This document shows positions 1-40,480 of a stretch of 40,480 bases of DNA, piece by piece. The stretch lies in contig JAAVHX010000006.1 of NCBI GenBank assembly GCA_014799475.1, positions 1 through 40,480 on the forward strand, read 5' to 3'. This stretch comes from Clostridiales bacterium (GTDB taxonomy: Bacteria; Bacillota; Clostridia; Oscillospirales; Oscillospiraceae). Position numbers and translations under genes: made by a program. The stretch's first letter is position 1, and each line of letters opens with the position of its first letter. A model generated the notes under the pieces. It made no database searches and was not told where the DNA came from. It was given only the letters and a program-made list of their open reading frames with translations.

Positions 1-1
1 C

Positions 2-1693
2 GTGAAGATCGCCCCCTCCCCCAAGTGGATGCGGGAGCGGCTGCGCGCCATGGGGGTGCGGCCCATCAACAACATCGTGGACATCACCAACTACGTCATG
101 CTGGAGTACGGCCAGCCCATGCACGCCTTTGACTACCGCTACGTGAACGGCGGCAGGATCATCGTCCGCAGGGCGGAGGAGGGGGAGGCCCTCACAACCC
201 TGGACGGCAAGGAACACCGACTCACCGCCAACCACCTGGTCATCGCCGACGAGGGCCGGGCCGTGGGCCTGGCGGGCATCATGGGCGGATTGAACTCCGA
301 GATCGTGGACGACACCACCGACGTGGTGTTCGAGTCCGCCTGCTTTGACGGCACCTGCATCCGTAAGGGGGCGCTGGCCCTGGGTATGCGCACCGAGGCC
401 TCCGCCAAGTTTGAGAAGGGCCTTGACCCCATGAACACCCTGCCCGCCGTCAACCGGGCCTGCGAGCTGGTGGAGCTGCTGGGGGCCGGCGAGGTGGTGG
501 ACGGCTGCATCGACATCCTCAACTTTGTCCCCCATCCCGTGGAGCTGCCCGTGGAGCCGGACAAGATCAACGCCCTGCTGGGCACCGATGTGTCCCGGGA
601 GGAGATGCTCTCCATCCTGAAAAAGCTGGACTTCCTGGTGGAGGAAGACCCCGACGTGGTCACCGTCCCCTCCTGGCGGGGCGACGTGCGCCGCATGGCC
701 GACCTGGCCGAGGAGGTGGCCCGGTTCCACGGCTACAACAACATCCCCAACACCCTCATGCGGGGCCAGACCACCCAGGGGGGCTACTCCCCGGTGCAGA
801 AGCTGGAGAACCGGCTGGGCGGGCTGTGCCGCGCCTGCGGGTACAGCGAGATCATCACCTATTCCTTCATCTCCCCCTCCTACTATGACAAGATTTTGTG
901 GCCGGAGGATGACTTCCGCCGGAACTCCTTCAAGATTTTGAACCCCTTGGGGGAGGACACCTCCATCATGCGCACCACCACCCTGCCCTCCATGCTGGAG
1001 ATCCTGACCCGCAACTGCAACTACCGCAACAAGTCCGCGTGGCTGTACGAGCTGGGCCGCATCTACCAGCCCGGCGGCGAGGAGGGCCTTGCCAACGAGA
1101 CCAAGATCCTGACCCTGGGCGCCTACGGGAACGGCATGGACTTCTTCACCATGAAGGGGACAATCGAGGCCATCTTGAGGGACACCCGGGCGGAGGACAT
1201 CCACTTTGAGCCCTGCGCCGAGGACCACTCCTACCACCCCGGCCGCTGCGCCGAGGTGTGGAGCGGCGACAAGTGCATCGGCGTGTTCGGCCAGATCCAC
1301 CCCCAGGCGGCCCAGAACTACGGCGTGGACGTGGAGCTGTATTGCGCGGAGCTGAGCTTTGACGTGCTGTTGGTCACCCACGGCGCCGACCAGTCGTACA
1401 CCCCCCTGCCCAAGTTCCCCGCCGTCACCCGGGACATCGCCGTGGTGTGCGACGAGGCCGTCACCGTGGGCGCGCTGGAAGCGGCCATCCGCAAGGGGGC
1501 CCGCGGCCTGCTGAAGGACGCGGCCCTGTTCGACATCTACCGGGGCAAGGGCGTGGCCGAGGGCAAGAAGTCGGTGGCCTTCAACCTGACCCTGCGGGCG
1601 GACGACCGCTCCCTCACCGGCGAGGAGGCGGACGCGGACGTGAAGTCCATTTTGGAAACGCTGGAGAAGGACTGCGGCGCGGTGCTGCGGTAA
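2..1693 (+). CDS. pheT: Phenylalanine--tRNA ligase beta subunit, 5'-truncated by window edge
   Basis: Beta chain of the cytoplasmic alpha2-beta2 enzyme that charges tRNA-Phe with phenylalanine. The reading frame is open to the left edge, so the GTG at base 2 is an internal codon; about 563 of the usual roughly 800 residues are present and the N-terminal tRNA-binding (EMAP-like) domain lies outside. In order one sees the B3/B4 editing domain (GIMGG, then [14 protein letters not shown]), the B5 domain ([20 protein letters not shown] through [15 protein letters not shown]), the catalytic-like core, and a C-terminal FDX-ACB anticodon-binding domain ([14 protein letters not shown] to the end). pheS would be expected just upstream, outside the window. 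A strong terminator follows the stop. Identification is secure. Confidence 0.97.
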
Positions 1694-1708
1694 AAACAGG
1701 CGATTTGA

Positions 1709-1740
1709 AAGGGCGGGGCGTTTTTGCCCCGCCCTTCTTG
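1709..1740 (+). terminator. Intrinsic terminator of pheT
   Basis: An 11-bp GC-rich stem (AAGGGCGGGGC, bases 1709-1719, pairing with 1726-1736) with a GTTTTT-type loop and a pyrimidine-rich TCTTGTCCTT tail, 16 bases after the pheT stop. Confidence 0.8.
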
Positions 1741-1787
1741 TCCTTGTATGATAAACATGGGCGCTGTGAAACGAATGGCTGAAATGA

Positions 1788-1827
1788 AAAAGGTGGAGCG
1801 GGATAGCAGCCTATCCCGCTCCACTTT
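1788..1827 (-). terminator. Intrinsic terminator of the 5'-nucleotidase gene (minus strand)
   Basis: A perfect 14-bp inverted repeat (1793-1806 with 1811-1824, four-base loop). Read on the minus strand it is followed by CTTTTTC, a proper U-tract, so it ends the nucleotidase transcript. On the plus strand it is followed by TTTATGTTTTG and may also stop pheT read-through. Confidence 0.85.
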
Positions 1828-1847
1828 ATGTTTTGAGCGCCGCGCGA

Positions 1848-3836
1848 TTATTTCGCGGGGATATTCAGAACCTGACCGACCTGGATGAAGTTGGGGTTCT
1901 GGATGGTGTCCTTGTTGGCCTCGTAGATCTGACGCCACAGGGAGCCGGAGCCGTACTGCTTCTGAGCGATTTTCCACAGGGAGTCGCCGGCAATGACCAC
2001 ATAGGTGGTGGAGTCGGCAGGCTCGGCGGGAACGGGCTTGACGGGCTCGGGCTCAGGCTGAGCGGGAGTGGGCTCGACAGGAGCGGGCTCGGGCTCAACC
2101 TCGGCGTTCAGGACCTTGACGCGGCCGGCGCCGGTGGGATCCTCGTAGTTGAGCAGATAGTTCTCGTAGGCGGCCAGGGGGCTGTTGGCGCTGGCGATGA
2201 CCGTGTCGGTAAAGGCCCCGACGTAGGCGGCCATGGCCAGATAGTCCTCGGAGGTGCCGTCCAGCACCTTCTCGGCATTACCGAACATATTGAAGCCGTC
2301 GCCGCAGTTCAGCAGGGTGTAGTTGGTGCCGGCCATGGTGTAGGTCTTGTCCAGCTCCAGGGGCTCATAGGTGCCGCTCTCCTTGTTGTAGACCTTGACA
2401 TTGGTCACGCGGTACGCGTCGGGGCCGGACAGCCACACGTTCTTGTCGTCGGTCTGGACGGTGTTGGGCACGGACAGGTCGATCTCATAGGTCAGGCCGG
2501 CCACCTGCAGGAAGCCGCCGTTCTCCATGGAGTTGTCCGCGGAGACAAAGCGGGCGCCGAACTCCAGGGCGTCCAGCACGGCCTGACCGTCCACCTTGAC
2601 CACGCACAGGACGTTGCCGAAGGTGTTGATGGTCTTGCAGGTCTGATAGCTCCACGCGCCGGCGGCCGCGTTGGCGCGGATGCCGCCGCCGTTCATGATG
2701 GCCAGGTCGCAGTCCAGGCCGGCCACCTCGTTGGAGTACCAGTAGTAAGCGTCGGCGTTCAGGTCGCCCAGGTTGGTCTCAGCCATACGCACGGCGCGGT
2801 CGCTGGTGTTGGGGAAGTTGACGGTGAAGTCGATCTCGCTGGTGGCGACCTGCTTGCCCAGCAGCTCGTTCACCTCGGAGATCCACGCGTCCTCGATGGC
2901 CTTGACGTCGGCGTCGGGGGTGACGTCGGCCAAGTCGTCAGAGGAGAGCAGCTGCGTGGTGATGGCGCCGTCGGCGGAAATGGTCATCTGGCCGAGGGCG
3001 CCCAGATAGGAGCCGGTCTGGGTCAGGACGACGGTGTTGCCGGCCTGATCCTTGACCTCCTTCATGGGGACGGTGCTGTGGGAGTGGCCGTCGATGAAGG
3101 CGTCCAGGCCGGTGGTGTTCGCGATGACCTCCTCGGAGGTCCAGGGCTGGGAGGAGGGGTCGATGCCCAGGTGGCCCAGGGCGATCACGACGTCGGCTTC
3201 CTCAGAGGCGGCGTCGATGGCGGCCTGCACGGCGGCGTACAGGGCGGCGCCGTCATTGCCGCCGGCGATGCCGTAGATGTAGTTGCCGTTCCCATCCTGG
3301 AAGTAGGCAGGGGTGGACTTGGTGAAGGACTCGGGGGTGGTGATGCCGATGAAGGCAATCTTGGTGCCGGCTACCTCAAAGACCTTGTAGCTGTCCAGCA
3401 CGCTGTCACCGACCTTGCCGTCCTTCTCATGGTAGAAGTTGCAGGAGACATAGGGGAACTCGGCCCAGTCAATGGCGTTCATGCAGCCCTGCATCCCATA
3501 GTCGAACTCGTGGTTGCCCAGGGTGGCCAGGTCATAGCCGGCGGCGTTCATCAGCTTGATGATGGTGGCGCCGCTGTCCATGCCGCCGAATGCGGTGCCC
3601 TGGATGTGGTCGCCCGCGTCGACCAGGAGGACGTTGTCCAGCGTGTCCCGGTAAGCGGACACCAGGGAGTAGGTCAGATCCTTGTCGAGGTAGGTGTGGA
3701 CGTCGTTGGTGTACAGCACCACGATGTCGCCGCCCTCCGCCTCCTCTGACGCGGGAGCCGCCATAGCCGGGACAGCCATGGCGATGACCATGACCAGCGA
3801 CAGCAGCAGCGAGAGGAGCTTCTTGCTTGCTTTCAT
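1848..3836 (-). CDS. Secreted 5'-nucleotidase / UshA-type metallophosphatase with C-terminal LysM domain
   Basis: Predicted exported nucleotidase or cyclic-nucleotide phosphodiesterase, 662 residues. It starts with a typical Sec signal peptide (basic KASKK, a hydrophobic core, then AMA-APA). The calcineurin-like catalytic domain shows all metal-site blocks: TNDVHT, DAGDHIQGT, LGNHEFDYG, LGHLG and DGHSHS. The 5'-nucleotidase C-terminal substrate domain follows (MNGGGIRAN, TFGN, GDGFNMF). A Pro/Glu repeat linker of about 35 residues leads to a single LysM domain (YVVIAGDSLWKIAQKQYGSG through GQVLNIP), so the enzyme is probably held in the peptidoglycan instead of by an LPXTG anchor. The ATG at 3836 has AAAGGTGG upstream. 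It is monocistronic, with its own promoter and terminator. Substrate is unknown; salvage of extracellular nucleotides is the usual role. Confidence 0.93.
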   Translation of the reverse strand: MKASKKLLSLLLSLVMVIAMAVPAMAAPASEEAEGGDIVVLYTNDVHTYLDKDLTYSLVSAYRDTLDNVLLVDAGDHIQGTAFGGMDSGATIIKLMNAAGYDLATLGNHEFDYGMQGCMNAIDWAEFPYVSCNFYHEKDGKVGDSVLDSYKVFEVAGTKIAFIGITTPESFTKSTPAYFQDGNGNYIYGIAGGNDGAALYAAVQAAIDAASEEADVVIALGHLGIDPSSQPWTSEEVIANTTGLDAFIDGHSHSTVPMKEVKDQAGNTVVLTQTGSYLGALGQMTISADGAITTQLLSSDDLADVTPDADVKAIEDAWISEVNELLGKQVATSEIDFTVNFPNTSDRAVRMAETNLGDLNADAYYWYSNEVAGLDCDLAIMNGGGIRANAAAGAWSYQTCKTINTFGNVLCVVKVDGQAVLDALEFGARFVSADNSMENGGFLQVAGLTYEIDLSVPNTVQTDDKNVWLSGPDAYRVTNVKVYNKESGTYEPLELDKTYTMAGTNYTLLNCGDGFNMFGNAEKVLDGTSEDYLAMAAYVGAFTDTVIASANSPLAAYENYLLNYEDPTGAGRVKVLNAEVEPEPAPVEPTPAQPEPEPVKPVPAEPADSTTYVVIAGDSLWKIAQKQYGSGSLWRQIYEANKDTIQNPNFIQVGQVLNIPAK

Positions 3837-3891
3837 TTGAATTCCACCTTTCTGCTTTTCTTCTGTTGTTCACAAAGATCGTGACAAGTCC

Positions 3892-3920
3892 AGCATAGCA
3901 TTTTTTGCCTGGACTTTCAA
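3892..3920 (-). promoter_or_regulatory. Sigma-A-type promoter of the 5'-nucleotidase gene, with overlapping inverted repeat
   Basis: On the minus strand, TTGAAA (3915-3920), a 17-base spacer and TATGCT (3892-3897). An 8-bp inverted repeat AAGTCCAG / CTGGACTT (3886-3893 and 3909-3916) covers the -10 and touches the -35, which looks like an operator. Confidence 0.6.
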
Positions 3921-3994
3921 GGTGGAAGCACGAAAAATCCATGCGGATTTGCGGGCAATATTTCAGCTGCGGAGTGTGGGGCGGCACTGGAGGC

Positions 3995-4023
3995 TTGACG
4001 GCTTGTTTTCAATCCGATATAAT
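3995..4023 (+). promoter_or_regulatory. Promoter of the Shango-like defence operon
   Basis: TTGACG (3995-4000), a 17-base spacer and a perfect TATAAT (4018-4023), placing the transcript start near 4030, about 33 bases before the first gene. No palindrome overlaps it, so the operon looks constitutively expressed. Confidence 0.75.
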
Positions 4024-4062
4024 GATACCGAACATTTGAACGAAAGGGGGCGGAGCTCGAAC

Positions 4063-5586
4063 ATGGATCCAAGGAAAACCGCCGCGGAATGGCTGCGCGG
4101 CACCGTGTTCAAGGAGGAGGCCATCCGGCCCTGGGCCCCCAAGCCCGCCGAACGCGTCCCGCAGGTGATCCGCGCCGCCCGCTCCCTGGGGAATGGGACT
4201 TATCAGAGCTGGCAGTCCCGGGAAACTGTTTTTATGAAGCAGGGGAAGCTGCTGGCGGGTTATGAGGACGATTACGAATATGGCGGCAGCGTGCAATGCT
4301 ACTACCCCACCTACCAGTCCCTGACGGACCGGCAGCTGCGGGGCTACTTCTCCTGGCGGACAAAGCTGCGCCGGGGCGATGTCCACGAAGCCCCCCTGTC
4401 CTTCGCGTTCCTCTATATCTACGAGCAGATCAACCAGATCGGCGCCGTGGACGCCATGGACGGTTTCCGCAAGCTGGAGGCGTTCCGGGATGCCTACGGT
4501 CAGATCGACAGCCGTATCCTCTCATATTTGAACCGTTGGATCTCGGATTATGTGGTCTATTACGGGCTGGACCGGGAGCTTCTGTCCGGCACGCCCCAGG
4601 TGATCCGGGAGCGGAGCATCGCTGTGCTGGAACATATTCAGGAGCGGGACGCCGCCGAGATCATGGACGCGGTGAAGGGGCTTTCCGGCTGGCTGGAGCG
4701 CTCCAAATTCTATGGGTCATACCGGGACGACATGGACACGGTGATCGTCCGGGTGCTGCGGCGGGTGGCGGCTCACTATGCCGCCCGGTGCAAAAAGACC
4801 ATGGCGGAACAATATTTTGGCGGCTACAGCCAGTGCCAGGTGAGCCTGTTTGACACCGCCGTCTTTTGCGATCCGTTGAAGCGGCGGAGCTATGAATACG
4901 CCTTGGATGAGCGGTGGGTCTACTCCTGCAAAAACGGCCTCTGGTTCGTCCAGAAGCGCGTGGCCTCTCCCGGCTCCGGCGGGAAGCTGGACGACCTGCT
5001 GAAAACCATCGATTCCGCCATGCGCCAGGAATTCGACTACCGCCACCCGGTCAAATCCAAAACGGAGACCAAGTGGCTCCTCCGGCTCATCCAGGAGGAG
5101 GTCCAGGGGCTTTTGGCGGAGAAAAAGGCCGCTGAGGAGAGGAAGATCACCATCGACTACGGGCGGCTCTCCCAGATCCGCCGGGACGCCGCCGTGACCC
5201 GGGAGAAGCTCATCGTGGACGAAGAGATGGACCTCCCCGAGGAGCCCGCCCCGCAGGAACAGGAGCCGGTGCAGTTCACCCTGGAGGGGCTGGCACAGGA
5301 GCAGCGTTCTATGCTCCCGCCGGCCCAGGTGGAAGCCGCCCCGGCCGCGCCCTCTGCCGCTCAGGGCGGCGATACTCCCCTGAGCCCCCCGGAATACCGC
5401 CTGCTGCAATGCCTGCTGTACGGCGGGGACACCGGCTGGGTGCAGGTTGAGGGCCATCTGCTGTCTGTCCTGGTGGATGGCATCAACGAAAAGCTGTACG
5501 ATACCTTCCTGGACACCGTGATCGACGACGGCCCCCAGTTGATCGAAGATTATATTGACGAGTTGAAAGAGATGGTACACCCATGA
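4063..5586 (+). CDS. sngA: TerB-domain protein, SngA-like (Shango anti-phage defence)
   Basis: A 507-residue protein with a TerB_N-like N-terminal half (region from YQSWQSRETVFMKQGKLLAG through the YLNRWISDYVVYYGL segment, residues about 45-180), a charged middle with Glu/Pro-rich linker (residues about 385-440), and a TerB_C-like end (PEYRLLQCLLYGGDTGW to ELKEMVHP). The family is known from tellurite-resistance-associated systems and from Shango, where a TerB protein works with an ATPase and a helicase. ATG at 4063 is preferred over the upstream in-frame 3922 because it follows AAAGGGGGCGGAG and lies after the predicted transcript start. Its stop overlaps the next start by four bases (ATGA), implying coupled translation. 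Function is assigned from the three-gene set; alone it would be only a TerB protein. Confidence 0.8.
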   Translation: MDPRKTAAEWLRGTVFKEEAIRPWAPKPAERVPQVIRAARSLGNGTYQSWQSRETVFMKQGKLLAGYEDDYEYGGSVQCYYPTYQSLTDRQLRGYFSWRTKLRRGDVHEAPLSFAFLYIYEQINQIGAVDAMDGFRKLEAFRDAYGQIDSRILSYLNRWISDYVVYYGLDRELLSGTPQVIRERSIAVLEHIQERDAAEIMDAVKGLSGWLERSKFYGSYRDDMDTVIVRVLRRVAAHYAARCKKTMAEQYFGGYSQCQVSLFDTAVFCDPLKRRSYEYALDERWVYSCKNGLWFVQKRVASPGSGGKLDDLLKTIDSAMRQEFDYRHPVKSKTETKWLLRLIQEEVQGLLAEKKAAEERKITIDYGRLSQIRRDAAVTREKLIVDEEMDLPEEPAPQEQEPVQFTLEGLAQEQRSMLPPAQVEAAPAAPSAAQGGDTPLSPPEYRLLQCLLYGGDTGWVQVEGHLLSVLVDGINEKLYDTFLDTVIDDGPQLIEDYIDELKEMVHP

Positions 5587-6896
5587 AAATACCCAGACGA
5601 ATCGCCCAAACCCTGATGAACTCCCTGAAAGGGGGCGTGGTGCCCCGTGTTGGCCTGCCCTATGTCACCGTGGGGAGGAAGGCCGAGATCGACGCCCTCC
5701 TCCACGACGTGGACATTATCGCCGACGGCGGCGCGTCCTTCCGTTTCATCGTGGGCAAGTACGGCAGCGGCAAGAGCTTTTTGCTCCAGACAATCCGAAA
5801 CTATGTGATGGCGAAGGATTTCGTGGTGGTGGACGCCGACCTCTCCCCGGAGCGGCGGCTCCAGGGCACCCGGGGCCAGGGGCTGGCCACCTACAAGGAG
5901 CTCATCCGCAATATGTCCACCAAGACGAAGCCGGAGGGGGGCGCGCTGTCCCTGATCCTGGACCGCTGGATCAGCGGGGTGCAGCAGGAGGTGGTGGCCT
6001 CCTCCGGGCTGGGCGTCACCGACCCGGGGTTGGCCCCGCTGGTGGAAAAGCGGATTTCCGCCGTCATCGGCTCGCTGAACGAAATGGTCCACGGCTTTGA
6101 CTTCGCCCGGCTGCTGACGCTCTACTACCGGACCCACCTCTCCGGGGATGACGAGACGAAAGCCAAGGTGCTGAAATGGTTCCGGGGGGAGTACGCCACC
6201 AAGACCGAGGCCCGGCAGGAGCTGGGGGTGAATATCGTCATCACTGACGACGACTGGTACGAGTACCTCAAGCTGTTCGCCTGTTTCCTGAAGCAGGCGA
6301 ACTACGCCGGGATGCTCATCCTCATCGACGAGCTGGTGAACATCTACAAGATCCCCAACGCCATCACCAGGCAGTATAACTACGAGAAGATCCTCACCAT
6401 GTACAACGACACCATGCAGGGCAAGGCCCAGCACCTGGGCATCATCCTGTGCGGCACGCCCCAGTGCATGGAGGATCCCCGCCGTGGCGTTTACAGCTAC
6501 GAGGCCCTGCGCTCCCGGCTGGCTGAGGGCCGCTTTTCCGGCACCCACAAGGATCTGCTGTCCCCGGTGATCCGGCTCCAGCCCCTCACCCCGGAGGAGA
6601 TGCTCATCCTGGTGGAAAAGCTGGCGGACATCCACGCGGGGCTGTACGAATATACCCAAATCGTCACCCAGCAGGACATGGCGGACTTCATCGAGATCGA
6701 GTTCGGCCGCATCGGCGCGGACGCCCACATCACCCCCCGGGAGGTCATCCGGGACTTCATTGAGGTACTGGATATCGTCTACCAGAACCCGGACGTGAAG
6801 GTGCGGGAACTGCTGGGCAGCGGGGAGTTTACGTATGCTCAAAACGCGGTGCAGGAGGCGGCCACACAGGAGGAGTTTGCGGAGTTTGAGCTGTAG
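5583..6896 (+). CDS. sngB: P-loop ATPase, DUF2791/BrxD-like, SngB-like (Shango)
   Basis: A 437-residue cytoplasmic ATPase. Walker A is GKYGSGKS at residues 58-65; Walker B is MLILIDE at residues 244-250, in a hydrophobic strand. The N-terminal block (PRVGLPYVTVGRKAEIDALL) and the phrase LCGTPQCMEDPRRGVYSYEALRSRL (shortened here: GTPQCMEDPRRG) fit the DUF2791 family, which includes BrxD of BREX systems and the ATPase of Shango. The C-terminus has a winged-helix-like ITPREVIRDFIEVLD region. It starts within the sngA stop codon (ATGA overlap). Known Shango ATPase activity is needed for phage protection in the described systems; the exact DNA target is not known. The family call is good, the system call rests on the neighbours. 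Confidence 0.85.
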   Translation: MKIPRRIAQTLMNSLKGGVVPRVGLPYVTVGRKAEIDALLHDVDIIADGGASFRFIVGKYGSGKSFLLQTIRNYVMAKDFVVVDADLSPERRLQGTRGQGLATYKELIRNMSTKTKPEGGALSLILDRWISGVQQEVVASSGLGVTDPGLAPLVEKRISAVIGSLNEMVHGFDFARLLTLYYRTHLSGDDETKAKVLKWFRGEYATKTEARQELGVNIVITDDDWYEYLKLFACFLKQANYAGMLILIDELVNIYKIPNAITRQYNYEKILTMYNDTMQGKAQHLGIILCGTPQCMEDPRRGVYSYEALRSRLAEGRFSGTHKDLLSPVIRLQPLTPEEMLILVEKLADIHAGLYEYTQIVTQQDMADFIEIEFGRIGADAHITPREVIRDFIEVLDIVYQNPDVKVRELLGSGEFTYAQNAVQEAATQEEFAEFEL

Positions 6897-6943
6897 GCGG
6901 ATTGACACAGGAGGATAAATTGGGATAAGGAGGTCACTTCACC

Positions 6944-7534
6944 ATGGAATTTTTGAAGCATTTTCAGCGTCAGAAGATTGGCGTTCATCCCCATCAAATC
7001 ATCTTTGAGAAAGAGAACGTCGAAAACACTTATATCACCTGGGAGGACAGGATGAAGCCCCGCATCAAGCTGGATGACGGTATCACCACGGAAGAGTACC
7101 AAACCCTGGCCGCTCGCTGGGAAGAAATGCTGTCCTTGGCCGAGACGATTATCTGGCAGAACTACCTGAACCCTAAAAGCGATGGCCTCATGTCTGAGGT
7201 GGATTCTTTCCCAGATATCCGATACCTTACTGGAAATTATTATGTGGGCGATGTTTCCTATGGCTATATTTATCGGGACAAAAAGCACCGGGCCTACCAC
7301 ATCAAAGAGGGGCGTCTGCGGCATAAGCACCACAACGGCAAGGAGTGGATATCGGAATGGCTCCCTATGGACAGCCCGGAAATTACTCGGTATTACCAGA
7401 TTCTTCTGAGTCTCCGCCTTACCGGCGACGAGGGTGGCAAAGAGGACGACTACATGGGCTTGGATCTGGAGGCCGAATTTGAGAGGCTGAACGATCCCCT
7501 GGAATTTGGGATACTTTCCCATGATGTGATTTAA
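6944..7534 (+). CDS. Unrecognised 196-residue protein encoded inside the Shango-like operon
   Basis: I do not recognise this family. The product is soluble, acidic at the C-terminus and rich in Tyr, Trp and His, with no signal peptide, membrane segment or nucleotide motif. The middle looks like a beta-rich fold (YLTGNYYVGDVSYGYIYRD, then RAYHIKEGRLRHKHHNGKEW). ATG 6944 has a strong AAGGAGG ten bases upstream. It sits 47 bases after sngB and 53 before sngC, same strand, so it is co-transcribed. Codon use is visibly more A/T-rich at third positions than either flanking gene, which suggests separate acquisition. Described Shango loci are three genes (sngA-sngB-sngC); this is an insertion and could be an accessory, a sensor, or a regulator of the helicase. 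Confidence 0.8.
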   Translation: MEFLKHFQRQKIGVHPHQIIFEKENVENTYITWEDRMKPRIKLDDGITTEEYQTLAARWEEMLSLAETIIWQNYLNPKSDGLMSEVDSFPDIRYLTGNYYVGDVSYGYIYRDKKHRAYHIKEGRLRHKHHNGKEWISEWLPMDSPEITRYYQILLSLRLTGDEGGKEDDYMGLDLEAEFERLNDPLEFGILSHDVI

Positions 7535-7587
7535 TTCAACTCGGCATAAACTTTCAATTTGTCAAGAGATTCTAAAAGGAGCGCCCC

Positions 7588-9837
7588 ATGAGCATTTTTG
7601 ACCGTTACGCCCCCTTTGTGCAGGAGTACATCTACCGCAACGGCTGGGAAAGCCTGCGGGCCATCCAGGTGGCCGCCGCCAACGCCATCTTCAACACCGA
7701 CGACCACGTATTGCTGACGGCGTCCACCGCCTCCGGCAAGACCGAGGCCGCCTTTTTCCCCATCATCACCCTGTTCTCCGAGAACCCGCCGTCCTCCGTG
7801 GGCTGCATCTATGTGGGCCCGCTGAAGGCCCTCATCAACGACCAGTTCGCCCGCCTCAACGACCTGTGCGAGGAGGCGGACATCCCCGTCTGGCACTGGC
7901 ACGGCGACGTGGCCCAGAGCCACAAGGCCAAGCTGATGAAGCACCCCTCCGGCATCCTCCAGATTACCCCAGAATCGCTGGAGGCCATGCTGCTGCACAA
8001 GCACGCCGCCGTCCCCACCCTGTTCGGCGACCTGCGCTTCGTGGTCATCGACGAGGTGCACTCTCTCCTCCGGGGCGACCGGGGCGGGCAGACCCTGTGT
8101 CTCATTGAGCGGCTGTCCCGGCTGGCGGGGGTGGAGCCCCGGCGCGTCGGCCTGTCCGCCACCATGGGCGAGCCGGAAAAGACAGGGGAATTCCTGGCCC
8201 TGGGCACGGGGCGGGGTACCGTCATCCCCAAAATCGAGGCCAAGGGGGTCAAATGGCGGCTGAGCATGGAGCACTTTTTCGTGAAGGACGTCCAGGCCGG
8301 GGAGGATCGGACGGACATCGACGCCCTGCCCGCACTGGACGAAAAGACGGATACGGCCCCCGCCAATGCCGACCCCGGCCTGGGCTATATCTTTGAGCAC
8401 ACCCGGGGTAAAAAGTGCCTGGTCTTTGTCAACTCCCGGGAGGAGTGCGAGACGGTCACCACCACCCTGCGGCAGTACTGCGAGCGGGCCCATGAGCCCG
8501 ACCGATTCCTCATCCACCACGGCAACCTGTCCGCCTCCTACCGGGAGACGGCGGAGGAGGTGATGAAGGACGAGTCCCAGCGGATGACCACCGTCACCAC
8601 CGCCACCCTGGAGCTGGGCATCGACATCGGACGGCTGGAGCGGGCTTTCCAGATCAACGCGCCCTGGACGGTGTCCTCCTTCCTCCAGCGCATGGGCCGC
8701 ACCGGGCGGCGGGAGCTGCCGCCGGAGATGTGGTTCGTCATGCGGGAGGACGAGCAGGAGCCCCGGACCACCCTGCCCGCCACCATCCCCTGGGAGCTGA
8801 TCCAGGGCATCGCGCTGGTGCAGCTCTATCTGGAGGAGCGCTGGGTGGAGCCGCCCCGGTTGGACCGCCTGCCCTACAGCCTGCTGTACCACCAGACCAT
8901 GTCCACCCTGGCCTCCTGTGGGGAGCTGTCCCCCCGTGCGCTGGCGGACCGGGTGCTGAATCTGCGCTATTTCCACCGGGTGACCCAGGAGGATTACAAG
9001 GTCCTGCTGCGCCACCTCATCCAGACCGACCACATCCAGCGCACCGAGCAGGGCGGGCTCATCGTGGGCCTGGCGGGGGAGCGGGTGGTGAACTCCTACC
9101 GATTCTACGGCGTGTTCCAGGAAAACGAGGAGTATACCGTCCGCAGCGAGGCCCAGGAGCTGGGCACGGTGGTGCTGCCGCCCCCGGTGGGGGAGAAGCT
9201 GGCCATCGCGGGCCACGTCTGGACCGTGCTGGAGGTCGACCACAAGCGGCATCTGGTGTACTGCGAGCAGGTGAAGGGCACCGTCCCGGCCTACTTTGGG
9301 CTGGTGGCCGGCGACCTGCACACCAAAATTTTGCAGCGGATGCGGCAGGTGCTCCGGGAGGACAGGCAGTATCCTTATCTCATGAAAAACGCGGTGGCCC
9401 GGCTGGAAAACGCCCGGTTCACCGCCAGCCGCTCCGGCACCACCGAGACCCCCCTGCTCAACCTGGGGGGCAATATGTGGTGCCTGCTGCCCTGGGTGGG
9501 GACCTACCCGTTCCTCGCCATGGAGCGGTTTTTGAAAATCAAGTGTGCCGACCGCCTGGGGCTGAAGAATTTCGACTCCGCCCGGCCCTACTATATGCAG
9601 TTCACCATGAAGGCGGACGAGGAGACCTTTTTCCAGGTGGTGTCCGAGGAGATCCGCAAGCCCATCGACCCGCTGGAGCTGGTCTACGACAAGGAGCTGC
9701 CCCTGTTCGACAAGTACGACGAGTATCTCCCGGAGGAGCTGGTGAAGAAGGGCTTCGCCTACGGCGTGCTGGATCTGGACGGGCTGCGGGAGACGGTTTT
9801 GAGCTGGGGCGCGGGGGCTCAGAGTCAAAGCGATTGA
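7588..9837 (+). CDS. sngC: Lhr-type DEAD/DEVH-box superfamily 2 helicase, SngC-like (Shango)
   Basis: A 749-residue SF2 helicase. Walker A TASTASGKT is at residues 43-51, the DEVH box at 155-158, motif III SATMG at 190-194, and motif VI QRMGRTGRR at 367-375; TTATLELGIDIG precedes it. The region after about residue 420 is the winged-helix and C-terminal portion typical of Lhr-like helicases, ending without a nuclease domain. ATG 7588 follows AAAAGGAG. In Shango, the helicase is the third essential component with the TerB protein and the ATPase. The family assignment is secure; the role as SngC depends on synteny. Confidence 0.87.
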   Translation: MSIFDRYAPFVQEYIYRNGWESLRAIQVAAANAIFNTDDHVLLTASTASGKTEAAFFPIITLFSENPPSSVGCIYVGPLKALINDQFARLNDLCEEADIPVWHWHGDVAQSHKAKLMKHPSGILQITPESLEAMLLHKHAAVPTLFGDLRFVVIDEVHSLLRGDRGGQTLCLIERLSRLAGVEPRRVGLSATMGEPEKTGEFLALGTGRGTVIPKIEAKGVKWRLSMEHFFVKDVQAGEDRTDIDALPALDEKTDTAPANADPGLGYIFEHTRGKKCLVFVNSREECETVTTTLRQYCERAHEPDRFLIHHGNLSASYRETAEEVMKDESQRMTTVTTATLELGIDIGRLERAFQINAPWTVSSFLQRMGRTGRRELPPEMWFVMREDEQEPRTTLPATIPWELIQGIALVQLYLEERWVEPPRLDRLPYSLLYHQTMSTLASCGELSPRALADRVLNLRYFHRVTQEDYKVLLRHLIQTDHIQRTEQGGLIVGLAGERVVNSYRFYGVFQENEEYTVRSEAQELGTVVLPPPVGEKLAIAGHVWTVLEVDHKRHLVYCEQVKGTVPAYFGLVAGDLHTKILQRMRQVLREDRQYPYLMKNAVARLENARFTASRSGTTETPLLNLGGNMWCLLPWVGTYPFLAMERFLKIKCADRLGLKNFDSARPYYMQFTMKADEETFFQVVSEEIRKPIDPLELVYDKELPLFDKYDEYLPEELVKKGFAYGVLDLDGLRETVLSWGAGAQSQSD

Positions 9838-9862
9838 CGTTTGAAATGACCTGTGATATGAT
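9834..9862 (+). promoter_or_regulatory. Promoter for the zinc-ribbon gene
   Basis: TTGACG (9834-9839, overlapping the sngC stop), 17 bases, TATGAT (9857-9862). The predicted start near 9869 leaves a very short leader before AAGGAG and the ATG at 9886, so the next gene can be expressed independently of the helicase operon. Confidence 0.6.
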
Positions 9863-9885
9863 GGACAAAAAAGGAGATGACGGTT

Positions 9886-10323
9886 ATGGCCCTTATCAAA
9901 TGCTTTGACTGCGGCAAGGAGATTTCCGACCGGGCGGGGACCTGCCCGTTTTGCGGCTGCCCCATCAGCGAGTTGCTGAAATCAGGCGAAACGGTAAAGA
10001 TAAAGCCGTTACCCGTAGTCTGGGCAGAACGGACATTCGGGTGGACGATCGGGGATGCTCCAATAGGCCCAGGGGATCAAAAGGTGTCCATATCGTCCAA
10101 TGGCAAGGTCATTTGGGAGGGGCGCGCCGGCGACGTGGCGGAGCTCTCTTTTGTGCAGCCCACCAGCATAGACATCCAATACCATATGAACTTTTGGCGC
10201 CTTGGCGCCAAGTGTTCCGGCGTCATTGATCCCGCGCGGTGCAAAACGTATATTATATTTGCGCTGAATGGAGTATTGACAATAAAGCTGGAGCTGCGGC
10301 CCGTTGACACGTTAGACGGCTGA
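9886..10323 (+). CDS. Zinc-ribbon protein with C-terminal beta-sandwich-like domain
   Basis: A 145-residue protein. Residues 1-25 form a zinc ribbon with two CxxC knuckles (CFDCGKEI and CPFCGCPI). After a short linker the remainder is beta-rich (KVSISSNGKVIWEG, then YIIFALNGVLTIKLELRP) and ends without membrane segments. Such zinc-ribbon proteins are common in Clostridia and their function is unknown. ATG 9886 is chosen over 9877 because AAGGAG at 9871-9876 is nine bases away; 9877 would abut it. It lies 48 bases after sngC on its own promoter and is followed by a terminator, so membership in the defence system is possible but not shown. Confidence 0.8.
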   Translation: MALIKCFDCGKEISDRAGTCPFCGCPISELLKSGETVKIKPLPVVWAERTFGWTIGDAPIGPGDQKVSISSNGKVIWEGRAGDVAELSFVQPTSIDIQYHMNFWRLGAKCSGVIDPARCKTYIIFALNGVLTIKLELRPVDTLDG

Positions 10324-10336
10324 TTTTTGAGTTCAA

Positions 10337-10378
10337 TCACAATGCCCCCGCCTTGACCGGCGGGGGCATTGTGATTTT
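10337..10378 (+). terminator. Intrinsic terminator after the zinc-ribbon gene
   Basis: A perfect 16-bp stem (10337-10352 with 10359-10374), six-base loop, then TTTT. This closes the defence/zinc-ribbon region and separates it from the sugar operon. Confidence 0.88.
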
Positions 10379-10438
10379 GGTTGTCCCGCTTGCGCGCCGG
10401 CTCCATAGGGCAGAACGCGCCGCCGCGTCCTGTTTTGC

Positions 10439-10467
10439 TTGACATTCCGTGTCCCATCCCGGATAAT
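10439..10467 (+). promoter_or_regulatory. Promoter of the alpha-galactoside operon
   Basis: A perfect TTGACA (10439-10444), a 17-base spacer and GATAAT (10462-10467). The predicted start is near 10474, about 47 bases before the GH36 ATG. No clear LacI-type operator was seen. Confidence 0.72.
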
Positions 10468-10520
10468 GGGAGCAGACAAGGCCGAGCGATACGCGGAAGA
10501 AAGGGGTGCTGTTTTCAGAT

Positions 10521-12901
10521 ATGATCACGGAACAAGACAGTGTATTTGCCTTGGAAACGGAGCAGACTTCCTACCTGTTCCGGGTAACGGACACAGGGCA
10601 CCTGGAGCATCTGTATTACGGGCGGAGGATCCGATTCTGGGACGCTTCGGCGCTCACGGAAAAGCATTCCTTCGCGCCGGGAAACGGGATCTATTACGAC
10701 GATACCCACAAAAACTTCAGCCTGGAGGACGCCTGCCTGGAGCTGTCCTCCTGCGGGAAGGGGGACCTCCGGGAGCCCTTCCTGGAGGTGGTCTACCCGG
10801 ACGGCAGCTTTACCTCCGATTTTGTGTTTGATTCTTACGAGATCAGCGACACAAAGCCGGAATTTGCCTCGCTGCCCGGCTCCTACAGCGAGGACGGCAG
10901 GGTGGAGCACCTCTGCGTCCGATTGAAGGAAAAGGCCAAAGACGCGGAGCTTGAGCTGCACTACTATGTGTATCCGGAGTGCGACGTGATTGGGAGAAGC
11001 GCAAAGCTCATCAACACCGGGGAGGCCGGGATCACGGTCAAGCGCCTGATGAGCGCCCAGCTGGACTTGCCCGACTGCGGCTATGTGTTCACGACGTTCA
11101 CCGGCGGCTGGGCCCGGGAGATGAAGCGGACGGACACCCAGGTGTGGGCGGGAAAGCACGTGAATTCCTCCTACGCGGGGGTCTCCTCCAGCCGGGCCAA
11201 TCCCTTTGTGATGCTCTCCGGGGAACACACCACCGAGGACGCGGGGGACTGCTTCGGGGTCAATCTGATCACAGCGGGAACCACTATGAGGCGGCGGAGG
11301 TCAGCCCATGGGGCAAGACCCGGCTGGTGACCGGGATCAACCCCCAGTCCTTTTCCTGGAACCTGGCCCCTGGGGAGGCATTTGAGTCGCCGGAGGCGGT
11401 GATGACCTTTTCCCACGAGGGCTTCAACGCCATGAGCCGCCATATGCACGCCTTTGTCCGGGAGCACATCGTGCGGGGAGAGTGGAAACGGAAGCCCCGC
11501 CCCGTTCTCCTGAACAGCTGGGAGGCGGCCTATTTCAGCATCGACGAGAAAAAGCTGCTCAGCCTCGCCAAAGCGGGGAAGGGGGTCGGCGTGGAGCTTT
11601 TCGTCATGGACGACGGGTGGTTCGGCAATCGGACGGACGACACCCGTTCCCTGGGGGACTGGGCGCCAAACCCGAAGAAGCTGCCCAACGGATTGAAGGG
11701 CCTGTGCGACAAAGTGAAGGCCCTGGGGCTGGACTTCGGCATCTGGGTGGAGCCGGAGATGGTCAATGTAAACAGCGAGCTGTATCGCGCCCACCCGGAA
11801 TTGGCCATAGATATTCCGGGCCGGGGGCACTCGGAGGGCCGCAATCAGCGTATTCTGGATCTGAGCGATCCCGCGGTGCAGGACTACATCATCGAGGCCA
11901 TGACCGGGGTATTCTCCTGCGCTGACATCTCCTACGTGAAGTGGGACATGAACCGCGTCTTTTCCGATGTATACTCCAAAAGCCTGGGACCGGAGGGGCA
12001 GGGGGAGGTCTTTCACCGCTATGTCTGCGGGCTGTACCGCTGCATGAAAACGCTGACGGAGCGGTTCCCCAAGATCCTGTTTGAGGGGTGCAGCTCGGGC
12101 GGAAACCGGTTCGACCTGGGCATTCTCTGCTATTTCCCCCAGATTTGGGCCAGTGACAACACGGACGCTCTGTGCCGGGTGGAGATCCAGAACGGCTACA
12201 GCTACGGCTACCCCATGTCCACCCTCAGTGCCCATATCTCCTCCTGCCCCAACCACCAGACGCTGCGCAATACGCCGCTGGAGACGCGCTTCCACGTGGC
12301 GGCCTTTGGCGTGTGCGGGTATGAGTGCAACCTCTGCGACATGAGCCGGGAGCAGCTTGCCGCCGTCAAAGAGCAGATCGCGCTGTACAAAAAGTGGCGG
12401 GAGGTCCTCCAATTTGGGGAGTTCTACCGGGGGCGGAGCTTTGGCAGCGGGGGCGGCAGCCACAGCGCCATCGGCGTCACCGGCGCCCAGAACGTCATGG
12501 AGTGGACCTGCGTCTCCCCGGACCGGAAAAAGGCGGTGGGGATGCTGTTCCAAAAGCTGGCGGTGCCCAACGATTTTTATGCCTGCTACCGGGCGAAGGG
12601 GTTGGACGAGGAGGCGCTGTATCACTTCTACAACCGGCCTCTGAAATATGACATTAGGGAATTCGGCGGGCTGGTCAATATGATCTCCCCCGTCCACATC
12701 AAACAGGACTCCCTGATGGAGTCTGTGGCCGCCAAACTGGTCAAGTTGGGCGGCGAGACGGAGGACTGCTTGGTTTACGGCGACGAGCTGATGTACCACG
12801 GGGTGAAGCTGAAGCAGGCCTTCGGCTCCGTGGGCTTCGGCAAAGACACCAGGGTCTACCAGGACTTTGGCTCACGGCTTTATTTCATGGAGAAGGTGTG
12901 A
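10521..12901 (+). pseudogene. GH36 alpha-galactosidase, split by a single-base frameshift
   Basis: A GH36 alpha-galactosidase (melibiose/raffinose-type alpha-1,6-galactosyl hydrolase) spread over two frames. The first frame runs from ATG 10521 (TEQDSVFALETEQTSYLFRV) to a stop near 11330; homology leaves it after base 11270 (FGVNLI) and resumes in the next frame as SGNHYEAAEVSPWGKTRLV. Inserting one T after 11270 would give FGVNLIYSGNHYE, the usual family motif, so one base is missing. The repaired protein would be about 793 residues. The second part is intact, including the nucleophile Asp in YVKWDMNR (codon 11945-11947) and the acid/base Asp in CSSGGNRFD (codon 12113-12115). GTG 10506 is an alternative start. 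Either a real recent inactivation or a sequencing error; the rest shows no decay. Confidence 0.9.
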
Positions 12902-12906
12902 AACAT

Positions 12907-14388
12907 ATGGAAAACGACAAAATCACCAAGAAAAACCTGATCTGCTATCCCATCGGGACCATTGGGCGGGACGCATTGTACGCCCTCATCAACAGCTACC
13001 TGCTGACCTTTGTGCTGTTCACCCACACGCTGGATGCGGCCCAACTGGCCGCCATCACCGGCATCATGATCGCGGCCCGGGTGTTCGACGCGCTGAACGA
13101 CCCCATCATGGGCAACATCATCGAGCGCACCCGCTCGAAATACGGCAAATTCAAGCCCTGGCTGGTGGCGGGGGCGCTGTCCACCTCGGTGGTCATCTAT
13201 CTGATGTTCAATATCCAGCTCCAGGGCTGGAACTTCGTCTGGTTCTTCGGCGTGATGTATTTTGCCTTCAGCATCACCTATACCATGAACGACATCTCCT
13301 ACTGGGGCATGATCCCCGCGCTGGGCTCGGACGCCGACACCCGCAACCAGTTCACCTCCCGGGCCACGCTGTGCGCCGGCATCGGCGGCACGCTGGCGGC
13401 TATGCTGATCCCCATGCTCACCACGGGGGCGGGGGCTATCGGCGGCAGCACCACCACCGCCTACGGCTGGGTGGCCGTGGGCATCGCCGTCGCGGCGCCG
13501 CTGTTCCTGCTGTTCACTGTGTTCGGCGTCAGGGAGCACCGGGAGGCCGCCCCCGCAAACCGTCCTAAAGAGAAATTCTCCCTGATCCAGGTGTTCAAGA
13601 CCATCGCCCGCAATGACCAGCTGGTCTGGGTGGCGGTGATCTTCCTCATCCAGCAGGTGGGCAACGGCCTGGTGATCGGCGGCCTGGGCTCCACCTACAT
13701 CTACTTCACCTTCGGCTACAGCGGCGGGCTGTACTCCCTGTTCAACACGGTGGGCATGATGGCCACGGCGTTTTTGATGATCTTCTACCCCGCCATTTCC
13801 CGGAAGCTCTCCCGGAAGAAGCTCATGGGGTATATGGTGGTGCTTTCCACCGCCGGATACGCCCTGATGTTGGCCTCCGCCGCCATTCCGGGCACGGGGA
13901 TGGTCCGGTTCGGCCTGCTGACCGGGGGCTATATGTGCGCCAATTTCGGGTATTACAGCTTCTACCTCATCATGATGATCTCCATCATGAACACGGTGGA
14001 ATACAATGAGCTTAAATTCGGCCAGCGGGACGAGGGCATCATCACCTCCCTGCGGCCCTTCATCACCAAGATGAGCTCCGCCATCATCGTGGCGGCCACC
14101 TCCGCCACCTACCTCATCTTCGGCGTCACCGGCTACACCAACCAGATCTCCGACCTGGAGCAGCGGTGCGCCCAGGGTCTGCTCTCCGAGGAGGAGAAGC
14201 TGTCCGCCATCGAGCAGGTGCTGTTCGGGGGCGGCGGCGTGTCCGGGGGGCAGAGCATGGGCCTGCTGGTCACCATGACCGTGCTGCCCTGGGTCCTGAT
14301 GCTGATCTCCTACTTCCTCTACAAGAAAAAGTACAAGCTGGACGAGGCGGAGTACGACAGGATCTGCCGGGAACTGGGTAAAAAATAA
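12907..14388 (+). CDS. GPH-family sugar:cation symporter (MelB-like)
   Basis: A 493-residue inner-membrane transporter of the glycoside-pentoside-hexuronide:cation symporter family, with about twelve hydrophobic segments. The N-terminal YPIGTIGRDALYALINSYLL, the loop AARVFDALNDPIMGNIIERT with SKYGKFKPWL, and the central KFSLIQVFKTIARNDQL region are family hallmarks. The ATG at 12907 is ten bases after GGAGAAGG; GTG 12898 overlapping the upstream stop is possible. It lies five bases after the alpha-galactosidase stop and 32 bases before an alpha-glucosidase gene, which points to uptake of alpha-galactosides such as melibiose or raffinose. Substrate is inferred from neighbours only. Confidence 0.9.
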   Translation: MENDKITKKNLICYPIGTIGRDALYALINSYLLTFVLFTHTLDAAQLAAITGIMIAARVFDALNDPIMGNIIERTRSKYGKFKPWLVAGALSTSVVIYLMFNIQLQGWNFVWFFGVMYFAFSITYTMNDISYWGMIPALGSDADTRNQFTSRATLCAGIGGTLAAMLIPMLTTGAGAIGGSTTTAYGWVAVGIAVAAPLFLLFTVFGVREHREAAPANRPKEKFSLIQVFKTIARNDQLVWVAVIFLIQQVGNGLVIGGLGSTYIYFTFGYSGGLYSLFNTVGMMATAFLMIFYPAISRKLSRKKLMGYMVVLSTAGYALMLASAAIPGTGMVRFGLLTGGYMCANFGYYSFYLIMMISIMNTVEYNELKFGQRDEGIITSLRPFITKMSSAIIVAATSATYLIFGVTGYTNQISDLEQRCAQGLLSEEEKLSAIEQVLFGGGGVSGGQSMGLLVTMTVLPWVLMLISYFLYKKKYKLDEAEYDRICRELGKK

Positions 14389-14420
14389 ACGCCCGCATAG
14401 CGGGCAGGGGGAGCAGCCAT

Positions 14421-16283
14421 ATGGAGCGGAAAAACCTGACCTATGACAGCCGGATCAAGGATCTGTATCGGAACCCCGTGGGGCATGACGCGCTGGCGCG
14501 GGTGCTGCTCCAGCTGGGTCTGCCGGAAGCGGCGGTGACCAACCCGGCGGTGGCCAACCTGAAGCTGCGCACGGTGGCGGGGCTGGCGAAGAAAAAGCTG
14601 GGGACGGACTTCTTCGACGCGCTGCTCCACCTGGTCAATTTAGAGAAGGATGAGCCATGTGCCGCCACCGGGGAGACCGCCCCCAAGTGGTGGAAGGAGG
14701 CGGTGTTCTATCAAATCTACCCCCGGAGCTTCTGCGACAGCAACGGGGACGGCATTGGCGACCTGCCCGGCATCCTCAGCAAGCTGGACTATTTGAAGGA
14801 GTTGGGGGTGGACGCGCTGTGGCTGTCCCCCATCTACGACTCCCCCAACGACGACAACGGCTACGACATCCGGGACTACGACAAGATCATGGCGGAATTC
14901 GGCACCATGGAGGATTTTGAGCGCCTTTTGGACGGGGTGCACGCCCGGGGGATGCGCCTCATCATGGATCTGGTGGTCAACCACACCTCCGACGAGCACG
15001 CCTGGTATCGGCAGGCGCTGGCGGACGAGCATTCCCCCTACCGGGCGTACTACTTCTTCCGGAAGGATGACGGCAGCCACACCCCGCCCAACAACTGGAC
15101 CTCCTTCTTCTCCGGACCCGCGTGGAACTATGTGGAGGAATCCGACAGCTGGGCGCTGCACCTGTTCTCCAAGAAGCAAATGGACCTGAACTGGGATAAC
15201 CCGGACGTCCGCCGGGACGTGATCGCCATGGTGAACCGCTGGCTGGACCGGGGAGTGGACGGCTTCCGCATGGATGTCATCAACTACATCTCCAAGGAGG
15301 ACGGGCTTCCCCAGGGCAACGAGACCATCGGAGCGCTGATGGGCTTTCCGGGCATCGAGCGCTACTATTACGGCCCCCATCTCCATGAATATCTCCGGGA
15401 GATCCGGGAACAAGCATTCGAGCCCCACGGCGCGTTCTCCGTGGGGGAGACCCCCGGCCTGGGGATGAAGATGGCCCAGCTGGTGACAGGGGAGGAGCGG
15501 CGTGAACTGGACATGATCTTCTCCTTCGACCACCTGGAGACGCCGGGGCACACCCGGTTTGATGACTACGAATACGATCTGAACTATTTCCGGGACTATA
15601 TGATCGACTGGATGGAGCACTACGGGAACAACTGCTGGATGTCCCTGTTTTATAACAACCACGACAACCCGCGGATGATCAGCAAGATCACCGGGGACAT
15701 CTCGCGGCACACGGCGCTGTCCAAGCTGCTGGCCGTCATGCAGATGACCTTGAAGGGGACCCCCTTTGTGTTCCAGGGGGATGAGATGGGCCTGGCCAAC
15801 TATCCCTTCACCTCCATGGAGCAGATCACCGATGTGGAGGCCAAGGGCTACTACGCCGAGCATATTGAAAAGGAGCCCGAGGACAAGGTATTTGCCACCA
15901 TCCTGGCGGGGACGCGGGAGCACGCCCGAGTTCTCCTGCCCTGGAATGAGAAGCTGCCGCCCTGGCACAGGGGCCTGCGCCAGCAGCCCAAGGGGTCGGT
16001 TGAGGAGGCGTACCGGGAGCTGATCCGCCTGCGCCACGGGGCAAAGGCCCTGGTCTATGGGACGTTCTGTGTCCGCGGCAGGAAGAAGGACCGTTTCGTC
16101 TACGAGCGGGAGCTGGACGGGGAGCGCTATCTGGTGGACTGCAACCTGGGCGCCGCCCCCCGCAAGGCGTTTCCTCTGGAGGGCCGGTGGGAGCTAGTCT
16201 ACGCTTCCGAGCCCCAGGACGGGGATCAAAAAAAGATGCGGGGCTATGAGGCCCGCATCTGGAAGAAGGCGGCTTCCCGCTGA
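14421..16283 (+). CDS. GH13 alpha-glucosidase / oligo-1,6-glucosidase-like enzyme with N-terminal helical extension
   Basis: A 620-residue cytoplasmic GH13 enzyme, probably acting on glucosyl linkages of imported oligosaccharides (sucrose part of raffinose is one option). The TIM barrel begins near residue 88 (KWWKEAVFYQIYPRSF). Catalytic residues are visible: nucleophile Asp285 in GFRMDVI, acid/base Glu343 in SVGETPG, and Asp415 in NNHDNPR; DLVVNHTS is the first conserved region. Residues 1-80 are an extra helical domain (LTYDSRIKDLYRNPVGHDAL onward) not found in standard oligo-1,6-glucosidases; I do not know its role. A small CCCGC/GCGGG hairpin lies in the 32-base gap upstream. It is the last gene of the operon and converges with the acylphosphatase gene with no clear terminator between. 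Confidence 0.9.
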   Translation: MERKNLTYDSRIKDLYRNPVGHDALARVLLQLGLPEAAVTNPAVANLKLRTVAGLAKKKLGTDFFDALLHLVNLEKDEPCAATGETAPKWWKEAVFYQIYPRSFCDSNGDGIGDLPGILSKLDYLKELGVDALWLSPIYDSPNDDNGYDIRDYDKIMAEFGTMEDFERLLDGVHARGMRLIMDLVVNHTSDEHAWYRQALADEHSPYRAYYFFRKDDGSHTPPNNWTSFFSGPAWNYVEESDSWALHLFSKKQMDLNWDNPDVRRDVIAMVNRWLDRGVDGFRMDVINYISKEDGLPQGNETIGALMGFPGIERYYYGPHLHEYLREIREQAFEPHGAFSVGETPGLGMKMAQLVTGEERRELDMIFSFDHLETPGHTRFDDYEYDLNYFRDYMIDWMEHYGNNCWMSLFYNNHDNPRMISKITGDISRHTALSKLLAVMQMTLKGTPFVFQGDEMGLANYPFTSMEQITDVEAKGYYAEHIEKEPEDKVFATILAGTREHARVLLPWNEKLPPWHRGLRQQPKGSVEEAYRELIRLRHGAKALVYGTFCVRGRKKDRFVYERELDGERYLVDCNLGAAPRKAFPLEGRWELVYASEPQDGDQKKMRGYEARIWKKAASR

Positions 16284-16325
16284 TCTATGGCGCGCCCTGC
16301 CGCCAATGCCAGCGGAACCCTTCTG

Positions 16326-16679
16326 TCAGTACAGCGCCTGGAATGTGGTTTCGGTTCCGGAAACCGGCAGCTCCTCTGTCTGTATCTCCGTAATGTCAAA
16401 GCGCCGGACCGCTCGCATGGCCCGAAGGAACTCGTCGATACAGCGGGCCTCGCCCTCGATCTCAATGATGACGGTCCCGTCATTTTCGTTCCGGGCCCAG
16501 CCCACCAAATCCAGCTGGCCCGCCAGCATCGCGGCCTCGTAGCGGAAGCCGACGCCTTGGACAGTACCGGAAAAGTGATACCGCCTTCGGACCGGCGGCG
16601 TACGGGGGCCGTCCGGGACGTGGACAACAGGCGGCTGGTTTTCCGCGCAGAACCTTTTCAGCCATTGAAACAACATCAT
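16326..16679 (-). CDS. Acylphosphatase-like protein
   Basis: A 117-residue protein whose residues about 30-115 form an acylphosphatase domain, hydrolysing carboxyl-phosphate bonds. The signature GTVQGVGFRYEA carries the phosphate-binding Arg, and ARNENDGTVIIEIEG holds the catalytic Asn. It is longer than the usual 90 residues by an N-terminal extension (FQWLKRFCAENQPP). ATG 16679 sits eight bases after GGAG; a second ATG follows directly. It has its own promoter. It converges on the sugar operon; no functional link to either neighbour is evident. Confidence 0.88.
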   Translation of the reverse strand: MMLFQWLKRFCAENQPPVVHVPDGPRTPPVRRRYHFSGTVQGVGFRYEAAMLAGQLDLVGWARNENDGTVIIEIEGEARCIDEFLRAMRAVRRFDITEIQTEELPVSGTETTFQALY

Positions 16680-16716
16680 CTCTCAGCCGCTCCTTTATTT
16701 CCATCATCTACGCACT

Positions 16717-16745
16717 ATGATACCCCAATCTCCCGGCGTATGCAA
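16717..16745 (-). promoter_or_regulatory. Promoter of the acylphosphatase gene
   Basis: On the minus strand, TTGCAT (16740-16745), 17 bases, TATCAT (16717-16722). The predicted start lies just upstream of AAAGGAG. Confidence 0.55.
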
Positions 16746-16828
16746 CGGCCAACTGAACGATGATCAGCATTTTAAAGGGGCGAACGAAAACCAGCGCCAG
16801 TGGAACGCACAAAATTGCGCGCGAAAGA

Positions 16829-16856
16829 AGCCGGGGCTCAGCGCCCCGGCTTTTCT
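16829..16856 (-). terminator. Terminator of the lysis cassette
   Basis: A 9-bp stem AGCCGGGGC / GCCCCGGCT (16829-16837 and 16843-16851) directly beyond the endolysin stop. On the minus strand it is followed by TCTTTCG; on the plus strand by TTTCTCGTT, so it may work both ways. Confidence 0.7.
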
Positions 16857-16863
16857 CGTTGTC

Positions 16864-17655
16864 TCACGGTTTCCTCCCCACCATGATGGCCACCTCCTGG
16901 CGGGTGGCGTAGCTCTGGGGACGCTTGCCGTCGGTGACGCCCGCCGCCACGGCGGCGGCCAGCTCATCCTCCGCCCAGGCGGACGGGGGCAGCGCCGCCC
17001 GTTCCGCCTCGATCTTGGCGTACTCCTCCCGCACGATTTTGCGCACCTGTTCCTCGGTCATGTCGTCGTCCTCCTTCTCGTTGTCGGTGGGCGCCAGCGA
17101 CCAGTCAGGCCGCCCGTAGCCCTTGATGGTGGAATAGTTCAGCGGATACTTGCAGGAGCGCACCGCGCTGGGGTTCCCGGCGTTGCCCTCCTCTGTGTAA
17201 ACATAGCCGCCCTTTACCTCGGTCACAATGCCGGTGTGCCAGGTGCTCTTGGCGTCGCCGAAGAAGATCTGATCCCCCGGCTGGGGGCTGGTGAAGAACC
17301 GCCCCTTGGCCCTGTAATAGCTCAGGGAGTACCCTGTTCCGGCTCCCAGAGACTTGTCCGGCTGGCACAGCAGCTTCTGGGCCAGCTCCCGCCCAAAGGT
17401 CTGTACAAAGCACCAGTCCACGAACACGTCGCACCAGTCGAAGCCGTTTTTGCGCCCGTTGTAGAAGTCCCCCAGGGCGTCCAGGTCCCGGGCGAATTTG
17501 TTGTACTTCCCCCCGGCGTTGGCCTGGGGGTCGTCCAGCTGGGCGTTGCTCTTCTTGCCCAGATACCCGTTCTGGGCCTGGGCGGTGGCGATGAGCCGGG
17601 CAGCCGGTAGGCTACTTTCCCGGGCAGCCGCCAGGCTGCCTCCCGGAGCGGTCAC
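16864..17655 (-). CDS. CHAP-domain phage-type endolysin
   Basis: A 263-residue peptidoglycan hydrolase. The CHAP-like amidase/endopeptidase domain spans residues about 25-175: catalytic Cys in FDWCDVFVDWCF, His in STWHTGIVTEV, and PQPGDQIFF between them. The C-terminal part is an acidic linker, a helix (TEEQVRKIVREEYAKIEAER) and a putative cell-wall-binding segment (AWAEDELAAAVAAGVTDGKR). GTG 17655 overlaps the holin stop (GTGA), the usual coupling in lysis cassettes. Residues about 5-20 come from a tandem 24-bp repeat and look inserted between MTA and LIATAQAQNGYLGK, where the family normally starts. No signal peptide, so release depends on the holin. Confidence 0.88.
   Translation of the reverse strand: MTAPGGSLAAARESSLPAARLIATAQAQNGYLGKKSNAQLDDPQANAGGKYNKFARDLDALGDFYNGRKNGFDWCDVFVDWCFVQTFGRELAQKLLCQPDKSLGAGTGYSLSYYRAKGRFFTSPQPGDQIFFGDAKSTWHTGIVTEVKGGYVYTEEGNAGNPSAVRSCKYPLNYSTIKGYGRPDWSLAPTDNEKEDDDMTEEQVRKIVREEYAKIEAERAALPPSAWAEDELAAAVAAGVTDGKRPQSYATRQEVAIMVGRKP
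17597..17644. repeat. Tandem 24-bp palindromic repeat inside the endolysin 5' end
   Basis: Two adjacent 24-base units (17597-17620 and 17621-17644), identical at 19 positions, both starting CGGGCAGCCG. Each can fold as a hairpin (GGCAGCC/GGCTGCC in the second). Being eight codons long they keep the frame, adding two related octapeptides (GSLAAARE and SSLPAARL). Confidence 0.75.
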
Positions 17656-17858
17656 ATTTCCACCTCAGGCAGGCCCGCCACGCTGGTGAGCAGGGACAGC
17701 ACCCCGGCCAGCACCGTCGCGGACGCCACCACGGGCCAGTCCACGGCGGACAGCACCGCCGACGCGCCGATGGTGGCGATGGCGGTCTGTGCCATGGTCT
17801 TGACGGCCCGGATGACCGCCGCCCGTAGCCACTTCTTCATGTATTCGTTGCTTTTCAT
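17652..17858 (-). CDS. Phage holin, r1t type
   Basis: A 68-residue membrane protein with two hydrophobic segments (about residues 20-36 and 42-62) and the r1t-family pattern W-x-RAAVIRAVKTMAQTAIA followed by VLSLLTSVAGLPE. It would form the membrane lesion that lets the endolysin reach the wall. The start is ATG 17858, preceded by AAAGGAG; upstream in-frame starts reach into the XhlA-like gene without a ribosome site. It sits between the XhlA-like and endolysin genes. Confidence 0.88.
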   Translation of the reverse strand: MKSNEYMKKWLRAAVIRAVKTMAQTAIATIGASAVLSAVDWPVVASATVLAGVLSLLTSVAGLPEVEM

Positions 17859-17875
17859 TGGTAAATCTCCTTTCT

Positions 17876-18181
17876 TTACAGTCCGATCCTGGCCAGCAGG
17901 AACGCGATGACAGCGGCGCATACCGCCCAAACCGCCCGCTCCACCAGCCCCTCCCAGCGCCTGGCGGGCTTGGCCTGCTGGGCCTCCTGCCACGCCACCA
18001 CCTTATCAAGCTTTTCGTCCATCGCGGTGATTTTGGCGTCCAGCCTGGCGTTCCTCTCGATGTGAGACTCCCGCTCCTCATAGTACGTCTTGCGGAACGC
18101 CTCCTCCCGCTTCTGGCCGCGCTCCAGGGCCTCGATGCGGTGCAGGTAGGGGCAGGCGCCGTCATTGCAGCTTTCCGGCAT
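17876..18181 (-). CDS. XhlA-like lysis accessory protein
   Basis: A 101-residue protein: a short Cys-containing head (CNDGACPYLHRIEALE), a long charged coiled coil (residues about 15-70) and one C-terminal membrane helix (VWAVCAAVIAFLLARIGL). This layout is that of haemolysin XhlA-like phage proteins, which act with the holin. ATG 18181 follows AAGGAG. The order XhlA-like, holin, endolysin matches xhlA-xhlB-xlyA in the Bacillus PBSX element. No other phage gene is present on either side. Confidence 0.78.
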   Translation of the reverse strand: MPESCNDGACPYLHRIEALERGQKREEAFRKTYYEERESHIERNARLDAKITAMDEKLDKVVAWQEAQQAKPARRWEGLVERAVWAVCAAVIAFLLARIGL

Positions 18182-18221
18182 AACATCAGCTCCTTCGCCC
18201 TCCCCCGTCACGCGGCCTGTT

Positions 18222-18246
18222 GTTTCCCGTTTTTGGGAAACTTTTT
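18222..18246 (+). terminator. Terminator-like hairpin facing away from the lysis cassette
   Basis: GTTTCCC / GGGAAAC (18222-18228 and 18235-18241) followed by TTTTTG on the plus strand. No plus-strand gene lies upstream, so it may block antisense transcription or be an operator for the XhlA-like gene. Confidence 0.4.
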
Positions 18247-18276
18247 GTGAGGACAGCCTACCGCCGGCATAAAGCG

Positions 18277-18305
18277 GCCACGGGCAGCCTTCGGCTGCCC
18301 GTGGC
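18277..18305. repeat. Intergenic perfect palindrome with TTC loop
   Basis: A 13-bp perfect stem GCCACGGGCAGCC with its complement around a TTC loop. It has no U-tract on either side and shares its GGGCAGCC core with the repeat in the endolysin gene, so it looks like a dispersed palindromic element. Confidence 0.65.
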
Positions 18306-18332
18306 GCTTCAACTCAAAACATATTTCACACA

Positions 18333-18361
18333 TTTACATTCCCGCTCCGCCTTGGTATAAT
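18333..18361 (+). promoter_or_regulatory. Strong promoter upstream of the HAD phosphatase gene
   Basis: TTTACA (18333-18338), a 17-base spacer and a perfect TATAAT (18356-18361). The predicted start is near 18368, giving a leader of about 165 bases. Confidence 0.75.
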
Positions 18362-18367
18362 GGGATA

Positions 18368-18533
18368 AAAGGCCCGCCTTGCGGGAGGCCATGGGGCTCA
18401 CACCGTTGGAGTACCGCCGGAAATGGCGGGATATTGAGAATTGAGGGCAGAAATCAGATAGCTTTCCGGCGGACCTTATACTAAAATGATAGCCAAGGGG
18501 CGAATCTGATATTGCTTTGCGGAGGTATGCGGC
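18368..18533 (+). other. Structured 5' leader of unknown function
   Basis: The stretch from 18182 to 18533 has no gene; its second half is this leader. It contains a CCCGC-CTT-GCGGG hairpin (18373-18385) and a distant perfect 10-bp pair CCGCCGGAAA / TTTCCGGCGG (18414-18423 and 18463-18472). The second arm ends 60 bases before the ATG. No known riboswitch class was recognised. It could be a regulatory leader or a small RNA. Confidence 0.45.
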
Positions 18534-19307
18534 ATGGAGGTCAAAATCGTATTTTTTGACATCGACGGAACGCTGGTCGATATGGACAGGAAAGAAATTT
18601 CCGAAAAAACGCTGGAGGCATTGCGGCGGCTCAAGGAGAGGAATGTGATCCTCTGTATGGCCACGGGCCGAGGGCCCTTGACCCTGCCCCATTTTGACGG
18701 CGTGGAATTTGACGCGTTCCTCACCTTTAACGGCTCCTACTGTTATGACCGGGAGCAGACGATTTTCAGCACCCCCCTCCCGGCAGAAGATGTCAAAACC
18801 ATTCTGCAAAATGCCGCGTCCATCCACAGACCCGTTTCCATTGCCACAAAGGACAAAATGGTCGCCAACGGGAAGGATAAGGATTTGATCGAATACTACT
18901 CCTTCGCCAAGTGTGAGGTGAAGGTGTCAGACGAGTTTGCGGAGACGGTAAAAGGCGAGGTATATCAGATCATGCTGGGCTGCCGGAAAACCGACTATCC
19001 GTTGCTGCTCCGGGGGACCCGCCGCGCCAAGATAGCGGCATGGTGGGATCGGGCGGCAGACATTATCCCCGCCAACGGAGGTAAGGGCGCCGGGGTCCGG
19101 CAGATCCTATCCCATTATCACTTGGACAGGTCCTCCGCCCTTGCCTTTGGGGACGGGGACAACGACATTGAAATGCTCCAGGCCGTAGGCCGCGGCGTCG
19201 CGATGGGAAACGCCTCGGAGCGGCTGAAGGCGGTGGCGGACGACATATGCGGCCATGTGGCGGAGGACGGCGTTTATCACTACTGCCTTTCCCGTGGCCT
19301 TTTGTAA
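18534..19307 (+). CDS. Cof-type HAD-IIB phosphatase
   Basis: A 257-residue phosphatase of the HAD superfamily, subclass IIB, probably acting on a sugar phosphate or cofactor phosphate. Motif I FFDIDGTLVD has the two catalytic Asp at positions 9 and 11; motif II is ATGRG; motif III Lys is in PANGGKGAGVRQIL; motif IV is FGDGDNDIEML. The cap domain lies between residues about 80 and 185. ATG 18534 follows GGAGG. It has its own strong promoter and long leader, and a terminator about 150 bases downstream. The substrate cannot be read from the sequence. Confidence 0.92.
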   Translation: MEVKIVFFDIDGTLVDMDRKEISEKTLEALRRLKERNVILCMATGRGPLTLPHFDGVEFDAFLTFNGSYCYDREQTIFSTPLPAEDVKTILQNAASIHRPVSIATKDKMVANGKDKDLIEYYSFAKCEVKVSDEFAETVKGEVYQIMLGCRKTDYPLLLRGTRRAKIAAWWDRAADIIPANGGKGAGVRQILSHYHLDRSSALAFGDGDNDIEMLQAVGRGVAMGNASERLKAVADDICGHVAEDGVYHYCLSRGLL

Positions 19308-19456
19308 GATGACGTCCTCCTCATCATCGGGGGCGGTATCGACAGAATACGGAACAAATTGAACGCGTAATCAAATATGCCGGGGGTTTTTAAGAAAGCG
19401 GAGGAAGCCCGCGTCTCAAAGCAGGGCCTGCGTCAGGGCACATATGCTAACAAGAG

Positions 19457-19488
19457 AACGTCCCGCCGGGAGGCGGGACGTTTCGTTT
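19457..19488 (+). terminator. Terminator between the HAD and spore-surface genes
   Basis: An 11-bp stem AACGTCCCGCC / GGCGGGACGTT (19457-19467 and 19472-19482) followed by TCGTTTG. It may also terminate the minus-strand gene ending at 19531. The remainder of 19308-19530 shows no gene. Confidence 0.7.
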
Positions 19489-19530
19489 GCCTGCCGTGCG
19501 CTGCCAGCTCTGCTGAACGCGTCCATTGCC

Positions 19531-20316
19531 CTAGAGTTCAAAAATGCTGAGGGACGCCTGCTCCACAAGCAGGCTGTCCCCGTAATCCAGAAGCAGGGAG
19601 AGGCCGGCGCGGGGCGGCGGGCACGCCTGGGGAAAGAGCACGGCGGAGCAATGCAGCGTCAAGGGTTCACACTCCAGTCCGTTCACCGAAAAATAGAGGG
19701 GCAGGACCTCCGAGAAGGCGTCGCAGGGGGTGAGCCTGACGCGGACGGCCCCCGCGCTGTCCCCGCAGTAAGGGCCGCGGACGTTTATGGTGTAATTCAG
19801 CCCATAGGCTTTGACCGGATCCAGCTCCACCAGCGCCGGGTTTTCCTCATCCAAACGGATGCCGCGGCCCCGCTGGCCCTGGCACCGCCAGGACAGGAGA
19901 TAGCCGTCGTCCCAGGTGAACCTCTCGCACCGGCTGGCAAGATGTATAGCGCTTTCCCGGCAGCAGGGCGGCTCGCCGGGGTGGCCCGGAGGGCAGGGGC
20001 GGGGCGGCTCCGGCGCGGGCTTGCGGCCGCTGGCCTCCAATGCCTTTTCCAGCTTCCCTTTCAGCAGCATCTGGCTCTGCATCACGGTGTCCAGCAGCGC
20101 CGCCGCGCTCTTGTTGACCGCCAGGATCTCCTGGGTGCTGGCGCAGGGCCCGCGGCTTCCCGGCAGCGTGCCCAGGATGTATTGCAGCTTCTCGCCCTCG
20201 GCGTTGACGATGTGGCTGAGGGCCAGCTCCTCCATGGCGATGGAGGCGATGATCATGGTGAGCGCCTCATCTTTTGTCATATCCGCCCCGCAGGGGGGAA
20301 ATGAAGGCATAGACAT
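19531..20316 (-). CDS. Spore-surface-like protein sharing the N-terminal domain of the collagen-like paralogues
   Basis: A 261-residue protein. Residues 1-100 match the two collagen-like proteins transcribed divergently (MSMPSFPP start, then IIASIAMEELALSHIVNAEG and [12 protein letters not shown]), a domain I associate with exosporium or spore-surface proteins of Clostridia. The collagen repeat is replaced by a short Pro/Cys-rich linker (PAPEPPRPCPPGHPGEPPCC), and the C-terminal 140 residues are a different beta-rich domain with several Cys. ATG 20316 is preceded by GGGAG. The N-terminal domain probably targets or assembles the protein on the spore. The function of its C-terminus is unknown. 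Confidence 0.75.
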   Translation of the reverse strand: MSMPSFPPCGADMTKDEALTMIIASIAMEELALSHIVNAEGEKLQYILGTLPGSRGPCASTQEILAVNKSAAALLDTVMQSQMLLKGKLEKALEASGRKPAPEPPRPCPPGHPGEPPCCRESAIHLASRCERFTWDDGYLLSWRCQGQRGRGIRLDEENPALVELDPVKAYGLNYTINVRGPYCGDSAGAVRVRLTPCDAFSEVLPLYFSVNGLECEPLTLHCSAVLFPQACPPPRAGLSLLLDYGDSLLVEQASLSIFEL

Positions 20317-20429
20317 AGTTCTTGACTCCCATCACCGCTCCGTTTCAAGCGGTGGACGTACGGCGCGGCTGTCCGCGCCGCCAGTCCATTTTATGCGCCC
20401 GGCCCCCTGTTGGGGAATGTCGAAATCAG

Positions 20430-20459
20430 GAACCCGTCAAACCGTGGGCACATACCATA
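20430..20459 (+). promoter_or_regulatory. Sigma-K-like sporulation promoter of the collagen-like genes
   Basis: GAACC (20430-20434), a 16-base spacer and CATACCATA (20451-20459), an exact fit to the known sigma-K pattern gmACm-N16-CATAnnnTA. The expected start near 20466 is about 68 bases before the ATG. Late mother-cell expression fits a spore-coat or exosporium role. Confidence 0.6.
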
Positions 20460-20533
20460 TATCAGGCGCCTGCCGGGGCCGGAACCTCCGGCCTGACGTC
20501 CGGCCCGGCGCCGTCTGGAAAGGAGTTATGTCC

Positions 20534-21367
20534 ATGTCTATGCCCAGCTTTCCCGCTGTTGACCCCCAGATCGACCGGGAAGACGCAGTGAATCAGATCC
20601 TGTCCTCCATCGCCATGGAGGAGCTGGGTCTCAGCCATATTTTAAACGCCGAGGGCGAGAAGCTCCAATATATCCTGGGCACCCTGCCCGGGCTCAGCGG
20701 CCCCCCGGCCACCGTCAGCGACGTGCTGGCGGCCAACGAGAGCGTGCGCGGCCTGCTGGAGACCACCGTCCAGAACCAGCTCTTCCTGAGGGCGAAGATG
20801 CAGGGCGCTTTGGAGGCGTCCCAGATGCAGGGGGCCACCGGCGCCACCGGCGCCACCGGCCCTGCCGGCCCCGCGGGCGGCCCCACCGGCCCCACCGGCC
20901 CCACCGGCGCCACCGGTGCTATCGGCGCCACCGGGCCCATCGGGCCCACCGGCGTCAACGTGACCGCCACCTCCGCCTTTGCCGCCAACACCAGCGGCAC
21001 AGTGCTGGCGGTGGTGGTGGCGGGCGTACTCGTCCCCCTGCCCGATGCCCAGGTGCTGCCCGCCGACATCACGGCCAATCCCGGCAGCACCGTATTCACG
21101 GTGAACACCGCCGGGCGCTACCGCCTGTCTTATGAGGTGAACACCACCGCGGCCCTGGCCGCCGGAACCGCCCTGGTCATCAACGGCACCGCGAACACGG
21201 CGTCCACCATCGCGCCGCTGGTGTCCCTCAGCCACTTCTCCAATGAGATCATGCTGGATCTGGCCGCCGGCGCCACCGTATCCCTGCGTATGTTCGGGAT
21301 CGTGTCCGCCGCCACGCTGCTTCCGGGCTCCGCGGGCGCTTCCCTGATGATCACCCGCCTGAGCTGA
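20534..21367 (+). CDS. BclA-like collagen-repeat spore-surface glycoprotein 1
   Basis: A 277-residue protein in three parts: the shared N-terminal domain (residues 1-98, with [20 protein letters not shown]), about 14 Gly-X-Y triplets ([16 protein letters not shown] onward to GPIGPTG, one break at GGPTG), and a BclA-type C-terminal jelly-roll-like domain (about residues 140-277) beginning [15 protein letters not shown]. Thr at the Y or X positions of GPT and GAT triplets offers O-glycosylation sites. ATG 20534 is chosen: it is eight bases after AAAGGAG and gives the MSMPSF start shared with the paralogue; 20528 and 20540 are alternatives. It is first in an operon with a second copy and a glycosyltransferase, behind a sigma-K-like promoter. 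Confidence 0.85.
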
Positions 21368-21381
21368 GGAGGTGCACCGGT

Positions 21382-22218
21382 ATGTCGCAGCCCAATTTTC
21401 CCATTATCGACCCTCCCCTGACCCGGGACGGGAGCGTCAATGAGATCATCGCCTCCATCGCCGCCGAGGAGCTGAGCCTGAGCCACATTCTGAACGCCGA
21501 GGGCGAAAAGCTGCAATTCGTCCTGGGCACCCTGCCTGGGCTCAGCGGCGGCGCGGATATTGAGGATGTTTTGAACGTCAACAAAAGCGTCCAGCGGATG
21601 CTGGACGAGGTCGGTCAGCAACAGATGCTGCTGGCCACAAAGCTGAACGCGGCCCTGGCCGCGCCGGTATTCGCCGGCCCCACCGGGGCGACGGGCGCCA
21701 CCGGCCCCACCGGATCCTTCACCGGGGCGACTGGCCCCACCGGGCCCACCGGCCCGGACGGCCCGGACGGCCCCGCCGGCCCCACCGGGCCCACCGGCCC
21801 CAACCCCACGGCAACGGCGGGCTTTGCCGCCAACACGGTGGGCACCAGCCTGACCATAGCCCTGGGCGGCACTCCCATCCCCCTGCCCAGCGCCCAGGTG
21901 CTCTCGGCGGACATCACCCCCAACCCGGGGAACACCGTGTTTACCGTGGCCACCGCCGGGCGATACCGCATCTCCTACCATGTGAACACCACGGTGGCCC
22001 TGCTGATGGGCAGCCGGCTGGTCATCAACGGGGTGAACAACACCGCGTCCACCATCGCGCCGGTGCTGTCCACCTCCAACTTTGAGAACGAGATCGAGGT
22101 CAACCTGACCGCGGGCTCCACCGTCTCTCTCCAGCTCTACCCCCTTGTGCTGGCCGGGGTGGCGGCATTGATCAGCGGCGGCGCGGGCGCATCCCTGATG
22201 ATCATCCGGCTGAGCTGA
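21382..22218 (+). CDS. BclA-like collagen-repeat spore-surface glycoprotein 2
   Basis: A 278-residue paralogue of the preceding gene with the same three-part plan: N-terminal domain ([14 protein letters not shown], then [20 protein letters not shown]), Gly-X-Y repeats with a non-collagen break at GSFTGA and two GPD triplets, and a C-terminal domain starting [17 protein letters not shown]. The two C-terminal domains align throughout, ending in ASLMITRLS and [12 protein letters not shown] 21382 follows GAGGAGGTG, 14 bases after the upstream stop, so they are co-transcribed. The pair probably forms trimers on the spore surface, as BclA does. A gene duplication is evident. Confidence 0.85.
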
Positions 22219-22242
22219 CCGGAACGCCCCTGACAGTGCAAT

Positions 22243-22271
22243 GGCTTCCCCGCCCAACCGGCGGGGAAGCC
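22243..22271 (+). terminator. Hairpin between collagen gene 2 and the glycosyltransferase
   Basis: A perfect 12-bp stem (GGCTTCCCCGCC, 22243-22254, with 22260-22271) around a five-base loop. It lacks a U-tract, so it is more likely an attenuator or RNA-stability element tuning expression of the glycosyltransferase than a full stop. Confidence 0.5.
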
Positions 22272-22292
22272 AAACTTAAAAGGAGGATGCCT

Positions 22293-23372
22293 ATGATTAC
22301 GGTCAGCCTGTGCATGATCGTAAAAAATGAGGAGGACGTGCTGAGCCGCTGCCTGGAGAGTGTGGAGGATCTGGTGGATGAGATCATCATCGTTGACACC
22401 GGCTCCACCGACCACACCCGGGAGATCGCGGGGCGGTTCACCGACCGGGTATACGACTTCACCTGGATCAACGACTTCGCGGCCGCCCGGAACTACGCCT
22501 TTTCCCTGGCGGAGAAGGACTACTGTATGTGGCTGGACGCGGACGACGTGATCTTAGAGGCGGACCGGGCCGCGCTCCGGGTGTTAAAGGAGACGCTGGA
22601 GCCCGACGTCTGCGTGGTCATGGCCAAATACGACACGGGGTTCGATGAAAACGGGAACGTGACCTTTTCCTATTTCCGGGAGCGGCTCATCAAAAACCAC
22701 ACCGGGATGCGCTGGGAGGGCGCGGTGCACGAGGCCATCGCCCCGGTGGGCCGGGTGCTCTACAGCCAGTTCGCCGTCACCCACCGCAAGCTGCGCCCCT
22801 CCGACCCGGACAGGAACCTGCTGATCTACGAAACGCAGCTGGAGCAGGGCGTGAAGCTGGAACCCCGGCAGCAGTTTTATTACGGGCGGGAGCTGTATTA
22901 CCACCAGCGCTACGCCCAGGCCGTCCAGGTCCTTGAGGATTTTCTGGACGAGGGCCGGGGCTGGATGGAGAATAACATCGACGCCTGCTGCCACTGCGCC
23001 TACTGCTATGAGCGCATGGAGCAGCCGGAGCGGGCGCTGCAATCGCTGCTGCGCAGCTTTGCCTATGACCGGCCCAGGGCCGAGGTATGCTGCGAGCTGG
23101 GGCGCTGGTTTTTCCAGCGGGAGCAGATGTCCCTGGCCGCCTATTGGTACTCGCTGGCCCTGACCTGCCCCCGGGACGACCGCCGGGGCGGGTTTATCTC
23201 CCCCGACTGCTACGGTTACCTGCCCTGCATCCAGCTGTGCGTCTGCTACAGCCGCCTGGGCGATCTGGAGCGGGCGGAGCGGATGAACGAGCTGGCCGCC
23301 TCCTTCAAGCCGGACGCGGCCTCGGTCCTGCATAACCGGGCTTATTTCCAAAGCCTGGCGGCGGGGCGGTAA
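22293..23372 (+). CDS. Family 2 glycosyltransferase with C-terminal TPR-like region
   Basis: A 359-residue cytoplasmic GT2 enzyme. The GT-A fold shows TVSLCMIVKNEEDVLSRCLE, the nucleotide-sugar strand EIIIVDTGSTDHT, and the metal-binding DAD in YCMWLDADDVIL. From about residue 190 the sequence is made of helical TPR-like repeats (YGRELYYHQRYAQAVQVLED, then AYCYERMEQPERALQSLLRS). This GT2-TPR arrangement is known in bacterial glycosyltransferases that modify proteins. It follows the two collagen-like genes with 74 bases between, so glycosylation of their Thr-rich repeats is the natural inference. ATG 22293 lies six bases after AGGAGG; ATG 22287 is too close. Confidence 0.87.
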   Translation: MITVSLCMIVKNEEDVLSRCLESVEDLVDEIIIVDTGSTDHTREIAGRFTDRVYDFTWINDFAAARNYAFSLAEKDYCMWLDADDVILEADRAALRVLKETLEPDVCVVMAKYDTGFDENGNVTFSYFRERLIKNHTGMRWEGAVHEAIAPVGRVLYSQFAVTHRKLRPSDPDRNLLIYETQLEQGVKLEPRQQFYYGRELYYHQRYAQAVQVLEDFLDEGRGWMENNIDACCHCAYCYERMEQPERALQSLLRSFAYDRPRAEVCCELGRWFFQREQMSLAAYWYSLALTCPRDDRRGGFISPDCYGYLPCIQLCVCYSRLGDLERAERMNELAASFKPDAASVLHNRAYFQSLAAGR

Positions 23373-23405
23373 CGGCTCAGCCCTGACGGGCCGCGTGCCA
23401 AACAG

Positions 23406-23446
23406 CCGCCGGATCGTGAAACTGTCACGGTCCGGCGGTGTTTTTA
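23406..23446 (+). terminator. Intrinsic terminator of the spore-surface operon
   Basis: A 14-bp stem with one G-U pair (23406-23419 and 23425-23438) followed by TGTTTTTATC. Confidence 0.9.
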
Positions 23447-23470
23447 TCCTCTTTTTTGGAGAAATTGAAA

Positions 23471-23499
23471 TTGACAAACGGGTGCTGTCCGTGTATGAT
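23471..23499 (+). promoter_or_regulatory. Promoter of the degV-marR operon
   Basis: A perfect TTGACA (23471-23476), a 17-base spacer and TATGAT (23494-23499); the transcript should start near 23506, inside the first operator box. Confidence 0.82.
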
Positions 23500-23501
23500 A
23501 C

Positions 23502-23546
23502 TTTGAAAGTCAAACTATTTGAACACCAAACTATTTGACCGTCAAA
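23502..23546 (+). promoter_or_regulatory. Two FabT-like operator boxes
   Basis: Two perfect inverted repeats TTTGA-AAG-TCAAA (23502-23514) and TTTGA-CCG-TCAAA (23534-23546), centres 32 bp apart, about three helical turns. A 12-base direct repeat CAAACTATTTGA lies between and across them (23511-23522, 23527-23538). The half-site is that known for FabT-type MarR repressors, and such a regulator is encoded second in the operon, so autoregulation is likely. Confidence 0.7.
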
Positions 23547-23569
23547 ATATCTGCGAGGAGTTGTCTGCT

Positions 23570-24415
23570 ATGGTACGCATCATCACCGACGGCACCAGCG
23601 ATATGTCCGCCCAACGGGCGGCGGAGCTGAATATCGACGTCATCCCCCTGAGGGTCCTGTTTGGAGAGGAGAGCTTCCTGGACGGCGTGGACATCACCCG
23701 GGAGGAGTTCTTTGCCCGCCTGGCCTCCAGCCAGGAGCTGCCCACCACCTCCCAGCTCACCCCGGACGATTTCCTGGGGCTGTTCCAGAAGTACGCCGCC
23801 CAGGGGGATGAGATCGTGGGGATCTTTGTGTCCACAGAGCTCAGCGGAACCTGTCAGTCCGCCTGTATCGCCCGGGAGATGGTGGAGGGCGGGGAGATCC
23901 ACATCGTGGACTCCCGCACCGTCACCTTTGCCCTGGCCCTGCTGGTGGAGGAGGCGGCCCGTATGCGGGATCAGGGGCTGTCCGCCGCCCAAATCGCGGC
24001 CGAAGTGGAGAAGCTGGCCCAGCGCACCCACCTGTTGGCGGTGGTGGACACGCTGACCTACTTAAAGAAGGGCGGGCGCGTCTCAGCCGCCACCGCCGCC
24101 GTGGGCGGGCTGCTGGGCATCAAGCCCATCGTGGGGGTGGACAGCCGGGGCACGGTGGAGGCCCTGGGCAAGGCCCGCTCCATCGCCTCCGGTCTGGACT
24201 GGATTGCCCAGCACATCAAAAACGCCCCAGCGGATCCCGAGCATTTGGTGGCTTACGGCCACTCCAACTCCCCGGATCGGGTGCCGGTGTGCATGGAGGC
24301 GCTGAAGGACGCGCTGCCCCAGGACAAGCCCCCGCTGATGGGCTCCATCGGCGCGGTGGTGGGCACCCATGTGGGCCCGGGGGCCGTGGGCGTGGCCTAC
24401 ATCGCGGCGGAATAG
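23570..24415 (+). CDS. DegV family fatty-acid-binding protein (FakB-like)
   Basis: A 281-residue DegV-fold protein. It shows the N-terminal RIITDGTSDMS, the fatty-acid carboxylate-binding LPTTSQLTPDDF, and FVSTELSGTCQSA; the C-terminal domain ends VVGTHVGPGAVGVAYI. Proteins of this family (FakB) hold a fatty acid while the kinase FakA phosphorylates it for phospholipid synthesis. ATG 23570 is nine bases after GAGGAG; upstream codons in the same frame overlap the operator and have no ribosome site. It is first in an operon with a FabT-like regulator, which supports a link to exogenous fatty acids. No fakA is in the window. Confidence 0.9.
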   Translation: MVRIITDGTSDMSAQRAAELNIDVIPLRVLFGEESFLDGVDITREEFFARLASSQELPTTSQLTPDDFLGLFQKYAAQGDEIVGIFVSTELSGTCQSACIAREMVEGGEIHIVDSRTVTFALALLVEEAARMRDQGLSAAQIAAEVEKLAQRTHLLAVVDTLTYLKKGGRVSAATAAVGGLLGIKPIVGVDSRGTVEALGKARSIASGLDWIAQHIKNAPADPEHLVAYGHSNSPDRVPVCMEALKDALPQDKPPLMGSIGAVVGTHVGPGAVGVAYIAAE

Positions 24416-24424
24416 GGGGAGACC

Positions 24425-24886
24425 ATGGAGCACGATCACTGCGCCAAGGAGCTGAACGATTTCCTGGTGGAGGTGTTCAACGACATCCTGAAAACGGAGG
24501 AGTTATACGTCACCGAGCGCTGCGCCGACCTGTCCGTGCGGGAGATGCACCTGATCGAGGAGGTGTGCCGGGCGGTGGATCAGGGGAGGGACAACCGCTC
24601 TTCCGCCATCGCCGCCGCCCAGGGGGTGACGGCGGGGACGCTGACCTCGGCGGTGAACCAGCTGGAGGCCAAGGGCTATCTGGAGCGGGTGCGGGACAGC
24701 AGCGACAAGCGCTCCGTCCGCCTTTGCCCCACGCAAAAGGGCCGGGAGGCCGACCGCCGCCATACCGACTTCCACCGGGAGCTGGTGGCGGCCACCGTGG
24801 AGACGCTGACGGCGGAGGAGACTGAGGTGCTGGCCCGGGGCCTGAGCGGCATCGCCGCCTTTATCCGGGCCAAATACCTGGCCTGA
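24425..24886 (+). CDS. MarR-family transcriptional regulator, FabT-like
   Basis: A 153-residue winged-helix repressor. The DNA-binding part is SAIAAAQGVTAGTLTSAVNQ followed by LEAKGYLERVRDSSDKRSVR, the recognition helix and wing. The N-terminal LNDFLVEVFNDILKTEELYV and LSVREMHLIEEV resemble FabT, the fatty-acid-synthesis repressor of Firmicutes. It starts nine bases after the DegV stop. The two FabT-like boxes at the operon promoter suggest it represses its own operon and perhaps fab genes elsewhere. Identification as MarR is secure; as a FabT equivalent it is inference. Confidence 0.88.
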   Translation: MEHDHCAKELNDFLVEVFNDILKTEELYVTERCADLSVREMHLIEEVCRAVDQGRDNRSSAIAAAQGVTAGTLTSAVNQLEAKGYLERVRDSSDKRSVRLCPTQKGREADRRHTDFHRELVAATVETLTAEETEVLARGLSGIAAFIRAKYLA

Positions 24887-24920
24887 TCCCCGCGCCGGAA
24901 CGTTTATGACAAAACAGGCA

Positions 24921-24961
24921 CCCCCTTTCGAGCGAAACGCTCGAAAGGGGGTGAGCTTTTT
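24921..24961 (+). terminator. Bidirectional terminator between marR and the DUF4317 gene
   Basis: A perfect 14-bp stem (24921-24934 with 24938-24951), AAA loop, then TGAGCTTTTT on the plus strand. On the minus strand it is followed by TGCCTGTTTTG, so it can also end the large minus-strand operon. Confidence 0.88.
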
Positions 24962-24988
24962 CAGCGCGATCCGGGGGCGCATCCCCCT

Positions 24989-26122
24989 TTATGTCCAGTC
25001 CACCGGCATCCCGTTGACCTCCATCCCCTTGCTGGCCGGTATGAGGAGATACTTTTTGCCGTCGATGATCCGCAGCTCCACCAGATGGCTGTGCTCCGGG
25101 TCGAGGGTGATGGCGGCGTCCTGGGTCTTGACCTCGAAGCGCTTGCTGTCGATGAGGTTGGCGGGGCTGAGCGCCGCCCCCTCGCCGAACCGCTCCGCGC
25201 ACTTTTCACAAAAGGCGGTGACTTGAGCCTCCTCCGCCCCGCAGTCCTGGAGGATGTCGGCCACATCGTTGGCGGTGAGGGTCAGCGGCTCCGGGTCCCG
25301 GCTCTCCCTGTGCTGCCCGATCTGCTGGGTCAGCTGTTCGTGGACGGCCTGAACCACCTCCAGGCCGCAATTTCCTGCCAGCGCCTCGGTGAGGGCGGAC
25401 TGGAACGCCTCCCGCTGCTCACCGGCGGACATGAGCGGCTCGGTGTGAAAGACGGCGTCCAGGAACTCCTGATGCAGCTCGTCCGGCTTGCGGGTGTAGG
25501 CCAGGGCGTTGTAGATATTGGCCGCCCGGTCGTCAAAGGCGGGGAACAGGAAGCCCAGCTCCGGCGGGGCCACGAGCTGGCTGGGGAGGGAGTTGTGGAA
25601 CCCGTTTTCATCGGGACAGTAGCGCAGCTCCAGCTTGCCGTCCTTCACCGGGCACACGCAGCAGACGATGTAGGAAAACACCTGGTCGGAGGCGTCCGCC
25701 TGGAGCTCGTCGTCCTTGCCCCGGAAGGGGACGTCGTAAGTATCGTGGGCCAGCAGGATCAGGTAATTGCTGTCCCCCATGTCCAGGGAGTCGATGACCT
25801 TTTGATAGAACTGCCGCCGCACCTCGCCGTCCTTCAGCCCGGAGTTCCGCAGGGCCATGAGCAGCCGGTGTTCCTCGCTGTCCGCCACCTGCTGGGTGGA
25901 AAATTCGACGTCCAGCAGATTTCTCCCCAGGGCGCCGGAGAGCGCTTTTTTCAAGAAACCCAGGTATTGCTCGGCTTCCTCCTGGGGCATCATCCCCAGG
26001 GATTCGTCCAGGGAGGAGATGATCTCTTTCCGGCAGCTGACATAGCAGCCATAGACGCGGCTGATGGCGTTTTTATTCAGGCGAAAGCGGCGGCGCAGCT
26101 CGCTGATCTCTTTTTGGTTCAT
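24989..26122 (-). CDS. DUF4317 family protein
   Basis: A 377-residue cytoplasmic protein of the DUF4317 family, common in Clostridia and uncharacterised. Recognisable parts are NQKEISELRRRFRLNKNAIS with GCYVSC at the start, and YLILLAHDTYDVPFRGKD in the middle with SYIVCCVCPVK. The end (LRIIDGKKYLLIPASKGM, then VNGMPVDW) is beta-rich. No catalytic motif was seen. ATG 26122 follows GAGGTTACC and gives the family start; ATG 26146 is less likely. It lies 79 bases downstream of the VWA gene on the same strand, so it may belong to the same transcript, though the gap is larger than others in that operon. Confidence 0.88.
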   Translation of the reverse strand: MNQKEISELRRRFRLNKNAISRVYGCYVSCRKEIISSLDESLGMMPQEEAEQYLGFLKKALSGALGRNLLDVEFSTQQVADSEEHRLLMALRNSGLKDGEVRRQFYQKVIDSLDMGDSNYLILLAHDTYDVPFRGKDDELQADASDQVFSYIVCCVCPVKDGKLELRYCPDENGFHNSLPSQLVAPPELGFLFPAFDDRAANIYNALAYTRKPDELHQEFLDAVFHTEPLMSAGEQREAFQSALTEALAGNCGLEVVQAVHEQLTQQIGQHRESRDPEPLTLTANDVADILQDCGAEEAQVTAFCEKCAERFGEGAALSPANLIDSKRFEVKTQDAAITLDPEHSHLVELRIIDGKKYLLIPASKGMEVNGMPVDWT

Positions 26123-26201
26123 GGTAACCTCACATTCGCAAATCAATTTCCCGCGTATTTTGGGAGACGAGACGCCCGGAGCGGCGGGATCACGCTGGGC
26201 G

Positions 26202-27368
26202 CTATCCCTTTTGGCTGGCCAGCCCCTCCAGGCTCTGCCCCTTCAGCGTCCGCTCCAGCAGCTCGGGCAGGCGTTCCGGGGCGCAGGCAAAGCAGGGGAT
26301 CCCCATGGCGGCGATCCGCCGGGCGGTCTCGGGGTCATAGAAGGGCTTGCCGCCGTCGGCAATGGCCAGCAGCACCACCACCGTCACCCCGGAGGCTTTC
26401 AGCTCCTCCACCCGGCGCAGCAGGGCGGCGCGGTTGCCCCCCTCGTACAGGTCGGAGATGAGGAAGAACAGCGTCTTGGCCGGGGACTCCACCAGCTCCT
26501 GGCAGTAGGCGATGGATTTGGCGATGTCGGTGCCGCCCCCCATCTGGAAGCCGAACAGCAGATCCACCGGGTCGGCGCACAGGGGGGTCAGATCCATGAT
26601 CTGGGTGTCGAAGGCCACCACGCTGGTCTTGACGGCGGACATGGACGCCAGCACGCAGGACAGCACCGAGGAATAGATGATGGACTGCCCCATGGAGCCG
26701 CTCTGGTCGATGTCCAGGATGATGTGCCAGCGGTTGATCTTGCTGGAGCGGTCGAAGAAATACACCCGCTCAGGGATGACCGCTTTCAACTCAGGGTTAT
26801 AATTTTGCAGGTTCCGCCGGATGGTATAGGGGAAGTCGATGGCGGATGCCGACGGCAGGGGGGAGTGGGCCCGGCGGTTCAGCGCCGCCGTCACCGCCCG
26901 GCGCACGTCGTTCTCCAGCATCTTGTTGATCTCTTCCACGATTTTGCGGATGAACTTCCGGGCCGATTCCTTGGACTTTTTGGGGATCTGGTCCTTCAGC
27001 ATCAGCAGGGTGGAGGCCAGGTTCAGATCGGGCTCCAGCCCCTCCAGCAGCTCCGGCTCCAGCAGAAGCTGCTTCAGCCCCTTGCGCTCGATGGCGTCGT
27101 TCTGCACCACCGCCACGATCTCCGGGTCAAACAGGGAGCGCAGGTCGCCCAGCCACTTGGAGATGACGGGGGAGGAGGGGCCGCGCCCTCCGGTGGGGCC
27201 GCTCCCGCCACTGAAGCCCTCCCCCGGCCCACCGTAGATGGCGGACAGGGCGCCGTCCATCAGCAGCTCCTCCTGGGACAGCGCGCCGCCCCCCATGCCG
27301 GTGAAGGACTGCTCCGTCTCGGAGCCCAGGATCAGCCGCCAGCGGGATAGTTGTTCTGTTTGTGCCAT
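26202..27368 (-). CDS. VWA-domain protein of a MoxR-VWA-SWIM system (YehP-like)
   Basis: A 388-residue protein with an N-terminal helical half and a C-terminal von Willebrand A domain. The complete MIDAS metal site is present: ILDIDQSGSMGQS, GGGTDIAKSI and LISDLYEGG. VWA proteins of this type pair with MoxR AAA+ ATPases as substrate or metal-ion-dependent adaptors. Size and partners match E. coli YehP (VWA, next to the MoxR-type YehL and the SWIM protein YehQ), itself uncharacterised. It begins 12 bases after the DUF5682 gene. The substrate is unknown. Confidence 0.88.
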   Translation of the reverse strand: MAQTEQLSRWRLILGSETEQSFTGMGGGALSQEELLMDGALSAIYGGPGEGFSGGSGPTGGRGPSSPVISKWLGDLRSLFDPEIVAVVQNDAIERKGLKQLLLEPELLEGLEPDLNLASTLLMLKDQIPKKSKESARKFIRKIVEEINKMLENDVRRAVTAALNRRAHSPLPSASAIDFPYTIRRNLQNYNPELKAVIPERVYFFDRSSKINRWHIILDIDQSGSMGQSIIYSSVLSCVLASMSAVKTSVVAFDTQIMDLTPLCADPVDLLFGFQMGGGTDIAKSIAYCQELVESPAKTLFFLISDLYEGGNRAALLRRVEELKASGVTVVVLLAIADGGKPFYDPETARRIAAMGIPCFACAPERLPELLERTLKGQSLEGLASQKG

Positions 27369-27380
27369 AGCGTCCTCCCC

Positions 27381-29687
27381 CTAAATGTCGTCAAAGTCGA
27401 ACTCGTCCAGGCTGTCCAGCACCGTCTGTTCCGTTTCGGTGATGTCGTTCATGAGGACCTCCGCCGTCTGCTGGGGGCTGACGCCCCAGATCTCGCCCAA
27501 ATTCTCTGCGATGTCGTTCTTTTCGCTGGGAGAGAAGTCGGCGAAGGCCCGCCGCAGGAACACCAGCGCCCGGCGGAAGGTCTCGTCGTCCAGGCCGCTG
27601 AGGTAGTCGTCCAGCTGCCGCCATAGGCTCAACCGGGCAATGAGGGCATAGCGGTTTTTGCCCGCCAGCCCCTCAAACCACCCCGCGCCCAGATCGGCGG
27701 GCACGCCGGGGGACAGCCGCCGGGCCACCTCACGGGAGAGAAGGGCCTCGTCCGCCTTTCCCCGCTCCAGCAGGATGGCCATGGCGAAGCCGGAGCAGCG
27801 GGTGTTCAAATCGTCCCGGTCGGAGATACCGGTAAGCAGATCCAGCCAGCGCGCCTCCTCCAAAAAGTCGTGATTGAGCTGGAGGGCGTTGAGCTGATCC
27901 ATGGCGCGGGTCACCTCGGGGGCGGCCTTGGCGTCGCACACGCAGGCGTCCGTCAGCGTCAGGCAGGAGCGCAGATAGAGCTGCTTGATGAGCGGGATAA
28001 CGGGCGCGGGGTCGAACCGCCGCAGATCGCCGTACCGTACCACCAGGGATAGCCGGGAAGCCGTCTCGGCCACCTCCGAAATGGCGGCGGAGTCCACGCT
28101 CAGCCCCTGCAAGACGGACAGGGCGTGGGCCGCGGCGGCGGGCATCCCGCACAAAAATGCGTCCTGGAAAATGGCGGCGGCTTCCGCGATGGAGCCGCTG
28201 TTGTCCGCCCGCTCTTTGAGGGCAAAGGCGGCGGCGCCCTCGATGGTCTCCCCCATGAGGGCGGACTCTACGATCTCGATCTCCGCCTCGGGTGTCCAGC
28301 GCAGCTCCCAGTACTCCCCCCAGTTGACCCCGTCCTGCCGGGAGGGGAGGAGGTTGGCGAAGTGCACCCCCAGCACCCGCAGGCGGTGGAGGAAGAAGGA
28401 GCGCCGCAAATCGCCCAGCGCGGCCTGTTCCGACTTCACGTTCAGCTTTTCCCGCAGATCCAGGTCAAGGCGCTGCAATTCAGCGGTGCGGAATTTCTCC
28501 AGCCGCAGCTCCTTGAGCTGCCGGTAAAAGTCCTCCTGCACCGACGTGCGGGCCACCCCCTCTGGGAGGAAGCCGATCTTCTTGCCGATCTCCGTGTCCG
28601 CCGCGGCCAGGGCCAGCTCGGAAAAGCTGCCGTGGCCCATGGTGGTAACGCTGGCGTCCCGCAGGTCGGACAGGGTGGGGTATTTGCTCCCCCGCATGGC
28701 GGCCAGCGTGTCCGCCAGCCGCACCGCCTCAATGACCTCGGCGGAGGAGGTGAGGTTGCCCGCCTTGCGATGGGCGGCGGCAAGACGGGTCAAATAGAGG
28801 TACGCCGTTTCCCCCGGGCCGCCCCTGTTGAGGGCGTCCCACAGCAGCTCGAAATAGGCCGGGGCCTTGTTGCCCGCGCCGTAGCCCGAACGGGAGGACA
28901 GGCGGTAGTAGGAGTAAGGCATCAGCGTGGCGCAGCAGTCGGCCCGGGGCAGCGCCTTTTCCTCCTCGTCGGTCATGGGCTGGTTTTCCTCCAGCCCCGC
29001 CACATGGAACGAGCCGCAGACGCAGAAAATCTTTTCCTCCGGAATGCCGCTGTCAACAGCCTGCTGCATGACCCGTTTCATGTGCGCTTCGCGTACGATG
29101 GTTTCCGCCATATGCCGCTTATCGTCCACAGAAGCCGTGCGCAGCTGCCGCCCGAAGGTGTTGTTGGCCTGATGGAAGTCCGGCCCGCCCTCGATCTGCT
29201 CGAAGGTGCGCTCCCAGAAAGTGTCGTGATCTTCGTCGGTGAGGGTCTCCAGACGACGGTAGATGCTTTCCATTGTCTGGGCAGGCTCCTCGTGGTCGTC
29301 TGGACCGTCATTGACGGCTTCGCCGTCAACGACCGGTCCGGCAGTGGCTTCGCCACTGCCCGGCCTCATCCCCAAAAACACCGACGAGGGCAGATCCATG
29401 AACCGGCACTCCACCTTGTGCTCGTTTGCCCACAAAATGGCCTGGGCCTCCGGGGAATAGATAGCAAAGGGCCACAAAATCGTCCGCACCGGCGCTTCCT
29501 TGGTGTAGGCCATGATGGCGGCGGGGAACTGGGTGTCCGGGTGGCACAGCCACTTCATCTGGTCGTTGAGGTCGCTGGGGCCCTCCACCAGCACCAGTTC
29601 CGGCTGGGCCGCGTCCAGCGCCCGCCGCAGATGGTACGCCGCCGCCGGGGACAGGTGGCGCACGCCAAACAATATGGGAGTACCCAT
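27381..29687 (-). CDS. DUF5682 family protein with TIKI/TraB-like GxxH motifs
   Basis: A 768-residue cytoplasmic protein of the DUF5682 type. The first 240 residues resemble the TIKI/TraB/ChaN fold: ILFGVRHLSP (GxxH at residues 8-11), LVLVEGPSD (Glu35), and later FCVCGSFHVAGL (second GxxH near residue 223). In TIKI proteins these residues bind metal for proteolysis, so a metallohydrolase activity can be inferred but not shown. The rest is helical. ATG 29687 shares one base with the ATPase stop. Residues around 109-130 (GSGEATAGPVVDGEAVN) are encoded by two perfect palindromes and look like an in-frame insertion. It may correspond to E. coli YehM by size and position. Confidence 0.8.
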   Translation of the reverse strand: MGTPILFGVRHLSPAAAYHLRRALDAAQPELVLVEGPSDLNDQMKWLCHPDTQFPAAIMAYTKEAPVRTILWPFAIYSPEAQAILWANEHKVECRFMDLPSSVFLGMRPGSGEATAGPVVDGEAVNDGPDDHEEPAQTMESIYRRLETLTDEDHDTFWERTFEQIEGGPDFHQANNTFGRQLRTASVDDKRHMAETIVREAHMKRVMQQAVDSGIPEEKIFCVCGSFHVAGLEENQPMTDEEEKALPRADCCATLMPYSYYRLSSRSGYGAGNKAPAYFELLWDALNRGGPGETAYLYLTRLAAAHRKAGNLTSSAEVIEAVRLADTLAAMRGSKYPTLSDLRDASVTTMGHGSFSELALAAADTEIGKKIGFLPEGVARTSVQEDFYRQLKELRLEKFRTAELQRLDLDLREKLNVKSEQAALGDLRRSFFLHRLRVLGVHFANLLPSRQDGVNWGEYWELRWTPEAEIEIVESALMGETIEGAAAFALKERADNSGSIAEAAAIFQDAFLCGMPAAAAHALSVLQGLSVDSAAISEVAETASRLSLVVRYGDLRRFDPAPVIPLIKQLYLRSCLTLTDACVCDAKAAPEVTRAMDQLNALQLNHDFLEEARWLDLLTGISDRDDLNTRCSGFAMAILLERGKADEALLSREVARRLSPGVPADLGAGWFEGLAGKNRYALIARLSLWRQLDDYLSGLDDETFRRALVFLRRAFADFSPSEKNDIAENLGEIWGVSPQQTAEVLMNDITETEQTVLDSLDEFDFDDI
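29311..29360. repeat. Pair of palindromic mini-elements inside the DUF5682 gene
   Basis: Two perfect hairpins with TTC loops: TTGACGGC-TTC-GCCGTCAA (29311-29329) and GGCAGTGGC-TTC-GCCACTGCC (29340-29360). On the coding strand each gives the core Gly-Glu-Ala, so they are related elements lying in frame in a low-complexity segment. Confidence 0.75.
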
Positions 29688-30778
29688 CACCCGTTCAGCT
29701 CCCGGCAGGCACGGTAGAGCGGCAGCCATTCGTGGCCCCGCTTCTTCATCACGTTCTCCAGATACTCCTTCCAGGTGACCTTGTCGTTCTCCTCGTCCTT
29801 CACCACGGCCCCTTGGAGGGCAGCGGCCAGATCCCCGTCGGATACCCGGCCGTCCCCAAAGCTCCCGGCCAGCGCCATGGAGTTGGCCAGCAGGGAAATG
29901 GCCTCGGCGGTGGACAGCACGCCGGAGGTGGTTTTCAGCTTCTGCTTGCCGTCCAGGGTGGCGCCGCCCCGCAGCTCCCGGAAGATGGTGACCACCTTCT
30001 CCACCGTGTCCTCGTCGGGCTGGCGGGCGTTCAAATCAAGACCGTTGGACAGCTGGGCCACCCGGGTGCGAACGATGTCCAGTTCCGTCTCCATATCCGA
30101 CGGGGTGGGCAGCACCACGATGTTGAACCGCCGCTTCAACGCCGCCGACATATCGTTGACGCCCTTGTCCCGGGTGTTGGCGGTGGCGATGACGGAGAAG
30201 CCCTTGGCGGCGGGCACCTCCAGGCCCAGCTCGGGGACGCTGAGCCGCTTTTCCGACAGGATGGAGATGAGCGCGTCCTGCACCTCGCTGGCGCAGCGGG
30301 AGATCTCCTCCACACGGGCGATGGAGCCCGTCTCCATGGCTCGGTAGACGGGGCTTTTCACCATAGCCTCGGGGCAGGGGCCCTTGGCAATGAGCATGGC
30401 GTAGTTCCAGGAGTAGCGGATATGCTCCTCGGTGGTGCCCGCCGTGCCCTGCACCACCTTGGTGGAGTCGCCGTTGACGGCGGCGGTCAGGTGCTCGCTG
30501 AGCCAGGATTTCGCCGTGCCCGGCTCGCCGATGAGCAGCAGGGCACGGTCGGTGACCAGGGTAGCGATGGCGATCTCCACCAAACGGCGATTGCCCATGT
30601 ACTTGGGGGTGATGTCCACGCCCTTCACCTTCACGTTCCCGGTGAGGTAGGTCAGTACCGACCGGGGGGACATCCGCCACCCGGTGGGGATGGTGTCGGT
30701 CTCCGCGGAGATCAGGGCGTCCAGTTCCTTCTGATAAAGCTCCTCCGCCGGGAGGCGCTGTACGTTTTTGTCTGCCAT
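29687..30778 (-). CDS. MoxR-type AAA+ ATPase (YehL-like)
   Basis: A 363-residue AAA+ ATPase. Walker A is GEPGTAKS at residues 84-91; the Walker B position reads IARVEEISRC, with Glu where Asp-Glu is usual; sensor 1 is ATANTRD; the arginine-finger region is ALKRRFNIVVLPTP. MoxR ATPases act as chaperones that mature or remodel partner complexes with VWA proteins, and the length nearly equals E. coli YehL. ATG 30778 follows GGAGGAATGTGAC. It is the third gene of the MoxR-VWA-SWIM operon, 15 bases after the helical-repeat gene. Confidence 0.9.
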   Translation of the reverse strand: MADKNVQRLPAEELYQKELDALISAETDTIPTGWRMSPRSVLTYLTGNVKVKGVDITPKYMGNRRLVEIAIATLVTDRALLLIGEPGTAKSWLSEHLTAAVNGDSTKVVQGTAGTTEEHIRYSWNYAMLIAKGPCPEAMVKSPVYRAMETGSIARVEEISRCASEVQDALISILSEKRLSVPELGLEVPAAKGFSVIATANTRDKGVNDMSAALKRRFNIVVLPTPSDMETELDIVRTRVAQLSNGLDLNARQPDEDTVEKVVTIFRELRGGATLDGKQKLKTTSGVLSTAEAISLLANSMALAGSFGDGRVSDGDLAAALQGAVVKDEENDKVTWKEYLENVMKKRGHEWLPLYRACRELNG

Positions 30779-30793
30779 GTCACATTCCTCCGT

Positions 30794-32707
30794 TTACCTT
30801 AGTGCGATCCAGTCGTCCCAGTCCGGGAACGGTTTGCCCGCCCGGAGCTGCTCAATGGTCCAGGGGATGGTTTTCTGGGCCGTCGGCAGGGCCTCCTTGT
30901 TGATGCCGCCGGAGGACAGAACTTCCTCCAAAAGCATCGCCGTCTCCTCCGGCGGCAGGACTTGGGCTGCGTCGTTCATCAGCCGCCATAATACGCCAAG
31001 GCGGTTGCTCTTGGAGTTCCTTGCCATCGCCTTTCCCAGCACGCCCCTGGGGCTGCCGCCGAACCGGAACAGATAATGGCTGTAGCTGTATGGCTGCCCG
31101 TTCTCCGCCATCCGCTCCCGGAGGTAGGGGACGAGCAGCGCCCGTGTCTCCTCGTCCGACGGGTCGGACAGCCGGATCAAGGTCAAATCGTACTCCTCAA
31201 TGGGCTCCCAGTAGGCATAGGCTGAGCCGCTCCCATTCTTTCCCGTGGTCTTCCACACGGCATGGGTGAGCCGCTTGATCCACCGTTTGTCCAGCGGCTG
31301 GGCGGTGGGCCAGACGCCGTTGATGAGACATGCCCCGGTGTCCTCCTTCCACGCCAGCCGCCCCAGCCCTTCGAGGACGGCGTTGTGGAGCGCCTGCTTC
31401 TGGGCGCCGCCCAGAAGGGGTTTGACGACGGGTACATAGGGGGAGAACTGGTCGTACACCTCGCTGGCCGAGCGGGTCAGCAGCGACGCTACGACTGCGT
31501 GGGGCAGCCAGCGGGCCTCGTCCTTGTGCTTCCCCCACAGCTCCAGGCACAGCTCGCACAGCGGCCCCGGCCCGGCGGTACACAGGCTGTCCAGCAGAAG
31601 CTCGGCGAGCTGCGCCCCCAGCCGCAGGGGCTGGCCGGTGTGGTTTTGCAGCTTGCCGATGGCCTCCGTTTCGGCGTCCGCCCAGCGCCAGAAGTCCAGC
31701 ATGGAGGGGGAGGACTTTCCCTTGGCGGAGGCCAGCCAGGCCGAGACATCCGCATGGGTCTCCTTGCCGATCTGGCCGCCCTGCTCCACCGCAGCCTCCA
31801 CCCGGTCCCACAGACCCCGGGCCACCAGGTCGGAGGCCCAGTCCGCCCGGGTGGGGCGCAGGAAGGCGACGGCCTGACTGTTTTTGCCCAGCTCCCTTTC
31901 CCAGAACGCGCTGACCTCGTCCCCGTCCTGCTTGGCCAGGGCCTCCAGCGCCGTCTCCCGGTTCTTGCCCCGCTCGGATTTCGCCAAATCAAGCAGGAGA
32001 CTGGTATTTTCCCCGTCCCCGCCCAGGGCGGTGATGACGGCGGAGCGCACATCCTTTTTCGCCTCGGGCAGAATTTCCCGCAGCCAAGGAGTGGCGGCTT
32101 TGCCGTCCAGCGCGGCGATGACCTCCACCCGGCGGGCCATCTCCTTGTTGCCGGCGGGGTCAAAGCCCTGCTTCAGCGCGGGGATCACAGACGGCCCCAG
32201 TTCTTTCAGCAGGGTGGCGCACAGCTCCCCCATCTCGCCGTAGCCGTCCCCCAGTCCAACGATGACCGCGGGCAGCACCCGGTAGTCCTCAAAAAACTCG
32301 GGGTGGTTCTCCCAGGCGGATTTGACGATCTCCATCCGCCCGCCGCCGGTGGTGGTCAGCGCGGTGAGCAGGGGGCTGATCTGCCCGTAAGAAATCTGGT
32401 GATATACCCCGCCGCCTACGGGCAGGGGCTCCAACTCCCCCTCAAACCCGGCCCCGGCCTGGGTGTACGCCACCGCGTCCACCAGTGCCAGCACGTCCAG
32501 CAGCAGGCCGGAGCGCTGCTCCGGGGGCGCGGCCAGCAGCTTCGTGAGCCCCGCGTCGATCTTTCCAAATACCGGGCTGGCCGCGGCCAGGGGCTTCAGG
32601 GCCTCCGCCGCCCGCTGGAGGCGGAAGTCCTCCCCCAGCAGGGACACGCCCGCGATGGCGGCGTATTCCAACCGCTCCTTCACGTCATAAAGAGGCTGTA
32701 AATTCAT
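30794..32707 (-). CDS. Large helical-repeat protein of the MoxR-VWA-SWIM operon
   Basis: A 637-residue, almost entirely alpha-helical soluble protein. The pattern of 30-40-residue helical pairs between about 130 and 330 (LCATLLKELGPSVIPALKQG, EVIAALDGKAATPWLREILP, ITALGGDGENTSLLLDLAKS) is HEAT-like, suggesting a scaffold. The C-terminal third is different and Trp-rich, ending PFPDWDDWIALR. I cannot assign a family with certainty; DUF5691-type proteins occupy this place in related operons. ATG 32707 follows GAGGAGGTG. It lies 12 bases after the SWIM gene and 15 before the ATPase, so it is a core member of the unit. Confidence 0.75.
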   Translation of the reverse strand: MNLQPLYDVKERLEYAAIAGVSLLGEDFRLQRAAEALKPLAAASPVFGKIDAGLTKLLAAPPEQRSGLLLDVLALVDAVAYTQAGAGFEGELEPLPVGGGVYHQISYGQISPLLTALTTTGGGRMEIVKSAWENHPEFFEDYRVLPAVIVGLGDGYGEMGELCATLLKELGPSVIPALKQGFDPAGNKEMARRVEVIAALDGKAATPWLREILPEAKKDVRSAVITALGGDGENTSLLLDLAKSERGKNRETALEALAKQDGDEVSAFWERELGKNSQAVAFLRPTRADWASDLVARGLWDRVEAAVEQGGQIGKETHADVSAWLASAKGKSSPSMLDFWRWADAETEAIGKLQNHTGQPLRLGAQLAELLLDSLCTAGPGPLCELCLELWGKHKDEARWLPHAVVASLLTRSASEVYDQFSPYVPVVKPLLGGAQKQALHNAVLEGLGRLAWKEDTGACLINGVWPTAQPLDKRWIKRLTHAVWKTTGKNGSGSAYAYWEPIEEYDLTLIRLSDPSDEETRALLVPYLRERMAENGQPYSYSHYLFRFGGSPRGVLGKAMARNSKSNRLGVLWRLMNDAAQVLPPEETAMLLEEVLSSGGINKEALPTAQKTIPWTIEQLRAGKPFPDWDDWIALR

Positions 32708-32719
32708 GCGAGCACCTCC

Positions 32720-34201
32720 TCAATATTGCAGCCGGATGATCTCGTCCGGCGTCACTACGCTATAGGGGTGGAGACACAGGGTCTTGTCCCGCCCGTCGTA
32801 AAACATCAGGCCAAACAGGGCGCTGCCCGCCGGGATGGCGCGGGGCAGCATCCCCAGCCGCGCGGTGCAGGCGTGATCCGCGCCGTCCTCGGGGCGGTTT
32901 CGGAGGAGGATGCGGCCTCCTTGGGCGTCCTCCAGGACATAGGCAGCGCTGGCGCTGCCGGATCCAATCCCCGTTTCCCCCACTGTGCCGACCTGCCCGA
33001 TAGGCACCAGTACGGCCAGGAATTTCGGGGCCAGGGTGTTCTTGATCTTCCCCTTCACCAGCTTGGTGGCGGCCGCCAGATCGGGCTGGGCCAGGGCGGG
33101 GAGGGCGGCCTGCTCCTCTGCCGTCAGGGGCCGGGTGGACGCGCTGTCCCAGCGCACCCGGCGATCTCCCTCGCCGGGGTAGATGTACAGGGCGGGGACC
33201 TCCAGCACTCCAAACCGGCTGTCGTCCCCCTTCACGTATTTCAGCGCCTTCACCGGGCGCAGGTTCAGCGTCTGCCAGATGTCCCCGCTGTCAATATCCA
33301 GCCACCAGCCCCGCTCCACGTACTCCTTTTTCGCCTCGTCAAAGGACACGTCGAAGGAGAGCTGCACCAGCTTTACGTTCTCCTTGACCGAGCCGATGGC
33401 CTTCAGGTCCTCCAGCTTCCACACGCCGCCCAGCGCCTCGAACAGGGCGGAATCCTCGGCGGAATAGTCGCCCGCCTCCAGCTTGCCCTCCAAAAATACG
33501 CGGCCCTTTTTGATGGTGGAGCGCAGCGCCACCAGAAGCCGCAGTGCCTCGGCGTATGCCGCGTCCGCCTGGGCGGGATCCTTCTGCACGGTGCGAACCG
33601 TCAGGGCGATGCGGGTAAACGCCGTCTGGGGCCCGGTGAGGTAGCAGCTCCCCAGATCCTTGGCCAGCTTGTCGAAGGTCTGGGCGGAGCTGCCCGCCAG
33701 GGTGCCAAGGCCGGAGGTAAGCAGCTCGTCCACCATCTTCTCCGCCATGTCCAGGCCCTCTAACTGTTTCGCCAGCTTTTTCTTCTGGGCGGCGGTGTTG
33801 GGCTTTTTGGGCTTGGCGGGGCCTCCGCCCTCCTCAGCCGCCGCCTCCTTCTTCGCCGTCCGGGCGGCCTGCTTGGCCCGCTTGTCGGCGATGTCCTGGG
33901 GTATCTCCGCCACCTCAAAGGGGGCGTTCCCCAAAATCTCAAACATCAGCCCCAGGGCGTGCTTGCAGGGGAACTGCCTGCTGGGGCAGGAGCAACGGCA
34001 GGTGGGCGCGTCGGCGTTGGTGAAGTCGATGGACACGCGGTATGGGTTCTTGCCGCTGCCCGCGCACTCGCACCAGTAGAGGGTGCCGTCCTCTGTCCTG
34101 CGGTGGGCGGAGAAGCTGCCCTTTTTGGACAGCTTCCTGCCGTTTTCCGCCGCCGCGGGGTTGGGCGCCTGGAGAAGAATGGCTTGTTCCGTCAATTCCA
34201 C
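32720..34201 (-). CDS. SWIM zinc-finger protein of the MoxR-VWA-SWIM operon (YehQ-like)
   Basis: A 493-residue protein. The SWIM motif CxC-x6-CxH occurs at residues 70-81 (CSCPSRQFPCKH), preceded by a strand RVSIDFTNADAPTC; SWIM domains bind zinc and are thought to bind DNA or protein. A Lys/Ala-rich linker (residues 108-145) leads to a helical region (LDMAEKMVDELLTSGLGTLA) and a beta-rich C-terminal half. GTG 34201 is the start, seven to eight bases after AAGGAGG. It starts 13 bases after the oxidoreductase gene; the ribosome site lies next to that stop, hinting at coupling. E. coli YehQ is the nearest named relative by context. Confidence 0.87.
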   Translation of the reverse strand: MELTEQAILLQAPNPAAAENGRKLSKKGSFSAHRRTEDGTLYWCECAGSGKNPYRVSIDFTNADAPTCRCSCPSRQFPCKHALGLMFEILGNAPFEVAEIPQDIADKRAKQAARTAKKEAAAEEGGGPAKPKKPNTAAQKKKLAKQLEGLDMAEKMVDELLTSGLGTLAGSSAQTFDKLAKDLGSCYLTGPQTAFTRIALTVRTVQKDPAQADAAYAEALRLLVALRSTIKKGRVFLEGKLEAGDYSAEDSALFEALGGVWKLEDLKAIGSVKENVKLVQLSFDVSFDEAKKEYVERGWWLDIDSGDIWQTLNLRPVKALKYVKGDDSRFGVLEVPALYIYPGEGDRRVRWDSASTRPLTAEEQAALPALAQPDLAAATKLVKGKIKNTLAPKFLAVLVPIGQVGTVGETGIGSGSASAAYVLEDAQGGRILLRNRPEDGADHACTARLGMLPRAIPAGSALFGLMFYDGRDKTLCLHPYSVVTPDEIIRLQY

Positions 34202-34214
34202 GTCAAAGACCTCC

Positions 34215-35489
34215 TTAAAAATCAGCCAGTGTGATGGTTTTGCCCCCCGCCAGACGGGAGGCCTCGGCGGCCAGCGCCATGACGTGGCTCTCCACAGAGG
34301 CGTCCACGTCGGTGAGCCCCTGGGAGCCGCCGTCCGCGATAAGCTTGCAGAAGCTGGATATGAGGCCGAAGTCTCCGCCGCCGTGTCCGGAGTACTGGCC
34401 GCCCTCCTCCCGCAGGTCGATGATCCGCTCCGGCCGGCCGAACCGGCGGAGATGGAGGGTATTTTCCGCCATGTCCCCCTCGATCTCCCCCAAGGTGCCC
34501 GTCACCTTGATGGTGCGGTGGCAGGACTGGGTGAAGGCGGTCATGGTAAAGGTGGCATGGATGTGGTTGGCAAACTCCAGGTTCACCGTCTGATGATCCA
34601 CCACGTTGTTGTCACAGTGGAACACACAGCGCCCGTAAGGCCCCGTGCGCAGGGCTTCCCGAAGCTTTTCCTCCGTGGGGTCGCTGACCAGTACGCCGCA
34701 GGGCCACCCCTTTCCGCCGCCGTGTACGCCGGTGCGGGGGTCGGTGATGTAAATTTTCTCGGCGTCGTAGGGACAGTCCTCCTTGCATTTGCAGCCGTCC
34801 AGGCAGCGCAGAGCCGCCCCCTCTGGGGCGTTTTCCGCCGTGAAATAGTCCAGCGCGCCGAAACTCTGCACCTTCAGGCAGGGCTCCCCCGCCAGCCAGC
34901 GCAAAATGTCCATGTCGTGGCAGCTCTTTTGCAGGATCATGGGGCTGGTCTCAAGGTCATTTCGCCAGTTGCCCCGGACAAAGCTGTGGGCCTGGTGCCA
35001 GTAGGCCACGTGCTCGATGGCGTCGATGGTCTCCGGCTTGCCGATCTCCCCCTGGCGCAGGAGCTCCTCAAGCACAGAGTAGAACCTGGTGTAGCGCAGC
35101 ACGTGGCACACCACCACCGTTTTCCCCGTCTCGTGGGCCTTCTTCTGAAGGGCGCGGCACTCCTCCAAATTGGGGGAGATGGGCTTTTCCAACAGCACGT
35201 GGTAACCTTTATCCAGGGCGGCCAGGGCATCGGCGACGTGCTGCCGGTCCTGGGTGGCCACGATCATCACGTCGGCCAGCTTTGGCTGGGCCAGCAGCTC
35301 CGCGTCGGAGGCGAAGCACCGCTCGGGCGGCACACCGTACCGCTCCCGCAGCATGGCCAGGCGCTCGGGCCGGGGATCCGCCCCGGCGACCACCTTCATC
35401 TCGTCCGGGTGCCGCTCCTGGTAGGGGGCATAGGCCTCCAGGCCCCGGGCCCCGCAGCCGCAGATGGCAAATGTGACTGGCTGTGACAT
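34215..35489 (-). CDS. Gfo/Idh/MocA-family oxidoreductase
   Basis: A 424-residue NAD(P)-dependent dehydrogenase probably acting on a sugar or cyclitol. The Rossmann fold starts FAICGCGARGLEAYAPYQ; the EKP motif is HVLLEKPISPN; the C-terminal alpha/beta domain contains SFVRGNWRND, and KSCHDMDILRWLAG supplies the conserved Asp-x-x-x-x-x-x-x-x region with His. A cysteine cluster (RCLDGCKCKEDCPYDAEKIY) in the second domain suggests a bound metal, as in one subgroup of the family. ATG 35489 follows AAAGGAGAGG. It is the promoter-proximal gene before the SWIM-HEAT-MoxR-DUF5682-VWA set, 13 bases away. A functional link is not obvious; it may only share the transcript. Confidence 0.9.
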   Translation of the reverse strand: MSQPVTFAICGCGARGLEAYAPYQERHPDEMKVVAGADPRPERLAMLRERYGVPPERCFASDAELLAQPKLADVMIVATQDRQHVADALAALDKGYHVLLEKPISPNLEECRALQKKAHETGKTVVVCHVLRYTRFYSVLEELLRQGEIGKPETIDAIEHVAYWHQAHSFVRGNWRNDLETSPMILQKSCHDMDILRWLAGEPCLKVQSFGALDYFTAENAPEGAALRCLDGCKCKEDCPYDAEKIYITDPRTGVHGGGKGWPCGVLVSDPTEEKLREALRTGPYGRCVFHCDNNVVDHQTVNLEFANHIHATFTMTAFTQSCHRTIKVTGTLGEIEGDMAENTLHLRRFGRPERIIDLREEGGQYSGHGGGDFGLISSFCKLIADGGSQGLTDVDASVESHVMALAAEASRLAGGKTITLADF

Positions 35490-35551
35490 ACGCGTTCCTC
35501 TCCTTTGCATCCTATGGGACCGCTGGGCCCCGCGTTTTCTCGCATGGATAT

Positions 35552-35580
35552 AGCATACCTCACCGCTTCCCGTCCGTCAA
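35552..35580 (-). promoter_or_regulatory. Candidate promoter of the oxidoreductase and MoxR-VWA-SWIM operon
   Basis: On the minus strand, TTGACG (35575-35580), 17 bases, TATGCT (35552-35557), about 65 bases before the ATG. It is the only good promoter found before the SWIM gene, which has just 13 upstream non-coding bases. Confidence 0.5.
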
Positions 35581-35599
35581 GGCGGAAACCGCATTGCCG

Positions 35600-35644
35600 A
35601 CAAATCCACGGCCCATGTCAAATTATCATGGTCCGTGGATTTGT
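35600..35644. repeat. Near-perfect 18-bp inverted repeat
   Basis: Arms at 35600-35617 and 35627-35644 pair at 17 of 18 positions around a nine-base A/T-rich loop. It lies between the DUF4130-type gene and the oxidoreductase promoter. There is no U-tract on either strand, so it is not a standard terminator; it may be an operator or an end-processing element. Confidence 0.65.
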
Positions 35645-35683
35645 TCAGTTTCCAGCAGATTTTCACACCCCGCAGTCTGGTGT

Positions 35684-36481
35684 TCAGCCTGTGGGGCGCT
35701 CTCCCAGCGCCTTGGCAGTTTGACCCGGCAGGCCCGTCTCCATCTCCTCGTCGGTGAGAAACTCGGTCATCACGTGCCGATACCGTTTCGGCATATGGGT
35801 GGATTGGCATTTGGGGTTGATCCGTCCCTCAATGGCGATGGTCTGAAAGTATTTCCGCCACATGGCCCGGAACGCCCGCTCCTCTGTGCCGGCGGGGCCC
35901 ATGCGGAAGTCCTCGGCGGGGAGGATCTTCCACCGCCCCCGGTCGGAGAGGAAGATCTCGCGGTGGGTGCGGTCATAGAGGGCCAGCCGCTCCCCGGAGT
36001 ACCGGGCGGCAAAGTGGGGCGCCAGCAGGGGCAGCACCCGGTTTTTGGGTTCGATCTCCCCAGCCAGGATGCCGTCCAGGTCGGAAAAGCGGACGAAGCC
36101 CTTCAAATGATCCCACTCCGTCCACATTTTGGTCAGCGCCAGATTGACCCTGGCCACCACCGGGTCGCTGAGGTCCTGCCGCACCCGGTCTCCCTCCCGA
36201 AGCCCCCGGCGGATCAGCTTCAGCAGGGCCAGCTCCTTCTGGGGCAGGCAGGTCAAAAACCCCCGGGCGATGAGCGTTTGAAAGGCGGGGGAGACCCGAC
36301 GGGCCAGCGCGGCATAGAGCCGTTTGGCGCGCCCCTCGTCTGTGGCCATCTCAAGCGCCTCCCAGAGGCTGGCCTCATCGTCGAAATGCAGGAACTCCGC
36401 AGGCGACCTTTTGTGCTCCAAAGCGTCCCAGACGCAGGTCAAAAAGCCGGCGAAGGTGCCGTCATACCGGTAGGCCGTCAT
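35684..36481 (-). CDS. TIGR03915-type putative DNA repair protein (DUF4130)
   Basis: A 265-residue protein of the family named as a putative DNA metabolism protein that always accompanies a radical SAM partner. The N-terminal TAYRYDGTFAGFLTCVWDAL and the DUF4130 region (SDPVVARVNLALTKMWTEWD, FVRFSDLDGILAGEIEP, LPLLAPHFAARY) are typical; the C-terminal RAMWRKYFQTIAIEGR with NPKCQSTHMPKRY is a conserved end. ATG 36481 is two bases beyond the partner's stop; the longer frame from 36526 overlaps that gene. Its biochemical role is not established; joint action with the next gene on DNA damage is the accepted guess. Confidence 0.9.
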   Translation of the reverse strand: MTAYRYDGTFAGFLTCVWDALEHKRSPAEFLHFDDEASLWEALEMATDEGRAKRLYAALARRVSPAFQTLIARGFLTCLPQKELALLKLIRRGLREGDRVRQDLSDPVVARVNLALTKMWTEWDHLKGFVRFSDLDGILAGEIEPKNRVLPLLAPHFAARYSGERLALYDRTHREIFLSDRGRWKILPAEDFRMGPAGTEERAFRAMWRKYFQTIAIEGRINPKCQSTHMPKRYRHVMTEFLTDEEMETGLPGQTAKALGERPTG

Positions 36482-36482
36482 C

Positions 36483-37751
36483 TCAGCCCACCTCCTGGCC
36501 GAACAGGGACAGCTGCTGCCAGCCATCCCCGCCCAGTTCCATCCGCTCCAGCCCCGTGAGGCGGCGGTAGACGCTGTCGGGGCCGAACCGCAGCCCGGGC
36601 AGCATCCGGCCCGAGCAGGTGATGAAATACTGGGCCCGCTTCATCACGATGCCCAGCCGCTTCAGCCCCTCGAAGGAGAGGGGGCCGTACCGCCGGGCGG
36701 CGATGATCTTTTGGGCGCCCCGGACCCCGATGCCGGGCACCCGCAGGATGGCCTCGTAGTCCGCCCGGTTCACCTCCACCGGGAAAAACTCCGGGTGGCG
36801 GAGGGCCCAGTCGCTCTTGGGATCCAGGGCCTCGTCAAAGTTGGGGTGGTCGTCGTCCAGGATTTCCCCAGCGGTGAAGCCATAGAACCGCAGCAGCCAG
36901 TCGGCCTGGTAGAGCCGGTGCTCCCGCAGAAGGGGCGGCTTGAAGCCAACGGGGGCGGGCAGATTTTTGTGGTCGGACACCGGCATATAGGCGGAGTAGA
37001 ATACCCGCTTCAAATGGTACTTCTGGTAAAGCCCCTCTGTCAGGGACAAAATGTGCCGGTCACTCTCCGGGGTGGCCCCCACGATCATCTGGGTAGACTG
37101 CCCCGCCGGGGCGAACCGAGGGGCGTGGCGGTAGAGCTTCAGCTCCGCCTTGGACTGTGCCGCCCCGTCCCGGATCTGTGCCATGGGTTTGAAAATGGCG
37201 GTTTTGCTCTTGTCGGGAGCCAGCAGCCGGAGGGAGCCCTCCGAGGGCAGCTCGATGTTGACGCTCAGCCGGTCCGCCAGCAGGCCCAGCTCATAGGTGA
37301 GGCCGGGGTCCGCCCCGGGAATGGCCTTGGCGTGGATGTATCCGTTGAAATGGTATTCGGTGCGCAGCAGGCGCAGGGTCTCGATGATCCGCTCTGTGGT
37401 GTAATCGGGGCTTTTCAGCACCGCCGAGGACAGGAACAGTCCCTCGATATAATTGCGCCGGTAAAACTGGATGGTCAGCTCCGCCAGCTCCCGGGGGGTG
37501 AAGGCCGTCCGGCGCACGTCATTGGAGCGTCGGTTGACGCAGTAGGCGCAGTCGTAGCAACAGTGGTTGGTGTAGAGCACCTTCAGCAGGGACACGCACC
37601 GCCCGTCGGCGGAAAAGGTGTGGCAGCAGCCGGAGCTGGCGGCGGTGCCGATGGTGCCCGGCCTGGCGCCCCGGGTCACCCCGCTGGAGGTGCAGGCGGC
37701 GTCATACTTGGCGGCGTCGGCCAGGATGGTCAGCTTGTCCATGACATCCAC
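36483..37751 (-). CDS. TIGR03916-type putative DNA modification/repair radical SAM protein
   Basis: A 422-residue radical SAM enzyme. The iron-sulphur motif CxxxCxxC is in NHCCYDCAYCVNRR; the start DKLTILADAAKYDAACTSSG is the family signature. A C-terminal helix-hairpin-helix (AILRVPGIGVRGAQKIIAAR) suggests DNA binding, with RAQYFITCSGR near the end. GTG 37751 is preferred, six to seven bases after AAGGGGAG; ATG 37742 is three codons later. It is translated first, one base before the DUF4130-type gene. The chemistry is unknown. The promoter is overlapped by a perfect palindrome, which implies tight control. Confidence 0.92.
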   Translation of the reverse strand: MDVMDKLTILADAAKYDAACTSSGVTRGARPGTIGTAASSGCCHTFSADGRCVSLLKVLYTNHCCYDCAYCVNRRSNDVRRTAFTPRELAELTIQFYRRNYIEGLFLSSAVLKSPDYTTERIIETLRLLRTEYHFNGYIHAKAIPGADPGLTYELGLLADRLSVNIELPSEGSLRLLAPDKSKTAIFKPMAQIRDGAAQSKAELKLYRHAPRFAPAGQSTQMIVGATPESDRHILSLTEGLYQKYHLKRVFYSAYMPVSDHKNLPAPVGFKPPLLREHRLYQADWLLRFYGFTAGEILDDDHPNFDEALDPKSDWALRHPEFFPVEVNRADYEAILRVPGIGVRGAQKIIAARRYGPLSFEGLKRLGIVMKRAQYFITCSGRMLPGLRFGPDSVYRRLTGLERMELGGDGWQQLSLFGQEVG

Positions 37752-37797
37752 AGGATTCTCCCCTTTCCGCTCAGTGGGCGGGCCACGCAAAATCAAA

Positions 37798-37825
37798 CAT
37801 CCGTACTCTTATTATAGTACGGATG
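37798..37825 (-). promoter_or_regulatory. Palindromic operator over the radical SAM promoter
   Basis: A perfect 10-bp inverted repeat CATCCGTACT / AGTACGGATG (37798-37807 and 37816-37825), eight-base A/T spacer. It covers the -10 and half the spacer of the promoter. It does not match the Firmicute LexA box (GAAC-N4-GTTC). Confidence 0.65.
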
Positions 37826-37838
37826 CTTGGTTTGTCAA
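37811..37838 (-). promoter_or_regulatory. Promoter of the DNA-repair pair
   Basis: On the minus strand, a perfect TTGACA (37833-37838), a 16-base spacer and a perfect TATAAT (37811-37816), about 60 bases before the GTG. Confidence 0.85.
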
Positions 37839-37849
37839 GCTCTATTTTT

Positions 37850-37877
37850 GAACGGCGGGGTTCAGCTCCCGCCGTTC
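37850..37877 (-). terminator. Hairpin after the DUF3737 gene
   Basis: A 10-bp stem GAACGGCGGG / CCCGCCGTTC (37850-37859 and 37868-37877) just beyond the DUF3737 stop. There is no U-tract on the minus strand, so termination would be weak or factor-assisted. Confidence 0.5.
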
Positions 37878-37903
37878 TTAATGTACAGCTGCTCTTGTCC
37901 GGG

Positions 37904-38737
37904 TTATGGGGTTACAACCTTTCCCCGCGCCTCCGGGTCGTCCATGATGATCTCACCCACGGCGGGCGCGGCGATGGCGCCGGAGCGGGGATTTTTCACG
38001 CTGACGATGGGGGTGGTGACGGTGGCCTCCACCTCCGATTTTTCAAAGGAGAGGTCGGTGCCCTCCATTTCGCAGTCGATGAGCTTCAGATCCTTGCAGT
38101 AGCACAGCGGCTGGGTGCCGATGATCTTGCAGCGGATCAGGGTCAGCCCCTGGGAGTACCAGGCCAGGTACTCGCCCTTCACGACGCTGTCCGTGACGGT
38201 GACGTTCTCAGCGTGCCAGAACGCGTCCTTGGTGTCAAATGTGCAGTGGTCGAAGCGGGCGTTTTTGATGTACTGGAAGGAATACTTCCCCTTAAAGCGG
38301 ACATCGGAAAAGGAGAGGTTCTCCGCCCGCATGAAAAAGTATTCGCTCTCCGCGTCGCAGTCCCGCAGCTCCACGTCCTTTGACGACCAGCCGAACTCCG
38401 GGGAGCGGATGTCGGTGCCGGTGATGGAGATGTCAGCGCATTCCCGCAGGGCCTTGATGCCGTGGAGCTGGCTGTCGGCGATGGAGATGTGGTCCGAATA
38501 CCACAGGGCGGCCCGGCACAGCTCGGTCATCTCCGAGCGGCGGACGGCCAGCCCGTGGACGTGCCAGAGGGGATAGCGCAGGTTGAAGAAACAGTCCTCC
38601 GCCGCGATGTTGCTGCACTCTTTGAACGCGCTTTCCCCGTCTGCGGGGCCGTCAAACGCGCAGCCCCGCACCGTCAGGTCCCTGCTGCCGTACAGCGCCC
38701 GTTCCTGGTCAAAGCGTTGATTTTCAATGATTTCCAT
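37904..38737 (-). CDS. DUF3737 family right-handed beta-helix protein
   Basis: A 277-residue cytoplasmic protein built of about 20-residue pentapeptide-like coils (LTVRGCAFDG, IAAEDCFFN, ISIADSQLHG, VELRDCDAES, LSFSDVRFKG, ARFDHCTFDT, VTVTDSVVKG, LTLIRCKIIG, LKLIDCEMEG). This is a right-handed parallel beta-helix, and the family is DUF3737, unknown in function. ATG 38737 follows GAGAGG. It lies 12 bases after the CMD-cupin gene and is co-transcribed with it. Confidence 0.9.
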   Translation of the reverse strand: MEIIENQRFDQERALYGSRDLTVRGCAFDGPADGESAFKECSNIAAEDCFFNLRYPLWHVHGLAVRRSEMTELCRAALWYSDHISIADSQLHGIKALRECADISITGTDIRSPEFGWSSKDVELRDCDAESEYFFMRAENLSFSDVRFKGKYSFQYIKNARFDHCTFDTKDAFWHAENVTVTDSVVKGEYLAWYSQGLTLIRCKIIGTQPLCYCKDLKLIDCEMEGTDLSFEKSEVEATVTTPIVSVKNPRSGAIAAPAVGEIIMDDPEARGKVVTP

Positions 38738-38749
38738 GGTAAAACCTCT

Positions 38750-39502
38750 CTATTTGCCCAATTTTCCGTACTGCGCGTCATCCACAGCCTCCAGCCACTC
38801 GGCGCGGCCGTTCTCGCCCGGCACCTCGATGGCCAGGTGGGAGAACCAGCTGTCCGCCGCCGCGCCGTGCCAGTGCTTGACGCCGGCGGGGATGTTGACC
38901 ACGTCCCCCGGGCGCAGCGCCTGGGCCTCCTGGCCCCACTCCTGATACCAGCCCTGCCCGGCGACGCAGACCAGGATCTGTCCGCCGCCCTTGTCCGCGT
39001 GGTGGATGTGCCAGTTGTTGCGGCATCCCGGCTCAAAGGTCACGTTGAAGATGCCCACCTGCTGGGTGGAGAGGGACGCGAGGTAGCTCTGGCCGATGAA
39101 ATACTGGGCAAAGCCGTCGTTGGGCTGTCCGATGGGGAAGATCATGGCGTTGGCGTGGGCGGATCTTTCATCGGTCCCGTCCTCCGTCCAGATTTCCTTG
39201 GCCATGCGGAAGGCCGCCCAAGCCTTGGGCCAGCCCGCGTAAAAGGCCGCGTGGGTCAGGATCTCCGCGATCTCCGACTTTGTGATGCCGTTTTGCTTCG
39301 CCGCCATCAGATGGTGCTGGAAGGAGGAATCCGTCAGCCCCTGGGCCATCAACGCCGTCACCGTGACCAGGGAGCGGTCCCGCAGGGACAGCTGTTCCTC
39401 CCTGCTCCACACCTCGCCAAAAAGTACGTCGTCGTTGAGCTGGGCAAATTTCGGGGCAAATTTTCCTAAAGCCTCTCTGCCCGCTGTCTGTTTGACTGCC
39501 AT
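38750..39502 (-). CDS. Carboxymuconolactone decarboxylase-cupin fusion protein
   Basis: A 250-residue two-domain protein. Residues about 10-110 are a CMD/AhpD-like helical domain (LSLRDRSLVTVTALMAQGLT, HHLMAAKQNGITKSEIAEIL, AAFYAGWPKAW) without the CxxC of AhpD, so a peroxidase role is unlikely. Residues about 145-235 are a cupin (GCRNNWHIHHADKGGGQILV, then LRPGDVVNIPAGVKHWHGA) with the His residues for a metal. Such fusions are common and usually of unknown substrate. ATG 39502 follows AAAGGATGG and is preferred over 39511. It has its own promoter and precedes the DUF3737 gene. Confidence 0.92.
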   Translation of the reverse strand: MAVKQTAGREALGKFAPKFAQLNDDVLFGEVWSREEQLSLRDRSLVTVTALMAQGLTDSSFQHHLMAAKQNGITKSEIAEILTHAAFYAGWPKAWAAFRMAKEIWTEDGTDERSAHANAMIFPIGQPNDGFAQYFIGQSYLASLSTQQVGIFNVTFEPGCRNNWHIHHADKGGGQILVCVAGQGWYQEWGQEAQALRPGDVVNIPAGVKHWHGAAADSWFSHLAIEVPGENGRAEWLEAVDDAQYGKLGK

Positions 39503-39554
39503 AGTGACCATCCTTTCTGTCCTAGGCCGTTTACGCCTTCAACTTTGTAAATCT

Positions 39555-39583
39555 ATTATACCAGCATCTCCGCAAAATGTAAA
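39555..39583 (-). promoter_or_regulatory. Promoter of the CMD-cupin / DUF3737 operon
   Basis: On the minus strand, TTTACA (39578-39583), 17 bases, a perfect TATAAT (39555-39560), about 50 bases before the ATG. Confidence 0.8.
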
Positions 39584-39630
39584 ATACTTGTTGCGAATTG
39601 TCTATTATGCTTAGTCCGTATGATAACGGA

Positions 39631-39677
39631 AAAGCGACCCGGACAAAGGGGACGCGCCCCTTTTGCCCGGATCGCTT
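39631..39677 (-). terminator. Terminator of the superoxide dismutase gene
   Basis: A long stem-loop: AAAGCGACCCGG pairs with CCGGATCGCTTT with one mismatch, and an inner AAAGGGG pairs with CCCCTTT. It lies just after the stop at 39690. The U-tract on the minus strand is weak (TTTTCC). Confidence 0.7.
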
Positions 39678-39689
39678 TATGAGCTTGGA

Positions 39690-40223
39690 TCATTGACACC
39701 CGCGCGGGAGCGCGCCCGCTGTCCTCCGAATCACGCCGCAGGCGATCTTTGTGCCGGAATTGCCCGATGGCTGAGTTGTAAAATCATCGGGATGGTCGTG
39801 GATGATGACTGTTTTGCCAATCACCTCGTCGACGGAAAACCGATCGGTCAAAAACAGGCAGAGGGCGGAGCCGCCGTTTCCCAGCAGCGGGGGCAGATCC
39901 CCGGCGTGGTACGGATGGTCACAGCCGCCCGGGTTATAGTGGGACATGGCGTCCGCAAACGGATCGTCCATATTGCCGCCGCAGTCGCCCCCCTTGTGGA
40001 TGTGAAATCCAAAGAATCGGCCATGGCAGGGGAGGCCGTCATGGGGGAGGCCGCTGATCTCAGCCAGCACGATCACACCTTCGCGGGTCTGGTAAAACCG
40101 CACGGCGCCCGTTATCTCCGGATAGTGTTCGCCGCCTGTGATATGGGCGGCCGCCCGCGCTCCCTCCCGCAGGGCGGAGAGGAGATGGAGTTTGGAATGG
40201 CCGCAGGATGATGGTTTGCTCAT
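39690..40223 (-). CDS. Cu/Zn superoxide dismutase family protein
   Basis: A 177-residue protein with the Cu/Zn SOD fold: FFGFHIHKGGDCGG (copper His pair and disulphide Cys), HYNPGGCDHPYHAGDLPPLL (bridging and zinc His/Asp), KTVIIHDHPDDF (fourth copper His) and PSGNSGTKIACGVI (active-site region). The catalytic Arg normally in GxxR is not evident (NSGTKIACG instead), so activity may be altered. There is no signal peptide, unusual because most bacterial Cu/Zn SODs are exported. ATG 40223 follows AAGGAG by eight bases. It appears monocistronic. Confidence 0.88.
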   Translation of the reverse strand: MSKPSSCGHSKLHLLSALREGARAAAHITGGEHYPEITGAVRFYQTREGVIVLAEISGLPHDGLPCHGRFFGFHIHKGGDCGGNMDDPFADAMSHYNPGGCDHPYHAGDLPPLLGNGGSALCLFLTDRFSVDEVIGKTVIIHDHPDDFTTQPSGNSGTKIACGVIRRTAGALPRGCQ

Positions 40224-40372
40224 ATGAAATGCTCCTTGTGATCAACGTTCCATATGGCATCCTATGCGGCGGAAGGGCGGGGGGTTCGGCCGTGGTCCGG
40301 CCTATTTGCGGACGCAGTACAAAACCACGGGAGCGTGCAATGTAGGGGGACATTGGATCCCCGCCGCCCAGG

Positions 40373-40480
40373 TCAGAATTTCAAGCTGCCCTGGGCAATG
40401 CACTTCCCGCTCTTGCGGTCAAAGAGCAGCACGCCGTTCCCGGACACATCGATGTGCACCTTGGAGCCGATGGTGAACAG
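40373..40480 (-). CDS. ABC transporter ATP-binding protein, C-terminal end (MsmK/UgpC-like)
   Basis: The last 35 codons of a minus-strand gene entering from the right edge, ending TGA at 40375-40373. The translation LFTIGSKVHIDVSG then NGVLLFDRKSGKCIAQG matches the C-terminal TOBE domain of sugar-importer ATPases (MsmK/UgpC/MalK), which end with a phrase like LFDxxTG. The ATPase domain lies outside. A stretch this short cannot be assigned more closely. Bases 40224-40372 between it and the dismutase gene hold no clear gene or promoter. Confidence 0.7.
   Translation of the reverse strand: MFTIGSKVHIDVSGNGVLLFDRKSGKCIAQGSLKF

Follow-up and report, generated by a model that had tools for sequence, protein, structure and literature searches.

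The window analysed here, a stretch of 40,480 nucleotides from a gut bacterium, carries at positions 26202–34201 five open frames, all on the minus strand, which encode in order a SWIM zinc-finger protein, a HEAT-repeat protein, a MoxR-type AAA+ ATPase, a DUF5682 protein, and a CoxE-type VWA protein. We read this set, with a probability of slightly under one half, as a MoxR–VWA remodelling machine in which an interchangeable recognition subunit would work alongside a TIKI-type hydrolase, and which is perhaps aimed at foreign proteins. The five products probably form one YehL-type machine in the cytoplasm, and its target, its chemistry, and a possible role in defence are what we infer. New to this analysis are the profile match suggesting that DUF5682 belongs with TIKI, the hypervariability and partial block exchange of the HEAT protein, and the hypervariable cassettes of the E. 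coli DUF4132 proteins.

The SWIM protein (32720–34201, minus strand, as for all features below; 493 aa, GTG start; PF04434, E 3e-8) has its motif, CRCSCPSRQFPCKH, at residues 54–87 (about 34042–33941), and is followed by the HEAT protein, the proposed recognition subunit (30794–32707; 637 aa; HEAT_2 PF13646, E 7e-8). The ATPase, of the YehL subfamily (29687–30778; 363 aa; AAA_5 PF07728, E 4e-38), shows the Walker A sequence GEPGTAKS together with the motifs IATANT and LKRRF, and the VWA protein, a YehP homologue (26202–27368; 388 aa; VWA_CoxE PF05762, E 7e-46), has the MIDAS sequence DQSGS as well as GGGT and ISDLY. Between them lies the DUF5682 gene, a yehM homologue (27381–29687; likely 768 aa; PF18934, E 3e-153), whose listed start at 29729 falls within moxR; the likelier start is the ATG at 29687, which has a TGATG overlap with the MoxR stop and lines up with the beginning of YehM from E. 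coli. Counted from this ATG, the intergenic spacing is 12, 15, −1, and 12 bases, in agreement with an earlier note on this DNA, which had described the genes as packed with gaps of 15 bases or less, and the Pfam matches to AAA_5 and VWA_CoxE likewise bear out its MoxR–VWA assignment.

The five-gene arrangement is far from chance. Among 62 related loci the order is intact in 45, two of which (L080 and L084) have SWIM broken into two frames, and 15 of the 17 loci without the full set end at a contig boundary on the missing side; the sets of the other two (L063 and L082) are internally incomplete. The genes thus behave as the single conserved unit that had been proposed, and members scattered independently of one another were not seen in the loci examined. 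The same five window-type genes also occur in a Fusobacterium record and in a Bacillota genome (L096, L107), and the records of Rhizobium and Deinococcus have the order SWIM, DUF5691, AAA, DUF5682, VWA. Methylosinus has SWIM, DUF5691, AAA, and DUF5682 with the VWA spread over two frames, SWIM and DUF5691 are joined in a single protein in Hymenobacter, and one locus (L026) encodes a DUF5682–VWA fusion of 993 aa.

Two flanking genes were considered as members: a Gfo/Idh/MocA gene (34215–35510) adjoins the set in only 4 of the 62 loci (L028–L030, L052) and a DUF4317 gene (24989–26146) in only 3 (L028, L029, L052), and neither is therefore counted in the set. Gfo genes of 58–85% identity (L147–L165) were examined for their neighbours in a genus sample of 41 genomes, and within about 1500 bases of them SWIM was absent, as were the two DNA-repair genes; in one genome (G027) the set and Gfo lie on different contigs (C18 and C5), so that the position of the set varies within the genus. 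A phage origin was also rejected, the sole match in a phage collection being an unverified faecal scaffold.

Judged by pairwise and profile comparison, the set is the homologous counterpart of E. coli yehL-yehM-yehP-yehQ. E. coli K-12 is described as having two MoxR ATPases (PMC3893208, in the part cited), and the window MoxR is nearer to YehL (39% over 364 columns, E 2e-79) than to RavA (E 0.02). DUF5682 matches YehM at 25% (E 4e-33), and the VWA protein matches YehP at 34% over nearly its full length (E 1e-77), as against E 0.07 for ViaA; a Pfam run on YehL, YehM, and YehP gives MoxR, DUF5682, and VWA_CoxE in the same order as in the window. The SWIM protein has no significant BLASTP match to YehQ, and its profile matches YehQ-type proteins at 94.6% over 55 columns outside the SWIM motif and the SWIM proteins of the Rhizobium/Deinococcus-type sets at 99.9% over 386 columns. 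The yeh cluster, which the earlier note had named as the nearest set, therefore holds as a relative through YehL, YehM, and YehP, and its suggested comparison with YehQ is borne out at the level of profiles only; the note's view that these genes lack an established function also stands, no function for the yeh genes or for the exact set having been found in the literature searched.

Within yehI-yehK-yehL-yehM-yehP-yehQ, the MoxR, DUF5682, and VWA homologues keep the identical order, with SWIM and YehQ related by profile. A large variable protein is encoded upstream of the MoxR gene in both clusters and occurs in tandem in both, but it is a WGR–DUF4132 protein in E. coli and a HEAT protein, without detectable homology to it, in the window; YehQ follows the VWA gene, whereas SWIM comes first. 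A DUF4132 (YehI-type) partner is absent from the window, and a HEAT protein stands in its place, so that our claim is one of a homologous core and not of an identical set. Common descent of the HEAT protein with DUF5691 or DUF4132 was looked for and not detected: the profile probability is 0.8% with four annotated DUF5691 proteins (0.6% in a set including the unlabelled frame L111:18410–19864) and 5% with the YehI family (6.6% for the HEAT N-part). DUF5691, represented by the four annotated proteins, matches the YehI profile at 1.7%. The annotated flanks of yeh are ordinary and alike in the strains seen, with metG on one side and, where shown, yehR and yehS on the other.

The HEAT protein is helical nearly throughout in its AlphaFold2 model (mean pLDDT 91.0), and a fold search with this model leads to HEAT solenoids in general, karyopherins among them (best E 4e-4; TM-scores of roughly 0.1–0.3), and to no specific relative. 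Over residues 1–225 (32033–32707), the better conserved and proposed docking half, mean pairwise identity starts at 0.78 and drops to about 0.5, and distances follow those of the other genes (rho 0.50–0.69). Residues 260–637 (30797–31930), the hypervariable and proposed target-binding half, are nearly uncoupled from the other genes (rho 0.16–0.22), with a mean identity of 0.25–0.32 from residue 281 onward. These comparisons dropped frames shorter than 440 (SWIM), 540 (HEAT), 340 (MoxR), 700 (DUF5682), and 360 (VWA) residues; L071, L076–L078, L080, L081, and L084 were excluded from the identity profile, from the distance tracking together with the pair and nearest-locus counts given below, and from the dN/dS correlations. 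The distance tracking and those counts also excluded loci with multiple HEAT genes.

Tandem HEAT genes are present in 8 of 48 loci, with a maximum of four copies, and among 25 locus pairs with an identity of 85% or more in each of the four remaining proteins, 15 have HEAT C-parts less than 50% identical. Between the window and L052 the HEAT proteins are 39% identical and the others 90–98%, with a dS of 0.86 for HEAT versus 0.19–0.28 for the others. Exchange in the hypervariable part takes the form of blocks in some pairs: the two tandem copies of L083 are 92–100% identical over codons 1–225 and 33–76% thereafter, and the genes of L056 and L072 have a common block at codons 301–350 (0.93–0.99) flanked by diverged stretches. 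The locus nearest by DUF5682 is also nearest by the HEAT C-part in 9 of 33 cases, and by SWIM in 19 and by VWA in 20 of 33, so that the constant genes themselves agree only partly; this incongruence is judged from distances and not from trees. That the helical-repeat part of the machine is duplicated and partly exchanged in pieces, with the rest fairly constant, suggests that this part recognises changing targets. The "HEAT-like scaffold" of the earlier note was too narrow as to the role, since a variable, duplicated, and block-exchanged protein is more than a plain scaffold.

A comparable picture emerges from E. coli. Among 10 strains, which were chosen from yehI matches and so have yehI by choice, 7 have an intact second copy of DUF4132, whose alleles fall to as little as 74% identity, the median for YehL being 99.2%. 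The DUF4132 protein has two hypervariable cassettes amid constant parts, which reassort independently between strains; each cassette type tested is present in part of 5426 E. coli genomes, the constant 3′ part in 5274, and the yeh cluster in almost every E. coli. This polymorphism makes for a direct hypothesis, in that natural alleles differ mainly in two defined segments.

The N-domain of DUF5682 (28875–29684) is probably a hydrolase of the TIKI superfamily (TraB/PrgY/GumN). Compared with 11 TraB sequences (of 13; L128, a wrongly picked frame, and L136, with an internal stop, were left out), it gives HHalign probabilities of 90–94% (E 1e-6 to 1e-7, 196–197 columns), as against at most 0.64% in 100 shuffles and less than 1% for decoys. 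It matches ChaN at 37% and Ere at 0.4%, with two sequences each, and in these small sets the known TIKI families match each other poorly as well (TraB–ChaN 30.5%, TraB–Ere 0.17%, ChaN–Ere 5.4%). A GxxH motif (H25), E49, R213, and a second GxxH (H242), numbered from the start at 29729, are invariant in 29 DUF5682 proteins (9 of 56 close sequences and 20 distant ones), in the same collinear order as the GxxH, Glu, Arg, and GxxH of TIKI, TraB/PrgY/GumN, ChaN, and Ere. According to the cited part of PMC6254334, members of the superfamily have in common a His, a Glu, and a basic residue, and RRSP and an Ere relative have a 2His/2Glu catalytic set. DUF5682 differs in that the second Glu is absent next to the first His; the listed TraB motifs GTAH, GSVH, and GSIH are also without it, and the second Glu may therefore not define the TraB branch. 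It also differs in having about 500 additional, mostly helical residues and in belonging to a five-gene set. The AlphaFold2 model of the whole protein (mean pLDDT 84.5) has no Foldseek match at E ≤0.001, its 50 VIA-align entries align mainly over residues 444–773, and no TIKI-type chain is among the best 50 Foldseek or 50 VIA-align matches listed for it, an outcome that weighs neither for nor against the fold. For structure alignment A2, 55 of 60 sequences were used, and for A3, 37 of 56. The earlier note's suggestion of a hydrolase is thereby given a candidate superfamily, TIKI/TraB, and with it residues of interest, the hydrolase activity itself being a prediction. No paper under the DUF5682 family name was found in the literature searched.

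These observations would fit a mechanism in which the N-terminal half of the HEAT protein docks onto the machine and its variable C-terminal half captures a target. The ring of MoxR, for which the VWA protein would provide the coupling, might then remodel the captured target or switch the complex on. DUF5682 would next cleave either this target or a different substrate, whose cleavage would act as a signal or do harm, and the SWIM protein may aid assembly or bind nucleic acid. New specificities could arise as the recognition gene duplicates in tandem and exchanges blocks, by analogy with the target-recognition domains of HsdS. The selection for many variants might most simply come from conflict with phages or other mobile elements, which is the least supported step.

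The variability could also reflect a C-terminal HEAT half under weak constraint, with drift and chance recombination between tandem copies and no selection for new specificities. For close pairs, dN/dS stays under 1 without consistently exceeding that of the other genes, identity declines gradually in several HEAT pairs, and broken copies are frequent in E. coli, all of which this account would accommodate. We nevertheless regard it as improbable: 59 of the 62 HEAT frames in the 62 loci reach at least 540 aa, and one of the three short ones sits at a contig end; dN/dS is 0.12–0.35 in 11 close pairs within HEAT lineages (in a table of 15 pairs, 11 of one HEAT lineage and four with replaced HEAT), by which measure these lineages are under purifying selection; synonymous sites diverge too, an effect that relaxed protein constraint alone would lack; and the unrelated E. 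coli DUF4132 protein has a comparable architecture with two separate cassettes.

The pairing of MoxR with a CoxE-type VWA protein is one used in metal insertion and complex maturation (PMC13036017 and PMC3893208, in the parts cited), and the set might accordingly be a maturation chaperone of the NorQ–NorD, CoxD–CoxE, or RavA–ViaA kind, in which MoxR and VWA would let a metal or cofactor into a client by twisting or unfolding it, and HEAT, SWIM, and DUF5682 would be client adaptors. The naming of E. coli molR, a member of this gene family, for molybdate use points the same way (as cited in passages of PMC4245954 and PMC8533742). This explanation is unlikely but deserves to be taken seriously; if the client were invariant, it would not explain why one subunit is duplicated in tandem and exchanged in blocks, no recurring enzyme gene directly adjoins the set in four annotated plasmid records, and Deinococcus moeA and moeB are reported as not differentially expressed where DUF4132/WGR genes are induced (PMC8533742, same passages). 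The set might also be a system for quality control or toxin handling that is self-directed, its variable subunit tracking a polymorphic protein of the cell itself or of its neighbours and not an invader. This reading would suit the near-universal presence in E. coli, which fits housekeeping better than accessory defence, and the fact that mainly one subunit varies; the flanks of yeh, ordinary and alike in annotated strains, speak against it, and we hold it to be quite improbable.

Returning to the remodelling machine with an interchangeable recognition subunit, a wider version can be put forward only tentatively, as one we think somewhat doubtful: a widespread, hitherto unrecognised system of recognition and destruction, found in almost all E. 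coli and patchily in other phyla, in which a MoxR–VWA motor and a TIKI-type hydrolase would be aimed by a swappable large subunit with specificity segments that are shuffled between strains. Two or more recognition proteins that are unrelated to each other, HEAT and WGR–DUF4132 among them, would have come to serve in it, and the whole would parallel, at the level of proteins, those restriction enzymes whose specificity subunits can be exchanged. If true, the work of MoxR–VWA machines would extend past metal insertion and complex maturation, with one branch recognising changing targets.

Among known systems, NorQ–NorD, RavA–ViaA, and CoxD–CoxE combine a MoxR ATPase with a VWA partner as the window does, RavA and ViaA being only remotely similar to its MoxR and VWA proteins (E 0.02 and 0.07). 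The core components do not match the anti-phage models of PADLOC-DB 2.0.0, a single weak match at E ≤0.01 apart. The MoxR-vWA ternary conflict systems (VMAP, iSTAND, FtsH, beta-propeller; cited part of PMC7159879) have a MoxR–VWA core and a variable module, predicted to be helical and thought to sense invaders, and the window similarly has a highly variable non-enzymatic module in an otherwise well-kept set; its MoxR also matches Pfam bpMoxR at the cut-off (27 bits). They differ in that VWA_CoxE extends to residue 369 of the 388 in the window protein, leaving no space for a C-terminal effector domain, and in that the variable part has a gene of its own, which in some loci is repeated in tandem. 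In the Pfam library used here, the five proteins give no VMAP, iSTAND, FtsH, or beta-propeller match at E 1 other than that of MoxR to bpMoxR, and text searches of PMC7159879 turned up no mention of SWIM, TIKI, TraB, WGR, or YehL. In evolutionary terms, the set can also be compared with a system of another kind, although the protein family, the machine, and presumably the target differ and the likeness is not one of homology. In the HsdS subunit of type I restriction enzymes, variable and independently exchanged recognition segments lie between constant ones and serve a constant machine.

The five minus-strand genes that the earlier note had reported are present, running from 34201 down to 26202, and Pfam assigns their domains in the order that it had read, namely SWIM, HEAT (the helical-repeat protein), MoxR, DUF5682, and VWA. 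The ATPase motifs of MoxR, the MIDAS of VWA, and the SWIM motif are all found. The DUF5682 start as listed (29729) creates a 43-base overlap with MoxR; an ATG at 29687 leaves a one-base overlap with the MoxR stop (TGATG) and lines up with the start of E. coli YehM. The window lies within a single contig of a 2.08-Mb genome. Genes of the linked families TIGR03915 and TIGR03916 (putative DNA repair protein/radical SAM protein) lie upstream of the set on the same strand (35684–37796), and a BclA_C-domain collagen-like protein (21382–22218) adjoins a glycosyltransferase gene (22236–23372).

All five families occur in kept order at 45 of the 62 related loci; 15 loci run into a contig end on the side of the missing genes, L082 lacks part of the set internally, and L063 is an apparent remnant. 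The five window-type genes recur in one record from Fusobacterium and in a Bacillota genome (L096, L107). Plasmid-collection records from Rhizobium and Deinococcus hold SWIM, DUF5691, AAA, DUF5682, and VWA; in the Methylosinus record the first four are annotated and VWA is split over two frames, and in the Hymenobacter record a single protein combines SWIM and DUF5691. MoxR, DUF5682, VWA, YehQ-like, and YehI-like (DUF4132) proteins, in varying order, make up the sets of E. coli (whose yeh cluster presumably includes molR1), of two Bacillota genomes (L109, L110), and of two genomes from the Verrucomicrobia-phylum sample (L113, L114), and at L111 and L112 the YehI-like protein is paired with a Rhizobium-type SWIM protein. 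Comparison of these sets across lineages thus gives a core of MoxR-DUF5682-VWA with a SWIM protein and a further large protein that is HEAT, DUF5691, or DUF4132 according to lineage. Sequence comparison detected no mutual homology among these three, and a helical character is shown here, by a predicted model, for HEAT alone. Variants of layout include a single 993-residue frame that fuses DUF5682 to VWA, from another genome of the window's taxonomic order (L026:11447–14428), a hypothetical gene separating AAA and DUF5682 in Deinococcus (L092:9756–9992) and Hymenobacter (L093:9362–9973), and, in E. coli K-12 (L001:1475–5270), yehF (WGR) and the yehH pseudogene where other strains keep an intact second DUF4132 copy.

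The distribution of the DUF5682 family is patchy. Named relatives of the window protein come chiefly from Oscillospiraceae and other Clostridia, with a few from Ruminococcus and Verrucomicrobia; the genomes that have DUF5682 number 11 of 36 in the genus (the window's own excluded), 1 of 23 in other families of the order, 4 of 248 others in a phylum sample, and, above the family cut-off, 4 of 193 others sampled from the phylum of the Verrucomicrobia relative, with one more below it. The E. coli yehLMPQ stretch reaches at least 80% coverage in 5162 of 5426 genomes. Three loci of the window's genus (L023, L024, L025) carry a second, divergent DUF5682 set (26% DUF5682 identity) with YehQ-like proteins, and with a YehI-like protein at L023 and L024, the L025 sequence ending before that position. 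MoxR, DUF5682, and VWA also stand on an unverified "Bacteriophage sp." faecal scaffold (L090; MT835988.1, 1–14207), which may be bacterial DNA.

Mean pairwise identity among 56 HEAT sequences starts at 0.78 at the N-terminus and is down to 0.25–0.32 from residue 281; it is at least 0.64 in each 40-residue block of SWIM, MoxR, and VWA, and in every block of DUF5682 but one (121–160, 0.32). At 33 single-HEAT loci, distances of the other four genes correlate among themselves with rho 0.51–0.90, and with those of the HEAT N-part (residues 1–225) and C-part (residues 260–637) with rho 0.50–0.69 and 0.16–0.22, respectively. In 25 pairs of loci the other four proteins all reach 85% identity or more, and in 15 of these pairs the C-parts are less than 50% identical, the extreme case being the window against the related locus L052 (HEAT 39%, the others 90–98%), with synonymous divergence of 0.86 for HEAT and 0.19–0.28 for the others, estimates that are saturated, and alignments uncertain, within the variable halves. 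Across eleven close same-lineage pairs, HEAT dN/dS is 0.12–0.35, in some no higher than for SWIM or DUF5682, which indicates purifying selection with no gene-wide sign of positive selection.

Where SWIM and MoxR are both present (48 loci), there is one HEAT copy in 40 cases, two in five, three in two, and four in one; no other family has a second full frame on the same strand at any of the 62 loci, SWIM being in two pieces at L080 and L084 and a MoxR-like frame lying on the opposite strand at L067. In along-gene profiles of eleven pairs (codons numbered in each pair's own alignment), the tandem copies of L083 are 92–100% identical over codons 1–225 and then 0.33–0.76, identity drops near codons 275–300 between L031 and L072, L056 and L072 are mosaic within the variable half, and the window–L052 pair and most remaining tandem pairs lose identity more gradually. 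Some pairs clearly show exchange of blocks; conversion between copies, transfer, or unequal loss of old copies may be the route, the identity profiles not telling them apart.

The DUF5682 N-domain probably belongs to the TIKI/TraB superfamily, judging from profile comparison. Against 11 TraB/PrgY/GumN sequences the alignment spans GxxH to GxxH (probability 90.4%, E 1.4e-6, 197 columns; on match columns 94.1%, 1.3e-7, 196), and as controls against TraB the DUF5682 C-part and each of four other families score below 1%. None of 100 column-shuffled profiles exceeds 0.64%, the value also given by the reversed family. Invariant residues in 29 members include R24, H25, E49, D112, R213, E214, M217, G239, and H242. 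Strands and helices alternate in this domain of the AlphaFold2 model, as expected for a TIKI-type fold. According to PMC6254334, the catalytic residues shared by TIKI enzymes are His and Glu, and a basic residue is conserved as well; the Glu beside the first His of the 2His/2Glu set described there has no match in DUF5682, and is also absent from the TraB motifs listed. Hydrolase activity is a prediction from sequence.

The variability of HEAT fits a recognition subunit. The large HEAT and E. coli DUF4132 proteins are unrelated, yet their machines are homologous and both show a like signature, which weak constraint alone poorly explains. As the best explanation of the whole, at a probability slightly under one half, we propose a YehL-type machine in which a fairly constant MoxR-VWA motor pair, a probable DUF5682 hydrolase that would cut, and a SWIM helper would serve a HEAT subunit capturing changing targets, one half of it better conserved and the other exchanged. 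The wider reading, a widespread recognition-and-destruction system whose interchangeable large subunit would comprise at least two unrelated recognition proteins, is rather doubtful. Both are made slightly less likely by three observations: pairs in which identity declines gradually, a Glu that has no match, and dN/dS in the ordinary range. As to defence, PADLOC returned a single weak match and ten further window proteins show ordinary surroundings; together with near-universality in E. coli and frequent broken copies, these surroundings give no argument for an accessory island.

The set is real and conserved and has a known though unexplained homologue; its new elements are an exchangeable, recognition-like subunit and a probable TIKI-type hydrolase. 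Its interest is high because natural allele sets are available for testing in a common laboratory species, E. coli. DUF5682 and DUF5691 are unnamed in the literature searched, which leaves out most subscription papers and bioRxiv preprints; for DUF4132, the sources report a transposon in the yeh region of ST131 and DdrO-dependent expression in Deinococcus (PMC8533742). A synthetic growth defect between molR1 and lepA is reported in PMC4245954. Text searches of PMC7159879 gave zero matches to SWIM, TIKI, TraB, WGR, or YehL, and the window-type set is not among the four MoxR-vWA types listed in that paper, which proposes variable, predicted helical modules of such systems as invader sensors. YehL is one of seven MoxR subfamilies in PMC3893208, and the set belongs with the MoxR-VWA machines.
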